Shown piece after piece: positions 1 through 64,000 of a DNA stretch of 64,000 nucleotides. Source of the DNA: Bacilli bacterium (lineage in GTDB: Bacteria; Bacillota_I; Bacilli_A; RFN20; CAG-826). The stretch lies in NCBI GenBank assembly GCA_022482735.1, contig JAKVOO010000001.1, positions 677,699 to 741,698 on the forward strand. Direction: 5' to 3'. A program made the position numbers and the translations under genes. Every line of letters starts with the position of its first letter. The first letter of the stretch is position 1. The notes beneath the pieces are model-generated. The model had not been told where the DNA came from, did not search any database, and was given only the letters and a program-made list of their open reading frames with translations.

Positions 1-115
1 CCAAAAAGAATGATTTTCTTTGATAATGGCATAAAAAGGCTGTATTTATTGGCGTTAAGCCCTTACAATATAAAAGCACTTAACAAAAAATATTTTTTTA
101 AGGAGAGTAATATTT

Positions 116-1819
116 ATGAACAAGCAAGCTATTTACCATCAACCAGAAAGTCCCCTTGGATTCGCCACGACCCCCACGACTTTTGTTCTTCGTCTACGGG
201 TGGCTAAAAATGATAACTTTAAATCTATTAAAATCATATACGGAATGAAGTATCTTTTTTCTTCCAAACGTGAAGAAAAAAATATGGAGCGCTGCTATGA
301 AGACCAGCTTTTTGCTTACTACGAAATCAGGTTAACAACCTCGGACACGCGTTTAGCTTATATTTTTCTTTTGTCTAGTGAAGACGGAGAATTGTATTAT
401 AGCGAAGACGGACTTACTACTACTTATGATTTTAATACCGCTTTTTATAATCATTTCCAGTTACCATACACTAATGACATTGATTTAGTCGATGTTCCTA
501 GTTGGGTTAACCACACCGTATTTTATCAGATATTTGTTGAGCGCTTTGCGCGCGGACAAAAAAACAAAAAAGATGACTATATCAATATTAAATGGGGTGA
601 TCCGATTACTCCAAAATGTTTTGCGGGAGGTGATATTCAAGGAATAATTGATCATCTCGATTACTTAGTTCATCTTGGAATTAATGCTTTATATTTGACT
701 CCAATTTTTCTTTCACCCAGCAACCATAAATACGACATTGTTGATTATAGAACCATCGATCCGATGTTCGGTGATGAGAAAATTTTCACTACGCTCGTAC
801 ACGAGGCTCATCGGCGTAACATTAAAATTGTTTTAGATGCCGTTTTTAATCATTGCTCGGATAAAAACCCTTGGTGGCAAGATGTCGTTAAAAACGGAAA
901 AAAATCTCCCTATTTTGATTACTTTATTGTCCATGGCGATAAAGTATCCCTTAACCCGGTTAATTATGAAACTTTCTCTACCGTTCGCTATATGCCAAAA
1001 CTCAATACTTCGAATCGCCGCTTACAAACTGAACTACTATCGATCGCCACCTACTACATTCGCAAATTTGATATTGATGGCTGGCGCCTTGATGTTTCTG
1101 ATGAGGTTTCTCACGTTTTCTGGCGGGAATTTCGTAAGGCAATCAAGGAAGTTAAGCCGGAAGCCATAATTCTCGGAGAGAATTGGCATGGAAGCCAAAG
1201 TTGGCTTCAAGGCGATCAATTTGATGGCATCATGAATTACTCTTATACTAAGGCGGCGCTCGATTATTTTGCAACTAAACGATATACGGCAAAGGATATG
1301 GCCAATCGACTTAATGAAATACTCCTTCGTTATCAAGATCCCATCAATCGCATGATGCTAAATCTTTTAGATAGTCACGACACGCATCGCTTCTTCACTC
1401 AAGTGGAAGAGGATAAAAACAAAATGCTATCAGCTATTGCTTTGACCATGGTCTTCCCTGGTATGCCTTGCATCTATTACGGAACAGAAATTCCCCTGCC
1501 CGGAGGATACGATCCCGACTGCCGGCGCTGCTTCCCTTGGAATCAAGACATTATGAACAGTGTCTTCTTTCAAAAAGTGAAATCCTTGATTGCTGTTCAT
1601 CGTGATAATGCGGTTTTTGATCACTATCAATATCAAGTCAAAAGTGATCGTAATGGCCTCCTATATGTCAAACGTTTATCGCCTAAAAATAAAATCATCT
1701 ATATATCTAATGAGACCGACAAACCGCAAGAAATCACGGACTATAACGAAATATTAATAGAAAACCGATTCAGCAAAGGAACACTCCTTCCCCATGGCTT
1801 TATCATTTGTCAAAAATAA
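116..1819 (+). CDS. Neopullulanase / cyclomaltodextrinase-type alpha-amylase (GH13_20-like)
   Basis: Cytoplasmic glycoside hydrolase of 567 residues expected to cut alpha-1,4 (and possibly alpha-1,6) bonds in maltodextrins or cyclodextrins. An N-terminal beta-rich segment (about 1-125, CBM34-like) precedes the GH13 barrel, the arrangement of neopullulanases and maltogenic amylases. All four GH13 signature regions are visible: DAVFNH near residue 241, GWRLDVSDE near 322 with the nucleophile Asp, ILGENW near 351 with the acid Glu, and LLDSHD near 417. There is no signal peptide. The ATG is preceded by AGGAGAG. It stands alone with no maltose transporter beside it, and is convergent with glmS. 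The family is secure; the exact substrate is not. Confidence 0.9.
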   Translation: MNKQAIYHQPESPLGFATTPTTFVLRLRVAKNDNFKSIKIIYGMKYLFSSKREEKNMERCYEDQLFAYYEIRLTTSDTRLAYIFLLSSEDGELYYSEDGLTTTYDFNTAFYNHFQLPYTNDIDLVDVPSWVNHTVFYQIFVERFARGQKNKKDDYINIKWGDPITPKCFAGGDIQGIIDHLDYLVHLGINALYLTPIFLSPSNHKYDIVDYRTIDPMFGDEKIFTTLVHEAHRRNIKIVLDAVFNHCSDKNPWWQDVVKNGKKSPYFDYFIVHGDKVSLNPVNYETFSTVRYMPKLNTSNRRLQTELLSIATYYIRKFDIDGWRLDVSDEVSHVFWREFRKAIKEVKPEAIILGENWHGSQSWLQGDQFDGIMNYSYTKAALDYFATKRYTAKDMANRLNEILLRYQDPINRMMLNLLDSHDTHRFFTQVEEDKNKMLSAIALTMVFPGMPCIYYGTEIPLPGGYDPDCRRCFPWNQDIMNSVFFQKVKSLIAVHRDNAVFDHYQYQVKSDRNGLLYVKRLSPKNKIIYISNETDKPQEITDYNEILIENRFSKGTLLPHGFIICQK

Positions 1820-1822
1820 AAA

Positions 1823-1955
1823 AAGCCAACTCGTGGATTAAGCGAGCTGGCCGGCATACGGATGGATGGGTTTTTCCGTAAGCCTGAAAACGGGGATATT
1901 GTAGACGATCTCTCATCTACACCCTTAATACTTTTTGGCAAATAATTTTATTGGA
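1823..1955 (-). ncRNA. Structured 3' UTR or small RNA with terminator downstream of glmS
   Basis: Read on the minus strand, the 130 bases after the glmS stop fold into three hairpins. They are a GTAGA...TCTAC arm, a TACGG...CCGTA arm flanked by GGC/GCC, and GCCAGCTCG paired with CGAGTTGGC followed by seven T, which is an intrinsic terminator. The terminator serves glmS. The two extra hairpins exceed what termination needs, so this may be a stable 3' UTR or a small RNA. I recognise no known RNA family here. Confidence 0.45.
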
Positions 1956-1967
1956 ATTTTTTTATTT

Positions 1968-3755
1968 TTATTCAACGGTCACCGATTTTGCTAGGTTACG
2001 GGGCTTATCAACATCATATCCCAAGCGAAGCGTTGCATAATAACTTAATAATTGAGCATATATGATCTCAATAAGAATATTTACTTGGGGATCAATTGAA
2101 GCAAATGTGAATTTTTCTTCATCTACTTCACCACTTCTTATCCCTATAAAGAATATTAATCCTCCTCGCGCCTTTGCTTCTTCTAAATTACTCATTAAGT
2201 GCGCATATGAGGTTTCATCACTGCAAAAGCCAATTACCGGTGTCCCTTTTTCAATTAAGGCGATCGGCCCGTGTTTTAATTCCCCGGCGGGAAAGGCTTC
2301 GCTATGGATATAGGTAATTTCTTTGAATTTCAGTGAGGCTTCACGCGCCAATAAATAATCTAACCCGCGACCGATAAAATATATATCATGCTGGGTAACA
2401 AGCTTACCAGCAAGATTGCTGATTGCGTCTTTGAAGGATAAAACTTTTCTTTGAGCCCTGCCGACTTTTTTAAGCTCTTCAATAACAGCGGTATTGCTCA
2501 TTGTTGCATTGGCTAAAAGCCATAGCAATGCAACTTGACATATATATGTCTTCGTGGAGACAATCGCCACTTCAAAGCCGGCAAAAAGAGGTAAAACATA
2601 ATTGCTACGCCGCGCTAGAGAAGATGACTCAATATTAACGAGGCTTATAACTGGCCATCGGTGATTTTTGATAACGTCAAGCGAACGTAAAACATCCGCG
2701 GTTTCTCCACTTTGTGAAAGAAGAATGAAAACCGGATTTTTAGTTCTTATCCGCGGATAATGGGCCCATTCACTAGCAATGTAGGCATAGGCATTAAGTT
2801 TAGCGTTGAGTAAATACTCGCAGCCCAAAAGCGCAGCATGATAACTACTGCCCGATCCGATAAGAATCACTTCTTCACTATTTTTTAAAGAAGAAACAAG
2901 TTCCGGATCAAATTTATATTTTCCATCTTTGGTATATTCCCGAAGAATTTTGTCAATAACAAACGCCCCCTCATCAATCTCCTTTTCCATATAGTTGGCG
3001 TATTTGCCCAAAGCAATATCACTACGCTTGATATCAATTGGTAAGAAAGTCGGTGTTTTGATAATTTCTTTATCGTAAACGAAAAGCGAAATACAATCGC
3101 CTTGTAAATAACCATATTCACCATCGGCGACATCATAAAACTCTTCAATGCGGGGGGCAAAAGCGATTTTGTCGCTGGCCAAGAGGTTCATTCCTTTGCC
3201 TCGACCAAGAAGGAGTGGTGTCCGCCACTTGGCAAAAAAGATTTTATCTGGCTCTTGCTGATCTAATATGGCTAAGGCAAATGAACCCTTTGCGATATAA
3301 AAAAACCGCTTGATTGCTAAAAGGAGACTTCCTAATTGTTTTTTTTCTTCCTCCAAAAAATCAGCGATGACCTCCGTGTCGGTCTCACTTCGAAATTCGT
3401 ACCCTTTAGCCACTAAACTGCTTTTTATAGCCGCAAAATTATCGATTACACCATTATGGACAATAGCGATATTATTAGAATAAGAGAGCTGAGGATGAGC
3501 ATTTATCTCACTCGGGGCTCCGTGGGTGGCCCAGCGATTATGGGCGATGCCAATGTGAGCGAGTTTTAATGGATTCTTTTTCAATTCATCTTTTAAAACG
3601 GAAATCTTACCGGTTTTTTTCCTCACCGTTATCTTTCCGTTTTCGCTTAATGCTAAACCCGATGAGTCATAGCCGCGATATTCAAGATATTTAAGACCAT
3701 CAAGAAGGACCTTCTCAATAGAATCACTTGTTATTCCACCAATAATGCCACACAT
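1968..3755 (-). CDS. glmS: Glutamine-fructose-6-phosphate aminotransferase (isomerizing)
   Basis: Makes glucosamine-6-phosphate from fructose-6-phosphate and glutamine, the first step of amino-sugar and UDP-GlcNAc synthesis, in the cytoplasm. The protein starts MCGIIGG, giving the processed N-terminal nucleophile Cys of the class II amidotransferase domain, with NRWATHG and HNGVIDN following. Two SIS domains fill the C-terminal half (GSGSSYHA, LSQSGETADV). The C-terminus KPRNLAKSVTVE matches the family end almost exactly. Length (595) is normal. No glmS ribozyme is evident: only about 100 bases separate it from the next gene upstream, with a GGTAGGG ribosome site before the ATG. Confidence 0.97.
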   Translation of the reverse strand: MCGIIGGITSDSIEKVLLDGLKYLEYRGYDSSGLALSENGKITVRKKTGKISVLKDELKKNPLKLAHIGIAHNRWATHGAPSEINAHPQLSYSNNIAIVHNGVIDNFAAIKSSLVAKGYEFRSETDTEVIADFLEEEKKQLGSLLLAIKRFFYIAKGSFALAILDQQEPDKIFFAKWRTPLLLGRGKGMNLLASDKIAFAPRIEEFYDVADGEYGYLQGDCISLFVYDKEIIKTPTFLPIDIKRSDIALGKYANYMEKEIDEGAFVIDKILREYTKDGKYKFDPELVSSLKNSEEVILIGSGSSYHAALLGCEYLLNAKLNAYAYIASEWAHYPRIRTKNPVFILLSQSGETADVLRSLDVIKNHRWPVISLVNIESSSLARRSNYVLPLFAGFEVAIVSTKTYICQVALLWLLANATMSNTAVIEELKKVGRAQRKVLSFKDAISNLAGKLVTQHDIYFIGRGLDYLLAREASLKFKEITYIHSEAFPAGELKHGPIALIEKGTPVIGFCSDETSYAHLMSNLEEAKARGGLIFFIGIRSGEVDEEKFTFASIDPQVNILIEIIYAQLLSYYATLRLGYDVDKPRNLAKSVTVE

Positions 3756-3859
3756 ATAATCCCTACCATTTCCTGTTTATATTCTACCATAAGTTTTAAA
3801 TGAAAAAGGAAAGAAAAAGCGTCTTCTAAAAATCAACAATTACCTTTTTAACCTCGGTT

Positions 3860-4930
3860 TTAAGATGAAAGCCGTCTATTAAAATCTTGGAATTTTTCCT
3901 TTGTCGCTGCTAGGCTATCTCTAAATGCCTTTTCTCTTTTCTCAATATCCTTCATTACCGGCGCCTCTAAGGCAAAAGCTTCTTTCACATCAACTCGAAT
4001 CTTTTCATCAAATGTCTTCCAATAGATGTTAATTAGATATTCCTTTAATGAAATAATCTTAAAATCGGCTTCATTAACTAGATACTCATGCGTAAAAATA
4101 GACGCCAGTTGATAGTGAGAATAAAACTGCGCAAGTCCAGCAAACTCTAGCAATGTTTGAGAGGTAATATTTTTATCTTTTGGAAAAACAGGTTTAATCC
4201 AGGCAAAACGAGCTACCTCCCACGACCACTCGCTGGCATTAGCGCGATTCATACTTTGCTTTTGAATGCTATTTTCTTCTTGGGAAGAAAGGGTAACAAT
4301 ATTAAGATGGCCCAAGACATTTCTTTTTCTGGTATTAAAACTACCACTGACGCTACTCCCATAATCCTTCATCACTTTAGCATAGGCCAATGTCTCTAAA
4401 AGAGCTCGATAGATAATAGCCGCCTCCGGCAACTTCTTTTCACTGATAAGCGTAATGCCTGATACCATCTGATCAATGACCCGTAAATATAACAGATGAA
4501 GATTGCTTCGCTGAGAAGCTTGGTTCGCATGCTTATGGTAAAAGTAGATAATATTCTTGAGCGATTCAACCGTTGAATCCCCGACATCATTATGATTGTT
4601 TGCATGGTGCGTTTGTATTAGATTATCGATAGCCGTATCAATAATCGATATTAAAAAAGGAGCATTTTGCTGAATGTTGCTATTAATGTCGCTTGTCTTG
4701 CGCTTGGCCGTAAAATCGCCACACACTTTTTCGGCAAAGCAATCAATACTAATAACGTTATTTGCATGCCCAGCTTTTTTCCGATAAGTTTGATACCCGG
4801 ACCCAATTGTTTCTTGAAAAAATCTATATCGTTCCTTTTGCTTGCCATCTTCGCAATTGTATTTTTCTTTAAGATACTTGGCAATTTTTCGATATGACAA
4901 TTGGTGATTATTTTTTCCTTTATTATTCAT
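3860..4930 (-). CDS. Hypothetical protein, possibly DUF5677-like
   Basis: A soluble, mostly helical protein of 356 residues. The N-terminal 75 residues are basic and could be a small DNA-binding or adaptor region (SYRKIAKYL...). The central part contains AAIIYRALLETLAYAKVM, which resembles the R-x-x-x-E helix of DUF5677-type proteins, but the match is by eye and weak. There are no signal peptide or membrane helices. It lies alone between glmS and a divergent isochorismatase gene, so context gives no function. Such DUF5677-like genes are often accessory and strain-variable. Confidence 0.6.
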   Translation of the reverse strand: MNNKGKNNHQLSYRKIAKYLKEKYNCEDGKQKERYRFFQETIGSGYQTYRKKAGHANNVISIDCFAEKVCGDFTAKRKTSDINSNIQQNAPFLISIIDTAIDNLIQTHHANNHNDVGDSTVESLKNIIYFYHKHANQASQRSNLHLLYLRVIDQMVSGITLISEKKLPEAAIIYRALLETLAYAKVMKDYGSSVSGSFNTRKRNVLGHLNIVTLSSQEENSIQKQSMNRANASEWSWEVARFAWIKPVFPKDKNITSQTLLEFAGLAQFYSHYQLASIFTHEYLVNEADFKIISLKEYLINIYWKTFDEKIRVDVKEAFALEAPVMKDIEKREKAFRDSLAATKEKFQDFNRRLSS

Positions 4931-5079
4931 ATGATTACTTATAGATAGTTAGTTTGTAATGCTCAAAACAAAAACGTATTATTTACGTCTTAAGCATAAT
5001 TTTATGGTAACTACTATTTATATTAGCCCCCTATTATTTTAATATACAAAATGATTCAAAGGAAGAATTTATCTTTTTA

Positions 5080-5123
5080 GCATTTTTTGACGAACAAAGC
5101 GCTTTCGCAAACGTAAAAAATGC
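5080..5123. repeat. Long imperfect inverted repeat upstream of the isochorismatase gene
   Basis: Arms GCATTTTTTGACG and CGTAAAAAATGC (one unpaired base) close around an inner GCG/CGC stem. It lies about 70 bases before the isochorismatase ATG and 150 bases after the divergent gene start. It could be an operator, a leader hairpin, or a small mobile remnant. No copy was noticed elsewhere in the window. Confidence 0.4.
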
Positions 5124-5194
5124 CCTACAATGTTTTTATATTGCTTATTTATTGATTTTGGTTATCATTATTAGGCGCTTAATAAGGAGGAATT

Positions 5195-5713
5195 ATGAAA
5201 AAACTTTTAGTGGTCGTCGATTACCAGAAAGACTTTGTCGATGGAAGTCTCGGATTCCCGGGAGCAGAAAAACTTCTTCCCTATATTTTGGACCTTGTAA
5301 ATGAATATGATGTAAATGGTGATGACGTTGTCTTTACAAAAGACACTCATGACGATAATTATCTTTCAACCGTTGAGGGAAAGCATCTTCCAGTTAAGCA
5401 TTGCATTCCGGGAACTCCTGGTTATGCTTTCTATGGCCCTTTAGAAGAAATTAGCCAAGACCATCTTGTATTTGATAAACCGACATTTGGTTCCGCTAAA
5501 CTCTTTGACTACTTACGCGAGCATAATTATGAAGAGATTACTCTCGTTGGGCTAGTCAGTAATATATGCGTCCTTTCCAATGCCGTTTTAGCTAAAGCAG
5601 CCCTACCTGAAGCTCACATTATTGTCGATACTAAAGGTGCGGATTCATACGATAAAGAAATGCAAGCCAAAGGCTACGATATATTAAGAAATCTTCACAT
5701 TTCAGTTATTTGA
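5195..5713 (+). CDS. Isochorismatase-family hydrolase, nicotinamidase-like
   Basis: Cysteine hydrolase of 172 residues. Most likely a nicotinamidase (nicotinamide to nicotinate, NAD salvage), though other amidohydrolases share the fold. Seen: VVVDYQKDFVDG with the catalytic Asp near residue 9, the metal-site segment FTKDTHDDNY, and NICVLSNA near residue 122-129 with the nucleophile Cys. The family triad is Asp-Lys-Cys; Lys is probably the one in FDKPTFGS. Start ATG has AAGGAGGAATT upstream. It is monocistronic between two intergenic gaps. Confidence 0.85.
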   Translation: MKKLLVVVDYQKDFVDGSLGFPGAEKLLPYILDLVNEYDVNGDDVVFTKDTHDDNYLSTVEGKHLPVKHCIPGTPGYAFYGPLEEISQDHLVFDKPTFGSAKLFDYLREHNYEEITLVGLVSNICVLSNAVLAKAALPEAHIIVDTKGADSYDKEMQAKGYDILRNLHISVI

Positions 5714-5837
5714 TGGTTATTTACGATTTTTAATGTTATTCATAAGTGAATATGATAATATAACGCAGGAAAAGAAAGTCACCATGTTTTTTCAAGGTAA
5801 TTCTCTTATTTCAAATGAATGAACCTTGGAGAACATT

Positions 5838-7826
5838 ATGACATTTAATGATTTTAATTTTACTAATTCAATCCTCAAAGCCGTCGAGAAAGAAGGCTAT
5901 TCTATACCGACGGAAATTCAAGCGGAAGCCATTCCGCTTATTTTGGCTGAAAACAATATTTTAGCCAGTGCTCAAACTGGAACCGGAAAAACTGCCGCCT
6001 TTGCTCTACCCCTACTTGAACTTATTCAAGCGAAAGTCAAAGACTATCGGCAAAGCAAAGTAATTCGCGCTTTAGTGCTATCACCGACTCGGGAATTGGC
6101 CAACCAAATATCTGATACTTTTATCACGCTTGGAGCTTTTTTGCCCTTGAAAACTGCGGTTGTTTTCGGAGGAGAACCTGCTTTCCGCCAAAAGAAAAAG
6201 CTGCAAAACGGTGTCGATATTCTTGTCGCCACACCGGGACGTTTGCTAGACTTTGTCAACCAAGGAGTTATCGACCTTCAAAATGTCGAGCATTTTGTCA
6301 TTGATGAAGTTGATCAAATGATGGATATGGGCTTTATTCGGGATGTAAAGAAAATTGCCCATCTTCTACCAAAGCAAAGACAAACTTTGATGTTCTCGGC
6401 CACTATTCCGCCCGAGATTGAAAATTTGGCTAACGAATTATCATCCTCCTTAAAGCGCATCTCAATTGCTCCTGTGACCGAAACTCTCGACAATATTACT
6501 CAAAAATTAATTTATGTAAGCAAGCAGAATAAGAGCACTCTATTGGTAAAACTTTTAGCCGACCCAACGATTACTTCGCTTTTGGTCTTTACACGGACCA
6601 AGCGCGGGGCAAATAAAGTGGCCTCCATACTTGAAGGGCAGAATATTTCTGTCGAACTTTTGCACGGAAATAAGTCCCAAAAAGCTCGTACTATTGCCCT
6701 TGCGCGCTTTAAGAATCATCAAGTCCGAGTGCTTGTCGCTACGGACATCGCTGCTCGGGGAATTGATATTGATCACCTTTCACACGTTTTAAATTATGAT
6801 TTGCCCGAATTTCCCGACACATATATTCACCGGATGGGAAGAACTGGTCGGGCTGGATTTACCGGGACTAGTTTATCTTTCTGCAGTAAAGAAGAGTTGA
6901 CCTTATTGAAAGCCATTCAAAAGCATATTGATCAAAAGATTCCCGTTGATACCAATTATGGATTTAATGATGTTTATGAATCTCTCCCGGAAGCAAAAAT
7001 AGAGAAAAAAACTGATGATGATAAAGAAAAAAATTCTTCTAGAACCGGCTCAAGGAAAAGAGGTAAAGATTATTCCTTTAATAATCGGAGTCGAAATGGT
7101 TTCCAACGCGATAGTTTTAAAGCAAAAAAAACTCAAAAAAGATTTGATGAAACTGATGCCAATAATATCGAAACTAGCGAAAAAATAGAAAAAGAGTTTT
7201 CACCCCGAAAGCGGAATCATAGTGATTTCCAACGTGATAGTTTTAAGACGAAGAGAACTCAAAGAAAATTTAGTGAAACTGATACCGGTGCCGATACTAA
7301 TGAAAAAAGGAAAAAGAATTTTTCTTTGAAAAATCGGAGTCGGAGTGGTTTTAATCATGACCGGTCCAAATCAAGCGAAGCTCCTAGAAAGTTCACCCAA
7401 AATGGCTTCGAAGAACGCAGCGATGATTTTGACGGCAAAAGAAGAGACTTTTCGTATAAAAATCGACAAGAAAACCCCTCTCGTCGAAGCTATCATAAGT
7501 CTGAGCGCTTAAGCCGTGGTTCTTCGGCTGAACCAAGAACGTTTAATTCTAGAAACGATAATGGCCTGGAAAATAAACGTTATGGTAATGATCGCCCCCA
7601 AAGACGTTTTAAGAGTGGTAACAATTTTAAGAGCGCTGATGGTGCATCCTATCGGGAAAGACATAATAGTAATGAAGATAAGCCCTATAATAAACGTTCA
7701 AGTTCATTCAAAGGAAAAAGATTCTCTTCGTCCAGTTCCAGACAAAGTGACCAAGCCTCTCGAGGAACACATTCTTCCTATCGCAGTAGTAAGCCGAGTG
7801 GCCGATATAACAAGGACAAAAGATAA
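5838..7826 (+). CDS. DEAD-box RNA helicase with long basic disordered tail
   Basis: ATP-dependent RNA helicase (CsdA/DeaD/CshA type) for RNA unwinding in ribosome assembly, mRNA decay or cold adaptation. Motifs in order: Q-motif (PTEIQ), AQTGTGKT, PTRELANQ, TPGR, DEVD in place of DEAD, SAT, RGIDID and HRMGRTGR, all within the first 370 residues. The remaining 290 residues are low-complexity, rich in Arg, Ser, Lys and Asn, with several imperfect copies of a block like NRSRNGFQRDSFK. Such tails bind RNA and can drive condensation. The ATG at 5838 is preferred because TTGGAGAAC sits just before it; a TTG twelve bases upstream would bury that site. Confidence 0.93.
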   Translation: MTFNDFNFTNSILKAVEKEGYSIPTEIQAEAIPLILAENNILASAQTGTGKTAAFALPLLELIQAKVKDYRQSKVIRALVLSPTRELANQISDTFITLGAFLPLKTAVVFGGEPAFRQKKKLQNGVDILVATPGRLLDFVNQGVIDLQNVEHFVIDEVDQMMDMGFIRDVKKIAHLLPKQRQTLMFSATIPPEIENLANELSSSLKRISIAPVTETLDNITQKLIYVSKQNKSTLLVKLLADPTITSLLVFTRTKRGANKVASILEGQNISVELLHGNKSQKARTIALARFKNHQVRVLVATDIAARGIDIDHLSHVLNYDLPEFPDTYIHRMGRTGRAGFTGTSLSFCSKEELTLLKAIQKHIDQKIPVDTNYGFNDVYESLPEAKIEKKTDDDKEKNSSRTGSRKRGKDYSFNNRSRNGFQRDSFKAKKTQKRFDETDANNIETSEKIEKEFSPRKRNHSDFQRDSFKTKRTQRKFSETDTGADTNEKRKKNFSLKNRSRSGFNHDRSKSSEAPRKFTQNGFEERSDDFDGKRRDFSYKNRQENPSRRSYHKSERLSRGSSAEPRTFNSRNDNGLENKRYGNDRPQRRFKSGNNFKSADGASYRERHNSNEDKPYNKRSSSFKGKRFSSSSSRQSDQASRGTHSSYRSSKPSGRYNKDKR

Positions 7827-7830
7827 AAAT

Positions 7831-7868
7831 AAAAGCATTCCCGGTTACTAAAATAAGGGAATGCTTTT
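7831..7868. terminator. Bidirectional intrinsic terminator
   Basis: AAAAGCATTCCC pairs with GGGAATGCTTTT, followed by a T-rich run on the plus strand and preceded by an A-rich run. It can therefore end both the helicase mRNA and the opposing toxin-antitoxin-chaperone mRNA. Confidence 0.9.
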
Positions 7869-7876
7869 ATTTATTT

Positions 7877-8266
7877 TTAGTCAATTTGATCAATTAAGTT
7901 AAGAACATTGATAATTTTTAGAAGAAATGGCCCCGAGGAAGCTAAACCTGTTATTTGATAAACGGCATTTCTTAAATATGGATAAATAATTACATAAGGA
8001 TTGTGCTTAGCGACAAAAGTTCTTTCTTCATCGCTTTCCCAATCAGCAAGAAAGAATGTTGCTTTTTCTTCCACTTTGGTATCAAATGATTTGCCATGAA
8101 TCGTAATTCCAAAACAAACACTAAAATTATCTTTATCAATTTTTTTAAAATTCTTAGACCATTTGACTTGAGGAGTATCAATAGTAGCAGTATCAATTTC
8201 CTTAAATTCACAACTTGACATTGCCATATTAACTAGCTCTAAGCTAATGACGTTTTCATCTGACAT
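7877..8266 (-). CDS. SecB-like chaperone of a toxin-antitoxin-chaperone (TAC) module
   Basis: Small acidic protein of 129 residues with SecB-like character: beta-strand-rich N-terminus, then the conserved-looking segment NPYVIIYPYLRNAVYQITGLASSG, which resembles the SecB family YPYLR...I motif, and an amphipathic C-terminal helix. In TAC systems a solitary SecB-like chaperone folds and protects the antitoxin. It is the last gene of a three-gene operon and overlaps the antitoxin gene by 28 bases. GGAGAAATAGG precedes the ATG. This organism type would not use SecB for general export, which supports the TAC role. Family by eye; context is strong. Confidence 0.78.
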   Translation of the reverse strand: MSDENVISLELVNMAMSSCEFKEIDTATIDTPQVKWSKNFKKIDKDNFSVCFGITIHGKSFDTKVEEKATFFLADWESDEERTFVAKHNPYVIIYPYLRNAVYQITGLASSGPFLLKIINVLNLIDQID

Positions 8267-8793
8267 CCTATTTCTCCATTCGTGTGTTTTTTACATGTGA
8301 TATCCCAAGATGCTTCATTTTTATTAATAGAACTTTTCTTTTCTTGATTAATAAAGTAATCTAAGCCATATTTTGGATTTAAAATAAACCTATAACCGAC
8401 ATTGGAATCAGCTAAGCGCATCAAAATATCGTAAGCGCGGTCCTGTATTGAACCCGTTTCATATCTCGCAACTGTTTTATCACCAAACCCCAAGGAACGT
8501 GCAAAATCAACTTGCGAAAGATTTCTTTTGGCTCTAATTTCAATGATTTCTTTTGAAGTTAAAAGATGATTTTTCTTTTTGTATAAATCGAAAAGTTCCT
8601 TTTCAATTCTTGTACTTTCTTCGTCAGAAAAATATTGTTCATGACATTTTTTACATATCCGTATTTCAACATTAATATTAAATTTATCCCCTCTAACATC
8701 AAAAGCCTTATCAATAGTTTTAACTTCAAATTCATTTCCACCGCAAATTACGCATTTCTCTTTTTCCACTTTCATTTCCTCCAAATTAATCAT
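8239..8793 (-). CDS. MqsA-like antitoxin (zinc finger + HTH), probably chaperone-dependent
   Basis: An N-terminal zinc ribbon (CVICGG and, about 30 residues on, CKKC) is followed by a linker and an XRE-type helix-turn-helix (IRAKRNLSQVDFARSLGF...VARYETG), exactly the MqsA plan. It should neutralise the toxin and bind the operator. About 35 extra residues after the HTH (rich in Lys/Asn) fit the position of a chaperone-addiction region that makes an antitoxin depend on a SecB-like partner. The start is taken at the ATG overlapping the toxin stop by 8 bases; an ATG at 8775 is possible but too close to GGAGG. Confidence 0.82.
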   Translation of the reverse strand: MINLEEMKVEKEKCVICGGNEFEVKTIDKAFDVRGDKFNINVEIRICKKCHEQYFSDEESTRIEKELFDLYKKKNHLLTSKEIIEIRAKRNLSQVDFARSLGFGDKTVARYETGSIQDRAYDILMRLADSNVGYRFILNPKYGLDYFINQEKKSSINKNEASWDITCKKHTNGEIGCQMKTSLA

Positions 8794-9109
8794 CAAAATG
8801 AAAACTTATGATTTTAACTATTCCTTTATCAACTTTTAGTTTAATATATAGATTTTTACTTGCACAAGCATAATAACATTTAAATACATACACTTCCCCT
8901 TGGCTAAGATTTTGGTCAGTTAATGGTCCTTCTTGGCAATGATAGTAATGTAAATTCTTAATAATCCATTCTATGGCATCATTTTTTGTTAATCCCAATT
9001 CAAAAATTGCAGCCGTGTTTTTCTCTCTACTAACAAAAAGTAAAGCATATTCTCTCGATTTTATCTTGCAAATTAAATCATAAACTTTATCCCCATTTTT
9101 CAAACTCAC
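8786..9109 (-). CDS. MqsR-like mRNA interferase toxin
   Basis: A 107-residue basic protein, the first gene of the TAC operon. The pattern ...DAIEWIIKNLHYYHCQEGPL...GEVYVFKCYYA...LYIKLKVDKGIVKIISFHFDD matches the MqsR/RelE-like fold. It ends in the family YIKL-strand and final 'isFH' strand. MqsR toxins cleave mRNA at specific short motifs without needing the ribosome. It starts at GTG preceded by AAGGAGAC. The identification combines weak sequence likeness with the strong MqsA neighbour. Confidence 0.75.
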   Translation of the reverse strand: MSLKNGDKVYDLICKIKSREYALLFVSREKNTAAIFELGLTKNDAIEWIIKNLHYYHCQEGPLTDQNLSQGEVYVFKCYYACASKNLYIKLKVDKGIVKIISFHFDD

Positions 9110-9118
9110 GTCTCCTTA

Positions 9119-9134
9119 AGTATCATATGATACT
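9119..9134. promoter_or_regulatory. Perfect 16-bp palindromic operator before the TAC operon
   Basis: AGTATCATATGATACT is its own reverse complement. It lies 10 bases before the toxin GTG, overlapping the promoter/leader zone. It is the expected binding site for the HTH antitoxin, giving conditional autorepression. Confidence 0.75.
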
Positions 9135-9197
9135 ACAATCATATAAAAAACTCCAAGATTAATCAAGATAAAAAAATAAAAAATAGTTTAGTTAAAC

Positions 9198-9908
9198 TCA
9201 ATTGATCATATATAATTCGTCAAAGCCCTTAATGATCCGCACCGCCAGAAGTTTGTCGGGAAGAGTTTCCCAATTTTCGTGATGATAGTAAACTGGCGTC
9301 CAACCGGCATTGTACGCACCGACGACATCATGGGCATAATCATTGCCGATAAAAAGAACGTCACCGGCTTTTATGCTATTGCTCTTTCCTTTTATTGCTG
9401 TCAGAGCATAATCAAAGAAACGCTTGTCTGGTTTTCGATAGCCGAAGTCCGCGCTGGAAAAAACGTCCCGAAAATAATTTAATACATTGAGCTCTCCCAA
9501 CCTTCTTTTCAAAGCGTAGGAGCCAAAAATCGAATTAGATAAAATATAAAGGGGGATGCCTTTTCTTCGATAATACTCGAGTAAAACCCGTGTTTTATCG
9601 TTGACGAGAAGTGTGTTGCACGAAGAAAACACGCGATATTCAATTTCATTGAAATCGGCATCATCAACCAAGCCTAATTCCCTATTCAATTCATCTAGAT
9701 AATCATGATATATGTACTCTTTATTAGTATCTTCTCGTTTAATAAAATGAGAAGCCGCAAATCGATTATTAAATTCCTCAAAGCGTTCAAAACTTACTTT
9801 TGGATTTACATAGTGCTCAAATAAATAGCGCTTCGCTTCTTCTATGTCGTAACGCTTAACATCAATTAGGGTATCAAACAAATCGAAAACTACTACTTTT
9901 GGTTCCAT
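9198..9908 (-). CDS. HAD-superfamily hydrolase (YjjG/haloacid dehalogenase-like)
   Basis: Cytoplasmic phosphatase of 236 residues. Motif I is FDLFDTLID near residue 9 with the nucleophile Asp and acid Asp. Motif II is LSNS near 120. The motif III Lys is in YRKPD near 158. Motif IV is FIGNDYAHDV near 187. A helical cap lies between motifs I and II (subclass C1). Likely substrates are nucleotides or sugar phosphates, but they cannot be read from the sequence. GAGGTG lies upstream of the ATG. Confidence 0.88.
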   Translation of the reverse strand: MEPKVVVFDLFDTLIDVKRYDIEEAKRYLFEHYVNPKVSFERFEEFNNRFAASHFIKREDTNKEYIYHDYLDELNRELGLVDDADFNEIEYRVFSSCNTLLVNDKTRVLLEYYRRKGIPLYILSNSIFGSYALKRRLGELNVLNYFRDVFSSADFGYRKPDKRFFDYALTAIKGKSNSIKAGDVLFIGNDYAHDVVGAYNAGWTPVYYHHENWETLPDKLLAVRIIKGFDELYMIN

Positions 9909-9965
9909 AAAACACCTCGTCTACATTCTAGAAAACTATCCTTACTCCACCAAGCAATATGCTTG

Positions 9966-11576
9966 TTAATAATCTTCTTCTTCCATTTTGACCGCACTTG
10001 GGCGAGCCCCGAGTCCGGGCATAACCATAACGTCACCCGTTAAGGCTACTAAAAAGCCGGCTCCGGCCGAAAGATTTACCTCGCGAATTGTCATTGTGAA
10101 TCCCCGTGGAGCGTTAATTTTAGTTGGATCGTCGCTAAAACTATATTGGGTTTTAGCCATGCAAATCGGGGTCGCTCCATATCCCATCGCCTGATACTTT
10201 GCAATTTGTTTTTTTGCTTCGGGAAGAATTTCAACTTTTTCGGCACGATAGATTTTCTTTGCAATAATATTTATTTTTTCTTCAATCGGAAGCTTCTCGT
10301 CATAAAGGACATGGAAATCGCTTTTTTCTTCAGCTAGTGTTTTCATCAAAACTTGAACCAGTTCCTTGGCCCCGCTTGAGCCTCGAGCAAAAGAATCGAG
10401 AAAAGCGACCGGATAATTTTCCTTCTCACACCACGCCCGAAGAGCGGCGACTTCCTGCGGTGAGTCGGATGCGAAGTGGTTAATCGCAATAACCGGGCTT
10501 ACTCCAAATTGCCTAATGTTTTCTACATGCTGCTTAAGATTGTCCGTACCTTTTAAAAGGGCGGGAATATTTTCGACATCAAGATGATCAATGTCTTCCC
10601 CACCATGCATTTTTAATGCTTTTATCGTGGCAACCACGACCGCGGCGGCCGGTTTCATCTTTGCTTCGCGCATACAAATATCAAAGAATTTTTCCGCACC
10701 AAGGTCGGCACCAAAACCAGCTTCCGTTAAAACATAATCCGCCAGTTTTACACCCGCATTTAATGCAATTATCGAATTGCATCCATGAGCGATATTAGCA
10801 AAGGGACCGCCGTGAATAAGAACCGGATTGCCCTCTAGAGTTTGAACTAAATTGGGCTTAAAGGCTTCGCGCAATAATTTCATAACCGCATGAGTGATTT
10901 TGAGATCACCAACTGTGATTGGCTGGTCATTTTTTGTGTAAGCGACGACAATTTTTGCGAGCTTATGCAAAAAATCTTCTGGCGAGGTGGCAAGACATAA
11001 AAGCGCCATCAATTCACTGGCGACTGTAATTTGAAACCCACTTTGATGGGGAAGACCATTGCCTTTTCCTTCCGCCACGGTAATTTCTCTTAATGACCGA
11101 TCGTTCATATCCAAGGCCCGTTTCCATACAATCTTCTCCGGGTCAATATTTAAAGCATTGCCTTGAAAAAGGTAATTATCCACCACTGCAGCAATGAGAT
11201 TGACAGCACTCGTTAAGGCATGAATATCCCCGGTAAAATGGAGGTTGATATCTTCTTCGGGAATAATCTTGGCTTTGCCTCCGCCGGTAGCCCCACCCTT
11301 CATACCAAAAACTGGGCCCAGTGATGGTTCCCGGAGGCAAGCTATAGCCGAGTATCCTTCTTTTTTTAATCCATCTAAAAGAGCAATCGTCGAAGTGGTT
11401 TTGCCTTCGCCGGCTTTTGTGGGAGTAATCGCGGTCACTAAAATTAGCTTTCCGGGTTCTTTATCGGCATATTCAGTGAGGAAATCCATATTAATTTTAG
11501 CCTTGTAAGGTCCATACAATTCGATGTACTTTTCGTCAATACCGGCTTTTTTGGCAATGTTGATAATCTTTTCCAT
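9966..11576 (-). CDS. fhs: Formate-tetrahydrofolate ligase
   Basis: ATP-dependent synthesis of 10-formyl-THF from formate and THF, feeding purine and formyl-Met synthesis. The 536-residue length is usual. Seen: the ATP loop TPTKAGEGKTT near residue 51-61, the conserved GMKGGATGGG, LREPSLGPVFG, FANIAHGC and the C-terminal MPGLGARPSA. Its partner folD lies far downstream at 62.5 kb. It has its own promoter. A single-gene unit. Confidence 0.97.
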   Translation of the reverse strand: MEKIINIAKKAGIDEKYIELYGPYKAKINMDFLTEYADKEPGKLILVTAITPTKAGEGKTTSTIALLDGLKKEGYSAIACLREPSLGPVFGMKGGATGGGKAKIIPEEDINLHFTGDIHALTSAVNLIAAVVDNYLFQGNALNIDPEKIVWKRALDMNDRSLREITVAEGKGNGLPHQSGFQITVASELMALLCLATSPEDFLHKLAKIVVAYTKNDQPITVGDLKITHAVMKLLREAFKPNLVQTLEGNPVLIHGGPFANIAHGCNSIIALNAGVKLADYVLTEAGFGADLGAEKFFDICMREAKMKPAAAVVVATIKALKMHGGEDIDHLDVENIPALLKGTDNLKQHVENIRQFGVSPVIAINHFASDSPQEVAALRAWCEKENYPVAFLDSFARGSSGAKELVQVLMKTLAEEKSDFHVLYDEKLPIEEKINIIAKKIYRAEKVEILPEAKKQIAKYQAMGYGATPICMAKTQYSFSDDPTKINAPRGFTMTIREVNLSAGAGFLVALTGDVMVMPGLGARPSAVKMEEEDY

Positions 11577-11602
11577 ATTGATACCCTCTACTTCTTATTA
11601 TG

Positions 11603-11631
11603 AGTATAGTTTGAAATTCTTTAACTCGCAA
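11603..11631 (-). promoter_or_regulatory. Sigma-A promoter of fhs
   Basis: On the minus strand TTGCGA and TATACT are separated by 17 bases, about 30 bases before the fhs ATG. GAGGG lies between as ribosome site. Confidence 0.6.
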
Positions 11632-11639
11632 TTGAATAA

Positions 11640-11709
11640 AAAATAAAAACGCCTTGAGCAACGAATTCTTTTTTGACATCAAGCAAAAAAATCGGTTTCT
11701 TTCAGGCGT
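11640..11709 (-). terminator. Probable terminator of the cellobiose operon
   Basis: On the minus strand ACGCCT and AGGCGT can pair across a long, internally structured loop. The distal arm runs straight into TTTTTATTTTTT. It lies just after the galM stop. The loop length makes it less certain than the other terminators. Confidence 0.4.
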
Positions 11710-11719
11710 ATTTGACAAA

Positions 11720-12715
11720 TCAGATTAATTTAAAACGATAACTTATTTGATGATGAAACTCTTCATCGGCTTCCAGTATGCCTGTTTCCTTCTGACCAAA
11801 AGGTTCATTCATGGCATCGGGGAATATTTGACACTCCAAAGCCAATGCTTCATACCGGCCTAAAACCGCGGCGACATTCATTTTTTCTCGGCTGGGATAA
11901 TTGCCGCTATAGAAGACAAGTGCCGGATAATCTGAATAGATATCCATCTGCATGAAATCGCCTTTTAGTGATGCTACCGGTTGAGAACTATCCTCCGGGT
12001 TATCAATAACAAACGGATGGTCATAGCCGCCGCTTATCGCCACCAAATCTTTCTCGGCGATATCCTTGCCGATAACTTTTCCCATCCGAAAGTCCATCTG
12101 CTCATCCACCGGGAAAATGCCCAGCGGATAAATTTTCTTATCCACTTTGCCCGCCAATGAAGAACGAATGGTTAAATTATGATTAAGAATCGTACCTCCG
12201 CCATTTAAATTCCAATAACTGTGGTTGGTAAAATTAGCAATCGTTTTTTGATCACTATTTGCGGAGTATGTAACATCAAGGCGATTTTCTTTGGCAAATA
12301 GTTTATAAGTTACTTTTAAGGATAAGTTACCGGGAAACCCACATTCCATGTCGGGGCTGAAATAAGAAAAAATAACCGCTTCGCCATCGGCAAGATGGCG
12401 TTCAATAAAGGCAAAATCGCGATATGGAAGGCCGTCAATTCCTCCGTGCAAGCCATCTTTAGTGGCGGCCTCCACATGATAATGCACTCCGTCTAAGGTG
12501 AAATTGCCATCTTTAATTCGGCCTGCGTTGCGCCCGATGGTCTTTCCATAGTAGGCGTCGGATACCTCAAAGTCATCCAAAGACGCAGGATGAACCATAA
12601 CATTTTTTAAAATCCCTTCTTGGTCGGGAATCCGTATATCAAAAATAGCGGCTCCTACCGAGGCAAAAGTGACTTCCATACCCAACTGATTAACAACCCG
12701 AATAAGTCTTCCCAT
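11720..12715 (-). CDS. galM: Aldose 1-epimerase (galactose mutarotase)
   Basis: Interconverts alpha and beta anomers of aldoses, here most simply the beta-glucose released by the neighbouring beta-glucosidase. Seen: GRNAGRIKDG near residue 60, FTNHSYWNL near 165 with the catalytic His, GYDHPFVID near 228 and the catalytic Glu in ALECQIFPDA near 292. Length 331 is typical. The gene is last in the minus-strand cellobiose unit, two bases after bgl. Confidence 0.93.
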   Translation of the reverse strand: MGRLIRVVNQLGMEVTFASVGAAIFDIRIPDQEGILKNVMVHPASLDDFEVSDAYYGKTIGRNAGRIKDGNFTLDGVHYHVEAATKDGLHGGIDGLPYRDFAFIERHLADGEAVIFSYFSPDMECGFPGNLSLKVTYKLFAKENRLDVTYSANSDQKTIANFTNHSYWNLNGGGTILNHNLTIRSSLAGKVDKKIYPLGIFPVDEQMDFRMGKVIGKDIAEKDLVAISGGYDHPFVIDNPEDSSQPVASLKGDFMQMDIYSDYPALVFYSGNYPSREKMNVAAVLGRYEALALECQIFPDAMNEPFGQKETGILEADEEFHHQISYRFKLI

Positions 12716-12717
12716 AA

Positions 12718-14055
12718 TTACTCCTGGTGGTCGGCAATATATTTCTGATAAAAATAGAAAGAATCTTTAGGGTAACGTTTCATCGATTGGTAATCAACAT
12801 AGATGAGTCCAAATCGCGCGCTATAACCAAAAGCCCACTCAAAATTATCAAATAGCGACCAAGCAAAATATCCTTTGATTGGAATTCCATCTTTTTTTGC
12901 CTTTGCCATCTGTTCAAGGTAGCAGCGATAATACTCGATGCGCGCTTGATCATGTATTTTATGATCTCGCGTTAAAACATCGATAACCGAAATTCCGTTC
13001 TCACTAATAATAATCGGTTTTTGATATCGTTCATAGAGAAATTTTGGCCCGTAGTATAAAGTCTTCGGCATTTGATGAAGCCAAGTAAAAACATAGGCCG
13101 GATTTTCGTCGGTATAAGGAAGAATCTTATATCCCGTTTCCTTATCCGCTTTCACAAAGTAACCGCTATAAATATTTTGGTAACAATAATCGATCGGCGA
13201 AGAAATTATTATTAAATCTTCCTTGAGCGTGGATGGTAGATACGATTGATAGTAATCATAAAATTCCTTTGGATAGTCTCCTAAAAAGATTGGATCGCTA
13301 TATAAAGTTACTTGATCAAATTGTCCTTTAGCCAAAGAAAAATAGCATCTGCGCGCTAGATCGATATTTTCTTTGCTATCATCAAGCGGAATCGCCGGCG
13401 ATGATGTCGCCGCAAAACCTATTTTCGCTTCACTATCTATTTTCCTTATGGCCTGAACGGCTAATCCATGTGCTAAAAGAAGGTTATGAACGGCAATAAC
13501 CGCCGCCTTATCTTCTAGGTAAATACCCGGTGCGTGCTCTAGTGTTTTATGACCGAGATTAATGATGCACTGGGGTTCGTTGATAGTTATATAGTCATGG
13601 CAAAGATGCTTAAATCTTTGCGTGACTGCAAAGACAAAATCGGCAAAAGCAAAGGCCGTATTGCGATTAGTCCATCCGCCTTTATCCTGTAACCACATGG
13701 GTAAATCCCAATGATAGAAAGTAATGAATGGTTTTACTCCATATTTAGCCAGCTTCTGAAGTATATGGTCATAGAAAGCCATCCCTCTTTCATTGATTTT
13801 TCCATCTGCATTGGGAATAATTCTACTCCATGAGATCGAAAACCGATAACTGTTGACCCCTAATTCCTTTAAGTACTTCAAATCTGTTTCAAAAAGATGA
13901 TAGTGATCTATTCCCTTTCGTCCGTCATCGCGATTAAGAATCTTACCTTCTTCGAGTGTGTACGCATCCCAAATAGATGGCGTGCGACCATCAAGATTCG
14001 CCGCCCCCTCAATCTGGAAAGCTGAGGTCGCCGTTCCCCAATAAAAATTTTTCAT
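12718..14055 (-). CDS. GH1 beta-glucosidase
   Basis: Hydrolyses beta-glucosides such as cellobiose in the cytoplasm. The retaining mechanism residues are both visible: acid/base Glu in TINEPQ near residue 162 and nucleophile Glu in IISENGIS near 350. The N-terminal GTATSAFQIEG is the family signature, and the protein ends shortly after SLFDNFEWAFGYSARFG. There is no PTS or phosphate-binding signature I can point to; with an ABC importer beside it, the substrate should be unphosphorylated. GTGAGGATC precedes the ATG. Confidence 0.95.
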   Translation of the reverse strand: MKNFYWGTATSAFQIEGAANLDGRTPSIWDAYTLEEGKILNRDDGRKGIDHYHLFETDLKYLKELGVNSYRFSISWSRIIPNADGKINERGMAFYDHILQKLAKYGVKPFITFYHWDLPMWLQDKGGWTNRNTAFAFADFVFAVTQRFKHLCHDYITINEPQCIINLGHKTLEHAPGIYLEDKAAVIAVHNLLLAHGLAVQAIRKIDSEAKIGFAATSSPAIPLDDSKENIDLARRCYFSLAKGQFDQVTLYSDPIFLGDYPKEFYDYYQSYLPSTLKEDLIIISSPIDYCYQNIYSGYFVKADKETGYKILPYTDENPAYVFTWLHQMPKTLYYGPKFLYERYQKPIIISENGISVIDVLTRDHKIHDQARIEYYRCYLEQMAKAKKDGIPIKGYFAWSLFDNFEWAFGYSARFGLIYVDYQSMKRYPKDSFYFYQKYIADHQE

Positions 14056-14117
14056 TTCTTGATCCTCACTTCTATTATTTAATTATTAAATTCACAATAT
14101 GCCAACCGCTCAATCTA

Positions 14118-14160
14118 TAAAAAAAGCTCGAGCGGAGAAGGAGGACAAACTCCGCTCGAG
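14118..14160 (-). terminator. Intergenic terminator/attenuator between permease and bgl
   Basis: CTCGAGCGGAG pairs with CTCCGCTCGAG over a 12-base loop, followed on the minus strand by a run of T. It sits inside the operon, so it probably lowers rather than ends expression of the glucosidase and epimerase. Confidence 0.85.
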
Positions 14161-14173
14161 ACCAAAATGGAAA

Positions 14174-15157
14174 CTAGCCCTTGACACTTCCGGCCGTTAA
14201 ACCGGAAATTATCATCTTCGAGAAGACTAAATATACGATAAGTAATGGAACAATTGCGACCGTAAGAAGCATATAAATAACTCCCAAGTCGAATGTCGCC
14301 GGATTGCTTGACCGTAATAAATTAAAGATTAAAGGAATTGTTTGTTTGCTGGAATCGGTGAGAATAAGCGCCGGCATAAAGAAGTTATTCCATGAACTGA
14401 CGAAAGCAAAAATAAATTGAACGGCCAAAGCCGGTTTCATAATCGGCAAAACCATCTGGTGAAAAATTCTTATTTCGCTTGCGCCATCGATCCGGGCCGA
14501 TTCAACTATTTCCTTAGAAAGAACACTTTCCATATACTGCTTAATGTAGAAGAAGGTTACCGGTGAGGCTATCGCGGGGACCACAAGTGGAATGAAAGTG
14601 TTAACCATGTTTATTTTGTAAGCAATCGCCACCAATCCCATCGCCGATATTTGCGAAGGAATCATCATAACAAAGAGAATAAACATAAAGGCAAAATTTC
14701 TGCCTTTGAAACGATACATGAAGATACCATAAGCTGTTAGCGCAGAGAAATAGCAGGTAAGAATTGCCGTTGAAAAAGAAATAAATAATGAGTTCTTAAT
14801 TGCCGTGCCAATCTGAATGCTAGAGAAACTCAGTAAATTTTTCCAGTTTTCGACAAAACTATCGCCCGGGAAAAAAGAGAAGCCCTTTTGGATATCCGCA
14901 TTAGCCCGCGTGCTATTAATGATCATGATGTAAAAAGGAACAATACATAAAAGCGTTAATAAAACCAAAACTGTATAAACAATTATTCTTCTTACTATCA
15001 GAGCCCTTTTGGCGCTTTTTAGGTGTTTGCTCTTTAAAGAAGGAGGAATGTTACCTTTATAGGAATCAATTATTTCTTCCGGAGCCGCTTTTTTATTCGC
15101 GGAAGAAACGTTACTATCCATTTTCATTGCTAACGTGTTTTTCATATTACTCACCAT
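14174..15157 (-). CDS. ABC sugar transporter permease (MalG family)
   Basis: Inner component of a CUT1-type importer. A cytoplasmic 45-residue extension is followed by six hydrophobic segments and the EAA loop (EIVESARIDGASEIRIFHQMVLPIMKPA) that contacts the ATPase. Pairs with the permease just upstream, overlapping it by 11 bases. No ATP-binding MsmK-type gene lies in the window, so the ATPase must be shared and encoded elsewhere. The start could also be the ATG four codons in, behind GGTGAG. Confidence 0.92.
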   Translation of the reverse strand: MVSNMKNTLAMKMDSNVSSANKKAAPEEIIDSYKGNIPPSLKSKHLKSAKRALIVRRIIVYTVLVLLTLLCIVPFYIMIINSTRANADIQKGFSFFPGDSFVENWKNLLSFSSIQIGTAIKNSLFISFSTAILTCYFSALTAYGIFMYRFKGRNFAFMFILFVMMIPSQISAMGLVAIAYKINMVNTFIPLVVPAIASPVTFFYIKQYMESVLSKEIVESARIDGASEIRIFHQMVLPIMKPALAVQFIFAFVSSWNNFFMPALILTDSSKQTIPLIFNLLRSSNPATFDLGVIYMLLTVAIVPLLIVYLVFSKMIISGLTAGSVKG

Positions 15158-16142
15158 CCACTTGCTTTGGTTTACGTGTTACATCCATCACATGATACTT
15201 CTTGTCCTTACCATCGCCCTTGCCTTTTGTTTGTGGAACAAGGTAGCGGAAGACGATAGAGCTCAAGCCTAGCGTCAAGAAGAAGATTAGCATTGATAGG
15301 GCCCCACCTTTACCATAGTTCTTGGATGGAACCAAGTTTTCATATAAATACATAATCAGCGTTTTACTCGTGTTATTGGGATTACCACTGCCACGGGTAA
15401 ATATTTGCGCAACATCAAATAACTGCACGCCTCCAATAAGTGAAGTAATGAAAACATAGATGAATATAGGCATCAAAAGAGGCATTGTAATTTTAAAGAA
15501 AGTTCTAAATGCTCCGCTGCCATCGATAGCAGCCGCTTCATAGATTTCGTTGTCAATTCCCATAACTCCCGCCATCAATAGCAGTGTGGTATTGCCAAAC
15601 CACATCAGGAAGTTAATAAACGCGATTACTCCTCGCGTTCCCCAAACGCTAGAGTCAATTGTAAATGTGGCCGGTACCGCTTTGGCTTCGATTAAAAATG
15701 AAATAATCGGTCCATTGGCGGCAAATAAAGTTAAAAACAGCATACCGAAAGCGCTGGCCATAACCAGATTCGGCATATAGACAATCGTTTTCCAAAACTG
15801 CAATCCCCGAAGTTTGAGCCGAATATCGGTAAACCATACCGCCAGTAAAAGCGAAATGATAATCTGTGGCAGAAAGCCCATTATCCAAATAATAAACGTA
15901 TTCCATAAGTACTTATAAAGTTCGCTGTCAGTCAAAAGGGTAATGTAATTTTGAAGTCCAACAAAATTCGGACCTACTTGATCAAATCCATCCATAAACG
16001 ACTCAAAGAATGAATAAATGAATGTTGATAACAAAGGAATCAAAGTAAATAGCGTAAAGACAATAAAAAAGGGAGCAATAAATAGATATCCCCACTTAGC
16101 ATACATATTAGACGTTATTTTCTTTGGCTTCTTTGCTTTCAT
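15147..16142 (-). CDS. ABC sugar transporter permease (MalF family)
   Basis: First of two permeases of the cellobiose/oligosaccharide importer. Six membrane spans and the EAA loop (IYEAAAIDGSGAFRTFFKITMPLLMP) are clear. It starts MKAKKPKK with a basic N-terminus facing the cytoplasm. It is preceded by a strong intergenic hairpin that separates it from the binding-protein gene. Confidence 0.92.
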   Translation of the reverse strand: MKAKKPKKITSNMYAKWGYLFIAPFFIVFTLFTLIPLLSTFIYSFFESFMDGFDQVGPNFVGLQNYITLLTDSELYKYLWNTFIIWIMGFLPQIIISLLLAVWFTDIRLKLRGLQFWKTIVYMPNLVMASAFGMLFLTLFAANGPIISFLIEAKAVPATFTIDSSVWGTRGVIAFINFLMWFGNTTLLLMAGVMGIDNEIYEAAAIDGSGAFRTFFKITMPLLMPIFIYVFITSLIGGVQLFDVAQIFTRGSGNPNNTSKTLIMYLYENLVPSKNYGKGGALSMLIFFLTLGLSSIVFRYLVPQTKGKGDGKDKKYHVMDVTRKPKQVDGE

Positions 16143-16173
16143 AATATCTTCTTCCCTTCCGATAAGTAGATAA

Positions 16174-16205
16174 CGGGTCTCCCTAGAGTAACTAGGGAGA
16201 TCCCG
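16174..16205 (-). promoter_or_regulatory. Strong mRNA hairpin between binding protein and permease
   Basis: CGGGTCTCCCTAG pairs with CTAGGGAGATCCCG around a five-base loop, with no T run after it. Such hairpins protect the upstream mRNA end, giving more binding protein than permease, as for malE-malF. Confidence 0.75.
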
Positions 16206-16234
16206 CTACAAAATAAGTAATTAGTAAGACTCTT

Positions 16235-17608
16235 TTAACGCGACAATGCCGGATATTTGGTTAAAGCCGCAGTGTAGAAGTTGTCTAAAGCCGTCTCATA
16301 ATCGACCGTACCCAGGAAGTAATCGCGCATGGCGGTTTGTAATCCTTCGTTTAAACCTTGATCGTAAGCCGAAATGTTCTTCATGCTAATTTTAGCAGCG
16401 CTTTCGACGAAGAGTTTAATGTGGTTTTGTCCACCAAGGAAGGCACTTCCGTAAGTTGGATCATCCGCAATTTCTTGCATACCAGTTTTCGTATTAGTGA
16501 AATCTTCGGTATCAATTGTAATTTGCTTCATGATGGTCTTATTGCAGGTAAGACTGAGCATAATATCTTTGACAAGGCTAACGTTATCGGTGCCATTGAC
16601 GCCGGAAAGCCATGTTCCACCCCAATAGTAACTGGCTGGTCCTTGGCAGACTGCCCATTTACCGAAATCACCATTACCAACTTCATGAGGACCATTGGCA
16701 TCGGCTAATGAGTTTCCTAATAAGGTAAAGTTAATACCCCAAGTAGAATAGAAGAAGCCAAATACTTTTCCTTCTGGTCCTTGATCGGCTGCCCATTCAG
16801 TACTCCATAGTGAAGTTTGATTGTTGTAGCCTTCGGTGGTGTATTCCTTCGTTTGCTCAATCCAGGTAAGAACACTTGGATCAATAACAATCTTCTTATT
16901 GGCGTCAACCCATGGTGAAGCCACATTGTTCGAGAATGTCCGATAAGCATCATCAAATCCCGATAGCATATAATAGTCTTTAGCCTTCATCTTAGCCGCA
17001 ACATCATCAAACTTGGTCCAGTCGCTTAATTGAGCTTGAATTTCGGTTGGATCCTCAGTTCCAAGTACTTCTTTGGCGACATCACGACGATAAGCATAGA
17101 GCCCCGGAGTTGCCTGCCATGATGAACCTTTGATAGCTCCACTACTATCAGTGACGATATCTTTGGTATACTGATATTGGTCTGACATATCTAACTCAGT
17201 TAGACCAATGTCCTTGATAACGTCCAACGAGTACGATGAGTTCGCATATTTAAGCGCATAATCCGCTTCCATAAGGAACATATCAACTCGATCATCAACA
17301 GCTTGTGAAGATCTGTTCTGAAGTGCGTTATCGAGGGCATCCTGATAAGCATTTCCTTGATTGGCGACCATTGTCCATTTGACCAATGTCCCGTCTTTCA
17401 AGGTGTCAACATCGCCGGCATCATTTGTCGACACATAGCCTGGATAGTAGTCTCTAAACCGACCTTGGAATTCATCATTCCAGCAGTAGATATTGAGAAC
17501 CTTACCTCCATCTGAAACCGACACCTGTGATCCTCCGCCCCCGCATCCAGCTAAAGCTGCTAGCGGAAGAATAAGTGCCATCGTCTTAAATAGACTGTTC
17601 TTGTGCAT
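16235..17608 (-). CDS. Sugar ABC transporter substrate-binding lipoprotein
   Basis: Extracellular solute-binding protein of family 1. The signal peptide ends in LAALAGC, a lipobox, so the mature protein is lipid-anchored outside the membrane. The following Gly-rich linker leads into a 430-residue bilobed domain. With the LacI regulator, GH1 enzyme and cellobiose phosphorylase around it, cellobiose or cello-oligosaccharides are the likely ligands. The ATG at 17608 is chosen because GGGAGAG lies just before; an in-frame TTG at 17626 would lie upstream of it. Confidence 0.93.
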   Translation of the reverse strand: MHKNSLFKTMALILPLAALAGCGGGGSQVSVSDGGKVLNIYCWNDEFQGRFRDYYPGYVSTNDAGDVDTLKDGTLVKWTMVANQGNAYQDALDNALQNRSSQAVDDRVDMFLMEADYALKYANSSYSLDVIKDIGLTELDMSDQYQYTKDIVTDSSGAIKGSSWQATPGLYAYRRDVAKEVLGTEDPTEIQAQLSDWTKFDDVAAKMKAKDYYMLSGFDDAYRTFSNNVASPWVDANKKIVIDPSVLTWIEQTKEYTTEGYNNQTSLWSTEWAADQGPEGKVFGFFYSTWGINFTLLGNSLADANGPHEVGNGDFGKWAVCQGPASYYWGGTWLSGVNGTDNVSLVKDIMLSLTCNKTIMKQITIDTEDFTNTKTGMQEIADDPTYGSAFLGGQNHIKLFVESAAKISMKNISAYDQGLNEGLQTAMRDYFLGTVDYETALDNFYTAALTKYPALSR

Positions 17609-17660
17609 TTTTTTCTCTCCCTTCAAAGTGAATTTGTTTGCACTCTATACTTTTTGATGC

Positions 17661-18686
17661 TTACTTGGCATCAATTAAAGCCGTAATTGTACTCCCTGCT
17701 TGAAGTTCACCCGAAACAACAATTTGCTCGGGAACAAATAGCCGCGGATTCTCGATAATATCAATCAATTTATCACTAGCTAGGCGGCCAATTTCTTCCG
17801 TGTTCTGGCGGTATGTCGTAAGAATTGGGCGGAGAAGTCTTGAGAGTCGTATTCCATCATAGCCAGCGACCGATATATCTCGACCTATAACAAGACCATG
17901 TTTTTCGATTTCAGTAATGCCGGCCAAAATAGCGTAGTCGTCTGGGTATAAGATGCAGGTCGGTCTTTCCTCTTTGGGCAGAGCCAATAGTTCGCGAGTA
18001 GCCATTCCCGAGGGACCGGGGGTAACGTAGCGAGCATATTTTATATATGGCAAAGGTATGCTTAATCCTAAGTCAGACATCGCTTTGTAAAATCCTGCCA
18101 ACCGCTTTTTAGTTACGTCCTTGTCTTTTTCACCCGTAATAAAGGCGATTTTTTCATGGCCCAAACTATGTGCATAGCGAACTAATGATTCGGTGCCATG
18201 CGTGTTATCACTCATAATTGCAGTTGAGTTGTTATACACGTAATCAATCGTGACCGTCGGTATTTCGCTTTCAACTAATCTAATTACTTCTTTATCCTTG
18301 AAGTCCACGCAGGCGATAACTACTCCATCAACATTCCGGTAACGAGCATGCTCATAATATGATTTGCTGCTTTTGAGATTTCCACTGATAAAAGTAATAT
18401 CGTATCCATGCGCTTCAGCATTGACTTTTAACGCATTAAGAATTGAAGAGAAATATTCATGTTCAAGTCCAGAATTAGCCTCATCAATAAACAAGATTCC
18501 AATGTTATAAGAACGATTTGTTTTTAAAGAGCGGGCACTTGCATTGGGAATATATCCCATTTTACGAGCCGTATCCCGAACTAATTTGACCGTTTCTTCA
18601 CTGATTTCCGAATCACCATTCAGTGATTTACTAACAGTAGCGATAGAAACGCCACATTTTTCAGCAATATCTTTTAGCTTAACCAT
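17661..18686 (-). CDS. LacI-family transcriptional regulator of the cellobiose module
   Basis: The N-terminal HTH is textbook (VKLKDIAEKCGVSIATVSKSLNG), followed by the hinge helix (NASARSLKTN) and a periplasmic-binding-like sensor domain to residue 341. It is co-directional with the transporter genes, 50 bases before the binding-protein gene, and divergent from cellobiose phosphorylase. Two near-identical sites in the divergent region are its likely operators, so it probably controls both directions and its own expression. The inducer is unknown but should be cellobiose or a breakdown product. Confidence 0.93.
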   Translation of the reverse strand: MVKLKDIAEKCGVSIATVSKSLNGDSEISEETVKLVRDTARKMGYIPNASARSLKTNRSYNIGILFIDEANSGLEHEYFSSILNALKVNAEAHGYDITFISGNLKSSKSYYEHARYRNVDGVVIACVDFKDKEVIRLVESEIPTVTIDYVYNNSTAIMSDNTHGTESLVRYAHSLGHEKIAFITGEKDKDVTKKRLAGFYKAMSDLGLSIPLPYIKYARYVTPGPSGMATRELLALPKEERPTCILYPDDYAILAGITEIEKHGLVIGRDISVAGYDGIRLSRLLRPILTTYRQNTEEIGRLASDKLIDIIENPRLFVPEQIVVSGELQAGSTITALIDAK

Positions 18687-18704
18687 GATATTTTCCTTTC
18701 GTCC

Positions 18705-18723
18705 TTAATCGTTTTCGCGGTTA
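18705..18723. promoter_or_regulatory. LacI-type operator, copy 1
   Basis: TTAATCGTTTTCGCGGTTA, 19 bases upstream of the lacI ATG. The first 14 bases recur 235 bases away before the cellobiose phosphorylase gene. The CG-N4-CG core is typical for LacI-family sites. Confidence 0.65.
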
Positions 18724-18728
18724 TATTC

Positions 18729-18741
18729 TAAAGCGCTTACA
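18729..18741. promoter_or_regulatory. cre-like catabolite site
   Basis: TAAAGCGCTTACA is close to the CcpA cre consensus (TGTAAGCGCTTTAG on the other strand). It lies next to operator 1 in the lacI promoter region. It may serve carbon catabolite repression, or be another LacI-family half. Confidence 0.45.
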
Positions 18742-18897
18742 AAACACTGTCAACTTTACTTTTGCTATTTTATTACGAAACTTTTACCCCTTTTGTGGGC
18801 GTTTTTTTGAATAATGTAGTTATAGAGCGATTTTTTTGTCCGAAAATATGGTTAAATCGTATGTATTCGACTTAACAAAAAAATTAATCATCCCCTA

Positions 18898-18926
18898 TTG
18901 TGTTTTTATTTCGTAAAATATATAAT
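18898..18926 (+). promoter_or_regulatory. Promoter of cellobiose phosphorylase gene
   Basis: TTGTGT and TATAAT spaced by 17 bases, ending 14 bases before operator copy 2. Binding there would block transcription just after initiation. Confidence 0.55.
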
Positions 18927-18939
18927 GTTTTTGCGTTAT

Positions 18940-18958
18940 TTAATCGTTTTCGCTAACA
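18940..18958. promoter_or_regulatory. LacI-type operator, copy 2
   Basis: TTAATCGTTTTCGCTAACA, between the -10 box and the ATG of the cellobiose phosphorylase gene. It shares its first 14 bases with copy 1. The pair could support DNA looping across the divergent region. Confidence 0.65.
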
Positions 18959-19000
18959 TTAAATAAAATTTCTCTACTTAACGAAGGGAATCGCAAAATT

Positions 19001-21421
19001 ATGAAATATGGTCATTTTGACGACAAAAAACGAGAATATGTTATTGAAACACCTTATACTCCAACACCTTGGATTAATTATCTTGGAAACAATGGCTTTT
19101 ATGGCCTAATATCCAATACTGGTGGCGGATACGATTTTTATCAGGATGCAAAACTACGTCGCCTTACTCGTTATCGATATAACAATATTCCTAACGATTT
19201 AGGTGGGCGCCTATACTATATAAATGATAACGGACTCATTTGGAGCCCAACTTTTTTGCCTGCATCAACGATGCTTGATTCCTATAAGTGTCGACACGGG
19301 CTCGGATACACTGTTTTTGAAAGTGAAAAAAATGGTATATCAACTGAGCTCCTTTGTTTTGTTCCCCAAGATGACAACTGTGAAATAAACCGACTAAAAT
19401 TAGTTAATAATAGCGGTGAGACTAAACACCTTATTGTTTATGGCGCTCTTGAGTGGTGTTTGTGGAATGCAGTTGATGATGGGACAAACTTTCAACGCAA
19501 TTTAAACATCGGGGAAGTGGAAGTTGATGATAATACCATCTATCACAAGACAGAATATCGCGAACGGCGTAATCACTTCGCCTTTCATTACGGAAATCAC
19601 TCCCATGACGGATTTGATAGCGATCGGGAGCATTTTTTAGGTCGATTTAATTCTTTTGTTAATCCCCGGGCCGTAACGGAAAAAACCAGCTACCAAAGCA
19701 TCGCTGCCGGGAATGCTCCTATCAGCGCTCATCGCTATGAAATCACTTTGGCGCCTAATGAAGTTTCATCTTTGATTTTTATACTCGGTTATGTTGAAAA
19801 CAAACAGGAAGAAAAATTTATCAGTCTAGATGTAATAAACAAGTCAAAAGCTTATGGAATTATAAATCGCTACAACACGGATTTTTTAGTCGATGAAGCC
19901 TTCAAAGCAGTGAAAATATATTGGCAAGACCTGCTTCAAAAGTTCCAGATAAAATCCACCGACGCTAAATTGGATCGGATGGTCAATATTTGGAACCAAT
20001 ATCAATGTATGGTCACCTTCAATATGTCGCGGAGCGCTTCTTATTACGAAAGCGGTACTGGTCGTGGCATGGGATTCCGTGATTCCTGTCAAGACATTCT
20101 TGGCTTTGTTCATTTGATTCCGGAAAGATCTCGCGAACGAATTCTAGACATTGCTTCTATTCAAAGTAAAAATGGTTCTACTTACCATCAATATCAACCT
20201 TTAACTAAACGGGGAAATGCTGATGTTGGAAGCGGGTTTAATGATGATCCATTATGGCTAGTTGCCGGAACCGCAAGCTACATAAAAGAAACCGGCGATT
20301 TCTCCATTCTTCATGAACTCGTTCCCTTTGATAATGTTCAGGGAAGTGAAGTCCCATTATTTGATCATCTTCGCGCCTCAATGCACTACATCGCAAATCA
20401 TTTAGGACCGCACAATTTGCCATTAATTGGCCGGGCTGATTGGAATGATTGTTTAAATTTAAATTGCTTTTCAACGACTCCGGGTGAAAGTTTCCAGACA
20501 ACGGAAAATGTTGATTATGGTAAAGCCGAAAGCGTATTTATAGCGGCGATGTTTGTTTATTATGGCAAGGATTATATTACTATGGCCGAATCAATCGGAC
20601 AGAAAGAGGAAGCAGCCGATGTTGAACAAACTCTTAAAAAAATCGAAGAGGCTGTTATTCACTATGGATGGGACGGAAACTGGTATCTTAGAGCTTATGA
20701 TTCTTTCAGCAATAAAATAGGCAGCCAAGAAACCAATGAAGGCAAGATTTTTGTTGAAACTCAAGCCTTCTGTTCGCTTGCAAATATCGGAGACAATCTG
20801 GGCTATCCACGCAAGGCTCTGAAGAACGGCTTAAAATATCTGCTAAATGACTTTGGCCTTGAACTTTTATATCCCGCTTATACCACCTATCATCTAGAAC
20901 TTGGCGAAATCAGTTCCTACCCACCCGGAAATAAAGAGAATGGTTCAATTTTTTGCCACACAAATCCGTGGTATGTCATCGCTTTGATTCAACATCAAGA
21001 AGTTGACGCGGCCTTTGATCTTTATAAGCGATTTACTCCCGCCTATATTGAAGACAAAAGTGACATTCATGAAACGGAGCCCTATGTTTATTCTCAAACA
21101 ATCGCCGGCCGTTCATCGAAAAGTTTTGGCCGCGCTAAAAATTCATGGTTAACCGGAACGGCATCATGGGCGTTTGTGGCCGTGAGTCAGGCTATTATTG
21201 GTATCGTTCCGACCTTTGATGGACTAAGGATTCATCCGGCTCTTCCGACTTCAATTGATGAAGTTTCCGTTCATCGTCATTTCCGCAATTGCGATTATGA
21301 GATTGTCATTAAACATCAAGGTTTAAAACAACCCGAACTGTTTATTGATGGGCATAGAGTAGACGGCGACATCCTTCCGCTAGATGAACAGTTAAAACAC
21401 CAAATCAATTACATATATTAA
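19001..21421 (+). CDS. Cellobiose phosphorylase (GH94)
   Basis: Splits cellobiose with phosphate to glucose-1-phosphate and glucose, saving ATP. The 806-residue length fits cellobiose phosphorylases. Seen: the N-terminal GH94 domain start (MKYGHFDD...REYVIETPYTPTPWINYLG), SNTGGGYDFY, RYRYNNIPNDLGGR, then in the barrel GMGFRDSCQD, FNDDPLW with the catalytic Asp, and GRADWNDCLN. No signal peptide. GH94 also contains chitobiose and laminaribiose enzymes; I favour cellobiose from the N-terminal sequence and neighbours. Both this enzyme and GH1 glucosidase compete for the same imported sugar. Confidence 0.9.
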   Translation: MKYGHFDDKKREYVIETPYTPTPWINYLGNNGFYGLISNTGGGYDFYQDAKLRRLTRYRYNNIPNDLGGRLYYINDNGLIWSPTFLPASTMLDSYKCRHGLGYTVFESEKNGISTELLCFVPQDDNCEINRLKLVNNSGETKHLIVYGALEWCLWNAVDDGTNFQRNLNIGEVEVDDNTIYHKTEYRERRNHFAFHYGNHSHDGFDSDREHFLGRFNSFVNPRAVTEKTSYQSIAAGNAPISAHRYEITLAPNEVSSLIFILGYVENKQEEKFISLDVINKSKAYGIINRYNTDFLVDEAFKAVKIYWQDLLQKFQIKSTDAKLDRMVNIWNQYQCMVTFNMSRSASYYESGTGRGMGFRDSCQDILGFVHLIPERSRERILDIASIQSKNGSTYHQYQPLTKRGNADVGSGFNDDPLWLVAGTASYIKETGDFSILHELVPFDNVQGSEVPLFDHLRASMHYIANHLGPHNLPLIGRADWNDCLNLNCFSTTPGESFQTTENVDYGKAESVFIAAMFVYYGKDYITMAESIGQKEEAADVEQTLKKIEEAVIHYGWDGNWYLRAYDSFSNKIGSQETNEGKIFVETQAFCSLANIGDNLGYPRKALKNGLKYLLNDFGLELLYPAYTTYHLELGEISSYPPGNKENGSIFCHTNPWYVIALIQHQEVDAAFDLYKRFTPAYIEDKSDIHETEPYVYSQTIAGRSSKSFGRAKNSWLTGTASWAFVAVSQAIIGIVPTFDGLRIHPALPTSIDEVSVHRHFRNCDYEIVIKHQGLKQPELFIDGHRVDGDILPLDEQLKHQINYIY

Positions 21422-21424
21422 AAT

Positions 21425-21446
21425 AAGCCCCCGTGGGGCTTTTTTC
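21425..21446 (+). terminator. Intrinsic terminator after cellobiose phosphorylase
   Basis: AAGCCCC, CGT loop, GGGGCTT followed by T residues, directly after the stop codon. Confidence 0.92.
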
Positions 21447-21476
21447 TTTATAGCCAATCCATGGTATCATAAGCAT

Positions 21477-22679
21477 ATGAACTACATAAACATCCATTCA
21501 GAAATCGGCCGTTTACGGCGAGTTGTAATTCATCGCCCGGGCTATGAATTACAAAACCTTACTCCCAAATTTTTATCGGAGTTGCTATTTTACGATATTC
21601 CTTTTTTACCCGATGCCCAAAAAGAGCACGATGAATTTGCTTTGCTTATGAAAAACGAAGGGGTAGAAGTTGTCTATCTTGAAGATTTATTTCAAGAAGC
21701 AGTTAGAGACGAGAAAGTGCGTTTAGCTTTTCTCTACTCGTTTTTCAAAGAAAATGAAATCGTTGACACTCACGATCAGGAAAAACTCATTGGATACTTT
21801 CAGCAGTTGCCTTTGCCCGCTTTAGTGAAGAAAATTTTTTCCGGTGTAACCGAAGAGGAATTTCCTTCCTTTAATGAGGGACGGCTTCGGTCGTTTATTG
21901 ACGACTATCCATTTATAATTGATCCGATGCCAAACTTATATTTTACCCGCGATCCAGCCTTCATCCTTGGTAATCACTTATCTATTAGCCGCATGGCTAG
22001 CCCTGCCAGAAGAAGAGAAACCCTGATCATGGAGACCATCCTTAAAAATAATTCCGATTTGGCCGGTAACATCCCCTTGTATTCAAGAAACAACATTTCA
22101 TCGTTAGAAGGCGGAGATATTTTGGCTCTTGGAAAAGACAAGATTCTCATCGGATTATCTGAACGCAGCGAGCCCGCAGGAATTGAAAAGTTGGCAGAAA
22201 ACGCTTTTAAAAATAGTGATATCCGTGAGATTTATGCCCTAAACTTGCCCAAGAAAAGATCATTTATGCACCTTGATACAGTATTAACGCAAGTTGATGG
22301 TGATAAATTTGTTGCTCATCATCAATTTATCAGTCATAGCGAATGCTTTAGAATTTTTCCCAAACGAAAAAGCGTTGGCATCAGCGTTGAAAACGGCTCT
22401 TTAGGAAAAGTATTGAGCAAGATTATCAAAAGACCCGCTCTCGTTATTCCCTGCGGAGGTAATAGTCGCATTGCAAGCGACCGCGAACAATGGAATGATG
22501 GCGCAAACACTTTGGCTCTTGCTCCCGGAAAGGTAATCGCCTACAAGCGAAATTACGAAACCAACCGGATGCTTGAAATAAACGGAGTAAAAGTAATATC
22601 TACTACCAGCAGCGAATTGGCCCGGGGTCGCGGGGGACCCCGTTGCATGAGCATGCCGTTATATCGCGAGGAAGTTTAG
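21477..22679 (+). CDS. arcA: Arginine deiminase
   Basis: Converts arginine to citrulline and ammonia. All active-site blocks of the 400-residue enzyme are visible: NLYFTRDPAF near residue 158, EGGD near 207, MHLDTVLT near 265, and the nucleophile Cys in GGPRCMSMP near the C-terminus. In fermenters this is step one of an ATP-yielding route, but ornithine carbamoyltransferase, carbamate kinase and the antiporter are not nearby. So it may act in acid or ammonia homeostasis, or the other genes are elsewhere. Convergent with the next gene, overlapping by four bases. Confidence 0.96.
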   Translation: MNYINIHSEIGRLRRVVIHRPGYELQNLTPKFLSELLFYDIPFLPDAQKEHDEFALLMKNEGVEVVYLEDLFQEAVRDEKVRLAFLYSFFKENEIVDTHDQEKLIGYFQQLPLPALVKKIFSGVTEEEFPSFNEGRLRSFIDDYPFIIDPMPNLYFTRDPAFILGNHLSISRMASPARRRETLIMETILKNNSDLAGNIPLYSRNNISSLEGGDILALGKDKILIGLSERSEPAGIEKLAENAFKNSDIREIYALNLPKKRSFMHLDTVLTQVDGDKFVAHHQFISHSECFRIFPKRKSVGISVENGSLGKVLSKIIKRPALVIPCGGNSRIASDREQWNDGANTLALAPGKVIAYKRNYETNRMLEINGVKVISTTSSELARGRGGPRCMSMPLYREEV

Positions 22680-23320
22680 ATATAATTGGCAATTAATAAA
22701 ATGTTTTCAAAATAAAAACTCATACAGGCAAAAATTTCAAATTGATTATACAAATCAGCGATGTTACTTAGGCTTTCATTGTTCTCATTATGGCCGATTA
22801 ACGACTGAATTTGCTGCATTAAAGCAAAACAGGTGTGGGCCTGCTCATAGTATAGGTGCAGGACAAACCGAAAATCACTCGACAGATGATTATCAATAAC
22901 AAAAGGATAGAGTTCCCTCCGCTCATCGTATATTTTTTCTTCCAAATCTCTTCTTAAAGTGACAAAAAGATGGTGGATTGATTTAATATTTTCAACTTTC
23001 TTTTCACCTAATAGAACTTCGTTAATTGCATAATGCGTACGGCACATTGCTTTTTCCATTTCTTGCTTTAATGGATAAAAAACGTCGCTAATAATTTCTT
23101 TAATTGTTTTATTCGCGCAGATGGAACGGATATTTTCGATTGGCTGATCACCGTAATCTTCGTTTTTTAGTGAATTAAAAAGCGCAGGGGTAATACCCAC
23201 ACGATCTAATTCTTTAAATAAGTAATTTGCCTTTCCCCGCCAATAAAAAACTTGTGGCTCAAGAGACTTTTGGTCGGAATACTCTAGAAACGAAAAAGTA
23301 TTCTCCTTATCATCATCCAT
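22676..23320 (-). CDS. Hypothetical helical protein, weakly hemerythrin/RIC-like
   Basis: A soluble all-helical protein of 214 residues that I do not firmly recognise. The segments THYAIN, IHHLFVTLRRDLEEKIYDERRELYPFV and EQAHTCFALMQQI are spaced like the metal-ligand helices of hemerythrin-like RIC (ScdA/YtfE) proteins. However, the key HxxEE block appears as DERRELYPF, and the last ligand is not clear. It could be a degenerate relative or an unrelated bundle. It lies alone between arcA and an acetyltransferase. Confidence 0.5.
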   Translation of the reverse strand: MDDDKENTFSFLEYSDQKSLEPQVFYWRGKANYLFKELDRVGITPALFNSLKNEDYGDQPIENIRSICANKTIKEIISDVFYPLKQEMEKAMCRTHYAINEVLLGEKKVENIKSIHHLFVTLRRDLEEKIYDERRELYPFVIDNHLSSDFRFVLHLYYEQAHTCFALMQQIQSLIGHNENNESLSNIADLYNQFEIFACMSFYFENILLIANYI

Positions 23321-23404
23321 ATTATCTTCCTAATTCCCCACTTTATTATGAGTGAATTATACCATAAAATGACAAAAAAAGGTCCTTTTTGAAGTATTTA
23401 CTCA

Positions 23405-23905
23405 TTATTTAATTTTTAGGCAATAAGCGAGCCTTTGATTATCTTTTTCATAGGAAAGAAAAATCACGCCAACAAAGATAAAACCCGATTTAATTAGCAG
23501 ATTTCTCATTGGAATGTTCATCTCATGGGTATCAATCCGTATGCTCTTAATTTTCTTAAAGGTTTTAACGTAATCAAAAAATTGTGTAGCTAAGCCCTGA
23601 TGATGCGCTGCGTTAGCAATAGCTATTCGATGTATGACCGCATAGGGAGAAGAGTTTTTAGGCCAAGCGCCTCCATATACCTTTTCGTATGTCGGTTCGC
23701 TAAAATAAAGACTCATCACTGCCGATATGCCTTCTTTTTGTTCGTTCACAAATAGTGCCTTATTATCTAAATCACGCCAAAAAGAATTTTCATCCGGTCC
23801 ATGCTCTTGCCATTGGGGAGAATTATAACTGGCAATAAAATCTCTGGCTTCTTGATATATTTTTAAAACGGAAGATAAATCTTCTGCCCGGGCGCTTCTA
23901 ATCAT
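23405..23905 (-). CDS. GNAT-family N-acetyltransferase
   Basis: 166 residues. The acetyl-CoA-binding motif A region is IHRIAIANAAHHQGLATQFFDYV, with the Q/R-x-x-G-x-A signature (QGLAT). The start MIRSARAEDLSSVLKIYQEAR is typical of GNAT proteins. The substrate cannot be inferred. Two more acetyltransferases follow upstream on the same strand, three bases from the first, which suggests one transcription unit. Confidence 0.85.
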   Translation of the reverse strand: MIRSARAEDLSSVLKIYQEARDFIASYNSPQWQEHGPDENSFWRDLDNKALFVNEQKEGISAVMSLYFSEPTYEKVYGGAWPKNSSPYAVIHRIAIANAAHHQGLATQFFDYVKTFKKIKSIRIDTHEMNIPMRNLLIKSGFIFVGVIFLSYEKDNQRLAYCLKIK

Positions 23906-23908
23906 AAT

Positions 23909-24574
23909 TCAATCGGCAAAAACGCGTTCTGGATGATTCAGAGCATCCTGAATGGCAATAAAACCTTGACTGAGCGGATATCCATCAATTAATGCGTGAT
24001 GCACAATAATGTTGAAATTGCATGTTACCTTATCTTCGCTGATAACAAACTTATCCCAAGCAATGCGCGGAATGAAAGCAAATTCGTTGTTCGTCATCGG
24101 CTGAGTTAAGGCTTTAAAACTAATCCATGGCAAGCAAGTGAAATAATATTGATCTACCCGATCATCTATCTGTGGATTATTCAATCCCATTCCTGATTTG
24201 AGATCGTTTACCGCTTTTTGAGCTCGTGTTAAATAATTATTAAATCCCGAGCCTAAATCCACAATATCGACATTATCAAAAAGGCCTTGATCGGTCATGA
24301 TTGTAAACGCGGGATCTATTCTCTCGAATAGAAGGATTTCCCCGTCTTGATAGCGATAACGAAATTCTTTTATTTGGTTGAGCGCACAAGTAACGAGATA
24401 GATAAGGGATAGATAAGTCGGAATTTTTCTTTTCTTAACGAAACGGTAGAATTTCGTCAAATCCATTTCGACGGTCATACCATAAGTCGGATCATCATAG
24501 TCTAGGAACCACCGAAAATGCTTTCGCCCGGCAAAACTATCAAGTTCAATCGTTGTGCTTGGATTATGATTCAC
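23909..24574 (-). CDS. Chloramphenicol acetyltransferase-like protein
   Basis: CAT-fold trimeric acyltransferase, 221 residues, normal length. The catalytic His motif appears as HHALIDGYPLSQGF near residue 192 (family HHxxxDG). The N-terminal FAGRKHFRWFLDYDDPTYGMTVEMDLT corresponds to the CAT R-x-x-x-F-x-x-f...y.....vd region. It could acetylate chloramphenicol, but many chromosomal CAT homologues act on other substrates, so resistance should not be assumed. Confidence 0.85.
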   Translation of the reverse strand: MNHNPSTTIELDSFAGRKHFRWFLDYDDPTYGMTVEMDLTKFYRFVKKRKIPTYLSLIYLVTCALNQIKEFRYRYQDGEILLFERIDPAFTIMTDQGLFDNVDIVDLGSGFNNYLTRAQKAVNDLKSGMGLNNPQIDDRVDQYYFTCLPWISFKALTQPMTNNEFAFIPRIAWDKFVISEDKVTCNFNIIVHHALIDGYPLSQGFIAIQDALNHPERVFAD

Positions 24575-24586
24575 GTTTCTTACCTC

Positions 24587-25090
24587 TCATATTGTCCGTT
24601 TAAGAATGATTGAAGTCATGAGATGATTTTCTCCTCTCGCCAGTGGGCGACGGCTTACTTCAGCAAAGCCAACTTGAGTGAGAAACGTCAATAATTCATG
24701 CTGACTCTCAAACACTTCAATATATTGACTTTGATTATATTGTTGCTTTTGAAATTGCGTAATAGCCGCCAATAATTTTTTTTCTATATTCTGACCGTCA
24801 AAGTTTTTTTCAACCGAAAGAGCAATTATTTTTCCTAAATCGGGTCCTTTAGTCACAGCAACTATTACCCCTACTATTGTATTAAAATATGTGGCCACAA
24901 AAAATTTGCGGCCTCTGGAAGCATCAATCAAATCGCCGCTAATACGCGCTAACGTCACCGTAGTGGGCCAAAACAATTCGATTCCATAGATTCCAAAATC
25001 ATTTTGCACTTGGCTTTTGCTGGCATTTTTGATTAATTCAAAAACCCGAATGCTATCGCCTATACTTGCTGGACGAACTTCGATTTCCAT
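24587..25090 (-). CDS. GNAT-like acetyltransferase
   Basis: 167 residues with the GNAT start MEIEVRPASIGDSIRVFELI and a central beta4 region FFVATYFNTIVGVIVAV. The pyrophosphate loop (FDGQNIEKKLLAAI) is poorly conserved: the usual R/Q-x-x-G-x-G/A is replaced by DGQNIEKK. It may be inactive or have a different donor. It is first gene of the three-acetyltransferase unit, divergent from the MFS gene. Confidence 0.68.
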   Translation of the reverse strand: MEIEVRPASIGDSIRVFELIKNASKSQVQNDFGIYGIELFWPTTVTLARISGDLIDASRGRKFFVATYFNTIVGVIVAVTKGPDLGKIIALSVEKNFDGQNIEKKLLAAITQFQKQQYNQSQYIEVFESQHELLTFLTQVGFAEVSRRPLARGENHLMTSIILKRTI

Positions 25091-25198
25091 ATTTCTCCCC
25101 TATGTATAAAATATATCACGGTTCTTTTCCGAGTAGAACACAAAAAAAGGATAACATAAGCAATCATTTTTATTATAATAATAACTGAGGAATAAAAT

Positions 25199-26572
25199 AT
25201 GGATAATAAAAAGACACGCTCTCTTTCGCATGCTCGTGAGTTGTTGCTCATTTGGGTGATTGGCATCGCCGGTCAACTTTGCTGGAATTTGGAAAATTTT
25301 TGGTTCAATACTTTTGTTTATAAGAACATTGGCCCTTACTCCTCAATTGTCGGTTGGATGGTAGCAATAAGCGCTATTGTTACGACATTCTCCACCTTCT
25401 TTTTTGGTACTATAAGTGACCGAAGCGGCAAACGGAAACGTTTCATATGGCTCGGTTATGTTATTTGGGGATTCTTCACCATCGTTTTTGGATTCACTGG
25501 CTTTTTAAGCAAATTGGATGCGCAGTTGTGGCTAGTAGGAACCATGGTCGTACTTGCCGACTCAGTGATGTCTTTTTTCGGTTCAATGGGTAATGATTCC
25601 GGTTTTAATGCCTGGATTGCCGATATAATCGATAACAAGAATAAAGGTTCGATTGGCGCGGCCTTAGCAATTCAGCCAGTAATAGGTACAATTATCGGTA
25701 CCATTTTAGGCGGACTATTAATTCAGTGGTTTGGATATATGGCCTTTTTTGCCATTATGGGAGTAATGGTTTCTTTAATCGGTCTATTTGCTTTCTTCTT
25801 TTTGGCTGATTCACCCAACCTCAAACCCAACAAAAAAGGATCGTTTTGGTCCCAATTTCTTGAGTCGTTCGATTTTCGCACCTTCAGCCGTCAGAAAGAA
25901 CTTATGCTGGTAAACATTTTAGCCGCAATTTTCTTCATCGGTTTTAATGTTTATTTTGTTCACATTGGTAACCTATTTATCTATAACTATGGCTTTAGTG
26001 AAGGCGACGCTGGAATTATCCAAGGACTAGGACTGGTGATTGCAATTATCTTCACTATTCCTGCCGGTAAAGCCATAGACAACAATAAGTCGCCTTTAAT
26101 TGCCCTTATCGCGCTTATCGTAAATATTATCGGTTTGCTGGAACTGACATTTTTTGCTCCCAGTGCCGATAGTTCCAATTTAACCAGCATTGCCAATATT
26201 CCTCTTTTGATCGGCGTTATTATTGTTGGCACTGGCTATGTACTTTTCATGCAAACGGCAATGGTTTGGAATAAGTCACTTTATCCGGAAGGAACAAAAG
26301 GTCGATTTGAAGGAATAAGGGTTATATTTTTTGTGCTGATTCCTATGGTCTTTGGCTCCCTTATTGCCAATCCGTTGATTCAAGTCTGGGGAAAAGATGC
26401 CATCATTGAAGTGGCCGGCGTTATGCGAGCGGGAAAAGCTCCGAGTGAAGTCCTCTTTATCGCCGCGGCAATAATTACCCTTTTCGCCTTTATTCCTTTA
26501 TATTTCGTCAACCGTGAATTTAAGAAGCGCATAGCAAACGAAAACAAATTGCAAGTTTCCTTGGAGGAATGA
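25199..26572 (+). CDS. MFS transporter (GPH/sugar-cation-like)
   Basis: Integral membrane carrier of 457 residues with twelve hydrophobic segments. The loop after TM2 carries GTISDRSGKRKRFIWLGY, the classical MFS G-x-x-x-D-R/K-x-G-R/K-R/K motif, and a related signature (GKAIDNNKSP) appears in the second half. Similar proteins transport glycosides or act as uncharacterised fermenter exporters; the substrate is not determinable here. GAGGAATAAA precedes the ATG. It is translationally coupled to the DUF2804 gene. Confidence 0.88.
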   Translation: MDNKKTRSLSHARELLLIWVIGIAGQLCWNLENFWFNTFVYKNIGPYSSIVGWMVAISAIVTTFSTFFFGTISDRSGKRKRFIWLGYVIWGFFTIVFGFTGFLSKLDAQLWLVGTMVVLADSVMSFFGSMGNDSGFNAWIADIIDNKNKGSIGAALAIQPVIGTIIGTILGGLLIQWFGYMAFFAIMGVMVSLIGLFAFFFLADSPNLKPNKKGSFWSQFLESFDFRTFSRQKELMLVNILAAIFFIGFNVYFVHIGNLFIYNYGFSEGDAGIIQGLGLVIAIIFTIPAGKAIDNNKSPLIALIALIVNIIGLLELTFFAPSADSSNLTSIANIPLLIGVIIVGTGYVLFMQTAMVWNKSLYPEGTKGRFEGIRVIFFVLIPMVFGSLIANPLIQVWGKDAIIEVAGVMRAGKAPSEVLFIAAAIITLFAFIPLYFVNREFKKRIANENKLQVSLEE

Positions 26573-26574
26573 AC

Positions 26575-27606
26575 ATGATTAATGAAAAAGAGATTCTCGT
26601 ACCAGACACCCCAATTTTTGATAAACGGGGGAGAAGTATTAATCCCGGTTTTGCGCGTCATTTGTTTTTTGCTTATGACAATAAGAAGGTGCGGCGGTTT
26701 TATCGCCTGAAAGAGTGGGACTTTTATCAAATTAATAATGACCGTTATGTCGTTCAACTGACAATAGGACACGTCTTTTATGCTCAAAATGCCGCTTTAA
26801 CTTTGATTGATCTTAAAGAAAAGACCACTGAAACTATCAGTCTTTTGCGCCTGTTTAAAGGGCCAAGTTTAAATTTGCCGGCTAACGAAGAACTTGATCA
26901 TGTTAGTTCAATTAGTTACCGCGGAACAAACATTCGTTTTGAAAAAAAAGGAAGCACGCGGTACCTTGAGGCTGACGGAATTAAAGATCGCATTCCTTGG
27001 AAGTTTTCATTCGTGCTGGAAGAATTTCCTCAGCACGAAGCATTGGCCATAAATACTCCCTACGCAACATCCCATTATCAATTCTATTTAAACTATAAAA
27101 TAAATAGTCTATTGACTCATGGTCTCGTTACCATCGGAGATCGAAAAATTACTTTTGATAAGAAGAATAGTTTTGGTCTTCTAGATTGGGGACGAGGAGT
27201 TTGGCCCTACGAAGAAGTTTGGTATTGGGGTAACCTTTCGGCCTACCTACCCGATGGGCGGCTGCTTGGATTAAATCTCGGATATGGTTTTGGAGATTTA
27301 TCTAATTCAAGCGAGAATATGCTGTTTATAAACGGAAAAAGTTATAAATTAGGACCCGTTAAAATTATTAATGATATCGTAGGAAAATATAATGATCCTT
27401 TTATCATTAAGGATACCGAAGGCAAAATCGACTTAGTAATGGATCCGGTTTATGATCGTTTTACAAATACCAATTTAAAAATAATTTTTATGACGTGTCA
27501 CCAAGTTCATGGTTACTTCAGTGGTACAATCATTCTTCCGAATAATGAAAAAATTGTTTTGGACCATCTTTTAGGGTTCTTTGAACGTTCACATAACAAG
27601 TGGTAA
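26575..27606 (+). CDS. DUF2804 family protein
   Basis: A beta-rich cytoplasmic protein of about 343 residues. Segments such as KRGRSINPGFAR, KEWDFYQI, LLDWGRGVWPYEEVWYWGNLSA and LGLNLGYGFGD fit DUF2804, whose biochemical role is not known to me. The ATG at 26575 is preferred, eight bases after GGAGG; an ATG at 26569 overlapping the transporter stop is also open. Coupling to the MFS gene suggests shared metabolism. Confidence 0.8.
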   Translation: MINEKEILVPDTPIFDKRGRSINPGFARHLFFAYDNKKVRRFYRLKEWDFYQINNDRYVVQLTIGHVFYAQNAALTLIDLKEKTTETISLLRLFKGPSLNLPANEELDHVSSISYRGTNIRFEKKGSTRYLEADGIKDRIPWKFSFVLEEFPQHEALAINTPYATSHYQFYLNYKINSLLTHGLVTIGDRKITFDKKNSFGLLDWGRGVWPYEEVWYWGNLSAYLPDGRLLGLNLGYGFGDLSNSSENMLFINGKSYKLGPVKIINDIVGKYNDPFIIKDTEGKIDLVMDPVYDRFTNTNLKIIFMTCHQVHGYFSGTIILPNNEKIVLDHLLGFFERSHNKW

Positions 27607-27637
27607 AAAAAACGGTGCATTTACGCACCGGCTTTTT
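27606..27637. terminator. Intrinsic terminator after DUF2804 gene
   Basis: CGGTGC, ATTTAC loop, GCACCG, then GCTTTTTC on the plus strand. An A run on the other side lets it also end the opposing GGDEF gene. Confidence 0.85.
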
Positions 27638-27653
27638 CAAAATAAACACTGAT

Positions 27654-28859
27654 CTATATTTTTGTGGTATCTTCACTATCGATAAAATCGCTATCGCCGT
27701 TATTTTTGCCACCCTCATAAAATGAAGGAGACATTGAATGGAGATATTTATCCTCATACATCAATTTATCAACCACATTTTTAAATTGCTTTGCCGTCAT
27801 TCCCGAATTTTTCCGATAGACGGAGTAGCCAATACTAAATTCAATTTTATATGGCCGCGATGAAGCCTGATTATAGCGAATTGTTTGGCGTTGAATCTGC
27901 CAAACAAGGGAACGAATATCCCGTTCGCTATCGATGTTACTTATAATAAAAAATTCATCTCCTCCAAATCGGGCTAAATAATCATGAGGGCTGACGACTC
28001 TTTTTAATATATTCGCGGCTTCTTCAAGAGCCGTATCGCCGGCATTATGACCATACTTATCATTAATTATTTTGAAGTTGTTCAAATCAAGCATAAAAGC
28101 GGCAAACTTCTCATTCTTCTTCATATTCTTTATTTTACGGGCCAAATAAGTATCGAGACTTCGCCGGTTATAGACCCCGGTAAGAAAGTCCGTCGTGGCA
28201 TTGGAATATTGAATATTCATTGCCCCGATGATAAAGCCAAATACCATTCCCAAGATTGAATAAGTGACTCCCGGTGCAAAATATTGAATTATTAACCCAA
28301 TTAACGGGAAGATATTAAATCCGAGTGATGTAAAAAAGCGATCATGATCGATATTCTTATAATTAGCTAAAACAAGAATTACCGAAGCAAGGATACAAGC
28401 GAGAATGAGAAATACCGAGAAGGGATATAACGAGGCACGATGGTAAATGTTTCCGCTGTCGATAGTAAAGTACAAATCGGTCCCCGGAATAAGTGAACCA
28501 ATGGTTAAAATCGCGTTGGCAATCGCCAACACAAAGAGTACAACGACAAGAAAAGTATTTTTTTCGGTCGATACAAGTGTGTAATAGACGTAGTATATCC
28601 ATAGGCAAGCCGCTACTTGGGCGAGCATAAATAAACCCGTATTCCCGACTTTATTCAATATTGGATACCATGGTGAAGAAACACCATCTAGGCTTCCCAA
28701 CATATCAAAGGCAAGAAGGCCAATCGTCACAAAAAGCAACAAGAAAAAAAGTTTATTCTCCTTTTGATCTTGATCAATCTGTTTACGCACAAGAATGAAC
28801 AAAACCACGAGAATAACCATTGAATAAATATCGATAATCAACTTCCCCATCAGTGTCAT
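27654..28859 (-). CDS. Membrane diguanylate cyclase (GGDEF)
   Basis: Makes cyclic di-GMP from two GTP. About 210 residues of hydrophobic helices (six to eight spans) are followed by a GGDEF domain: TDFLTGVYNRRSLD, AAFMLDLNNFKIINDKYGHNAGD, then RFGGDEFFIIS with an intact GGDEF active site. The inhibitory I-site RxxD four residues before is replaced by SPHD, so product inhibition should be weak. It sits divergently beside the c-di-GMP-controlled surface locus and is its obvious local source of signal. The C-terminal end is Asp/Glu/Lys-rich. Confidence 0.93.
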   Translation of the reverse strand: MTLMGKLIIDIYSMVILVVLFILVRKQIDQDQKENKLFFLLLFVTIGLLAFDMLGSLDGVSSPWYPILNKVGNTGLFMLAQVAACLWIYYVYYTLVSTEKNTFLVVVLFVLAIANAILTIGSLIPGTDLYFTIDSGNIYHRASLYPFSVFLILACILASVILVLANYKNIDHDRFFTSLGFNIFPLIGLIIQYFAPGVTYSILGMVFGFIIGAMNIQYSNATTDFLTGVYNRRSLDTYLARKIKNMKKNEKFAAFMLDLNNFKIINDKYGHNAGDTALEEAANILKRVVSPHDYLARFGGDEFFIISNIDSERDIRSLVWQIQRQTIRYNQASSRPYKIEFSIGYSVYRKNSGMTAKQFKNVVDKLMYEDKYLHSMSPSFYEGGKNNGDSDFIDSEDTTKI

Positions 28860-29204
28860 AATATTTATCTCTTTTCGATATACGTCATAACAAAAGCTGT
28901 TAAAAACCTATAAAACTTTTAGATATTATAATATCTTCGCATAAAATATAACATAGTTTTTTATTATATTTAATAAAAGCCAATTAAAAACCTGCTTTTT
29001 CTTCGATTTTTTGCCTGTTTTAAGACAGTTTCTCCCACTTTTTAGTATTGACAAACTTTTTAAAACCAATACATGTATTGAAAAATTGGCATTTTCGGCA
29101 TTTTTTGATTTATTTTCCAAATAAAAATCGAAAAATTTGCCATACGCTACCACTTTTTGCCAAATATACAATATAATAATGTTTGCTGAAGTTGAGGGTT
29201 TATT
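28860..29204. promoter_or_regulatory. Divergent intergenic region with 14-bp palindrome
   Basis: This very A+T-rich stretch separates the GGDEF gene from the degenerate regulator gene. CAATACATGTATTG at 29067-29080 is a perfect palindrome. It lies 13 bases after a TTGACA box at 29048 and could be an operator. A TATAAT at 29174 lies 25 bases before the GTG start of the plus-strand gene. Nothing else stands out. Confidence 0.4.
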
Positions 29205-30773
29205 GTGAAATCAATTAAAAATACGCTTGAAGATCAGATAGTAACTTTTGTGTCCGTCATTTTTGTTACCCTTATACTCGCCACAGCGAGTATAATTTGG
29301 AACTATTTTTCTTCTGGCCTATTCATTATATACTTTTCCATATTGATTGTTTCCTTTGTTATTATTTTTGTCTTATCTTATGAGATTATCATTACCGCCA
29401 AAAAAGCCGGGAATGAAATCCGCAATGCCATCAATCAATTGGAAAGAGAAACTAATAACTTTGGTTCCAATCAGTTGGATAGCGAGAAGGGTGAGATATC
29501 AATTGAAGAACTATCGTTGTTAGAGAATACCTTCCATAATCTTTTAGCCCGTTTTGCCTCCATCGGGCGTATTTCAGAAGATGATTTGATTCCTGCGGAG
29601 ATTAAAGAGCGAATCAAAAGTCATCTTCCTCTAACCAAAGGGGAATTTAATCAAACAATATATTACTTATTGCGCTCCAACCAATCCTATCGATCCGCTT
29701 ATATGCTCGTGCAAATAAAGAACTTTAACTCAACTTTTCGCAATGATCTCATTGATCACATTCAATCTTTTTTTAAAACCGCTATTATCGGCGAATACAG
29801 CGATGATACTTTATCGATTTTTCTACCCGAGATTGATTCTATATCTTTATTGAAATCGCGCATCCGCCTTTTTTATTCGAGTTTTGCCTCCGCTACTGTT
29901 GATAAAAACCGTGAGAATATAGCGATTGCCGACATTCGTGTTTCCGCTGTTATCTATCCATATTCGGGAAGACGCGATCTAGAACGCGATGCGGATTTTG
30001 CTCTTCGAAAAACCAAAAATTATATTGTTTATATCCCTCAAAGACGAAATAAAGGTCTTGCCCGCTATGAAAACATCGAAAATATCAGTCGCCTTTTTCT
30101 TCTCAATTCAGAGCCGATTTTTAAAGAGATGCGAGAAACAAAGGATTTCAAGTCCTTCTATGACTTTTTAAAAAACAACTTATTGAAGTTCGCTCGCCAA
30201 TTTGGCTATATGAATGCTGGATTTCTTCTTTTAAATCCCTCCCATGAATTCTACGATGTCTATTTTGAAGACACGCGAATGAATTCTCCGGCGACTTTCC
30301 GGCGCCTTGATAATATTCCCACAAATTATCTGACTCCAATCTTTGAAGAAGCCGGGGATGATCATTGCTTATATGGCGATTCCTCAGATCCCCTTCCCCC
30401 CAAACTTTCTTCTATCCTTGATAATCTCAATATATCTTCGTTTTTCTTTCAAACTATCGTTGATGACGATAAAACAAATCTTGGTCTTCTTTACCTTTGT
30501 TCATCCGAAAAGAGCTTAAGGCCTCTATCGGTCAGTGAGCAAACAATATTGATTTTTATCAGCGCCCTATTTGAGCAACTTGTTCGACAGATGCGTGAAG
30601 TTCATCAGGATAAAAGACGGGATTCGCTCTTAGAACATATCTTAAAAATAAACGAAGAATATGTTTATATAGTTGATAAAAGAACGCGCTTAATTCACTA
30701 TGTGTCACAGAATCTTGCCAGTTACTTTCCCGCATCAGCCGCTGATTGGTCAGAAGTGTTACAAGGTTTTTAG
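29205..30773 (+). CDS. Degenerate GGDEF/GAF/PAS signalling protein, N-terminal part (frameshifted)
   Basis: First half of a large signalling protein. Two N-terminal membrane helices (to about residue 65) are followed by a GGDEF-like domain whose active site is lost (GEYSDDTL in place of GGDEF), a GAF-like domain (about 300-470), and the start of a PAS domain (YVYIVDKRTRLIHYVSQN). It stops abruptly in mid-PAS. The PAS continues in the next frame as IGQKCYKVFRNRDEICQDCPL, the usual PAS 'G..Cy..f..r...C..CP' block. So a one-base shift between about 30728 and 30748 splits one gene of about 1,000 codons. It starts at GTG behind GAGGG. Confidence 0.8.
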   Translation: MKSIKNTLEDQIVTFVSVIFVTLILATASIIWNYFSSGLFIIYFSILIVSFVIIFVLSYEIIITAKKAGNEIRNAINQLERETNNFGSNQLDSEKGEISIEELSLLENTFHNLLARFASIGRISEDDLIPAEIKERIKSHLPLTKGEFNQTIYYLLRSNQSYRSAYMLVQIKNFNSTFRNDLIDHIQSFFKTAIIGEYSDDTLSIFLPEIDSISLLKSRIRLFYSSFASATVDKNRENIAIADIRVSAVIYPYSGRRDLERDADFALRKTKNYIVYIPQRRNKGLARYENIENISRLFLLNSEPIFKEMRETKDFKSFYDFLKNNLLKFARQFGYMNAGFLLLNPSHEFYDVYFEDTRMNSPATFRRLDNIPTNYLTPIFEEAGDDHCLYGDSSDPLPPKLSSILDNLNISSFFFQTIVDDDKTNLGLLYLCSSEKSLRPLSVSEQTILIFISALFEQLVRQMREVHQDKRRDSLLEHILKINEEYVYIVDKRTRLIHYVSQNLASYFPASAADWSEVLQGF

Positions 30774-32232
30774 AAATCGGGATGAAATATGCCAAGACTG
30801 TCCGTTATCTAACAAAGAACCGGTGATCATAATTAACGAGATATCGCCTTCCCCGCTACAAGCCCGCGTTTTAAACTATACCGGAAATCCGAATGAAGAA
30901 ACTATTGTGTTAAAAGTTCCAAGTCGCGAAAGTTTATTGAGCAACGCCCTTTTTGTCGATAAAGATTTATCTATTAAAAATCGAGCCCGCTTAATTGCCG
31001 ATATCCGTGAGGCTCTCTACACCAACCATCGCGGTTTTATTTTAGGCATTCGCCTTGCTCTTGATGATAGTGAAATTAATCCTCTAACCAAAGATGATAA
31101 ATTATCTTTCCTAAACGCTATCAGCCAGTCGATTATTGAGGCCGGATATGAAAATGTCCTTTTTCGCATTGATGATGACGCTTTAGCTATTAATTTTGTC
31201 GAAGCACCTCGACCGGCGACTTTTAATCGGCTTGAGGATATTTATAAACATATAGCCATTAAAGCCCATCACCTTTCCGAAAAGATATCGTTTAATTTGG
31301 CGTTACTTGAATACCCAACCGATTGTAATGACGCCATTATTTTGGATAAGACCATTGACGACGGCCTAAATAAATCGGCTAAGGTGGGGAAAAATATTCT
31401 TTATATTATTCGCAATCGCGTTTCAAGACCGGCTGATCGCAATGCTTATATTCTTAACTTCTATGAAACGGCAACTAGTCGCAATTACTGGGAATCATAT
31501 GTCCAACCGCTTATCAACCTTGACAATGAGTTTGTAACGGGTGGCGAAATGCTGTTGCGCTTGTATGATCCTAATCGGGCTGGCTTTATTCCACCGAATG
31601 ATTTTGTCGATTTATATAGCGATAATCGTCTAATGTGCGATCAAGAAAAAGCCATTATTCGCCGTGTTGGAGAAATGTGGCGGTCGCTCGGCTATACGTT
31701 ATTTAGAAGCCGAGGTATTGATAGAATTTCGGTTAATATTTCTTTTGACACCATTATCAATAAAGATTTTCATGGTTTCTTAAGTGGCGTTATAAATCAA
31801 TACAAATTTCCGGCTAATTTTTTGCAACTTGAAATTGATGAGGATATCGCTATGCTCCATCAGGATGAAGTACGCGCCTTTATTAAGCGCAATTCCGATT
31901 TAAAGATATCATTTATTTTGGATAACTATACCGGTAGAAACCTTTCACCAAACAGCATTAATTCACTTGGATTCCATTATTTGAAACTTGAGCAGGCCGC
32001 AATTCGTTCTATTGAAAATGACTCTGATTCCTATGTTAATTTTACGCATATGGTCAACCGATTGAAAACTTTGAACCTAGAACTTATCGTTAAAGGGGTT
32101 GAGACTGAACGGCAGGTAAACATTATTAAATCGCTCGGTATTCATTATTGCGAAGGTTACTTTTACGCCAAGCCAATGCCGATTGACGATTATGAAAAAT
32201 ATATTGTTTCAACCGATCAGCAAACTATTTGA
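30700..32232 (+). CDS. Degenerate GGDEF-EAL signalling protein, C-terminal part (frameshifted)
   Basis: Continues the upstream reading frame after the shift: the rest of the PAS domain, a second degenerate GGDEF-like domain, and an EAL domain (about 250-505). The EAL domain has EMLLR for EALLR and keeps SVNIS and the Lys in HYLKLE. The DDFGTG loop is LDNYTG, and the last Glu (family EGVE) is Lys (VKGVE). It should therefore be unable to hydrolyse c-di-GMP and may be a receptor. The ATG at 30700 lies inside the other frame and has no ribosome site, so this is not an independent gene. The stop overlaps the -35 box of riboswitch 1. Confidence 0.75.
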   Translation: MCHRILPVTFPHQPLIGQKCYKVFRNRDEICQDCPLSNKEPVIIINEISPSPLQARVLNYTGNPNEETIVLKVPSRESLLSNALFVDKDLSIKNRARLIADIREALYTNHRGFILGIRLALDDSEINPLTKDDKLSFLNAISQSIIEAGYENVLFRIDDDALAINFVEAPRPATFNRLEDIYKHIAIKAHHLSEKISFNLALLEYPTDCNDAIILDKTIDDGLNKSAKVGKNILYIIRNRVSRPADRNAYILNFYETATSRNYWESYVQPLINLDNEFVTGGEMLLRLYDPNRAGFIPPNDFVDLYSDNRLMCDQEKAIIRRVGEMWRSLGYTLFRSRGIDRISVNISFDTIINKDFHGFLSGVINQYKFPANFLQLEIDEDIAMLHQDEVRAFIKRNSDLKISFILDNYTGRNLSPNSINSLGFHYLKLEQAAIRSIENDSDSYVNFTHMVNRLKTLNLELIVKGVETERQVNIIKSLGIHYCEGYFYAKPMPIDDYEKYIVSTDQQTI

Positions 32233-32257
32233 CAACTTTTTTATATGTATATATAAT
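32229..32257 (+). promoter_or_regulatory. Strong sigma-A promoter of riboswitch-1 operon
   Basis: TTGACA, 17 bases, TATAAT: a consensus match. The -35 overlaps the stop codon of the preceding gene, and transcription should begin about seven bases after the -10, just before the aptamer. Confidence 0.88.
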
Positions 32258-32265
32258 CATGCTAG

Positions 32266-32333
32266 ACAAAAGCAAAACTAGAGGAATCTAGCGACGCAAA
32301 GCTATAGGGCCTAATAAAGGTAGCCAGTTGCCA
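32266..32333 (+). ncRNA. Cyclic di-GMP-I (GEMM-I) riboswitch 1
   Basis: The aptamer hallmarks are all present: GCAAAAC at the 5' side, helix CTAGA/TCTAG capped by a GNRA tetraloop (GGAA), the invariant GCGACGCAAAGC junction, GGGCCTAA receptor, and the 3' GGTAGCCAGTTGCC. It controls a three-gene operon of secreted proteins. Its 3' GGTAGCC strand is also the first arm of the terminator that follows. Ligand binding should thus prevent termination (ON switch); the direction is inferred. Confidence 0.93.
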
Positions 32334-32361
32334 ACATTTGAAGGAACGGCTACCTTTTCTT
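32316..32361 (+). terminator. Riboswitch-1 expression platform terminator
   Basis: AAAGGTAGCC pairs with GGCTACCTTT across 22 bases, followed by TTTTCTT. It shares GGTAGCC with the aptamer and contains the likely Shine-Dalgarno AAGGA in its loop. Confidence 0.85.
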
Positions 32362-33198
32362 ATGAAACTGAGAAACAAGATTCTGACCAGTACTTTGTTC
32401 ATTCTCGGTGTGAGTGCTATCATGCTCACAGGGTTTTCTTATGCCTGGATAAATTCAAATAATAATATCGCAGAAATAAATCTTCATAGCGGTGACGCTG
32501 ATGCCAAAATAAATGGCTTTTTATTTAAGCGTCAAACCAATCAAGATGACAATACTTCAATTTTTCTTAATAATGAGCCGGATATTACGGCCACTCAAAC
32601 GAACTCAGGAAATGGTGAACTATCATTTACGTTTAATGATGATTCCGGAACGGTGTTTTCAACTTTAAACGCTCTAAGTCTATATCACGATGAGAATAGT
32701 ATCAGCGCTCAAGCGATGCCGGGGTACTATGTAGAAATACAGCTTTTTACTACTGTTGAGACTTCGTATATGTCCGCTTCCTTGTCTTACGCCAGTCAAG
32801 CAACAGCCGTCGACTTTTCCCTCTTTACTTATCGCTACACCTCAGTGACTAATAATATCAACTCGCCACTGGCCTATGCGGCACCGTCTATTATTAACAC
32901 TTTAGCTAGTAGGTCTTTGAACCCACTTTTTCAAACCGAAGTCAGTCAAAGTGAAATTATCACTTTAACCGATGAAGCTAACGGAAATGCCTATTTTACT
33001 AATACGATTTCTACCGCCGATCAAGCATTTTATAAAACGCACTTTTGCCGGAGTATTATCGTTGAGGTGATGCCGGATCCGATCGCCTTAATCAGTTATT
33101 TTAAGAATAATCCAAGCGTGAGCTATGATGATTTTTCGATTGGCTTCTCTTTTAATTTATCGGTTGGTTTTTCCTTAAACCCAATTGGAGGAAATTAA
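32362..33198 (+). CDS. Secreted protein with SipW/TasA-type signal segment (1)
   Basis: A 278-residue exported protein. The N-terminus MKLRNK plus a hydrophobic stretch ends in GFSYAWINSNN, resembling TasA/camelysin signal segments cut by SipW-type peptidases. The mature part is Ser/Thr/Asn-rich and beta-strand-like, with no Cys-rich or enzymatic motif. The ATG at 32362 immediately follows the terminator T run; a TTG at 32338 would lie inside the riboswitch terminator and is unlikely. First gene under riboswitch 1; probably a minor or base subunit of a surface structure. Confidence 0.82.
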   Translation: MKLRNKILTSTLFILGVSAIMLTGFSYAWINSNNNIAEINLHSGDADAKINGFLFKRQTNQDDNTSIFLNNEPDITATQTNSGNGELSFTFNDDSGTVFSTLNALSLYHDENSISAQAMPGYYVEIQLFTTVETSYMSASLSYASQATAVDFSLFTYRYTSVTNNINSPLAYAAPSIINTLASRSLNPLFQTEVSQSEIITLTDEANGNAYFTNTISTADQAFYKTHFCRSIIVEVMPDPIALISYFKNNPSVSYDDFSIGFSFNLSVGFSLNPIGGN

Positions 33199-33199
33199 A

Positions 33200-35560
33200 A
33201 TGAAAAAGCGCACCCGTCGGCAGGTAACGGGTCTTGCCTTTTCGCTTATAGTCGGACTTTCCGCCTCAGTAGTTGGTATGACATACGCGGCATATGTATA
33301 TAACCGTCGTTATTCAACCCCGATTGAATATAACATTGGCCACCTCTCATCCTATTTTGCGGGCGGCAGCGGTGTTTCGGCGGCACCATATATTATTGAA
33401 ACGCCCGAGCAAGTTCGAAACTTACAAAAATTAAATATTTACGGTGTTTTTAATAAAGACACCTATTTTAAACTTAGTGATAACATTCCTGAAAATGGTA
33501 TGGACTGGGATGGTGAATCTCTTGCACCGATTGGTTCCGAAGATTATCCCTTTTATAGCAATTTTAATGGCAATGGTAAAATCATCAACAATCTTGTAGT
33601 CGATGGCTCTCAAACCAGCGATATCGGCATGTTTGGCTATGTCACCATGGGAGCAAGTGTCGCCAATTTAGTTTTAGCTTCTCCCACCATTAATGTAACA
33701 AATGAAAACAACCCTACCGCCGCCTCTACAACCAACCCGTTGGCTTCGGTTTTTAGCGGAACCGATGGGGCCGCTAGTCTTGAAATAAGTTTGACTACAC
33801 GTACCAGCAGTTCTAATCTCGCTCATTTTACAGTCAACAAGACTGGTTTAAATGCCAATGGAGTAAATTACTCGATAATATATGAAAGTTCCAATGAAGA
33901 TCTTCTCTATCAAACCGCAAATAACATTTGGTATACCAAAGTCCCGAACAACGCTGTAAGTGGTAAATTATATCCCGTTCAACTGTCAGCAAAAGTTTTT
34001 GCCCTTTACGATAATAAAGTTATTTCTTACACTCTCGAACGTTGGGAAATAAATGTCGAATACAACGGTGATGTTAGCGTCGGCAATATTGCCAATGGCG
34101 AATATCCTGGTTTTTTTAAAACTTTGCATGCCACTAGTCTATTTGGACCTCATGGGACTTATGTAGGCTTTTTGATCGGTCATCTTGACGGAACTGCAAA
34201 TAGTCTTGGCGTTTACGGTGGCAATGAGTTAAATACGGCCGTTAATACAAATAATGCCAAAATTATGGTTCACGGTCGCCAAGTGATGTCTTACAGCAGC
34301 TTAATTGGTCGCACTTTAAATGATAATGTTTACGATGATGCCAATGCCAACTTTGATCGTAAATACTTTGATTTTGATAAGATTATCCGTGCCAATATTG
34401 CCGGTGGAGTCAGTGGAGGGACATATGCCATCCCTAATCCTAGCAGTTATTTGTCGACTGACTATTCATCCGTTATTAATAACGTTGCCGTTCAAGCTTC
34501 CACCTATTATGGATTGAATTCTGAAGAGGCATCTTATCTTCGTTTTTATCCAGGATTATCAAACGGCAGTGTGGCTTATTCTTCCGGAGAAGGCAGTGTA
34601 TCTAGTTATGCTTTAAGTATAGCTAATGCTCCCTTATCAGCGAGCGTTCGTAGCGATAAAGGCAGCAGTTACAATAAAAATACCAATTTTTTCCTCCGAA
34701 ATGGCATATGGCTTTGGCTAAATGCCGGGTCGGAGCAACGGACGATTGATTTGTTTAGCGACGAAGCATTTACCGTCATTATTAAAATAACTTATGTGGC
34801 TACCGGTTCAACAAACAATTATTTTCAAATTCTCTTTAATAAGTATAATCCCAGTCTGAGCTATCGGAAGGTTCGTAACGATCACTGGAACAATTTAAGC
34901 AGTGCCACTGATAGTAGCGGTAATTACGTATACGATGCAACTGCCCATCCTTTAATTATGAATGATGGCCAGGGAAATTCTTCATCCGGTCAACTGGTCT
35001 CCCAACAATTAAGCTTTACTGTCAATAAATCTGACTCTTTTTGGGATGGCTTGTTTTCGGATAATTATGGTGGTTTACTGACTACCGACTTTTGGAACTA
35101 TTTCTTTGGAACATATTATTTAATGTTTGGCATTGGTGTCGGTTCAACGATGGAAACGAGCAATAGTGACTACACAACCAATAGTACAGGAAGAATTTTA
35201 TATTCAAACGAGAGTTTCTATTACGAGCCCTTTTCTTTAAATATAATTGGACTCGATATCTATTTTACTTCTGTAAATGGTGATTTAAATCGTCAAGTGA
35301 CAAATGTTGATTTCCTTTATGATATGCCTACTTATGAAAACGGTGTATATACGGCCTGGAATAGTGATAGCAACGTTAAAATAAAATTTACTGTTGGATC
35401 ATCGATGAACAACTCTTCCTTGAATGCGACCTATAACTACTATCGAACTAATACTGGTGGTTACTCTGGAACAGCTGTCCACGTCAAATATACCGGTAAC
35501 ACGGGATATAGTTTTGAACCATCAAATACTGATGGATATAACGAGGCGGTGATTGATTAA
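33200..35560 (+). CDS. Large secreted adhesin-like protein (GLUG-type segment)
   Basis: A 786-residue surface protein. The basic N-terminus (MKKRTRRQV) and hydrophobic stretch end in GMTYAAYVYNRR, as in the neighbours. Residues about 60-150 read YIIETPEQVRNLQKL...YPFYSNFNGNGKIINNLVVDG...DIGMFGYV, the layout of GLUG/beta-helix repeats seen in bacterial adhesins. The rest is Asn/Ser/Thr/Tyr-rich without Cys. No LPXTG or membrane anchor is seen at the C-terminus, so attachment is likely through the other fibre proteins. The ATG has TTGGAGGAA upstream, inside the end of the previous gene. Confidence 0.82.
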   Translation: MKKRTRRQVTGLAFSLIVGLSASVVGMTYAAYVYNRRYSTPIEYNIGHLSSYFAGGSGVSAAPYIIETPEQVRNLQKLNIYGVFNKDTYFKLSDNIPENGMDWDGESLAPIGSEDYPFYSNFNGNGKIINNLVVDGSQTSDIGMFGYVTMGASVANLVLASPTINVTNENNPTAASTTNPLASVFSGTDGAASLEISLTTRTSSSNLAHFTVNKTGLNANGVNYSIIYESSNEDLLYQTANNIWYTKVPNNAVSGKLYPVQLSAKVFALYDNKVISYTLERWEINVEYNGDVSVGNIANGEYPGFFKTLHATSLFGPHGTYVGFLIGHLDGTANSLGVYGGNELNTAVNTNNAKIMVHGRQVMSYSSLIGRTLNDNVYDDANANFDRKYFDFDKIIRANIAGGVSGGTYAIPNPSSYLSTDYSSVINNVAVQASTYYGLNSEEASYLRFYPGLSNGSVAYSSGEGSVSSYALSIANAPLSASVRSDKGSSYNKNTNFFLRNGIWLWLNAGSEQRTIDLFSDEAFTVIIKITYVATGSTNNYFQILFNKYNPSLSYRKVRNDHWNNLSSATDSSGNYVYDATAHPLIMNDGQGNSSSGQLVSQQLSFTVNKSDSFWDGLFSDNYGGLLTTDFWNYFFGTYYLMFGIGVGSTMETSNSDYTTNSTGRILYSNESFYYEPFSLNIIGLDIYFTSVNGDLNRQVTNVDFLYDMPTYENGVYTAWNSDSNVKIKFTVGSSMNNSSLNATYNYYRTNTGGYSGTAVHVKYTGNTGYSFEPSNTDGYNEAVID

Positions 35561-35561
35561 T

Positions 35562-36377
35562 ATGAAAAAAATTAATTCTACATCAAGGCTAAAAACCCGG
35601 CTTGCCGTAACTTTAGTCGCTCTAGCTTTTTCACTAACATCATTATTTTATATTTCTTATGCTTGGTTTCAGTTTGTTCGAAGTAAGCAAGTTGAGGTAA
35701 TGGACGTAAGTGTTCCGCAAGGCATTGAGTATTCTTTAAAGTACTTTGTTGGAAATGGAGAAAATGGTTACCCTGGTCCCGATATGTTTTCTAACGACAC
35801 CAACGCAAGCGTGACTGATTATGAAAATGACTTTTTACCGGTTCCTGAGAATTATGGTGAAAACTATACCTTCTTAAAAGAACCCGGCTATCGTCAAACA
35901 TTTGCCATCGAATTATCCAGTGATTTGAATTTCCCCCAGAATATAAATCTTGCTCTTTCAGAATTTACATCCGTCGCCTCTTTAAGTCGCTTTAATAATA
36001 ATTCCCAAGAAGGCATTAGATTAGCAGAAGCTATTAACATATATATTGCCGATATCAATGGTGCCGATACAAATAGCGCTATAACTTCGGAGGCTAATAC
36101 TTTTGTGCAATCACAAAATCCCCCCGGCGGTGATCTGTTTGATGGCAGTGATCAGACTCATATTCTGGCAACATCGACTCTTGGCGGAAGTTCGTCGCAA
36201 AAGAAAATCTTCCTCTTGACCATCGAATTCAGTGATACCAGTGATACCTACTATTCATTTGATCATACCGATAGTGGGATAGACTATTACAATAAATCCA
36301 TCACCGGCAATTCAAATGTTTATCAGAATTTGGAATTTGTCATTAACAAACTAGAAATAACTACGATTAATGAATAA
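35562..36377 (+). CDS. Secreted protein with SipW/TasA-type signal segment (3)
   Basis: A 271-residue exported protein whose signal segment ends in FYISYAWFQFVRSKQVEV. The YAWF block followed by a short basic turn and beta strand is shared with the protein at 36631. The mature region is acidic and Asn-rich, ending NLEFVINKLEITTINE, reminiscent of the final beta strand of camelysin-like folds. It begins one base after the upstream stop and ends the riboswitch-1 operon. No known catalytic motif. Confidence 0.8.
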   Translation: MKKINSTSRLKTRLAVTLVALAFSLTSLFYISYAWFQFVRSKQVEVMDVSVPQGIEYSLKYFVGNGENGYPGPDMFSNDTNASVTDYENDFLPVPENYGENYTFLKEPGYRQTFAIELSSDLNFPQNINLALSEFTSVASLSRFNNNSQEGIRLAEAINIYIADINGADTNSAITSEANTFVQSQNPPGGDLFDGSDQTHILATSTLGGSSSQKKIFLLTIEFSDTSDTYYSFDHTDSGIDYYNKSITGNSNVYQNLEFVINKLEITTINE

Positions 36378-36380
36378 TTA

Positions 36381-36408
36381 AAGACTCTCTTGTAGAGAGT
36401 CTTTTTTT
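36381..36408 (+). terminator. Intrinsic terminator of riboswitch-1 operon
   Basis: AAGACTCTC, TTGTA loop, GAGAGTCTT, then seven T. Confidence 0.95.
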
Positions 36409-36455
36409 CACAATTTGTCCACCCAAAAACTTTTGTAAAAAAATATTCAAAATAC

Positions 36456-36483
36456 TTGCATATATTTTTAACTGGACTATAAT
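36456..36483 (+). promoter_or_regulatory. Promoter of the fibre-subunit candidate gene
   Basis: TTGCAT, 16 bases, TATAAT. It gives this gene a transcript independent of both riboswitches, with a leader of about 140 bases. Confidence 0.65.
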
Positions 36484-36530
36484 GATGTTGCTTTTGAAAA
36501 CAATTATTGCCCCCTCAATGATTGCAATAT

Positions 36531-36621
36531 AATTAGCGAAATTGCCCGTTAATTATCATCTAAGTCCCATTAACTTAGGTGCCAACCCCTTCAAAATTAT
36601 GAAGGGAGAATCCAGAGGAGG
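36531..36621 (+). promoter_or_regulatory. Structured 5' leader with three hairpins and strong ribosome site
   Basis: Three stems in a row: AATTAGCG/CGTTAATT (one G-U), CTAAGT/ACTTAG, and CCCTTCA/TGAAGGG, ending nine bases before AGAGGAGG. I recognise no riboswitch class. It may stabilise an abundant mRNA or be an unknown regulatory RNA. Confidence 0.5.
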
Positions 36622-36630
36622 ATTTTTATC

Positions 36631-37524
36631 ATGGATAAGAAGAATAAGATTTTATTGTCGTCTGTCGCTTTATTACTCGTCAGCGGAACTGCGGTTACTG
36701 CTGGTACCTTTGCTTGGTTTACTACCGTTCGGTCTGCGACCATCAGTTATTCATCTGCGACTGTGAAAACGAATAGCGGTAACTTGATTGTTGCTTACAA
36801 GTCTTCACTAAATACCCTTGCTGTTAATGATGCCACTCCAGGTGTTATTGCTCTTGCCGGTGCCAACAAAGTTACCGATATTTCGGGAGATGGCGTTTCT
36901 TTCTATAAACCAGTTTGGAATGCTCATGACACCGACAGAACCCTAGCTGATAGCATTGAGGATGTCTCTTCAACTGCCGATGGCAATTTTATTGACTTTA
37001 CCGTCACTATTTCTCGGACCAACGTTGATCCAGAAACAAATGGTATGTATGTCTATCTTGGTCAAGACACATCGATTTCCGCTGTTGATCCTGGCAACCC
37101 AGCCGACGTTGAAGCTGCCAATGCCGCTCGTTTAGCCGTTGTTAACTATGACGATAGAACTTCTGAAGGAACCGCTGCTACCAACTTCATTTGGGCGCTA
37201 AATCCAGATGCTAATTCACAATATATTTCTTTGGCTGAGACTGGCACTAGTGCTTATGGGGTTGATGGCTACCAATTAACAAGTGTTACTGCTGATAATG
37301 ATGGCGACTTACTCTATAGTGGAGCAATTAAAAATGCCCCAACTCCAGCCAGTTCTGTGTTACCGAAGATTGCTGATTTATCCTTTGATGGCGCGACTCC
37401 GTTGATTACCGAGGATATTACTTTCCGGGTTTGGCTTGAAGGAGTTAAAGTCCAAAACTCGGCCAGAGGTGGCGTGTTTAAAGTTAACCTTGACTTATAC
37501 GCCCTTGAAGTTGCCGCCGCTTAA
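36631..37524 (+). CDS. TasA/camelysin-like major fibre subunit candidate
   Basis: A 297-residue secreted protein with the clearest TasA-like start in the locus: MDKKNKILLSSVALLLVSG..., ending in AGTFAWFTTVRSATISYSS. AWFTT is the motif after which SipW-type enzymes act. The mature domain is beta-rich with the conserved-looking C-terminal strand ITFRVWLEG, also found near the end of the protein at 38395, and a final Ala-rich tail. Own promoter, long structured leader, AGAGGAGG site and immediate terminator all suggest high expression, as for a main structural subunit. Family assignment is by motif; TasA itself polymerises into biofilm fibres. Confidence 0.83.
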   Translation: MDKKNKILLSSVALLLVSGTAVTAGTFAWFTTVRSATISYSSATVKTNSGNLIVAYKSSLNTLAVNDATPGVIALAGANKVTDISGDGVSFYKPVWNAHDTDRTLADSIEDVSSTADGNFIDFTVTISRTNVDPETNGMYVYLGQDTSISAVDPGNPADVEAANAARLAVVNYDDRTSEGTAATNFIWALNPDANSQYISLAETGTSAYGVDGYQLTSVTADNDGDLLYSGAIKNAPTPASSVLPKIADLSFDGATPLITEDITFRVWLEGVKVQNSARGGVFKVNLDLYALEVAAA

Positions 37525-37540
37525 TTAGAAAATATTGCTT

Positions 37541-37588
37541 AAAAACTGGAGTTTCATTGGATTTTCATTTGACACTCCAGTTTTTTTT
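37541..37588 (+). terminator. Intrinsic terminator after the fibre-subunit gene
   Basis: AACTGGAGT pairs with ACTCCAGTT over a 21-base loop, then eight T. Some read-through would feed the two-helix membrane protein gene that follows. Confidence 0.85.
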
Positions 37589-37636
37589 ATGTAGTATTAG
37601 TTGACGAAATGCGTTTTTATTTAGGAGCATTTAATA

Positions 37637-38029
37637 ATGAGTACAGAAAATGATGCCTCAAAGAAAAGCGGTTGGTTAAGAATTGGCTTAACTATCGGTG
37701 AGATCGTCCTAATTGCTTTTCTGTTAACCGTCTCGATTATTGCGATGACGACAGTTGGTAGCGCTAGCGGAAGCACCAATCCCTTTATGGGTTTCATAAA
37801 GTGGTTGCAACTAAATCCTTTGTTCTTTTTCCTGTTAATTGTTTTCCCCCTGATATTGATTTTCCTATTTAACATCTACTTGCTAATTAAGAATTTGAAT
37901 GACAAAAATGAGAAAGCAAAACTAACCATGAGTAAGGAAGAATTGCTGGAAGAAGCAAAGCGCCAAGCTCGGGAAGAAGTTTTAACAGAGATAGCAAAAC
38001 AACAAGCTCAAAATCAAGAAAAAAAGTAG
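37637..38029 (+). CDS. Two-helix membrane protein with charged cytoplasmic tail
   Basis: A 130-residue protein with two membrane helices (about 14-38 and 53-83) and a 45-residue Lys/Glu-rich tail (KEELLEEAKRQAREEV...) likely to form a coiled coil in the cytoplasm. I do not recognise a family. Its place inside the surface-fibre locus and its similarity in design to the tails of the DUF2357-like protein and the signal-peptidase region suggest a scaffold role. TTAGGAG precedes the ATG. Confidence 0.75.
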   Translation: MSTENDASKKSGWLRIGLTIGEIVLIAFLLTVSIIAMTTVGSASGSTNPFMGFIKWLQLNPLFFFLLIVFPLILIFLFNIYLLIKNLNDKNEKAKLTMSKEELLEEAKRQAREEVLTEIAKQQAQNQEKK

Positions 38030-38040
38030 TTGAATCCTAG

Positions 38041-38074
38041 CAAAAAGCAGTCATAAAAAGTGACTGCTTTTTTG
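38041..38074 (+). terminator. Intrinsic terminator before riboswitch 2
   Basis: AAAAAGCAGTCA pairs with TGACTGCTTTTTT. Its T run ends one base before the next -35 box, so the two units are tightly packed. Confidence 0.92.
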
Positions 38075-38102
38075 TTGACAATTGTTTCAATTGATATATA
38101 AT
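38075..38102 (+). promoter_or_regulatory. Strong sigma-A promoter of riboswitch-2 operon
   Basis: TTGACA, 16 bases, TATAAT, with the aptamer starting 14 bases later. Confidence 0.85.
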
Positions 38103-38115
38103 TGTTCTTGACAAA

Positions 38116-38187
38116 GGCAAAACTAGAGAAATCTAGCGACGCAAAACTAAAGGACCTGTAGCGGATAGCGATGGTAGCCAGTTGCCG
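38116..38187 (+). ncRNA. Cyclic di-GMP-I (GEMM-I) riboswitch 2
   Basis: GGCAA pairs with TTGCC to close the aptamer. Helix CTAGA/TCTAG has a GAAA tetraloop, followed by GCGACGCAAAAC, GGACCTGTAG and GGTAGCCAGTTGCC. The core is very similar to riboswitch 1 but the joining arm and expression platform differ. It leads the six-gene operon carrying the AAA+ ATPase, signal peptidase and phosphodiesterase. Confidence 0.92.
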
Positions 38188-38192
38188 TACGG

Positions 38193-38247
38193 AATAAAAA
38201 AGATTTGATCGATTCCGGGCAATGATTGGTTAACATCGATTTTTTTA
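38193..38247 (+). terminator. Riboswitch-2 expression platform
   Basis: ATCGAT plus flanking A run pairs with ATCGATTTTTTTATT with a small bulge. In addition GGGCAA at 38217-38222 can pair with the aptamer's closing TTGCC, offering an alternative fold. Aptamer closure and this pairing exclude each other, as expected for a switch. Confidence 0.65.
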
Positions 38248-38394
38248 TTTCCATGGGGTCTCGTCAATCGTTAAGAATGATGAGAGGCAGCCAAACGAAA
38301 TTTATCCGCGTAGTAATGGAACGCAGAAAGATGGAGTTGGCAAGAAAAGGTCTATCTTTTCTATCTTTTGTCGTAACTTGAAAGGATAATCGAT
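38248..38394 (+). promoter_or_regulatory. Long leader after riboswitch 2
   Basis: A 147-base leader separates the riboswitch platform from the ATG at 38395. It can form a CTCGTCA/TGATGAG arm and holds GAAAGGA as ribosome site. It contains an open frame of 42 codons without a ribosome site, which I do not count as a gene. Confidence 0.35.
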
Positions 38395-39546
38395 ATGGGA
38401 GCACCAAGCGAATTACTTAAGAACCGCAAGCGCGCCAAAAAAGCCCGCACCCTGCTGGCCATATCGGCAAGCCTGCTGGTTACATTTGTAGTTATTTCTT
38501 ATGTGGGAGCAACAGTCGCTCGCTATCTAGCGAATTCAACGACCGTGGCTTTTTCTAACAAATCAACTGGTGATGCCAATTTGATGAAAGTTGGTTTTCG
38601 TGTCCAAGAGCCCATCGGGGAGAGTGAGTTAGAAACATATCACCTTACTAGCGATTCGAATAATTATGCTGGTGGAGGCTATGTTTATTGGAGCGATTTA
38701 TCCGTGGGAGCCAAAACGATGCAATACATCGTTAGCCATGAGGGCTATTCGGCTTCGAACACAGTAAAGCCTATCACTAGTAAAAGATTTCAAACCGGCG
38801 ATGAAATTAGTTTATATGATCGTCCGTCCAGTAATAGTGCAACCTATACCCGAGTTGTTGACTTTTCGAGTGAAGCCAATAAGAGTGACTATATCGCTTT
38901 TGATATTCTCTTTAATGTTGGTGTCATTCGTCAAGATGAAACTGTATCTGGTGTAGCAAACAACGCTATATATTTTGACAACGATACGGCTTTTGCCGGC
39001 AAGAACAACATTACCCAGGCTCTTCGCCTTGGGTTTGAAAGTGCCTATACCTCGGATATTATCAGTCCGGGAAGGAATGAAAAGGGTTCGATAGCGGTCG
39101 GTGGTCGGATGGATTTAGACGAGGATGGCTATTTTGATTTTACGAGCGATCCAACTCTACTTGAAGATGGGGAAATTGATGAAACTCTTTATGAGATTGC
39201 TTATGGTGATTTTGTCGATGATTTAACCGATGATAGTTGGGGACTAGCTGAAAATGAAGACATTCCCGCAGACACAAGCGAAGTTGCCTTCTATAACGGT
39301 AGCACCAAATCTGGTGTTCGTCCTTTAACTAATGCTATTCCAGCGACAGCGCACTACGACAAAATCAGCACTTATCAACAGAACACTGGCAATATGCCAA
39401 TTGCTGTAACCGATGAAAACGGCATTGCTGAGGTGAAAATTAAAATTTGGCTAGAAGGCTGGGATCATGCTTGCACGAATCTTCTTGTTTCAGGAACTTT
39501 TGGTGCGCAGTTAAAGTTTATTTCTTCACCACTTACTTCTAATTAA
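38395..39546 (+). CDS. Secreted WLEG-motif surface protein
   Basis: A 383-residue exported protein, first in the riboswitch-2 operon. Very basic N-terminus (KNRKRAKKARTL) and a hydrophobic helix ending in SYVGATVARYLANST. The mature acidic domain ends in EVKIKIWLEGWDHACTNLL, matching the RVWLEG strand near the end of the TasA-like protein, so both probably share one beta-sandwich fold. An anchor or cap subunit is plausible. GAAAGGATAATCG lies before the ATG. Confidence 0.82.
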   Translation: MGAPSELLKNRKRAKKARTLLAISASLLVTFVVISYVGATVARYLANSTTVAFSNKSTGDANLMKVGFRVQEPIGESELETYHLTSDSNNYAGGGYVYWSDLSVGAKTMQYIVSHEGYSASNTVKPITSKRFQTGDEISLYDRPSSNSATYTRVVDFSSEANKSDYIAFDILFNVGVIRQDETVSGVANNAIYFDNDTAFAGKNNITQALRLGFESAYTSDIISPGRNEKGSIAVGGRMDLDEDGYFDFTSDPTLLEDGEIDETLYEIAYGDFVDDLTDDSWGLAENEDIPADTSEVAFYNGSTKSGVRPLTNAIPATAHYDKISTYQQNTGNMPIAVTDENGIAEVKIKIWLEGWDHACTNLLVSGTFGAQLKFISSPLTSN

Positions 39547-39575
39547 TTGTTGCCCTTTAATTTTTTAAAGATAAT

Positions 39576-39597
39576 CAAGGCTGGATGGCCTTGGTTT
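39576..39597 (+). terminator. Weak intergenic hairpin/attenuator
   Basis: CAAGGC, TGGATG loop, GCCTTG, then GTTTTG. Could reduce expression of the ATPase and later genes relative to the surface protein. Confidence 0.5.
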
Positions 39598-39618
39598 TGC
39601 CTTTATGAAAGGATACTT

Positions 39619-41160
39619 ATGAGTAATTTCTTTAGTTATATTCGGGATTTATTTACTGCCCTTTTTCGTAATTTAGGGGACTTTTTCTATACCGGTATAA
39701 TTAAACCATGGACCTTCGTAGGTAGCGACTTTTCAGAATATGATGCCATTCTTCGTACCTATTTGGACGGATTTGGCATTTGGGGATGGATGCTATTTGT
39801 TCTCTTCCTTTTAATTGTGGTTTCTATTATTGGCCTTCTTGGTTATATGCTATATCTGCTAATTTATCGTGTCGTAAGAATCGGTCGTAACGATATGACG
39901 AGATCCAAAATGCTCGCCCAAATTCAATCTCTAAATGACCAGTTATATGCCGCGGTGATGGAGAAAAACGAGATTTTAAAACTGAAGGTCGGGTCCTTGG
40001 GAATCAATCCCAACAGTTCATCACTTAACCCCGATGGAACTTCCCGGGATGAGGAAAATAAAGTTAATGATTCGATGTTCCCAAAATTGGCGATGATCGA
40101 TAAGAAATACCAGGATTATCATCCGCGAGTGGATTCGCCAGATATGGATGCCAATATCTCATTAGAGGAGCTTTCTGCTCGCTTTCGTCTTTTTGCCGCC
40201 TCACAACTTGGACTTTATTATGAGACTTCGATGATTAGAACTGTATTCGCTGCTTTAGGCACGAGCCGGCTATTGATTCTTGAAGGCATATCTGGTACCG
40301 GTAAAACTTCCTTGCCTTATGCTCTAGGCAAATTTTTTCAAAATGATGTCCAAATATGCTCAGTTCAACCTTCGTGGAGAGATCGGAGCGAACTAATTGG
40401 TTACTATAATGAATTTACTAAAAAATTCAATGAGACCGATTTTTTAAAAGCGGTCTATGAAGCCACTTATCGTGAGGACAATTGCATAATTATTCTCGAT
40501 GAAATGAACTTAGCTCGGGTAGAGTATTACTTTGCAGAATTTCTATCTATCATGGAAATGCCTGATCCAAGTGAATGGAAAGTTGAGGTTACCAACACCC
40601 CCAGTGCGGATAATCCCCGTCATCTTGAGAATGGTAAATTATTGATTCCCCAAAACTTATGGTTTTTTGGAACGGCCAATAATGATGACTCGACTTTCAC
40701 CATTACCGACAAAGTTTACGACCGGGCGATGTCTTTACAGTTAAATAATAAGGGCGTGGCTTTCGATGCAGAATTTACTGAACCGGTGGCTATAACTTAT
40801 AACTATTTAGCCCAACTTTATAATGAAGCGCAAACAAACTATCCTGTTTCTGAAGTTAACTTGGGTCGTTTTGCTAAATTGGACACTTTCGTTATCGCCA
40901 AGTTTCATATCGCCTTTGGCAACCGGATTATGAAGCAATTGAAGCGTTTTGTTCCTAATTACGTCGCCTGTGGAGGCACTGAATTAGAGGCATTAGACTT
41001 TATATTTTCAAGTAAGGTTTTAAAGAAATTTTCCGCCCTTAATCTCGCTTTCTTGCATGAAGAGTTAAAACAACTTGCGACCGAATTAGAAAAACTCTTT
41101 GGTAAGAACACTTTTAAATTATCCAATCAAGTCATTGATGATTTCATTAAGATGAGTTAG
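39619..41160 (+). CDS. Membrane-anchored McrB-like AAA+ ATPase
   Basis: A 513-residue protein with a strong membrane helix near residues 50-75 and a linker to the AAA+ domain. Walker A is GISGTGKTS (about residue 222), Walker B is CIIILDEMN (about 295), and sensor-1 is WFFGTANND. The ILDEMN...V.YYF.EFLS.ME pattern is typical of the McrB/MoxR-like branch. McrB proteins normally work with a nuclease (McrC), but here the gene sits between secreted-protein and signal-peptidase genes and is membrane-anchored. So a role as motor or chaperone for surface assembly is more likely than DNA restriction; this is inference. ATG with GAAAGGATACTT upstream. Confidence 0.85.
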   Translation: MSNFFSYIRDLFTALFRNLGDFFYTGIIKPWTFVGSDFSEYDAILRTYLDGFGIWGWMLFVLFLLIVVSIIGLLGYMLYLLIYRVVRIGRNDMTRSKMLAQIQSLNDQLYAAVMEKNEILKLKVGSLGINPNSSSLNPDGTSRDEENKVNDSMFPKLAMIDKKYQDYHPRVDSPDMDANISLEELSARFRLFAASQLGLYYETSMIRTVFAALGTSRLLILEGISGTGKTSLPYALGKFFQNDVQICSVQPSWRDRSELIGYYNEFTKKFNETDFLKAVYEATYREDNCIIILDEMNLARVEYYFAEFLSIMEMPDPSEWKVEVTNTPSADNPRHLENGKLLIPQNLWFFGTANNDDSTFTITDKVYDRAMSLQLNNKGVAFDAEFTEPVAITYNYLAQLYNEAQTNYPVSEVNLGRFAKLDTFVIAKFHIAFGNRIMKQLKRFVPNYVACGGTELEALDFIFSSKVLKKFSALNLAFLHEELKQLATELEKLFGKNTFKLSNQVIDDFIKMS

Positions 41161-41170
41161 GTTAATTTAA

Positions 41171-42646
41171 ATGACAAAAAAAGTAGAGAAAAAAAAGGTC
41201 GCAACCAGCAAAAAAGAAAAGACTAAATCACCTTCAAAAAAGAAGAGAAAAAGATTAACTCCGGTTGAAAAGGTAAATCGGATGAAAGATAAATATACAC
41301 GTCAATTGACGCGTATTATTTTGCGTAATCGTGATTTACGTGAAGTATATAACTTAATCAGTACGAATAAAGATAATACTTTCAGTGGGCTTTCTCGCAC
41401 GGAAACTAAAAAGTATAATGTTGATTTTGTAGAAAAAATTGAAGAAAAATTGCCGGCGATTGAAAAGGTCGTTCAAAATCCGCGCCGGTTTATAAATGAA
41501 ACGCATGAAATAGTTCCAATTGAGAATGCCAAGCGTATCACTCCAACCGCTGTTCGTCATCTTGGTCAACATAGCGAGTTTATTAAATCTGTCAATCCCG
41601 ATGGAACGGTTATGCCGGAAAAAATTTTGAACTCCTTTACTGAAGACGAACTTGCCATCTACGAAAACCGCTTTATTATGACCTTAATTAGACGGCTTCA
41701 AGTTTTTATCGAACTTCGTTACAAGTACATTATGGACCATGGCGATACGCAAAACAGTGATATTATCAAAATGTCAACCCAAGTGGTTATCGGTGGCGCC
41801 ACTTATGAATACACTGGTCAACTAAAACAGGTTATTCCTAGTGATGACAATGGAGAACGCAGCGCTAATGAAGATGTCTTAGTTCGTCTCAAAGAGATTA
41901 GACGGCGGGTTATGTTTTTAGCAAGTTCGCCATTTATGATCATGATGAATAAGGCTGTGCCGGTCAAAGATCCAATTCAGCAGACCAATATTATTCGTAT
42001 GAACCACGACTATCATGATTCATTTTTACTTTGGTCTTACATAAGCCGTTACGACGAACTTGGCGTTTCTTACTCAATAAAACAAAAGAAGAATATATTT
42101 AGCGAAGAGTATTTGAAGAATCTTCATAGTTTAATGGTGGCCTCTTATCTTACCTTAAGTACCGAGAATGCACGACCTATTGAACGCGGAACTCGCGCCT
42201 ACACAATTAAACCACGTTTTACGGATATTCCTGAAGGCATTATTGCTGGTGATGAACGCTTTTTAGACACCGATTTTGCCTTTGCCTTGGTTGCCAAGCC
42301 AAAGTCCGCCAAGCAGATTGCTCTCGAAAAGAAGCGTAAGGAAGCTAAAGAACGTCTTATTGAAAAACGTCGTAAGGAAAAAGAGCAGGCAGAAATTAGA
42401 AAACAAAAAGAAAAAGAAAGAATTTTTGCTAAAAAAGAAGCTGATCGGCAACGGAAATTAATGCAAAAAGAAGAAGCCCTAGAAAAGAAACGATTGCTAC
42501 TTGAGGCCAAAAAGAAAGCTGCTTTAGAAAAGAAACTGGCTCAAGAAGAGGCCGCCCGGGTGGCAGCGATTAACAAGGAAGAGCAACGTAAATTAGAAGA
42601 GGCCAAAAAGAAAGTTAAGGTTAAGGCCGAAAAGGCTCGTGAATAG
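41171..42646 (+). CDS. DUF2357-like protein with long Lys/Glu-rich coiled-coil tail
   Basis: A 491-residue cytoplasmic protein. The Lys-rich head (1-40) leads into a domain with DELAIYENRFIMTLIRRLQ and PIQQTNIIRMNHDYHDSFLLW, which resemble DUF2357-type partners of McrB-like ATPases. The last 110 residues are almost entirely Lys, Glu, Arg and Ala and should form a long charged coiled coil. I see no PD-(D/E)XK nuclease motif. It lies ten bases after the ATPase gene, so the two probably act together. The domain name is by eye and needs profile confirmation. Confidence 0.72.
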   Translation: MTKKVEKKKVATSKKEKTKSPSKKKRKRLTPVEKVNRMKDKYTRQLTRIILRNRDLREVYNLISTNKDNTFSGLSRTETKKYNVDFVEKIEEKLPAIEKVVQNPRRFINETHEIVPIENAKRITPTAVRHLGQHSEFIKSVNPDGTVMPEKILNSFTEDELAIYENRFIMTLIRRLQVFIELRYKYIMDHGDTQNSDIIKMSTQVVIGGATYEYTGQLKQVIPSDDNGERSANEDVLVRLKEIRRRVMFLASSPFMIMMNKAVPVKDPIQQTNIIRMNHDYHDSFLLWSYISRYDELGVSYSIKQKKNIFSEEYLKNLHSLMVASYLTLSTENARPIERGTRAYTIKPRFTDIPEGIIAGDERFLDTDFAFALVAKPKSAKQIALEKKRKEAKERLIEKRRKEKEQAEIRKQKEKERIFAKKEADRQRKLMQKEEALEKKRLLLEAKKKAALEKKLAQEEAARVAAINKEEQRKLEEAKKKVKVKAEKARE

Positions 42647-42650
42647 TTAT

Positions 42651-43253
42651 ATGAATCAATCAACTGCCACAACGAAGAAAAAAAGCAAAGTTGGAACAAT
42701 CATTTCCTGGATTTTAGGAAGCTTGATTGCTCTATTATTTGTTGTGGAAGCATTAGGTTTTATTACCGCGCGTAGCAATTATGGTGTCCCAAATTTCTTC
42801 GGTTACCAAACAATGACCGTTTTAACTGATTCAATGGAACCTGTTATGCCTGTTGGTGTCGGAATTGTCGTGCAAAAAGTTGATGTCACAACTCTAAAAG
42901 CATCCAGTGAAATTGAGAATCACGATGGGGATATTATTTCTTTTTATAACCCCAACGCTAAAGTTATAATTACGCATCGTATTATCGATATTAGTGTTGA
43001 TGGTAACGATAATTATACTTTTTATACTCTTGGTGATAACTTGGAAGCCGAATCTTGCTATGTCAATTTTGGCCACGCTTGCGATTACAGTAACTATGAT
43101 ATCGTTCCCGAAAAATATGTTTTAGGCAAAGTGATTGAAGTATCAAAGCCTATTGGCGTTGCTTACCAAACTTTATCCAATGTCTACCTTTTTCCGATCG
43201 TGGTTTTAATTCCTCTACTTTGGGTATTTATTTCGGCAATGAAGATATTATAA
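42651..43253 (+). CDS. SipW-like (ER-type) signal peptidase I
   Basis: Cleaves the signal segments of TasA/camelysin-like proteins at the membrane. An N-terminal helix (about 15-38) is followed by TVLTDSMEPVMPVG with the nucleophile Ser, then VIITHRIIDI, where His replaces the Lys of ordinary bacterial LepB. This Ser-His pairing defines the SipW/archaeal type. A C-terminal helix ends at SAMKIL. The open frame just after (43220-43456) encodes a charged tail that probably belongs to this protein if one missing base is restored. It starts four bases after the DUF2357-like stop, so translation is probably coupled. Confidence 0.92.
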   Translation: MNQSTATTKKKSKVGTIISWILGSLIALLFVVEALGFITARSNYGVPNFFGYQTMTVLTDSMEPVMPVGVGIVVQKVDVTTLKASSEIENHDGDIISFYNPNAKVIITHRIIDISVDGNDNYTFYTLGDNLEAESCYVNFGHACDYSNYDIVPEKYVLGKVIEVSKPIGVAYQTLSNVYLFPIVVLIPLLWVFISAMKIL

Positions 43254-43456
43254 AGGGCGTTAAGGAGGAAGATACTCCTACAGGTGCTAACGAAAATCGG
43301 CAAAAAAATGATAATATAAGTGATGATGATGAGTTTGAAGATATGAAGCAAAGAGAGAAACTACGCATATTGATTGAGATGGAAAAAGAAAAATTGCGGC
43401 AGGAAATGAATATAGAAAACAGGGAAGAACAAGATGAAGAAAAAAGAAAAAAATAA
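43220..43456 (+). CDS. Charged coiled-coil tail, probably the frameshifted C-terminus of the signal peptidase
   Basis: A 78-codon frame rich in Lys/Glu (DDDEFEDMKQREKLRILIE...). It only has a TTG start lying inside the signal-peptidase gene, with no ribosome site before it. Inserting one T in ATTATA at about 43249 would read MKILLKGVKEED continuously. I therefore favour a frameshifted tail over an independent small protein. It runs on to overlap the start of the EAL gene and contains that gene's ribosome site. Confidence 0.5.
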   Translation: MGIYFGNEDIIKGVKEEDTPTGANENRQKNDNISDDDEFEDMKQREKLRILIEMEKEKLRQEMNIENREEQDEEKRKK

Positions 43457-45017
43457 AAAACTTGGCAGCCGCAGTCTTCACCATATGCGGCCACTTAATA
43501 TCATCATTATCATATCTTTTCTTGTGCTCATTGGAGCGGTAGTAAGCGAGACTTTATTACTAATGAAAATAAAGTTTGCGATGCCCTCTTCCGTAAGTAA
43601 TATTTTCTGGTGGACCGTAGTGATTGCCTTTGCCTTGCTTTTATCCGTACATGCTATCATTATTGCCTTTTATCAAAAACGCATTTACTCCAGTCAGATG
43701 CGCTTCAATTACGATACATTTGCCACGATACGTGACGTGTTTAATGAACACAAATTTTTAAATGCCATTAACACTCGTTACCGCCATAGTCACTTCAATT
43801 ATGCCATTATCAGTTTTTCTGTCTACCAACTAAAAAGAGAGATTTTCTCGCACTATGGTTATGCTGTCGGATCCAAAATTACCGGCATTGTTTTTCAGGC
43901 AATTGAAAACTTATGGCTTAATGATCGGCGTTTAATTTATGGCTATGATTACAATGAAAACTTCTTATTAGCTATTCCTTACGTTCAAGAAGGCGAAATA
44001 CGCGAGTTGACTGACAGTGTTACCTCCGAGGTTGATACCCGCCTAGAACAAAACGGGCTGGCAGCAAAATCCAGTTTCTTTTTTGGAACCTGCTTTTCTA
44101 CCGATAAAAAAACAACCGCTGCTGAGATGCTTCAACATTCGTTAATTGCTGGAGATTTTTCTCGAATCAATAATGAACGACCCGGATTAAAAATTTACGA
44201 AGAAAATATGTTTAATACAATGGCGGCAAATGTTCATTTAGCTGATGAAATTATCCGCGGATTAAACGATCGGGAATTTGAAGTGTTTTATCAACCAAAA
44301 TATGATTTAAATCTCAAGCGTTTTATTGGTGCCGAAGCCTTACTTCGGTGGCATCACCCAACCAAAGGATTATTAACTCCCGCTGCTTTCATTCCTTTTG
44401 CGGAGCAATCAGATTTAATTTTACAAATTGACCACTACGTTTTTGACACCGTCTGCCAGGACATTACCGCCTGGAAAAATAAACGGGAAAGACTATTGCC
44501 GATTTCAATTAACTTTTCTCGACGGACGTTATTTCAAACTGATCTGGTTGGATTCGTATCAAGCAAAATTAATGAGTACAAGGTTAATCCCATGTTGATT
44601 GAGGTCGAGATTATCGAATCGCCGGCTTCACGGGATGTTCTATATTTACTCTCCTTAATTAAGCAATTTAAGGCTATGAAAATCAAGGTTGGAATCGATG
44701 ACTTTGGAACTGGATATTCGTCACTAAGCTACATTAAACGTCTTCCTTTTGATACGATCAAAATCGATAAAGTGTTTTTGGATGACATCGAAATTGACGA
44801 AAAATCACGGGAAATTGTCTCAACCATTGTCCGCTTAGCGCATATCCTTGAAGCTTACATCGTCGTTGAAGGTGTGCAAGAGTATAAACAGGTCCAACTC
44901 ATGAAGAAAATTGGTGTTGACTGTATACAAGGTTACTACTATTCTCGTCCGCTCTCCCCCGAGCAATATTTAACGTTTCTAAAGACTAACCGTTTTGAAA
45001 AGAGGGCCAAAAAATGA
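43434..45017 (+). CDS. Membrane c-di-GMP phosphodiesterase (EAL)
   Basis: Hydrolyses cyclic di-GMP. Two N-terminal membrane helices, a middle region resembling a degenerate GGDEF domain (about 100-260), then a complete EAL domain: EALLRW, SINFSRR, EVEIIES, IDDFGTGYSS, TIKIDK, VVEGVQE and QGYYYSRP. All the metal-binding and catalytic acidic residues expected in active enzymes are present, in contrast to the degenerate copy at 30.7-32.2 kb. It sits in the riboswitch-2 operon, so it is produced when c-di-GMP acts and would lower it again. ATG preceded by GGAAGAA. Confidence 0.94.
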   Translation: MKKKEKNKKLGSRSLHHMRPLNIIIIISFLVLIGAVVSETLLLMKIKFAMPSSVSNIFWWTVVIAFALLLSVHAIIIAFYQKRIYSSQMRFNYDTFATIRDVFNEHKFLNAINTRYRHSHFNYAIISFSVYQLKREIFSHYGYAVGSKITGIVFQAIENLWLNDRRLIYGYDYNENFLLAIPYVQEGEIRELTDSVTSEVDTRLEQNGLAAKSSFFFGTCFSTDKKTTAAEMLQHSLIAGDFSRINNERPGLKIYEENMFNTMAANVHLADEIIRGLNDREFEVFYQPKYDLNLKRFIGAEALLRWHHPTKGLLTPAAFIPFAEQSDLILQIDHYVFDTVCQDITAWKNKRERLLPISINFSRRTLFQTDLVGFVSSKINEYKVNPMLIEVEIIESPASRDVLYLLSLIKQFKAMKIKVGIDDFGTGYSSLSYIKRLPFDTIKIDKVFLDDIEIDEKSREIVSTIVRLAHILEAYIVVEGVQEYKQVQLMKKIGVDCIQGYYYSRPLSPEQYLTFLKTNRFEKRAKK

Positions 45018-45742
45018 TTTTAATTTTGGGAAATAATGCGGATGATATCATCTATATTAAAACAAAAATGGATATTGAACGGGTTGATGAAATTGCTTTA
45101 AATCACCCTGTTTATGTTGGAGTCTACTCAGGCAAAGACATTGTTTTAACCTATACCAAGCCCACCAACACTGTCTCATCCATAATCACTGCACTTTGCA
45201 TCGAAAAATATCGTCCTTACATTGTCATAAGCATTGGCAGCGTTAGCGCTTATAACGAAATTCTTCATCAAGGAGATATTCTCCTTGTAGAAAGAATTTA
45301 TAATGGAGATGTCGATTTAACCACTTTTGGTAATGTTAAATATGGACAAATAGTCGGCCTTCCTGAGTTCTATACATCGGAAGATGATTATATTTCGATG
45401 GTTGAAACCATCAATAGTCGCAGCATTAATCATAACATTCATCGCGCATCGCTAATTTCAACCAATAAGTTTTATACCAGTAAAGAAGCCGCTAATGAGT
45501 TAATTAATCTTCACTTTGCCGCTGTTGACCGAATTGGTGCTTTTGACACCGAATTAGGCGGAATTGCTAGTGCCTGTGCTGTCTTTGACACCCCTTGGTT
45601 AGCGATTAAATCCGTCAACTATGTTATCGGTCACGATAATGAACTTTTGACCTTTGTCCGCAAGGGCATCGAAAATGAACCGATTGTTGGCTCGCTAATT
45701 AGTTCCCTATTTAATAATCTTATTTATTCGATTGAAAATTAA
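45014..45742 (+). CDS. MTAN/nucleoside phosphorylase-like protein
   Basis: A 242-residue cytoplasmic protein of the PNP/UDP phosphorylase superfamily: PYIVISIGSVSAYNEILHQGDILLVERIYNGDVDLTTFG and GAFDTELGGIASACAVFDTPWLAIKSVNYV. These resemble 5'-methylthioadenosine/S-adenosylhomocysteine nucleosidase, although the usual SDxAD catalytic end appears as KSVNYVIGHD, so activity or substrate is doubtful. It overlaps the phosphodiesterase gene through ATGA, a tight translational link that suggests a joint nucleotide-related task, perhaps in c-di-GMP or pGpG turnover (speculative). Confidence 0.75.
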   Translation: MILILGNNADDIIYIKTKMDIERVDEIALNHPVYVGVYSGKDIVLTYTKPTNTVSSIITALCIEKYRPYIVISIGSVSAYNEILHQGDILLVERIYNGDVDLTTFGNVKYGQIVGLPEFYTSEDDYISMVETINSRSINHNIHRASLISTNKFYTSKEAANELINLHFAAVDRIGAFDTELGGIASACAVFDTPWLAIKSVNYVIGHDNELLTFVRKGIENEPIVGSLISSLFNNLIYSIEN

Positions 45743-45762
45743 TTTAATTGATGCTTGAAAAC

Positions 45763-45796
45763 AAAAATATAGATGATTTCTCATCTATATTTTTTT
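45763..45796. terminator. Bidirectional terminator ending the riboswitch-2 operon
   Basis: AAAAATATAGATGA, TTTC, TCATCTATATTTTT. It also serves the convergent yitT-like gene, whose stop codon touches it. Confidence 0.92.
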
Positions 45797-46706
45797 ATTC
45801 TCCGATTTTACTATACTCACTCTTACCAAATTTTAAATCAACTCCCATCACATCGGTAACCTCACTTATGGTAACAAATGATCGGTCGTCGACATTTTTG
45901 ACGATGGACTTTAATCGTCCAATTTCAAATCGATTAACGACAACATACAATATGGTTTTACCTTTTTGAGAGTAATAACCATATCCACTCCAAAAAGTTA
46001 CTCCACGCTTTAGTTCTGATGATATTGCCTCTGCGATTTTGTTGGGCTCTTCTGTAATTATAATAGCGGCCTTTCCGCGATCAAGACCCTCCACGACAAA
46101 GTCGACCGCGCGTTGACCGATCATATAGGTTACTATCGAATAAAGAGGGATTATCCAAGAAGAGTAAATAACTGCCACAAGTAAATAAAGAATAACGTTA
46201 TAAACCATGACAATCGCTCCTACCGTTGTTGATAGGCGCTTATGGACAAGAATAGCGATAACTTCCACTCCATCCAAAGCTCCACCACTTCGAATCGTTA
46301 AACCCGAGCCGATGCCGGAAAGTAATCCGCCAAAAATAGCCGCCAAAAAGATATCATTTCCTATAAAAGGAGATCCATTACTCCAATCGATTGGTAACCA
46401 ATTTTGAATAATAAAAGCCGCAAAAGAGTATATGCTGATTGCATAAAGAGAATATAGAATAAACTGCAATCCCATTTTTTTTGTTCCAAGAATAAAAAGC
46501 GGGAAGTTCAAAACAATAAGAAATATAGATAATGTTAAATAAGGTGGGGTTATGCTGTTCAAAAGAAAAGCCGTACCCGAAAACCCGCTATCAAAAAGCA
46601 TCAGGGGAATTAAAAACATGGTGACGCCTATCGCATTAATGATGCCGGCAATCGTCAGAAATAAAAAGTTTTTGGGCGATAAATCCCGCCATGAGAATTT
46701 TTTCAT
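45795..46706 (-). CDS. YitT-family membrane protein (DUF161/DUF2179)
   Basis: Integral membrane protein with five or six N-terminal helices and a soluble C-terminal DUF2179 domain of about 85 residues (KGKTILYVVVNRFEIGRLKSIV...). GSGLTIRSGGALDGVEVIAI is the family hallmark. The function is unknown. The ATG at 46706 is six bases from AGGAGG; the one at 46709 is a close alternative. The frame is open further upstream into aspS but has no start signal there. Confidence 0.9.
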   Translation of the reverse strand: MKKFSWRDLSPKNFLFLTIAGIINAIGVTMFLIPLMLFDSGFSGTAFLLNSITPPYLTLSIFLIVLNFPLFILGTKKMGLQFILYSLYAISIYSFAAFIIQNWLPIDWSNGSPFIGNDIFLAAIFGGLLSGIGSGLTIRSGGALDGVEVIAILVHKRLSTTVGAIVMVYNVILYLLVAVIYSSWIIPLYSIVTYMIGQRAVDFVVEGLDRGKAAIIITEEPNKIAEAISSELKRGVTFWSGYGYYSQKGKTILYVVVNRFEIGRLKSIVKNVDDRSFVTISEVTDVMGVDLKFGKSEYSKIGE

Positions 46707-46752
46707 CATGTTCCTCCTAGGTTGAATTTTAAACAAATCAAAATAAAATAAT

Positions 46753-48042
46753 TTACGGATTAAGTCTGTTGGGTCCCCGGAAAACAAACATTGCTTCCTT
46801 AATCGTAAGACCTAATAAAAGCATCGTTAACCGGTCAAGACCAATCCCAAATCCACCATGGGGTGGGCAGCCGTATCGGAAAAATTCCATATAGAACTTC
46901 ACATCTTCGCTTAATCCTTTTTCATTCGCTTGACGACGAAGAACATCGTAACGATGCTCACGTTGAGCGCCCGTAGTAATCTCACATCCACGCCAAATCA
47001 AATCATAACCTTGAGGCACCCCTTTCTCATCTCGCATATGGTAAAAGGCCCGATTAGCGGCATCATAGTCGGTAACAAAGAGAAATTCGCTATTAAACTT
47101 ATCCATTGCCAAACGAGCGCAAAGGCGCTCGGCTTCGGTTGTTAAATCGCCTTTTTCTTCCTCGCTTACCTCTAAGCCATAACGATCTTTCAACTCTTGA
47201 TAAACATCTTTTAATTTCATAACCGGGAAAGGTAAAGTTGGAACAATTACCTCTAATCCAGTTAATTCTTTTATTTGTTCACCAAATTTTTCCTTCACCG
47301 CCTTTAGAGTAAAAGTTAACAATTCTGCTTCTAATTGCATTACATCATGGAACGAATCAATATAACTGATCTCTAAATCAAAACCGGTAAATTCCGTCGC
47401 ATGTTTATTTGAAAAAGATTTTTCAGCCCGAAAAACCGGTCCAGTCTCAAATATGCGTTCAAATCCACTGGCCATGGCCATCTGTTTATAAAACTGTGGA
47501 CTTTGAGCAAGGTAGGCCTTCCGATCAAAATATTTAAGTTCGAAAACATCGGCCCCACTCTCACTTGCCGTGCCGATTAATTTTGGACTATGGATTTCAA
47601 CAAAGTGATTATCGATTAAAAATTCTCGCATTTTTGCGCTGAGTAAAGTTTGAACCTCAAATGTCAAAGTATTCTTTTCACTTCGTAAGTCAATCCAACG
47701 ATAATCAAGTTTTTGGTCAATAAATGAGTTATCTTCAATCGGGAGCGGTTCAGCTATGCTTTCGACGACTAGTTTAGTCGGAATAAACTCTTTGCCGCCT
47801 TGCTTAACGTGGGCGTTTTCTTTCAGTTCTCCCCAAATAGAAATAACTGAGCCCGGAATCGCCTTTAAAACTTCGGCGCTCATTTCCGGTTCTAGTCCTT
47901 TATCAAAAGAAACTTGAACATGGCCACTTATATCACGCAAAATAACAAAAACCATGTAACGTGTATCCCGAAGTTTATCAACAAAACCCGATATTTTGCA
48001 TGGCTCATTAAATTTCATCTCATCCAATCTAATTCTTTCCAT
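46753..48042 (-). CDS. aspS: Aspartyl-tRNA synthetase, short archaeal-type
   Basis: Class II synthetase of only 429 residues, without the bacterial GAD insertion. OB-fold anticodon domain (1-100), motif 2 FRAEKSFSNKHATEFTG, and motif 3 GGFGIGLDRLTMLLLG, ending REAMFVFRGPNRLNP-like as in archaeal and eukaryotic AspRS. Such forms are often non-discriminating and charge tRNA-Asn as well, then need GatCAB. Which applies cannot be read directly. Regulated by the T-box upstream. AAGGAGGAACT before the ATG. Confidence 0.92.
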   Translation of the reverse strand: MERIRLDEMKFNEPCKISGFVDKLRDTRYMVFVILRDISGHVQVSFDKGLEPEMSAEVLKAIPGSVISIWGELKENAHVKQGGKEFIPTKLVVESIAEPLPIEDNSFIDQKLDYRWIDLRSEKNTLTFEVQTLLSAKMREFLIDNHFVEIHSPKLIGTASESGADVFELKYFDRKAYLAQSPQFYKQMAMASGFERIFETGPVFRAEKSFSNKHATEFTGFDLEISYIDSFHDVMQLEAELLTFTLKAVKEKFGEQIKELTGLEVIVPTLPFPVMKLKDVYQELKDRYGLEVSEEEKGDLTTEAERLCARLAMDKFNSEFLFVTDYDAANRAFYHMRDEKGVPQGYDLIWRGCEITTGAQREHRYDVLRRQANEKGLSEDVKFYMEFFRYGCPPHGGFGIGLDRLTMLLLGLTIKEAMFVFRGPNRLNP

Positions 48043-48064
48043 AGTTCCTCCTTAAATAAAAAAA

Positions 48065-48235
48065 CCTTGTGAAAAATCACAAGGGACGATTTCATCGTGG
48101 TGCCACCCTATTTTAGAATATAGATATCTATATTCCCTTATAACTTTTGGCGAAGTTTGCTCGCTGAATTTGCTCCAATTTGTGTCACGCTGATCACTCA
48201 GCAAATCTTCATTGCATTTTCAGTGATATTATCAT
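48065..48235 (-). ncRNA. T-box leader of aspS
   Basis: Minus-strand reading ends with AGGGTGGCACCACG ... CGTCCCT, the T-box/antiterminator signature, followed by CCTTGTG/CACAAGG and a T run as terminator. A perfect palindrome (GAATATAGATATCTATATTC, 48117-48136) forms the middle stem. In stem I a GAC triplet followed by A (48184-48186, reverse) is a candidate Asp specifier. Uncharged tRNA binding would allow aspS transcription. Confidence 0.9.
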
Positions 48236-48260
48236 CTAAAAAAATCATTTTGTAAACCGA

Positions 48261-48977
48261 TTACTCAATTGTTTCCCCCTTTTCATTCATGAAATGAAAG
48301 ATTCCCTTTTGCCTACTTTTATTTAACAATGCCTTATGGGCTTTGAACTCATCAAAGAGGACTTCTTTAATGTGTTTAATGCGAGTAATACCCCGCCAGT
48401 AGACAACATATATTTTGCTTTTGGCAACTATTGATATATCATGAACAGCACTATCGGCATCATTTACACGCCAATGTCCAACGTAATGATTCTTATAATA
48501 TACATCGATAAGAAATTCCCACGAATCACGGTGCTGCATTATGTTAACAATAACATCTCCTTTTTGCCATGATATCACTTCACTTCGATCACCAATCTTT
48601 TCCAAATGAGGTGAACATACCAAGGAAAGTCCTTTATAATGTTTTACCATTTCGTATACATACTCTAAATCTGTTATTTGACGCCCAATAACACGCGCAT
48701 GTTTAATATTTTCTAAAATACGCCAAAAATAATGGAAATCATCCTCTTCAACTATATCTAGATTAGGAGCAACAGAATTACTATGCGCTTTACATTTTTT
48801 TAGCAAAGTAGGTATGTCTTTTATATTTTCTTCTATGTAATATGGTTCTTCACCATAAGTTGGATCTATTTCCTGAACTGGAGCATAAAAAAGAAATTCA
48901 ATTTCTTTTTGCACATTGAAGAATTTAATAACTTTTTCCAGTCGGCTATAACTAATTTCTCGGACAATTATCTTCAT
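48261..48977 (-). CDS. Hypothetical soluble protein
   Basis: 239 residues, mixed alpha/beta, with no membrane or signal segment. Aromatic-rich strands (DFHYFWRILENIKHARVIG, KIYVVYWRGITRIKHIKEVLF) do not suggest a family I know. The ATG at 48977 follows a run of seven G and TAGA, an unusual but purine-rich ribosome site; an upstream extension would be hydrophobic and lacks such a site. Isolated, with a 350-base A+T-rich gap upstream. Confidence 0.65.
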   Translation of the reverse strand: MKIIVREISYSRLEKVIKFFNVQKEIEFLFYAPVQEIDPTYGEEPYYIEENIKDIPTLLKKCKAHSNSVAPNLDIVEEDDFHYFWRILENIKHARVIGRQITDLEYVYEMVKHYKGLSLVCSPHLEKIGDRSEVISWQKGDVIVNIMQHRDSWEFLIDVYYKNHYVGHWRVNDADSAVHDISIVAKSKIYVVYWRGITRIKHIKEVLFDEFKAHKALLNKSRQKGIFHFMNEKGETIE

Positions 48978-49073
48978 TCTACCCCCCCCACATATGAAAT
49001 TATATAGGTAAAAAATTGCTATTGCCAAATCATATGCACAAGTTCTTAAAACCATCCTATTATCTGAAATCAC

Positions 49074-49423
49074 TAATTAATGCTATTAGATTGGTCTTTT
49101 ATTTTAATTTTTCTATCGTATTTAGCCTTATAAAATAAAAAAAATCATTTTTTAAATTTGAAATTCATTAATCTTAAGCGTTACTTACGATTATTCGCAA
49201 GAGTTGATTATTTAACATTCAGCCTTGTTAATAATTAGTAACAGCAAAAATAAACGATAATATTTTTTACCTGATAAATTTTTTATTTTCTTTTTGCATA
49301 TATTCTAATTTACTAAAATAGCCGCGATATCATAAGCAATTATCCCCCGCAACTAAAACTTCTTTTGAACTGCATAAATCAAATGGTTTTTACATTTACT
49401 TCATAAACCACTATTGTTATAGT
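49074..49423. other. A+T-rich intergenic region
   Basis: About 350 bases between two divergent genes. I see scattered A/T runs and no convincing hairpin, RNA motif or coding frame. The promoter of the sirtuin gene should lie in the last 60 bases (TTTACATTTACTTC... near TATAGT). Confidence 0.5.
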
Positions 49424-50161
49424 ATGGATTTAATCACAAGTTTATCTGATCTAATTAATCGTGCTCATCATATTGTCTTTTTTGGTGGTGCAGGAGTTTC
49501 GACCGAAAGTGGGATTCCCGACTTTCGAAGTCAAAATGGACTCTACAGTTTAAAAAGCAAATATGGAGTTCCTTACGAAGTTATGCTGTCGCATAGCTAT
49601 TTTGAGAGTAATACGGCAACGTTTTTTGCGTTTTATCGCGATCTAATGATAAATGAGAATGCTGTTCCTAATTCTGCACATTTATTCCTCGCCCACTTAG
49701 CAGAAAAGAAAGATGTTACGATCATTACGCAAAACATAGATGGCCTTCACCAAATGGCTGGTAGTCGCAAGGTAATTGAACTTCATGGTTCTATTCAACG
49801 AAATCACTGCGTTAAATGTGGTAAAAGTTTCCCTCTATCCGCCATTATAGCGAGCCATGGAATTCCTTTTTGTGATCAATGCGGCGGGGTTATTAAGCCC
49901 GATGTTGTCTTATATGAAGAGCCCCTAAGTGATGTAATCATTACCCGAGCTTTAATTGCTCTTCAGGCCGCCGACCTTTTAATTATTGCGGGAACTAGTC
50001 TTAATGTCTATCCCGCATCAAGCCTAATAAACTACTTTTTTGGTAACAATATTGTTGTTATAAATAAAGATGATATCCCTATTAACAAGCCCATTAAACT
50101 AAAAATAAACGGAAAAATTGGCGAAGTTTTTTCCCGGGTTGAAAGTTTAATAAAGCCATAG
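49424..50161 (+). CDS. NAD-dependent protein deacylase (sirtuin)
   Basis: Removes acyl groups from lysines using NAD. GGAGVSTESGIPDFRS (residue 21) binds NAD, TQNIDGLH (about 105) and ELHGS with the catalytic His follow. A zinc module with CVKC and CDQC is intact, then GTSLNVYPASSL. 245 residues, normal for CobB/SrtN. The ATG has no clear ribosome site and may be leaderless or weakly translated. Confidence 0.94.
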   Translation: MDLITSLSDLINRAHHIVFFGGAGVSTESGIPDFRSQNGLYSLKSKYGVPYEVMLSHSYFESNTATFFAFYRDLMINENAVPNSAHLFLAHLAEKKDVTIITQNIDGLHQMAGSRKVIELHGSIQRNHCVKCGKSFPLSAIIASHGIPFCDQCGGVIKPDVVLYEEPLSDVIITRALIALQAADLLIIAGTSLNVYPASSLINYFFGNNIVVINKDDIPINKPIKLKINGKIGEVFSRVESLIKP

Positions 50162-50225
50162 ACCATGGGACCTTGTCTTTTTATTATAAGTAATTTTTGC
50201 TAATATAAATTTATAGGTATTACAT

Positions 50226-51101
50226 ATGAGTCATCAATTATCGAAAATAAAAAAGCTTTCACTGGTGCTAGTTATTCTAATTGGTGTATTTTGCTTGCTC
50301 TTTTCAATGGCCATTTTGTTCAATAAGATAAAATTGTCTTTTCTTCCCTTATATCAATATGAAAATATGATTCTTATATCGCTTATGTCAATTATTGCTT
50401 TGCTTGTATCTGCTTTATATGTGATTAATGCCGCTAAAATTGATTCAATAATTGTTTTCTTTTTATTAAGTTTCTTATCAGCAATGCCACTTTTTTATTA
50501 TGGAACAAATGGATCATGGATGATTATATTTTTTATCATCACCATATCAATCGCGGGATTTCCATTAAAAAAACTATATAAGTTTGCCTGGATACTACTG
50601 GCTACTGTTGTCTTATTATTTTTAATTTTTTGGTTTCAAACTTATAAACGTCCTGTTATTTTTTGGATAACACTATTGGGACTGGTTATTTCCTTAATAT
50701 ACGTTCTTTTTCCCCACAAAATAGTTAAAATAACCGCCTCATTTTTGTCGCTCGCTTTTCCCTATTATGCGCTTTCCGTCATGATTATATTAAGCAGCAG
50801 CTTCTCTAATTTATATATTGAAGACAATAATCATCTTGAAATTAATATTCAGACCCCTGCTCAGCAAAATTTAAAAGTTATTATGGACATTAAAAACGAT
50901 TTATTTGATCAAATTCTTGATGTCGGTATATATAAACCCCTAGGAATTGGCTTTTATCAGCGAGTATCAAGTTATTACTTCGTCGAATATTATCAAGATT
51001 TAAATTTTACTTTTGAAGATTTTCAGTGGCTGGATTCTGAAGCGGCTGATTATTTATTAGTTATAGAAAAGATTGATGCGGAAATATTGATTACGCTTTA
51101 G
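50226..51101 (+). CDS. Hypothetical polytopic membrane protein
   Basis: 291 residues. Six or seven hydrophobic segments within the first 200 residues, then a hydrophilic C-terminal domain of about 90 residues (outside or inside unclear) rich in Asp/Asn/Tyr. No recognised motif. It follows the sirtuin gene by 65 bases on the same strand but has its own A+T-rich upstream stretch. Confidence 0.6.
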   Translation: MSHQLSKIKKLSLVLVILIGVFCLLFSMAILFNKIKLSFLPLYQYENMILISLMSIIALLVSALYVINAAKIDSIIVFFLLSFLSAMPLFYYGTNGSWMIIFFIITISIAGFPLKKLYKFAWILLATVVLLFLIFWFQTYKRPVIFWITLLGLVISLIYVLFPHKIVKITASFLSLAFPYYALSVMIILSSSFSNLYIEDNNHLEINIQTPAQQNLKVIMDIKNDLFDQILDVGIYKPLGIGFYQRVSSYYFVEYYQDLNFTFEDFQWLDSEAADYLLVIEKIDAEILITL

Positions 51102-51418
51102 CCCCATTATCTATTTTATATTAATCATAATAAATATTTTGATAAACGCCCTCCTTCACTCTCACGCTAAACATCTCTCTACTTAAAAGGCTGGAAAAAG
51201 ACCAAAAGTTGCCGTTGGAAATCCAAAAAATTAAAATCCACATAGAAACGCTCACACACCCCTCACTATAAATAGAACCATTATCCTTGAATTCGTACCC
51301 TTAAAAGCAAAAGATTCCTCACTACTAATGGAAACGTTTTTCGATTTGTAGTCCTATTTTATGTGATCGGTGACAACAAATTTTAGAGAAAGAAGAAGCC
51401 ACCGACGATGGTGGCGGG
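51102..51418. other. Non-coding stretch before the repeat-flanked gene
   Basis: No coding frame of note. A GCCACC/GGTGGC hairpin lies at 51399-51416. The composition is less A+T-biased than other gaps here, so it may be decayed accessory DNA. Confidence 0.4.
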
Positions 51419-51588
51419 TTGAGTGGAGATTTCCGCTCACGAAAAAAAAGAGAGCCTGGGAGACTCTCTTTCTATAATGGCTTACTTGATGCTAGGCTTC
51501 ATCGGCTTAGTGATAGCAAACCTTAACGCAAATCGCCCTTTCGATACGAGTATCAAATGAGTGTGCGTCTGGCGAACATTTGGTGGAG
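51419..51588. repeat. Direct repeat copy 1 (tRNA-Ala trailer-like)
   Basis: A 170-base copy of the sequence that lies downstream of tRNA-Ala. The last 85 bases (51504-51588) are identical to 53209-53293, ending in TGGTGGAG, the complement of the tRNA 3' end. The outer hairpin and terminator-like stem are diverged but still paired. After TGGTGGAG it continues GTAATGAGATTCGCAA, loosely like the tRNA T-arm, so it may be a decayed tRNA copy. Confidence 0.88.
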
Positions 51589-51652
51589 GTAATGAGATTC
51601 GCAATGATACACCACTATGCGTCTTTATTCATCTCTACAAGTTCTAATTGCC

Positions 51653-51700
51653 AGTAGACTTTAAAAGTAGACTTTAAGTAGACTTTAATGTATACTTTAA
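51653..51700. repeat. Iteron-like sites upstream of the Schlafen-like gene
   Basis: Three copies of AGTAGACTTTAA (starting 51653, 51666, 51677) and a variant GTATACTTTAA (51690), about 12 bases apart, directly before the ribosome site. Reverse-complement copies lie at the other end of the gene. They may be binding sites for the gene's own C-terminal winged helix. Confidence 0.8.
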
Positions 51701-51715
51701 CTGAGGTAAGTGAAT

Positions 51716-53026
51716 ATGAATATAGGAAAAGAATCTGAATTTATCGAAAATAAAGAAAGTTTAGGTCAGCTAGACAAAGGTTTGAAATCATTAACAGCAA
51801 TGTTGAATCGTCACAATTCAGGTGTTGTTTATTATGGAACTAAAGATAACGGTGATGTTATAGGGATAACAGTTGGCAAAAACACATTACAGGACATAAG
51901 ACTTCGAATTCGTGAAATTATTCAACCTAGAATTGTTTCTGAAATTGAAGTTTTATATGACGAAAACAAAAAAGCTTTCATTAAAGTTAGCGCAAATGGA
52001 AGCGATAAACCATATTCATGCGATGGAAGGTATTTTATTAGAGTCATTGATTCTGATGAACAAATGTCCAATGATATCCTTCGAAAAATGCTTCTTGATG
52101 GTGACTTGGACTTAATTAAACAAGTCGAATCTGACAACCAGGACCTGTCGTTTTCACAATGTTGTTCTTTCTTGGCTGCCAGGAATCTTCATGTTAAAGA
52201 TAATGAAGGTTTTAAAAGAAGCTATGGTCTCCTAACAAAAAACAATAGATTAAACATTCTTGCTTTTATCTTATCAGATCAATTTAACATTCCAATCAAA
52301 GTAGTAAGGTTTAATGGCACAGACAAATCAGCGATGTCTTCTTGGACTGATTTTGGAGATCAATGTCTTTTGTTGTCGAACTATCAGGTGTTTCAGAATA
52401 TTAAGTCTCTTGATTCATCAAGAGTTGAACTAGTGCAAGGTATTAGGAAAGAAACAGATTTATTTGATTTGGAAGCTTTTAGAGAAGCCTGGAATAATGC
52501 TTGTGTTCACAACCGTTGGGTTTCTATGCTTCCTCCTTCCGTATTTGTTTTCGATGATAGAATCGAGGTTGTATCTTATGGAGCCATTCCGTATGGGTTA
52601 ACCAAAGAAGGATTTTTCGAAGGAACAAGCATGCCGACAAATAGAGCTCTTTTTAGTTTATTCCTGGCGGCAAAGTTAACTGAGCAAAGTGGTCACGGAG
52701 TGCCAATTATTAAAAGTAAGTATGGAAAAGAAGCATTTTCATTCGACAATGGCATGATTAAAGTAACAATACCTTTTTCGTATGTTCCAGATTTTGTTGA
52801 TAGAAGAAAAAATGAAGAGTCAGCAGTTTCCTCCCTTACAACCAAGCAATTATTAGTTTATAAGTATTTAATCAGTAACCCCCAAAGTACTCTTGGTGAA
52901 GTCGCTTTAAAAACGGCATTGAGTCTTGCCGGAGTGAAAAAAATTGTTTTGATGCTTCAAAAGAAAAATCTAATAAAAAGACTTGGGTCAAAGAAAAACG
53001 GTGAATGGATAAAGTCTACTTTATAA
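51716..53026 (+). CDS. Schlafen/AlbA_2-type putative transcriptional regulator
   Basis: 436 residues. AlbA_2 domain at the N-terminus (ESEFIENKESL...SLTAMLNRHNSGVVYYGTKDNGDVIGITVG), an ATPase-like HATPase_c_4 region (WNNACVHNRWVSMLPPSVFVFDDRIEVVSYG...TNRALFSLFLAAKL), and a C-terminal winged helix (STLGEVALKTALSLAGVKKIVLMLQKKNLIKR). Such proteins are annotated as ATP-dependent regulators, often on mobile DNA. It is flanked by direct repeats and iteron-like sites, with no integrase. GAGG lies nine bases before the ATG; a GTG six bases upstream is possible. Confidence 0.85.
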   Translation: MNIGKESEFIENKESLGQLDKGLKSLTAMLNRHNSGVVYYGTKDNGDVIGITVGKNTLQDIRLRIREIIQPRIVSEIEVLYDENKKAFIKVSANGSDKPYSCDGRYFIRVIDSDEQMSNDILRKMLLDGDLDLIKQVESDNQDLSFSQCCSFLAARNLHVKDNEGFKRSYGLLTKNNRLNILAFILSDQFNIPIKVVRFNGTDKSAMSSWTDFGDQCLLLSNYQVFQNIKSLDSSRVELVQGIRKETDLFDLEAFREAWNNACVHNRWVSMLPPSVFVFDDRIEVVSYGAIPYGLTKEGFFEGTSMPTNRALFSLFLAAKLTEQSGHGVPIIKSKYGKEAFSFDNGMIKVTIPFSYVPDFVDRRKNEESAVSSLTTKQLLVYKYLISNPQSTLGEVALKTALSLAGVKKIVLMLQKKNLIKRLGSKKNGEWIKSTL

Positions 53027-53056
53027 GCTACTTAAAGTCTACTAATAAAGTCTACT
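53010..53056. repeat. Iteron-like sites downstream, inverted orientation
   Basis: TAAAGTCTACT at 53010, 53033 and 53046, with a degenerate ATAAGCTACT between. They are the reverse complement of the upstream AGTAGACTTTA sites, so the gene is bracketed by an inverted pair of arrays. The first overlaps the last codons of the gene. Confidence 0.8.
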
Positions 53057-53127
53057 ATTTATTCCATCGAAATTGTTGATTCTCAATAGTTATTTATTCA
53101 TTATTTTAGTAATCTTGTCCTTATCGG

Positions 53128-53293
53128 TTGAGTGGAAATCTCCACTCAAGAAAAAAGGAGTCTGGGAGACTCCTTTTGATATTGGCTTACTTTATACTAG
53201 GCTTCATAGGCTTAGTGATAGCAAACCTTAACGCAAATCGCCCTTTCGATACGAGTATCAAATGAGTGTGCGTCTGGCGAACATTTGGTGGAG
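53128..53293. repeat. Direct repeat copy 2 (trailer of tRNA-Ala)
   Basis: Runs from a GAGTGGA/TCCACTC hairpin and a GGAGTCT/AGACTCC terminator stem through 85 bases identical to copy 1, into the tRNA 3' end. On the minus strand it reads tRNA-Ala, about 100 bases of conserved trailer, then an intrinsic terminator. The stems differ in sequence from copy 1 while remaining paired. Confidence 0.88.
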
Positions 53294-53361
53294 CTGACGG
53301 GGATCGAACCCGCTACCTCATCGTTGCGAACGATGCGCTCTCCCAGATGAGCTACAGCCCC
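53286..53361 (-). tRNA. tRNA-Ala (anticodon CGC)
   Basis: 76 bases including encoded CCA. Acceptor GGGGCTG/CAGCTCC (one G-U/mismatch position), D-arm GCTC/GAGC, anticodon arm CATCG-TTCGCAA-CGATG giving CGC, and T-arm GCGGG-TTCGATC-CCCGT. It decodes GCG. A tRNA-Ala(TGC) is expected elsewhere. Confidence 0.95.
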
Positions 53362-53415
53362 AAAACGGCTTTTATATAATATTATTTTTGTTGGCTTTTT
53401 GCAACAGATAGCTCA

Positions 53416-54132
53416 CTACTTTTGCAGTTTGTTTTCCCTTGCCTCCAAGACTTTTTCTAGCATATTAGCGAACATAATAATAATTCCCATTGCGATTAAC
53501 AAATCAATGCCGACAACAATCAAACCGCGAAGCCCTAAAGCATGCCAAGGAATAATGTTGCCAATAAAAATAGTGGTGGCTATTCCCACCGAGCGAGTGA
53601 GAAGTGTCGTTAATGAGAAATAGGAAAAGGGCATTTTGGATAAGCCCGCAATCAAAACAATTTCGTCATCGGGCATTGCTGGCATTAACATAAATATTGG
53701 ATAATATATTTTGGCTTTCCGTACCAGTAATGGCTGATACTTGTCTACCACTTCATCACCAGCAATTTTGCGGACAATTCGCTCCCCAAGCGTATAGCCA
53801 ATAAAGTAATTTATAATGCTAGAAATCATCATTCCTAAAGTGACCAATATAAACGACTCTATTGGCGGAAATAAGACAATTGAAATAGCAATGAAGGTCA
53901 TTGTTTGCCCGGGAATAATAAATAGTAATACGTTATAAAGTACCTGAAGAAGAATAAAAACGCCCCAGCTCCAAACTCCTGCCGATTGAATTGTATCCCT
54001 AATTTTATCGATGCTAGTCCAACCGAAATGACGAGCAAGAAGTATTACTAGAAGCATGGCAAAAGCAATTGCCGAAAGAATGACAATTCCCTTTTTTACC
54101 ATTGATTTTGTTTTGGAATTTAGTTTTTTCAT
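53416..54132 (-). CDS. VTT/DedA-like membrane protein (TVP38/TMEM64 family)
   Basis: 238 residues with five or six membrane segments. The VTT domain is recognisable: LFIIPGQTMTFIAISIVLFP, GMMISSIINYFIGYTLGERIVRKIAG and the loop PIFMLMPAMPDDEIVLIAGLSKMPFSYF. Family members are linked to lipid transport or envelope homeostasis. Basic N-terminus; single gene after tRNA-Ala on the same strand. Confidence 0.9.
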   Translation of the reverse strand: MKKLNSKTKSMVKKGIVILSAIAFAMLLVILLARHFGWTSIDKIRDTIQSAGVWSWGVFILLQVLYNVLLFIIPGQTMTFIAISIVLFPPIESFILVTLGMMISSIINYFIGYTLGERIVRKIAGDEVVDKYQPLLVRKAKIYYPIFMLMPAMPDDEIVLIAGLSKMPFSYFSLTTLLTRSVGIATTIFIGNIIPWHALGLRGLIVVGIDLLIAMGIIIMFANMLEKVLEARENKLQK

Positions 54133-54261
54133 AGTGATAATTCTATCATATGGGAAAGTAATAATTTAGTAGATTTGGCCGATATTTTATTCATTTTTCA
54201 TAAATGCAAAAGATTTTCCAACAATTCTTAAAAAAGTAAATAATTTTATTTAATAATTCTA

Positions 54262-54290
54262 TTTACAACTTCTATAAACAAGCCTAATAT
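54262..54290 (+). promoter_or_regulatory. Promoter of the candidate small RNA
   Basis: TTTACA, 17 bases, TAATAT on the plus strand, although no plus-strand gene follows. Confidence 0.6.
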
Positions 54291-54295
54291 ATTCA

Positions 54296-54380
54296 CGTTG
54301 GGCATTTGAACCCAACCGGATTTTGATGAAATAGGGCATCCCCCCACAAGCCCTTTTCATAAAAGGTGCCTGCTTTTTTT
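54296..54380 (+). ncRNA. Candidate independent small RNA, about 85 nt
   Basis: Directly after a promoter: hairpin GTTGGG-CATTTGAA-CCCAAC, a single-stranded stretch with ATAGGGCATCCCCCC, then CCTTTT-CAT-AAAAGG and a GC...GC closing pair followed by seven T. It lies between two minus-strand genes, so it is not a leader. It lacks the SRP GGAAG...GCAG loop and any tmRNA or 6S signature I know. Confidence 0.55.
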
Positions 54381-54399
54381 AAAAGTATGGCACCCCTTT
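54365..54399. terminator. Terminator of rmuC, overlapping the small RNA end
   Basis: GGTGCC pairs with GGCACC with T runs on both sides, so it works in either direction. It competes with the last hairpin of the small RNA. Confidence 0.75.
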
Positions 54400-54401
54400 T
54401 T

Positions 54402-55649
54402 TTATTCTTCAATCGCCTCGCTTTGGTCCCTTGTTTCTAAGGCGGAATCTTCGCTAATTCCAGCGTTGATTTTGTTAAATTTATGAGATATTTTTGTCAC
54501 TGTTTTGTCGAGTTCTTCCTGCGACTTACTGACCGTCTTAATACTCTGGGTAAGTTTATCCCATCTCAGGGTAAAACGGGAAAACTCTTGTCCTAAAGAA
54601 ATTAACGTTTGATTTAATTCATCTAGTTTTTCCGCTCGCCGGTACTCGATAATTAGTCCGTGAATGGAAGCCAACATCGGCTGCAAAGTGGAGGGCGAAG
54701 TCAAAACAACATTTTGCCTTTGTGCCTCATCAACCAAATCTGGGAAGTTAACATTTATGTATGCGTATATGCCATCACTAGGTATAAACATCAACGCTTC
54801 CCGCGAAGTATATCCTAAAGCAATGTACTTACTAGCAACCTCTCGAATCTGATTTTTTACGTCCCGTTTAAAACCGGCAATTTCTTCTTTGCTTCCACTT
54901 CCGTCGTAAACTTTTTCATATTGGGAAAAAGGAAATTTAGAATCGATACAAACTAATTTATTCGGTTCAGGTAAAAAAATTACTGCATCTGGACGAACGG
55001 TTTCGCGCGAAGGAATCTTTAACTCATATTGTATTTTATAAAGATCGCGCGTTTCACCAAAGACATTCTCTAAAATTCGATTGAGGGTAAATTCTCCAAA
55101 TTGCCCCCGTTTTTGATTGTTGTTTAGGATGCTTGATAAAGTTACTACCTGCGTCGATAATTCTTCAACTTTCTTTCGCGCCTCTTCAATTTTTGTGAGG
55201 CTTTCAACCATCTTACTAACATTATCTGTGGTGCTCTTAAAGCCAGCATCCAAGCGTTCATCAACCCGTTTATTGATATCCTTAAGCGCCAAATCCACCC
55301 GCTCCGTAAGTAGACCCATTTTTTTATCTAGCGACTCAGTAATGTTTTGCTGAAAACGCTCGAGTTTAGCATTGCTTTCTTCGCTACTTTTTATATTTTG
55401 CTGAAGCACTTTAATCATTTCCTCATTAAGAGCGTCATGAATATCCTTTGTCGTTTTTCCTTTTAAATCATCGATATTTTGTCTAATTTCACCAAACTTA
55501 CCCATCATTTCTCCACGTAAAGTCGAATCATCATAGCTTTTTGCTATCTCCACCTTATGGCTACGAGTAACTAAAACCACAAGCAATATCAGTGATATTG
55601 CCACCAAAGTCAATGAGATAATCAACAAGATAAGAACGGTAGTGTCCAT
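54402..55649 (-). CDS. rmuC: RmuC-family DNA recombination protein
   Basis: 415 residues. An N-terminal membrane helix (TVLILLIISLTLVAISLILLVV) and a long coiled coil (about 60-170) precede the RmuC domain: GQFGEFTLNRILENVFG, RPDAVIFLPEPNKLVCIDSKFPFSQYE and MFIPSDGIYAYI. RmuC limits inversions and is a predicted nuclease. The Asp and D-S-K residues of the nuclease-like core are present. The ATG at 55649 follows GGAG; an ATG at 55685 would add a hydrophobic lead of 12 residues. Confidence 0.93.
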   Translation of the reverse strand: MDTTVLILLIISLTLVAISLILLVVLVTRSHKVEIAKSYDDSTLRGEMMGKFGEIRQNIDDLKGKTTKDIHDALNEEMIKVLQQNIKSSEESNAKLERFQQNITESLDKKMGLLTERVDLALKDINKRVDERLDAGFKSTTDNVSKMVESLTKIEEARKKVEELSTQVVTLSSILNNNQKRGQFGEFTLNRILENVFGETRDLYKIQYELKIPSRETVRPDAVIFLPEPNKLVCIDSKFPFSQYEKVYDGSGSKEEIAGFKRDVKNQIREVASKYIALGYTSREALMFIPSDGIYAYINVNFPDLVDEAQRQNVVLTSPSTLQPMLASIHGLIIEYRRAEKLDELNQTLISLGQEFSRFTLRWDKLTQSIKTVSKSQEELDKTVTKISHKFNKINAGISEDSALETRDQSEAIEE

Positions 55650-55822
55650 ATTTTTTACTCCAAACAAGAAAATTAACATCCCCATTATATTTTTTCTTTG
55701 GTTTTATTATAGCATTTTTTACCGACTTAAAATCACAATCTAGACTAGGAAAGTCAATAGAAAACACAAGACTAAAATTTTATTTTTTTCTTCCTATAAT
55801 AGGTATTAGAGGAGGTATTTCT

Positions 55823-57061
55823 ATGCCCAATTACTACGCGGCTATCGATCTTAAGAGTTTCTATGCTGCTGTTGAGTGTAACGACCGCCACCTTAATATG
55901 TTCATGACTCCGCTTGTTGTTTGCGACACGCGTCGGGGAGAAGGAACGATTATTCTCGCAACTTCGCCCTACCTTCGTCATATGGGTATTCCTTCACGTC
56001 TGCGGAGAAAAAACCTTCCTAAAGATATTCCAATTATTTATGCTCGGCCCCGAATGGCCCGTTATCTAGAAGTCAGTGCTGAATTTAATCGCTTGCTTCT
56101 TGAATATGTGGGGGAGGATGATTTGCATATTTACTCTATTGATGAGTGCTTTATCAATATCGGTCCTTACTTAAAACTATATCGCCTTTCGGCCAAAGAA
56201 CTAATTAAAAAAATTTTACATGAAATCGAAGATCGCCTCGGTTTAATTGCTACCGCTGGACTCGGACCTAATATGTTTTTAGCCAAAGTGAGTATGGATA
56301 TTGAAGCTAAACATAGCCCGGATAATATTGCTCAGTGGGATCAAAAAGATATTGAAACCAAACTTTGGCCTTTGACTCCTCTAAGCAAAGTTTGGGGCAT
56401 ATCATCTGGATATGAAAAGAAGCTTAATAATCTCGGTCTTTTAACAATGGGCGATATTGCCCATTATCCCAAAACAACATTAAAGTTTTATCTTGGAGTT
56501 GTCGGTGAAACTTTTTGGGAACGGGCCAATGGAATTGATGATACCAACATCCGAGAGAAATACTCCCCTCTTTCCACCTCTATCAGCGTTGGCCAGACCC
56601 TAGAAAAAGATTATTCCATCTATGATGCTAGACGTCTTTTAATGGAAATGAATGATGATTTAGCACGAAGATTGAGACGGCAAGGTGATCTAGCACAAGC
56701 AGTAAGCATAAGCCTAACTTACTCTTCCGCCGAAGGAAACTATCAAAACGGGACAAGACTATTGCTCCCAACCGATATTACCTATGAATTAGATGCTATC
56801 GTTCAGAATCTTACTTTAAGATTTGATAATAAAAAGAAAATACGTGGACTTTCAATTGCCTACTTTAACTTGATCAGTAATACTTGTTGCCAATTAGGGC
56901 TTTTTGATGATGAAAAAAAAGAGGATGAACGCATATTTGATCGGGCTTTAGACAAAATTAAAGCCCGTTTTGGAAGTAATGCCATTTTACGTTCATCATC
57001 GCTTTTAAAAAATTCAACTGCGCGGCGGCGCAATGAGGAAATTGGAGGACATGCCCGATGA
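55823..57061 (+). CDS. Y-family DNA polymerase (UvrX/YqjW, Pol V-like)
   Basis: Translesion polymerase of 412 residues. AAIDLKSFYAAVEC carries the first catalytic Asp, YSIDECF the Asp-Glu pair, and TAGLGPNMFLAKVSMD plus WGISSGYEKKL form the finger and helix-hairpin-helix. A little-finger domain fills the C-terminus. SIDECF rather than SVDEAF places it with UmuC/UvrX rather than DinB. GAGGAGG precedes the ATG. No LexA-type box was found by eye upstream. Confidence 0.93.
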   Translation: MPNYYAAIDLKSFYAAVECNDRHLNMFMTPLVVCDTRRGEGTIILATSPYLRHMGIPSRLRRKNLPKDIPIIYARPRMARYLEVSAEFNRLLLEYVGEDDLHIYSIDECFINIGPYLKLYRLSAKELIKKILHEIEDRLGLIATAGLGPNMFLAKVSMDIEAKHSPDNIAQWDQKDIETKLWPLTPLSKVWGISSGYEKKLNNLGLLTMGDIAHYPKTTLKFYLGVVGETFWERANGIDDTNIREKYSPLSTSISVGQTLEKDYSIYDARRLLMEMNDDLARRLRRQGDLAQAVSISLTYSSAEGNYQNGTRLLLPTDITYELDAIVQNLTLRFDNKKKIRGLSIAYFNLISNTCCQLGLFDDEKKEDERIFDRALDKIKARFGSNAILRSSSLLKNSTARRRNEEIGGHAR

Positions 57062-57369
57062 ATCGAGGAATGAAACAGTACATGCCGTTTGCTTCATTAA
57101 ATGAACAGGTGAATTTTGTTAACCATATGCTATATGAACGATCTAAAGTAGAAAAGAAACTTCTCGGTGCTGATGAGCAAGAACTAATCAATCAAGTCTT
57201 GCTCAGCCTTAAACCAAAACAAAAAGTGACCATCACTTTTTATAAGGATGGCCACTATTATACCGACAAAATGATTGTTAAACAGATCGATTTCGCCTAT
57301 AAGAAAATTCTTTTTGACAAGTCTTTCACCCTAAATATGGATGCTATTGCCTCTATTGAATTAATTTAA
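57058..57369 (+). CDS. YolD-like protein
   Basis: 103 residues, overlapping the polymerase gene by ATGA. MNRGMKQYMPFASLNEQVNFVNHMLYERSKVEKKLLGADE matches the YolD start (R-g-x-x-k-w-x-p-F-a-s-l-p-e...). The C-terminal strands (KVTITFYKDGHYYTDKMIVKQID) complete the fold. YolD genes regularly accompany UvrX and may be the UmuD-like accessory partner of this polymerase class. Confidence 0.9.
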   Translation: MNRGMKQYMPFASLNEQVNFVNHMLYERSKVEKKLLGADEQELINQVLLSLKPKQKVTITFYKDGHYYTDKMIVKQIDFAYKKILFDKSFTLNMDAIASIELI

Positions 57370-58698
57370 GATAAATTTCATGTAGACCGGATTATGATCA
57401 CTATAAACAAATCCCAATCCATAACGTGGATCGGTAGGCTCTAAGTCTTCGATTTGTGAGCCGTTAGGACCACTGCCAACTGTTTTAATTTCGTTAACAT
57501 TAATGTTATCGCTAACTAGAAAGCCATCGATACTAATAAGAAAATTATCAATCATGCCGTTTTCATTTTCATCCTGCAAAGGAAGCGCCGCGTCCCGGCA
57601 GGTAGGTAGATTAGTTCCCGTAAAAACATTGAGGTGATCTTCCGTTCCAAAATCAAGTTGATAGGGTTCTTCTTGTCCGCTATGGACATTGACTACATCG
57701 GTTCCAACCTTGCTCTCATCTAAATGAAAATAATTGTACCAACTAGCCTTCGTGCCATCAATTTCATAATTATCCCACCAGTTAATGTTACCTAGAGGGG
57801 CATAACGCGGATTATCCACAACCAAATCATGGTTGAAGTCCCCGCCGACTATCACGTAATTCTGTTCGCCATCATAATCCATTCGTAAAGCAATCTCCTC
57901 TTTGAGTTGAGCAAGTTGGGCCGCACGAATAAGCCCACTTGCATCATAGGCCGACATATGAACATTGAAGATATATAGTTTCTTTGTTGAACCCGAGATA
58001 GCTATTTCACTAATGGAAAAACACCGATCAAGATCAAATACTTTACTAAAGCCTTTTGCAATCGTAAACTCTTTTCGCTCGGCCTTATCAATATTGTAAT
58101 TGGAGAAAGTTACGATTGAAGATGTAGATTTGCCAATCGGCTCATTAAAGGGATAGGCAAGATAGGCCGAATGATAGTTGACCGCATAAGTCATATCGTA
58201 TTCACTGTGGACCTCACGCCCCATTTCTACTTGGTTAAGATGATAGGAACGGTCTGAGTTCAAATCAACTTCTTGATATAAGGAAAAATCTGGTTTTAAG
58301 GTTGCCCCTAAATTATCTTGGAGACCAGCAATCGTTGCAAAGGCCCCTGTGGTGTTGGTAAAGGCATCATCCTTACTCAGGGCCTGGGAATGGGTGCCAA
58401 CCACATGAGTCGAGTCATGCTCACTTTGATATTCATCCTTATAGTATCCTTCGTCCATAAAAAAGGAGTAAGGTCGATTATACGCACCAAAGCCAATATT
58501 ATACGAAGAAATAACAAATTCTTTGCTACCAACATCAGATTGGTTGATTGTTTGAGTGGTTCCATTATCAATGTCTAGTTCAATATCGCCTAAACGCGAA
58601 TAATCAATAAAGACGTAGGCAACATAGCCACCGATAACTAAGACGAAAACTCCTAAGATAATTCCTAATATCTTCAGCATTCTTTTGAGTGGTTTCAT
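57361..58698 (-). CDS. Membrane-anchored endonuclease/exonuclease/phosphatase-family protein
   Basis: 445 residues. An N-terminal helix (10-32) anchors or exports it; the large domain faces outside. EEP motifs are visible: VISSYNIGFG, YQEVD with the metal Glu, FNVHMSA, GGDFNHD and the C-terminal SDHNPVYMKF. Family members hydrolyse phosphodiesters in nucleic acids, sphingomyelin or inositol phosphates; an outside location favours nucleic acid scavenging or lipid substrates. The final nine bases overlap the convergent YolD gene. Confidence 0.88.
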   Translation of the reverse strand: MKPLKRMLKILGIILGVFVLVIGGYVAYVFIDYSRLGDIELDIDNGTTQTINQSDVGSKEFVISSYNIGFGAYNRPYSFFMDEGYYKDEYQSEHDSTHVVGTHSQALSKDDAFTNTTGAFATIAGLQDNLGATLKPDFSLYQEVDLNSDRSYHLNQVEMGREVHSEYDMTYAVNYHSAYLAYPFNEPIGKSTSSIVTFSNYNIDKAERKEFTIAKGFSKVFDLDRCFSISEIAISGSTKKLYIFNVHMSAYDASGLIRAAQLAQLKEEIALRMDYDGEQNYVIVGGDFNHDLVVDNPRYAPLGNINWWDNYEIDGTKASWYNYFHLDESKVGTDVVNVHSGQEEPYQLDFGTEDHLNVFTGTNLPTCRDAALPLQDENENGMIDNFLISIDGFLVSDNINVNEIKTVGSGPNGSQIEDLEPTDPRYGLGFVYSDHNPVYMKFILN

Positions 58699-58743
58699 AT
58701 TTATTCACCTTTTGCTTTATTATAACAAAAAGAAGAGGAAAAA

Positions 58744-59343
58744 CTATAAGCCGGTTAAAATTCGCACCCCGAGTAAAACGAGAATAACCCCACCAATCAG
58801 AGGGGCATAGCGCTTCATAAAAACTCCCATTTTAAGTCCGGCAAAGGATCCGATAAGGCTCATGATAAAAGTTACCAACGCAATAACGGACGCAGCGATA
58901 AAAATGTTAGTGTCTTGACTGATTCCATCAAAATTAGCCACGCAGATGGATAATCCGACCGCGAGAGCGTCAATGCTCGTAGCCACGGCCTGAATCCAAA
59001 TTTTTTTATAGGACAAATTAGTTAAAGAAACTGGGCAATCCAAAATTTCCTTTTCCTTGATTGCTTTGATACCATCGATAATCATCTTTAATCCGAGAAG
59101 TGACAATAAAATAAAGGCAACATAAGTTCCCATAGAGGCCACCCAAGAGGCCTCTTCCTGAAGAAAATAATATATCCAGTACCCAATTAATGGCATTACT
59201 CCTTGAAAAACTCCAAATAAAACTGAGGAGAAAAAAAGCCGTTTTTTCTCTACCCCAACGTGGCACATTCCATTTGTAATGGATACAGTAGTCGCGTCGA
59301 TGGAAAGAATTACGGCATAAAGAAGCAGGGTAATAATATTCAT
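58744..59343 (-). CDS. MntP-like manganese efflux pump
   Basis: 199 residues, six membrane helices in two repeats. Asp-containing helices LSIDATTVSITNG near residue 15 and ATSIDALAVGLSIC near 120 are the MntP/YebN signature metal-binding positions. GVFQGVMPLIGYW is also family-typical. It exports Mn2+ under excess. No yybP-ykoY riboswitch pattern was seen upstream. Confidence 0.9.
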   Translation of the reverse strand: MNIITLLLYAVILSIDATTVSITNGMCHVGVEKKRLFFSSVLFGVFQGVMPLIGYWIYYFLQEEASWVASMGTYVAFILLSLLGLKMIIDGIKAIKEKEILDCPVSLTNLSYKKIWIQAVATSIDALAVGLSICVANFDGISQDTNIFIAASVIALVTFIMSLIGSFAGLKMGVFMKRYAPLIGGVILVLLGVRILTGL

Positions 59344-59500
59344 AACAAGGTTTAATATACACTATTTATATCGCCAATAAAACACTAAATATTTTCTTGT
59401 CTAACTATTTAGATTTTAGAAACCATTTTGGCTTTTATTTTAAAGAAAAGGCTAGGTCTATTTTAAGACCCAGCCAATTCCCTTTTAGTTTTAATGATAG

Positions 59501-60115
59501 TTAAAAAGCCCAATTTCCATCCTTAAATATTTGAATTCGTTTGCCATTATGATCAACTCCGACAATTGATAAGTCTTTTGTGCCAATCATAAAGTCGACA
59601 TGTATCATTGAATCATTCACGATTTTTTTCAAATCCGCTTTGCTCATTCTTTCATAGCCATCAATGCAATTTTCAAATCCGTGTCCAAGAGCTAAATGAC
59701 AAGCGGCATTTTCATCATATAGAGTCGACCAAAAAGTAATACCTGAATTGCGAATTGGTGAATCATAAGGAACAAGGGCAACTTCGCCAAGCATCGAGGC
59801 TCCTTCATCCATCTTCACCATCTGCTTCAAAAGCGCCTCATTCTTTTTGGCACCAACTTCTACCACTTTTCCTTTAACAAATTTCACAAAGAAGTCCTCA
59901 ATGACTTCTCCCCGATAGGATAGCGGGCGGGAAGAATATACAATTCCCTCCACATCACCTTTGCGGGGGGTAGTAAAGCACTCCTCGGTTGGAATATTGG
60001 GATTAAAGAAAACCCCTTCTAGTGTCTTTTCTCCACCGGCGATAAATTTGGCATTAGGTAAAAGGACCCACTTTAAAATCCGTTCCATTTCCAGCTTTAT
60101 ATTCCAGAAAAGCAA
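59501..60115 (-). CDS. M29 aminopeptidase, C-terminal part (frameshifted)
   Basis: C-terminal half of a metalloaminopeptidase (AmpS/PepS type). LLPNAKFIAGGEKTLEGVFFNPNIPTEECFTTP, YRGEVIEDF, CHLALGHGFENC and SMIHVDFMIGTKDLSIVG carry the metal-ligand Glu, His and Asp residues. Everything before LLPNAK in this frame (MLFWNIKLEMERILKWV) is out-of-frame reading. Removing one base of GG at 60064-60065 joins it to the upstream part, giving ...GTDFKVG-LLPNAK... as in intact relatives. Confidence 0.82.
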   Translation of the reverse strand: MLFWNIKLEMERILKWVLLPNAKFIAGGEKTLEGVFFNPNIPTEECFTTPRKGDVEGIVYSSRPLSYRGEVIEDFFVKFVKGKVVEVGAKKNEALLKQMVKMDEGASMLGEVALVPYDSPIRNSGITFWSTLYDENAACHLALGHGFENCIDGYERMSKADLKKIVNDSMIHVDFMIGTKDLSIVGVDHNGKRIQIFKDGNWAF

Positions 60116-60722
60116 GGTGAAGATTATTTAGGTAAGTTGATCGTGCAGACAAATTACGATTATGCTCATCCCATGCTTTTAAAGGATCGCCTGTAGCCCG
60201 TGAAACATAGAGTATCGACTCCCAAAGTTTCTCTTCCGCCTGAACTCGAGGCAAATCTGGAAAAACTTTCTTTGCCCATTTTTCGCTTGGAACACCGGCA
60301 ATAACCCATTGATAATGGTTATCCATCTGCTCGCGATAACCTTTAATAATCGGAAAATATAGTTGAGTGGCTTTAGCCATTTTTACTTGGTTAATGCCCT
60401 TTGAACCATCGGGATCATCACTTTCTAAATAAATGCGCACGGGATTAGTTTTAACATAATGCTCAAAGCGCGCTTTTTCCCAATCGGTTACTTCGCCAAG
60501 GGTACGGATGGTTTGATATTTAACATTAACTTTCTCAAGGGATTGATAAGACCAGCGGACTTCGACATGCCGGGCTCCAGCTTTATAAGCCTCAATAACG
60601 ACCATCTTTACAAATTCTGGTTGATCAAGACGAGCTTGGATAATAACATCTTGCCCGCGTTGAACATTTGCGCCTTTGCGGACAATGAGTTTGGCATACT
60701 TCTTTAATTGAGCTATTTTCAT
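60054..60722 (-). CDS. M29 aminopeptidase, N-terminal part (frameshifted)
   Basis: N-terminal half: MKIAQLKKYAKLIVRKGANVQRGQDV, EAYKAGARHVEVRWS, then ...AGVPSEKWAKKVFPDL and LEYKAGNGTDFKVG, where the frame runs out after three false residues. Together the halves would make about 407 residues, the normal M29 length. The intact enzyme trims N-terminal residues from peptides. The ATG at 60722 has AGAGGAAAAAT before it; an upstream extension is unsupported. Confidence 0.82.
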   Translation of the reverse strand: MKIAQLKKYAKLIVRKGANVQRGQDVIIQARLDQPEFVKMVVIEAYKAGARHVEVRWSYQSLEKVNVKYQTIRTLGEVTDWEKARFEHYVKTNPVRIYLESDDPDGSKGINQVKMAKATQLYFPIIKGYREQMDNHYQWVIAGVPSEKWAKKVFPDLPRVQAEEKLWESILYVSRATGDPLKAWDEHNRNLSARSTYLNNLHLAFLEYKAGNGTDFKVGPFT

Positions 60723-60775
60723 ATTTTTCCTCTTTTCGCTTATATGAAAAAACATTTTCATTCAAAAAACAAGGA

Positions 60776-60806
60776 AAAATAGCGTTTTTCAAAATGTAAA
60801 CGCTTT
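60776..60806 (-). terminator. Intrinsic terminator after the SDR gene
   Basis: Minus-strand AGCGTTT, 10-base loop, AAACGCT, then ATTTTT. Confidence 0.75.
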
Positions 60807-60832
60807 TAGCAAAATTTTATTCACCTTTAAAA

Positions 60833-61882
60833 TTAGATGCTTTTCTTCTTCCTAATATCAACAATTTTCTTTTTTGATGCGGTAAAATCATTTAATTCGA
60901 TGAACTTAACCATATCACCTAGTGTCGCATCTAGCGGCCGAATTGCTAGTTTTAATTCCTTGATGGCTAAGCGATTGTCAAATTGAGCATTAGCCAAAAG
61001 TGTATCCATTGAGTAAGCAGTAAACAATGGTGTTTTTTTCCGCCAGCGATAGTAAGTCTCAATAATCCAAGCAAACAGTTTTATAAAACGTGGAGATAAG
61101 TATACTCTTACTCGTTTTTTCTTGGTAATAGTACTTAAAGTATCCAAAATCGTTCTCACGGAATAGTAATTACCACTTGCTAAGTAAAAATGACTCGAGG
61201 GACGGGAAAGCAAGGCGAGATTAATTGTGGCCTTAGCCACATCGCGCACATCGATAAAGTCATATCCACCTTTCACCGCCACTTTAAATTTACCGCGCAC
61301 AAACATATATACCAAATTGCCCAAAAAATCTGCACTATAGGAATTTCCCGGACCGAGAATGCCCGATGGAGCAATAACGTAAGTAGCAAAATTATCATCA
61401 TTGGCCGCCAAAACAAGTCTTGTTGCTTCAGCTTTAGTCTTGGCATATCCTCCCCGTACATCACTCATAGAAAAATCTTTGGCATCAAGCTCACTAATAA
61501 CTTCATTATATTTTTTCTCTTTGACTGCATGAACACTACTAATATATACGAACCGTTTAGCTCCAGCTTCCTTCGCCGCTACAAGCATATTTGTCGTTCC
61601 TTTGACATTGGCATTATAGAGTCGTTTATCAACCCGGGCATTAATTGAAACGATACCAGCCGCGTGGATAACAACAAGTTCTTCATCTGGGTTTACTTTC
61701 AAAAAAGGATGTATTGTCGAAATATCGGTGATATCCCCATAGAAAATATCCGCGCCCGTAAAAATCGGTTCCTCATGATTAAAAAGCAAGGCACGAACTT
61801 TTTGATTTTGATCCAATAGGTATTGGACAAGATAATGACCTAAATGGCCTCCTGCGCCAGTGACCGCAAAAATTGTTTTCAT
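60833..61882 (-). CDS. NAD(P)-dependent epimerase/dehydratase-like (extended SDR)
   Basis: 349 residues. Rossmann start FAVTGAGGHLGHYLVQYLLDQ (TGxxGxxG), VVIHAAGIVS, YISSVHAV and the active-site YAKTK (YxxxK) near residue 145. The second half has an extended substrate domain. It resembles dihydroflavonol-reductase or 3-beta-HSD-like SDRs; the substrate is unknown. The C-terminus is unusually basic (KKKIVDIRKKK). Confidence 0.88.
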   Translation of the reverse strand: MKTIFAVTGAGGHLGHYLVQYLLDQNQKVRALLFNHEEPIFTGADIFYGDITDISTIHPFLKVNPDEELVVIHAAGIVSINARVDKRLYNANVKGTTNMLVAAKEAGAKRFVYISSVHAVKEKKYNEVISELDAKDFSMSDVRGGYAKTKAEATRLVLAANDDNFATYVIAPSGILGPGNSYSADFLGNLVYMFVRGKFKVAVKGGYDFIDVRDVAKATINLALLSRPSSHFYLASGNYYSVRTILDTLSTITKKKRVRVYLSPRFIKLFAWIIETYYRWRKKTPLFTAYSMDTLLANAQFDNRLAIKELKLAIRPLDATLGDMVKFIELNDFTASKKKIVDIRKKKSI

Positions 61883-61975
61883 AAATGTTCCTCCTTCACT
61901 TTTATCCTAGCAAAGAATTGTTTTTTGATAATTAAAAAAGAGGCAAAGTAAACTAGGGGTTAAAAAAGCGAACAC

Positions 61976-62569
61976 TTAGTTCACTTTTTGCGTAAAATCA
62001 ATAAAATGCGGCAACCCATCGCACCAATCGCAGAAATCATGCCACTCACTGAGCTTGTGATTTTTCCGTTGGCGATACATCGTTTTTAATTGCTGATAAT
62101 TAGTCGTCATCGTCGCCGTAAGACAAAATCCCGAGGGAAGACTAGCCACAATCTTTCTCCAAGCCTTCTTTCGAGATTCGCCATCCCCTTCTGGAATAGC
62201 TTGATAGTCATCAAGTAAATCGCGAATAATCTCCAAAATTCGATTATCCGTATCATCAACCACGCGCGTGGCAATATCAAATTTCAGTAAGCAATGCATC
62301 GTTGACTGGCTAGAAATAAAATCAAACCAATGGTAACGTTGAGCTTCCTTCCACCAAAATAGAGGAGCCGTAACATCCATTTGAACCAATATTCCCTTAA
62401 GAAAATTATCGTGGCCCTCCCCACCTTGGGTTTGCCCTAAACGCTCCGCTCGTAAAAAATCTTTTTCTTCACAATCCCCCGTTTCAATGACCGTTCGCAT
62501 CGGATTGCCGCTTGCTTTAACCGCTCTTTCAAGTCCGTAAACGCTAGTATTAGTGATGGAAAAATGCAT
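61976..62569 (-). CDS. ThyX-like protein lacking the RHRxxS motif
   Basis: 197 residues. GILVQMDVTAPLFWWKEAQRYHWFDFISSQSTMH resembles the ThyX helix region that holds the substrate and flavin (family W-R-H-R-x-x-S). TMTTNYQQLKTMYRQRKNHKLSEWHDFCDW resembles the phage/clostridial ThyX-like C-terminal block. The consensus RHRxxS is absent (EAQRYHWFDFIS), so thymidylate synthase activity is uncertain. It overlaps folD by 20 bases, which fits folate metabolism. GGAGG lies nine bases before the ATG. Confidence 0.55.
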   Translation of the reverse strand: MHFSITNTSVYGLERAVKASGNPMRTVIETGDCEEKDFLRAERLGQTQGGEGHDNFLKGILVQMDVTAPLFWWKEAQRYHWFDFISSQSTMHCLLKFDIATRVVDDTDNRILEIIRDLLDDYQAIPEGDGESRKKAWRKIVASLPSGFCLTATMTTNYQQLKTMYRQRKNHKLSEWHDFCDWCDGLPHFIDFTQKVN

Positions 62570-63353
62570 TTTTATAAGCCTCCGTAAGATTGCATAATAA
62601 GGTAAGCCGGGTTAAAAGTCCAACTCCGCCTGGAACTGGCGTTTGAAGACGAACATTTTGCTCAGGTTCAATATCACCATAGGTAACACCATCAACGCGG
62701 TTAATTCCAACATCGACCAAAACCGCATCCTTCTTGTATGAAAAACTATGATTGAGAAAATATTTATGACCGATGGCAATGACAATTAAATCGGCATGCG
62801 CAACATAAAACTGAAGATCATCTTCAAAGGTATGTGAGTGAAGAACGGTAACATTCATATTCTCTTTCATCAATAAGCGAGCCATCGGCTTGCCAACGAT
62901 ATTAGAGCGACCAATAACAACGGCATTGCGGCCATCTAAAACAATGTTTTCTTCCTTTAAATAATTAATTATTCCCAAAGGAGTACAAGGAGAAAACTTA
63001 CTTAATGGATGAAATCCGTCAATATCCTTAGCCGGACTGACTAGGGTTTTTATGTATTCTTCATCAATCCCCTTCGGCAGTGGCATTTGAATAATAAATC
63101 CGTGAACCGACGAGTCTTGATTAAGTCGCTTAATAAGTGTGCTTAATTCTAATTGAGTCGTAGTAACTGGAAGTTTAATTAATTCTGCTTGAATTCCCAC
63201 CTCTTCACTATCGCGTATTTTTCCGCGGATATAGGTGTCAGATGCTGGGTCATCATTTACCTGCACTATCACCATTTTTATCGGCGTCGAAAAATGGCTA
63301 ACCTCTTCTTTTAATTCTCTTTTGCGTTTAGCGACGTATTCTTTAATTGTCAT
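62550..63353 (-). CDS. folD: Methylene-THF dehydrogenase / methenyl-THF cyclohydrolase
   Basis: Bifunctional enzyme linking methylene- and formyl-THF, complementing fhs. 267 residues, a little shorter than the usual 280-285. Seen: SDTYIRGKIRDSEEVGI with the YxxxK catalytic pair, GFIIQMPLPKGI, KDIDGFHP, the Rossmann VVIGRSNIVGKPMA and C-terminal TPVPGGVGLLTR. The ATG at 63353 follows TTGAGG; an in-frame TTG four codons upstream lies inside that site. Confidence 0.96.
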   Translation of the reverse strand: MTIKEYVAKRKRELKEEVSHFSTPIKMVIVQVNDDPASDTYIRGKIRDSEEVGIQAELIKLPVTTTQLELSTLIKRLNQDSSVHGFIIQMPLPKGIDEEYIKTLVSPAKDIDGFHPLSKFSPCTPLGIINYLKEENIVLDGRNAVVIGRSNIVGKPMARLLMKENMNVTVLHSHTFEDDLQFYVAHADLIVIAIGHKYFLNHSFSYKKDAVLVDVGINRVDGVTYGDIEPEQNVRLQTPVPGGVGLLTRLTLLCNLTEAYKNAFFHH

Positions 63354-63414
63354 AATTAACCTCAACTTTTTTTTATTATATCAAAACGTAAAGGGGTTGC
63401 TAACGTCCAAATTA

Positions 63415-64000
63415 TTAACGTCTTCTCTTTGGATGATGCTGGTGTTGCCGACCATTATACTTTTTATCTTTTTTATCGGCTTTTTTAACGTTTTTATCTT
63501 TAAAAGAGGAAACATTGCTCCGGCGAGAAATTTTTTTATCATCTATCAATAAATCCACAGTCCCATTTTCTTTGTTGGCTGCCGCAACGATTACTTCTAC
63601 ATGATCCCCCAACATAAAGCGTTGGTGATGACGTTTTCCTATAGCCATAATTCTAGCTTCATCAACCGCATAAAAATCACTGAGTGAATCAAAGCGTATA
63701 AGCCCATTAATACCATTCTCTAATGTGACAAAGAGGCCGACATTAGTGATGCCATCAATGTACCCTTTATAGCGATTACCGAGATTTCCGCTCATATACT
63801 CGGCAGCTTTCATAGATTCAACCCGCCGTTCAATTGTCACCGCACGCCGCTCTTTTTGCGAAAGATCAAATCCTGCTTCGTGCAAGTAATCTTGGTCATC
63901 TTTATTAATTGAACGATTATTTAAAAAGAAGTATTTACGAATTAACCGGTGGACAATCAAATCCGGATACCGGCGAATTGGCGACGTAAAATGAGTATAA
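63415..64000 (-). CDS. rnr: Ribonuclease R, C-terminal part (cut by window edge)
   Basis: The 3' end of an RNase R gene; the frame is open to the window edge, where it reads YTHFTSPIRRYPDLIVHR, the end of the RNB catalytic domain. The S1 domain (YKGYIDGITNVGLFVTLENGINGLIRFDSL) and a Lys-rich tail (KKADKKDKKYNGRQHQHHPKRRR) follow. It is a processive 3'-5' exoribonuclease. The gene is cut only by the window limit, not broken. Confidence 0.92.
   Translation of the reverse strand, partial: YTHFTSPIRRYPDLIVHRLIRKYFFLNNRSINKDDQDYLHEAGFDLSQKERRAVTIERRVESMKAAEYMSGNLGNRYKGYIDGITNVGLFVTLENGINGLIRFDSLSDFYAVDEARIMAIGKRHHQRFMLGDHVEVIVAAANKENGTVDLLIDDKKISRRSNVSSFKDKNVKKADKKDKKYNGRQHQHHPKRRR

Follow-up and report, generated by a model that had tools for sequence, protein, structure and literature searches.

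We consider it likely that the segment 38106-38247 of the window (the whole 64,000-nucleotide stretch of DNA that was analysed) is an ON switch for c-di-GMP and that the RNA made by read-through has a further action, in trans, on the mRNA of the secreted protein T4, which it probably activates. Complementarity and covariation between the two mRNA leaders suggest the pairing in trans, and RNA folding supports the predicted terminator logic; the response to the ligand, the actual pairing in cells and activation rather than repression are steps that we infer. Among uncultured gut Bacilli, covarying trans sites are present in the read-through RNA of this c-di-GMP switch in many genera. Through these sites c-di-GMP would reach a gene that lacks its own riboswitch, and pairing in trans would explain the otherwise unexplained conserved motifs GGAUGAUAG, UUGGGAC and UAAUGG.

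Aptamer and expression platform of riboswitch 2

The Rfam covariance-model search placed a c-di-GMP-I aptamer (RF01051) at 38106-38189 with 67.7 bits (E 4.1e-11), against a gathering score of 35, and the whole 1.5 Mb genome holds only one further copy, the near-identical aptamer of riboswitch 1 at 32261-32335 (58.8 bits). By model score riboswitch 2 is a genuine c-di-GMP-I riboswitch, with c-di-GMP as the predicted ligand. A sequence-only reading of this DNA had proposed a second c-di-GMP riboswitch at 38116-38247 that has the CTAGA/TCTAG arm, the GNRA loop and GACGCAAA in common with riboswitch 1. The riboswitch itself and the shared elements, found in both aptamers, were thereby borne out; the borders have to be moved, to a start at 38106 and to a functional leader that reaches the ATG at 38395. 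Like riboswitch 2, riboswitch 1 is preceded by a perfect −35/−10 pair (32229-32257, 12/12 sigma-70-type match).

RF01051 model position 11, which we take to be the ligand-contact position G20 of Vc2, is G in riboswitch 2 (window position 38116) and A in riboswitch 1 (32271). G or A at the contact position goes with a preference for c-di-GMP or c-AMP-GMP, respectively, according to the available text of PMC9481103, and G20 is called a selectivity factor for these two ligands in that of PMC9262584. The 74 RF01051 matches, which came from 36 of 114 genomes searched (our own included), comprise 23 leaders of the riboswitch 2 type, hereafter second-type leaders, with 16 A, 5 G and 2 unread at this position, and 51 other leaders with 22 A, 25 G, 1 C and 3 unread. 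Since A and G occur in both leader types, no claim about the ligand is drawn from this base.

In the minimum-energy fold the 3' strand of the aptamer (CGAUGGUAGCCAGUUGCC, strand T5) pairs with GGGCAAUGAUUGGUUAACAUCG (strand T3), followed by seven U, and this terminator alone amounts to −25.2 kcal/mol. Aptamer and terminator are mutually exclusive in riboswitch 2, as both need strand T5, and pairing of T5 with T3 at −8 kcal/mol or better was found in 22 of the 23 second-type leaders. The fold of riboswitch 1 likewise contains an exclusive pairing, of AAAGGTAGCC (32316-32325) with GGCTACCTTT (32348-32357). Because this exclusion corresponds to that of the pilM ON switch, both riboswitches look like ON switches, their ligand response being a prediction. 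Riboswitch 1 also has a likely Shine-Dalgarno sequence, GAAGGA, inside its terminator loop, 16 nt before the ATG (window 32340-32364), so that this hairpin may affect translation too.

The expression platform of riboswitch 2 had been read as different from that of riboswitch 1, and this was upheld in the relatives: second-type leaders are longer and contain an additional helix. Aptamer and start codon are a median of 117 nt apart in the 19 of 23 second-type leaders that were measured, vs 47.5 nt in 50 of the 51 others, and a GGGAC-like D motif stands behind the terminator in 16/23 vs 2/51. The additional helix involves a strand A behind the aptamer, whose partner can be either B in the terminator loop or C behind the U tract. 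A:C duplexes of the same leader reached −11.3 kcal/mol vs −6.6 kcal/mol for exchanged partners, and 0 of 20000 permutations attained the former value (43 of 47 leaders, with L122, L145, L166 and G067 dropped for an unclear terminator arm or U tract and L142, a near-copy of L141, removed earlier). As judged from these comparisons, the platform difference between the two leader types is conserved. Two other readings of the region were rejected. For a second known riboswitch behind the terminator, Rfam had no match in the window up to E 1; behind the aptamer in L213, L202 and L134 no model reached its gathering score, and lower-scoring matches were not convincing. An upstream open reading frame at AUGAUAGGC in clade II leaders is not kept in frame and its start codon varies, as assessed by eye.

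Table 1. Features of the two riboswitches, the T4 leader and the adjoining operon (window coordinates)
Feature	Position	Strand	Basis
Riboswitch 1: aptamer 32261-32335 and overlapping terminator	32261..32361	+	Rfam match, folds
Probable own promoter of T4, TTGCAT-16-TATAAT (TTGCAT 36456, TATAAT 36478)	36456..36483	+	read from sequence
T4 5' leader, five hairpins, Shine-Dalgarno sequence in the last	36501..36630	+	fold
T4 leader loops CCCCCU; AAAUUGCC; CCCAUUA	36510-36515; 36540-36547; 36566-36572	+	fold
T4, secreted protein with SipW-type signal (FAWFTT), proposed trans target	36631..37524	+	ORF; homologues
Promoter of riboswitch 2, TTGACA-16-TATAAT	38075..38102	+	12/12 sigma-70-type consensus match
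c-di-GMP-I aptamer, riboswitch 2	38106..38189	+	RF01051 model
Strand T5: aptamer 3' strand, also terminator 5' arm	38169..38186	+	minimum-energy fold
Strand A, GGAATAAAAAAG; able to pair with B (38212-38216) or C (38240-38252)	38191..38202	+	A:C own-vs-cross test
K2, CGGGCAAU, complementary to T4 leader 36541-36548	38216-38223	+	complementarity in relatives
Strand T3: terminator 3' arm, holds trans site K2	38217..38238	+	fold; complementarity in relatives
U tract and strand C, able to re-pair strand A	38240..38252	+	A:C test
D motif GGGG (GGGAC in relatives), complementary to T4 loop CCCCCU	38255..38258	+	motif counts; T4 fold
K1 hairpin, GCGU-AGUAAUGGA-ACGC	38308..38324	+	fold; relatives
K1 loop UAAUGG, complementary to T4 loop CCCAUUA	38314-38319	+	fold; relatives
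Shine-Dalgarno stretch and ATG of gene T5	38381..38397	+	sequence, ORF
Operon behind riboswitch 2: T5, McrB-like AAA ATPase, 41171, SipW-like peptidase, EAL protein, phosphorylase-like protein	38395..45742	+	profile matches; order in G019

Complementarity between riboswitch 2 and T4 leaders

Those motifs of the second-type leaders that have no explanation in cis are complementary to the 5' leader of T4 homologues. The T4 leader of the window is strongly folded (z −3.98; 0 of 200 shuffles equally stable), and its loops CCCCCU, AAAUUGCC and CCCAUUA match D (GGGG), T3 (GGCAAU) and the K1 loop (UAAUGG), respectively. A similar series of hairpins is present in the T4 leaders of G014 and G055; the leader of G019 and the truncated one of G003 fit worse. 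Within the window T4 does not stand out, ranking 5th of 54 gene leaders for its match to riboswitch 2, and the combination ATTGCCC..CCATTA has 3 occurrences in the genome vs 2 control matches. Target prediction from the single genome was rejected on these grounds, and the case is therefore comparative.

The relatives comprised 80 loci of named uncultured Bacilli, for the most part metagenome-assembled genomes from rumen and faeces, in a family in which the AAA protein was found in 150 of 224 genomes. A pattern search detected the aptamer upstream of the AAA gene in 37 of the 80 loci, many of the others being too short upstream to judge; where the aptamer 3' half is doubled, the second copy was used. 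In 28 genomes, riboswitch 2 and T4 leaders of the same genome paired with a mean of −18.7 kcal/mol vs −16.4 kcal/mol for exchanged leaders, a difference reached by 0 of 20000 permutations, which mix related genomes and do not constitute a phylogenetic test; dinucleotide-shuffled T4 leaders gave −15.7. This set left out G028, G083, G088 and other T4-like matches such as L045, L064 and L242. G028 has T4 under its own riboswitch and a riboswitch 2 leader devoid of K1 and of GGGC. The K1 region alone, in 17 genomes, gave −18.1 for own vs −14.8 for exchanged leaders (0/20000, also in a reduced set of 12 genomes). K2 alone is weak in clade I, g18 and g24 (626/20000; 370/20000 in the reduced set), and GGGCAA is also constrained by the terminator in cis. 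Riboswitch 1 leaders, taken as a control, pair with T4 less well in 6 of 7 genomes, nearly equally in some; the exception is G055, where riboswitch 1 pairs better than riboswitch 2 (−19.9 vs −18.8).

The sequences of the sites change together with those of their partners. Three pairs of K1 types were distinguished, UUCUAAUGG/CCAUUAGAA, UUCCAAUGG/CCAUUGGAA and UUCUGAUGG/CCAUCAGAA. Among the 12 genomes of g18 and g24 examined, where the pattern was read in 11 riboswitch 2 leaders and all 12 T4 sets, ten match by Watson-Crick pairs at all nine bases, a single GU occurs in G241, and G249, which the riboswitch 2 pattern had missed, pairs with T4 over 11 bases. The K2 site of clade I co-varies as well, with CGGGCAAC/GUUGCCCG in G003 and CGGGCAAUUC/GAAUUGCCCG in G019. 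The riboswitch 2 leader of L141 contains GATCCTGATGG, and a second copy lies at position 108 in the same strand orientation of the DNA. A T4 leader transcribed divergently would there carry the complementary sequence; no T4 protein was detected on this contig. Repeats for DNA inversion were rejected as the origin of the sites, as their order and orientation in the window form no inverted repeat, and in g18, where T4 is divergent, they are direct. Two second-type operons, L191 and L237, have no recognisable aptamer and yet retain GGGCAA and UAUGGC as trans sites that both match their own T4 leaders, where GCCAUA is the counterpart of UAUGGC.

For clade II, the partners were predicted before the T4 leaders were read: the conserved GGAUGAUAG and AUUGGGAC of the riboswitch 2 leaders led us to expect GCCUAUCAUCC and UGUCCCAAU. 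A first search for these partners near riboswitch 2 returned only the antisense of riboswitch 2 itself, and a pattern with the sites in the order K2' then D' matched no T4 leader. T4 homologues were then picked by protein similarity (the g18 query mostly failed, the clade II query worked), and their leaders carry CUAUCAUCC and GUCCC. Both sites pair in all 26 genomes read out of 27 tried, K2 over 9/9 positions (Watson-Crick or GU) and the D core over 5/5; G171 was missed by the pattern of this tally. G063 has changed both sites together, to GGAUAAUAG/CUAUUGUCC with one GU and to UUAGGGAC/GUCCCUAA. A compensating GGAUGACAG predicted for G116 was absent, with a GU pair there instead. A further 27 T4-like leaders were newly found and considered usable; the K2' pattern fits 22 of them, and GUCCC is present in 24 (a hand count of the new rows that excludes alternative starts of one gene, the truncated L058 and a mis-started minus-strand row of L255). 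In 15 whole clade II genomes the motif GTCCCN{28,58}CTATCATCC has 22 matches, made up of 15 T4 leaders and 7 riboswitch 2 antisense sites, vs 1 match for the reversed control.

Proposed mechanism and alternatives

In the absence of ligand, the 3' strand of the aptamer would join 38217-38238 as an intrinsic terminator. With c-di-GMP bound, the aptamer would hold this strand, RNA polymerase would read on and the T5-AAA-SipW-EAL operon would be made. The read-through leader would then offer three sites for pairing with the 5' leader of T4, which is separately promoted and encoded 1.8 kb upstream: K2 as part of the terminator 3' arm, D directly after the U tract, and the K1 hairpin some 60-70 nt farther along. 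If these sites pair with the T4 leader, the secreted protein and the machinery that processes it would be coupled through a single c-di-GMP decision.

The pairing would most likely favour expression of T4. In relatives it would hold the target hairpin and so keep its 3' arm off the T4 Shine-Dalgarno sequence, which this arm otherwise covers, or it would compete with a hairpin beside the target. The 3' arm of the GUCCC hairpin in clade II also pairs with the Shine-Dalgarno region, better than in 90% of shuffles, in 20 of 30 leaders, and riboswitch 2 bound to the loop would keep this hairpin and free the Shine-Dalgarno sequence; such switching was not seen in the other 10 of 30 and is not evident in the T4 leader of the window. 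The K1' site of g18 overlaps GAAUCC, which is able to pair with GGAUUC at the T4 Shine-Dalgarno sequence, and that of g24 abuts a terminator-like hairpin. These three arrangements would all favour activation. As a tentative extension, the two leaders might dock by two or three loop contacts, so that a defined mRNA-mRNA complex forms only after c-di-GMP-gated read-through and co-controls, perhaps co-localises, translation of the secreted protein and the signal-peptidase operon, an arrangement that would have been rewritten in sequence several times across one family.

Much less probable is that the leaders do pair with the opposite effect, either because the riboswitch 2 transcript is the target of the T4 mRNA, which might for instance keep T3 out of the terminator, or because the pairing represses T4. 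The K2' site of T4 (AUUGCCCG) matches T3, so that the T4 mRNA could block the riboswitch 2 terminator, and the riboswitch RNA SreA represses its target (available text of PMC8079631). K1 and D, however, are located past the terminator, in RNA that is made only on read-through, and the geometry for release of the Shine-Dalgarno sequence in 20 of 30 clade II T4 leaders argues for activation of T4. That riboswitch 2 is an ordinary c-di-GMP-I ON switch in cis with a long leader, its T4 matches being kept for structure in cis or as a shared protein site, appears unlikely. Aptamer and terminator would suffice for such a switch, the T4 match in the single genome is not significant and the terminator itself needs GGGCAA; yet complementarity persists through changes of sequence, as in the three K1 types, in L191 and L237 with UAUGGC/GCCAUA and at both sites of G063, the paired motif is specific genome-wide in clade II, and a site for a single protein would recur as an identical sequence and not as its complement. 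The model of the sequence-only reading, in which ATCGAT arms terminate while the aptamer is closed, GGGCAA-TTGCC acts as antiterminator and the two switches differ in threshold, is highly improbable, since the ATCGAT/ATCGAT stem (38190-38247) exists but reaches only −7.7 kcal/mol and forms only with the aptamer 3' strand removed, against −25.2 for the full terminator with its T5:T3 pairing throughout nearly all second-type leaders, and GGGCAA-TTGCC lies inside this stable terminator.

Gene cluster and known systems

The two switches divide a surface-protein cluster between them, as the earlier reading had claimed. Ahead of the cluster are genes for a diguanylate cyclase, on the minus strand at 27654, and for an EAL protein at 30700; riboswitch 1 precedes genes T1-T3 (32362-36377), and T4 (36631) comes after these genes and a terminator-like hairpin. 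This gene order around both switches is kept in G019. The SipW-like signal peptidase of the riboswitch 2 operon scores 60.8 bits to NF046067, under its cut-off, and T1-T5 gave no Pfam match at E 0.01. A TasA/BsaA-type fibre structure of T4 is putative; the predicted model has a mean pLDDT of 53.3 and gave no PDB match at E 0.001. The conserved platform difference suggests that T4 is coupled to the SipW/AAA operon, more so than that the two switches respond at successive thresholds. EAL-domain proteins flank the cluster (30700-32232 and 43434-45017), the second within the riboswitch 2 operon, and if this one is an active phosphodiesterase it would give negative feedback on c-di-GMP.

Riboswitch 2 conforms to RF01051 (GEMM-I) in aptamer sequence and structure, above gathering score, and adds a conserved three-strand platform, a long leader and trans sites. 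In the Geobacter pilM c-AMP-GMP ON switch, as available from PMC9262584, aptamer and terminator are also exclusive and the ligand prevents the terminator; riboswitch 2 differs from it by G at the presumed G20, the extra A:C helix and the trans sites.

Trans-acting riboswitches are rare (available text of PMC7266159), and those described in detail in the accessible part of PMC8079631 are from Listeria. According to that text, SreA is the leader of a riboswitch and has sites for the 5' UTR of a different mRNA, and riboswitch 2 similarly has a leader complementary to another mRNA leader, with covariation. SreA is a terminated product and represses prfA, whereas in riboswitch 2 several loops are involved and K1 and D arise only after read-through, the prematurely terminated product of the window containing only T3/K2. 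The Rli55 cobalamin riboswitch RNA also places its trans element beyond the riboswitch terminator; it titrates the protein EutV and, as far as this part of PMC8079631 extends, has no RNA target. SipW-BsaA of Clostridium perfringens resembles the present cluster in that a SipW peptidase shares an operon with a secreted polymer-forming surface protein (PMC7395162, in part); it differs in being controlled by a two-component system, and a likeness of T4 to BsaA or TasA is putative. In riboswitch 2 an ON switch would occur together with a partner mRNA and with a trans element most of which lies past the terminator, and no c-di-GMP riboswitch with an mRNA target in trans was found in the literature searched.

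Several variants were encountered among the relatives. In G028 (L047, 4395-4601) a T4 homologue has a c-di-GMP-I riboswitch of its own immediately upstream, and the trans motifs are lacking from the second-type leader of this genome. A GC-rich intrinsic terminator follows K1 in g24 (L213, L214, L218, L227) and in L032 (G014), for example GGCGGCGC...GCGCCGTTTTT, and could release a c-di-GMP-gated small RNA; in g24, where no U tract follows the alternative stem of the aptamer itself, this would be a separate RNA from the riboswitch 2 leader. Finally, the 3' half of the aptamer is duplicated in L169, L173, L175, L183, L185 and L186 as well as in G047:C1:190913, G042:C65:176 and G063:C34:40550, with one 5' half followed by two successive units, each a 3' half and its own terminator, of which the later has GATAGCCAGTTGCC as its 3' half; the arrangement resembles a double check on a single aptamer.

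What the first reader, a model, noticed from the sequence alone, without database searches (positions are those of the whole stretch)
39619..42646. McrB-like AAA+ with a membrane helix plus a DUF2357-like protein that lacks a visible nuclease
McrB-type ATPases normally feed a nuclease partner. Here the ATPase has a transmembrane helix before the AAA+ domain, and its partner has a 110-residue Lys/Glu coiled coil where a nuclease might be expected. The pair lies between secreted-protein and signal-peptidase genes. This suggests a defence-type ATPase module repurposed for envelope work.
Basis: partly seen in the sequence, partly recalled or inferred. Interest (0 to 1): 0.75.

Follow-up and report, generated by a model that had tools for sequence, protein, structure and literature searches.

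The report
Membrane McrB-type motor with nuclease-less partner
A molecular motor pair related to a DNA-cutting phage-defence system sits in the membrane without its DNA-cutting part, in a conserved operon for exporting surface proteins; it belongs to a kind ('CoCoPALM') that one 2024 paper named in a single paragraph but did not analyse.

Summary
39619-41160 encodes an McrB-type AAA+ NTPase with one N-terminal transmembrane helix and an intact active site (NxD variant motif). 41171-42646 encodes a true DUF2357 protein (Pfam 34.7 bits, cut-off 23.3) without a detectable nuclease: after the DUF2357 core come a low-confidence linker and one ~110-residue charged helix. Some orthologs are only 362-376 aa, leaving no room for a nuclease. 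The 'coiled coil' is better described as a charged single helix.

The pair sits in a conserved operon. In 80 named loci (Bacilli, Mycoplasmatota, Clostridia) the ATPase is adjacent in 79, a SipW/ER-type signal peptidase homolog is nearby in 78, and SipW-type secreted proteins and EAL proteins recur. No nuclease family recurs. Relatives with DUF2357 plus a PD-(D/E)XK nuclease exist, but their ATPases lack membrane helices and branch apart.

Best reading: a membrane-anchored, McrC-N-activated motor serving export or assembly of SipW-processed surface proteins. The envelope role is well supported by context; the mechanism is inferred. Bell et al. 2024 (eLife RP94800) named this architecture CoCoPALM, so it is a member of a named but uncharacterised kind. 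Additions here: partner core, inferred topology, synteny statistics, and two further nuclease-less membrane variants.

The parts
39619..41160 (+). Membrane-anchored McrB-type AAA+ NTPase, 513 aa (ORF extends upstream to a TTG at 39547)
   Evidence: orthologs 50-62% identical over full length
39790..39852 (+). Transmembrane helix (residues 58-78), predicted N-out/C-in, followed by a conserved helical stretch (about residues 95-125)
   Evidence: K+R 0.24 before vs 4.2 after in 17 orthologs
40285..40311 (+). Walker A GISGTGKTS (residues 223-231)
40489..40509 (+). Walker B IILDEMN (residues 291-297)
40669..40692 (+). Sensor-1 / signature GTANNDDS (residues 351-358): NxD variant instead of E. coli McrB NTAD (NxxD)
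   Evidence: definition in Bell et al. 2024
41171..42646 (+). DUF2357 (McrC N-terminal-type) partner without nuclease, 491 aa
41261..42160 (+). Structured DUF2357-like core, residues 31-330 (Pfam PF09823 match residues 88-192, IYENRF motif)
   Evidence: AF2 pLDDT mostly 80-96; PF09823 34.7 bits
42308..42640 (+). Charged single alpha-helix tail, residues 380-490, variable among orthologs
42639..43253 (+). SipW/ER-type (Ser-His) signal peptidase homolog; S65, H113 invariant in 62/62
   Evidence: NF046067 1.2e-16
38395..39546 (+). Secreted/anchored protein directly upstream (family at -2 in 31 of 80 loci)
36631..37524 (+). SipW-substrate-type secreted protein (GTFAWF N-terminus); family in 40 of 80 loci
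35553..36377 (+). Secreted protein with SipW-substrate-like N-terminus (YAWF)
33185..35560 (+). Large secreted protein (791 aa), homologs in operons of relatives
32338..33198 (+). Secreted protein with N-terminal hydrophobic segment, same run of genes
37637..38029 (+). Small membrane protein (homologs in 15 of 80 loci)
43434..45017 (+). Membrane EAL (c-di-GMP phosphodiesterase-type) protein; EAL-family proteins in 42 of 80 loci
   Evidence: PF00563 3e-63
45014..45742 (+). MTA/SAH nucleosidase-like protein; at +3 in 25 of 80 loci
   Evidence: TIGR01704 77.3 bits, cut-off 73.8

Best explanation
It is a CoCoPALM-type module: a membrane-anchored McrB-type AAA+ NTPase and its McrC-N-like (DUF2357) activator, dedicated to biogenesis of surface proteins processed by a SipW-type signal peptidase. 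Shown by sequence: one TM helix with N-out/C-in charge bias; an intact NTPase site of NxD type; a DUF2357 partner with no detectable nuclease and a charged helical tail; a tightly conserved operon with a signal peptidase whose Ser-His residues are intact, SipW-type secreted proteins and often an EAL protein. Inferred: the ATPase forms a ring on the cytoplasmic face of the membrane; DUF2357 docks in or on the ring and stimulates NTP hydrolysis, as McrC does in McrBC; the power stroke, instead of driving DNA into a nuclease, remodels or hands over surface-fibre precursors at the membrane next to SipW, with the charged tail as a spacer or docking arm and EAL coupling the process to c-di-GMP. Envelope role about 0.8; this specific motor mechanism about 0.4.
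For: 79/80 loci have the ATPase at -1 and 78/80 a signal-peptidase homolog (70 at +1, 30 also at -2), all on the same strand, across Bacilli, Mycoplasmatota and Clostridia. In the family, 77/92 partner genes have the peptidase within 4 kb downstream, and presence of the two genes is associated (80 both, 6 and 18 alone, 92 neither; Fisher 3e-29, not corrected for phylogeny). ATPase, partner and peptidase distances are tightly correlated (r 0.88-0.92; permutation maximum 0.11). Active sites of ATPase and peptidase are conserved. No nuclease cluster recurs in the neighbourhoods. The partner is widespread (107/196 genomes of the family), unlike nuclease-bearing relatives in 58 near genomes (PF04411 in 1, PF10117 in 2). 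DUF2357 with PDDEXK_7 is detected when present and then the ATPase has no TM (L203, L204). Bell et al. 2024 describe the same association.
Against: No experiment exists, and no complex was modelled (monomer prediction only). The surface-protein fold could not be determined (model pLDDT 44, Foldseek not significant), so 'fibre' or 'pilus' is inferred from SipW-type signal peptides and context; the SipW-substrate HMM hits only weakly and below cut-off. 15/92 partner genes lack a detected peptidase nearby (at least 7 abut a contig end). The tight distance correlations could reflect shared descent of a linked operon without physical interaction. EAL is not universal. PADLOC's candidate-defence model PDC-M26A matches the ATPase, although it matches every NxD-type ATPase tested, with and without nuclease partner.
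Confidence: 0.72

Rival explanations
1. It is a membrane-tethered anti-phage (CoCoNuT-like) system in which the ring senses phage attack at the envelope and the surface proteins or tail are effectors.
For: The closest described systems (CoCoNuTs, McrBC) are predicted or known restriction systems. PADLOC lists a candidate defence model matching the ATPase (5.5e-39).
Against: No nuclease or HEPN cluster recurs in the neighbourhoods; operon order is near-invariant across classes with co-varying distances; it occurs in about half of the genomes of the family rather than in a few. The PADLOC match is shared by all NxD ATPases tested.
Confidence: 0.1
2. The ATPase/DUF2357 pair is a regulator or chaperone (MoxR-like), for example controlling the signal peptidase or c-di-GMP enzyme, and does not act on surface subunits itself.
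For: The conserved +1 signal peptidase and +2/+3 EAL and nucleosidase-like neighbours fit a signalling cassette. Bacterial MoxR/AAA_5 ATPases commonly act as maturation chaperones (general knowledge).
Against: EAL and nucleosidase genes are present in only a subset of loci, whereas the peptidase is nearly universal. This would still be an envelope role.
Confidence: 0.15
3. It is a relic: a decayed restriction system that lost its nuclease and persists by hitch-hiking in a surface-protein operon.
For: The nuclease is absent and the C-terminal tail is variable in length.
Against: The active site is invariant or nearly so in 49 sequences and the ATPase is 50-62% identical between genera; the pair is retained across classes.
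Confidence: 0.03

Closest known systems
[quoted passage not shown] Bell et al. 2024 eLife RP94800, PMC11090510)
   Same: NxD-type McrB GTPase/ATPase with N-terminal TM plus helix; McrC homolog with charged or coiled helix; linked signal-peptidase gene thought to serve pilus assembly.
   Different: The paper gives one paragraph in its main text and no mechanism. The FtsB homology it states for the N-terminus was not recovered by Pfam here; if the AAA+ domain is cytosolic the topology (N-out) would be opposite to FtsB. The coil is dispensable in some orthologs.
CoCoNuT (coiled-coil nuclease tandem) systems, Bell et al. 2024
   Same: NxD McrB-like NTPase, DUF2357 partner, coiled or charged helices; nuclease often lost in McrC.
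   Different: The paper says that when the McrC nuclease is missing, an HEPN or other nuclease is always adjacent; none is found here. CoCoNuTs are not tied to signal peptidase.
E. coli McrBC type IV restriction system
   Same: AAA+ motor plus DUF2357-type activator encoded in tandem.
   Different: E. coli McrB has NTAD (NxxD), no TM, and a methyl-DNA reader domain; McrC carries a PD-(D/E)XK nuclease, absent here.
DUF2357-PDDEXK_7 + AAA ATPase pairs (L203, L204)
   Same: DUF2357 domain; NxD-type ATPase next to it.
   Different: They have the PDDEXK_7 nuclease and no TM; separate branch (99/97) in the tree.
tapA-sipW-tasA operon of Bacillus subtilis
   Same: SipW signal peptidase next to its secreted fibre-type substrates.
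   Different: No McrB/DUF2357 pair there (general knowledge); secreted proteins here are not TasA family by sequence.

Membership tests
CoCoPALM | McrB-type NTPase with NxD (not NxxD) signature | tested here: met
   GTANNDDS in the window and GTAN-x-DDS in most clade members where the motif was matched; E. coli MNTADR
CoCoPALM | N-terminal TM plus coiled/helical segment fused to the NTPase | tested here: met
   TM in 17/17 orthologs, conserved helix after it
CoCoPALM | The N-terminal domain is homologous to FtsB | tested here: inconclusive
   No DivIC/FtsB Pfam hit in 10 N-termini; one FtsL hit at 12.5 bits, not significant
CoCoPALM | Associated signal-peptidase-family gene | tested here: met
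   78/80 loci; 77/92 within 4 kb in the family
CoCoPALM | McrC homolog with coiled-coil extension (usual, not universal) | tested here: inconclusive
   110-residue charged helix is present but shows no heptad pattern above shuffles; absent in some orthologs of 362-376 aa
CoCoPALM | Same clade as the paper's CoCoPALM sequences | not tested
DUF2357 (PF09823) | Score above Pfam gathering cut-off | tested here: met
   34.7 vs 23.3 bits on residues 60-330; 14/18 orthologs match
McrBC restriction system | PD-(D/E)XK nuclease on the McrC partner | tested here: not met
   No PDDEXK model hits the partner or 17 orthologs; positive controls L203/L204 hit PF04411
McrBC restriction system | Modified-DNA recognition domain on McrB | tested here: not met
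   Only TM plus helix N-terminal to the AAA+ domain; no Pfam reader domain
CoCoNuT | Nuclease (PD-(D/E)XK or associated HEPN/other) in the operon | tested here: not met
   No nuclease in the scanned operon proteins and no recurrent nuclease cluster in 80 loci

The most novel reading that the evidence does not exclude
McrB/DUF2357 without nuclease is a general class of membrane protein-handling motors, present in at least three membrane architectures (1-TM with SipW-type peptidase; 4-TM with an ABC transporter-like pair; 12-TM stand-alone with zinc-ribbon partner), in which the NTPase works on exported proteins rather than on nucleic acid.
Probability: 0.4. Interest if true: 0.8.

Novelty: new member of a known kind. 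Interest (0 to 1): 0.55.

Why it matters
AAA+ motors of the McrB type are known mainly as restriction or defence machines. A nuclease-less, membrane-bound pair co-inherited with a signal peptidase across Bacilli, Mycoplasmatota and Clostridia would show that the McrB/McrC-N activation mechanism was used outside nucleic-acid defence, and would supply an energy source for SipW-type surface-protein assembly. It also warns that defence-gene finders (PADLOC PDC-M26A) flag this housekeeping-like family as candidate defence. No NxD NTPase has been characterised (Bell et al. 2024), so this is a directly testable open question.

Tried and rejected
Single-protein scan of genome contigs found no relatives; the alignment query found 163. 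PDB profile search with the partner gave only chance hits. Foldseek of the partner model gave no match at E <= 0.001; the 110-residue helix dominates the TM-score, so this is uninformative rather than evidence of a new fold. AF2 of the secreted protein was low confidence (pLDDT 44); its best Foldseek hit, FimA pilin (E 0.03, prob 0.33), is not counted as evidence. The SipW-substrate model TIGR04088 was weak and below cut-off. FtsB/DivIC homology was not recovered. The PADLOC hit was considered as evidence for defence and rejected because every NxD-type ATPase tested matched it. E. coli McrB as tree outgroup is on a branch too long to root the tree, so the ancestral state (defence or envelope) is left open. 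Literature searches for a CoCoPALM follow-up found only the naming paper and its preprint.

Full report
Observation. The ATPase (39619-41160, 513 aa) has one strong transmembrane helix at residues 58-78 and then a conserved helical stretch before the AAA+ domain. In 17 aligned orthologs the 15 residues before the helix carry on average 0.24 Lys/Arg and the 15 after it 4.2, which by the positive-inside rule puts the AAA+ domain in the cytoplasm. The AAA+ domain is McrB-like: the PDB profile search finds E. coli McrB (E 0.001) and NCBIfam finds the McrB model (6.8e-5). Walker A, Walker B and the sensor-1 motif are invariant or nearly so in 49 sequences. The sensor reads GTANNDDS, the NxD form that Bell et al. 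2024 define for a large branch of McrB-like enzymes, unlike E. coli NTAD.

The partner. 41171-42646 encodes 491 aa. The full-length Pfam scan was empty, but the core alone (residues 60-330) matches PF09823 DUF2357 at 34.7 bits against a cut-off of 23.3, as do 14 of 18 orthologs. The AlphaFold2 model (18 sequences) is confident for residues 31-330, poor for 338-377, then a single helix 380-490. It shows no mixed alpha/beta PD-(D/E)XK domain after the core. As a positive control, two DUF2357 proteins of the same class, L203 and L204, match PDDEXK_7 at 9.5e-52 and 7.4e-27. Orthologs in one subclade are 362-376 aa (L207, L208, L213, L214), so DUF2357 alone suffices and no nuclease could fit. The tail is rich in Lys and Glu (net +18) with ion-pair periodicity above shuffles but no heptad pattern: a charged single helix rather than a proven coiled coil.

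Neighbourhood. Upstream lie five secreted-protein genes with N-terminal hydrophobic segments (32338-39546), several with the YAWF/FAWF pattern of SipW substrates, plus a small two-helix membrane protein. Directly downstream is a SipW/ER-type signal peptidase homolog with invariant Ser65 and His113 (62/62), then an EAL-domain membrane protein and an MTA/SAH nucleosidase-like protein. In the bacterial family the DUF2357 partner occurs in 107 of 196 genomes and 23 of 35 genera. 77 of 92 strong partner hits have the peptidase downstream within 4 kb, at least seven of the 15 exceptions abutting a contig end, and presence of the two genes is associated (Fisher 3e-29, not corrected for phylogeny). 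A profile search of named genomes gave 80 loci in Bacilli, Mycoplasmatota and Clostridia including Christensenellaceae: ATPase adjacent in 79, signal-peptidase homolog in 78, EAL family in 42, secreted-protein families in 31-45, no recurrent nuclease family. One locus, L139, is titled Omnitrophota but matches L138 in scores and lengths and looks like binning contamination. Distances of ATPase, partner and peptidase correlate at 0.88-0.92.

Relatives with a nuclease. In 58 near genomes PDDEXK_7 occurs in one and McrC (PF10117) in two, so restriction-type relatives are rare and patchy while the window's type is common. In the class-wide DUF2357 search and fetched neighbourhoods four architectures appear: no-TM ATPase with DUF2357-PDDEXK_7; 1-TM ATPase with nuclease-less DUF2357 and signal peptidase; 4-TM ATPase with nuclease-less DUF2357 next to an ABC-type P-loop protein and usually a 12-TM protein; 12-TM ATPase with a 520-aa partner, with a zinc ribbon in the copy checked (one copy in the window's own genome, L033). 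In these loci TM anchoring and nuclease presence exclude each other. In the tree the 1-TM type is one group (94/93), the nuclease type another (99/97). Rooting is unreliable because of long branches.

Known or new. The architecture was named CoCoPALM in Bell et al. 2024 (PMC11090510): NxD McrB-like NTPase fused to a TM/coil domain, with coiled-coil McrC homolog and a signal peptidase presumed to serve pilus assembly, left for a later paper. No follow-up was found. The window locus meets the listed features except that FtsB homology was not recovered, the tail is not clearly a coiled coil, and direct placement with their sequences was not possible. It is filed as a member of a named, uncharacterised kind.

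Mechanism. Shown: membrane anchoring by prediction, intact NTPase motifs, DUF2357 activator-type partner, no detectable nuclease, operonic linkage to a signal peptidase with intact catalytic residues. Inferred: ring formation, stimulation by DUF2357 as in McrBC, action on SipW-type precursors, regulation by c-di-GMP. Confidence is about 0.8 for an envelope role and about 0.4 for the specific motor mechanism. A defence role is given 0.1.

Noticed in passing
G000:C1:560247-564296 (L002; L033 8087-12362): The same genome has a second McrB-like ATPase with about 12 predicted TM helices (903 aa) next to a 525-aa DUF2357-like protein with a zinc ribbon; the same pair recurs in other families of the class (L194-L199). 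No signal peptidase or nuclease was seen next to it.
   Followed up: partly
L206, L209, L210, L211, L212: A third nuclease-less variant: 4-TM ATPase plus short DUF2357 protein beside an ABC-type P-loop protein, usually with a 12-TM protein, and several single-TM proteins.
   Followed up: partly
window 45014-45742: MTA/SAH nucleosidase-like protein conserved at +3 of the operon in 25 of 80 loci; also a weak match to the Spiroplasma fibril protein Fib. Its role in a surface-protein operon is unexplained.
   Followed up: no
window 29205-32232: Two overlapping ORFs (522 and 510 aa) match one ~1,000-aa GGDEF/EAL-type gene of relatives; the gene looks split by a frameshift here (real or assembly error).
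   Followed up: no
L046 7702-11628; L116 6556-11346: Very long partner proteins (1,308 and 1,596 aa); the L046 tail contains repeats of a domain with the motif SGKHIKLNLALDP...RVRSDLS, of unknown function.
   Followed up: no
L139: Record titled Omnitrophota carries a locus with the same hit scores and protein lengths as L138 (Tenericutes MAG); probably a mis-binned contig.
   Followed up: no
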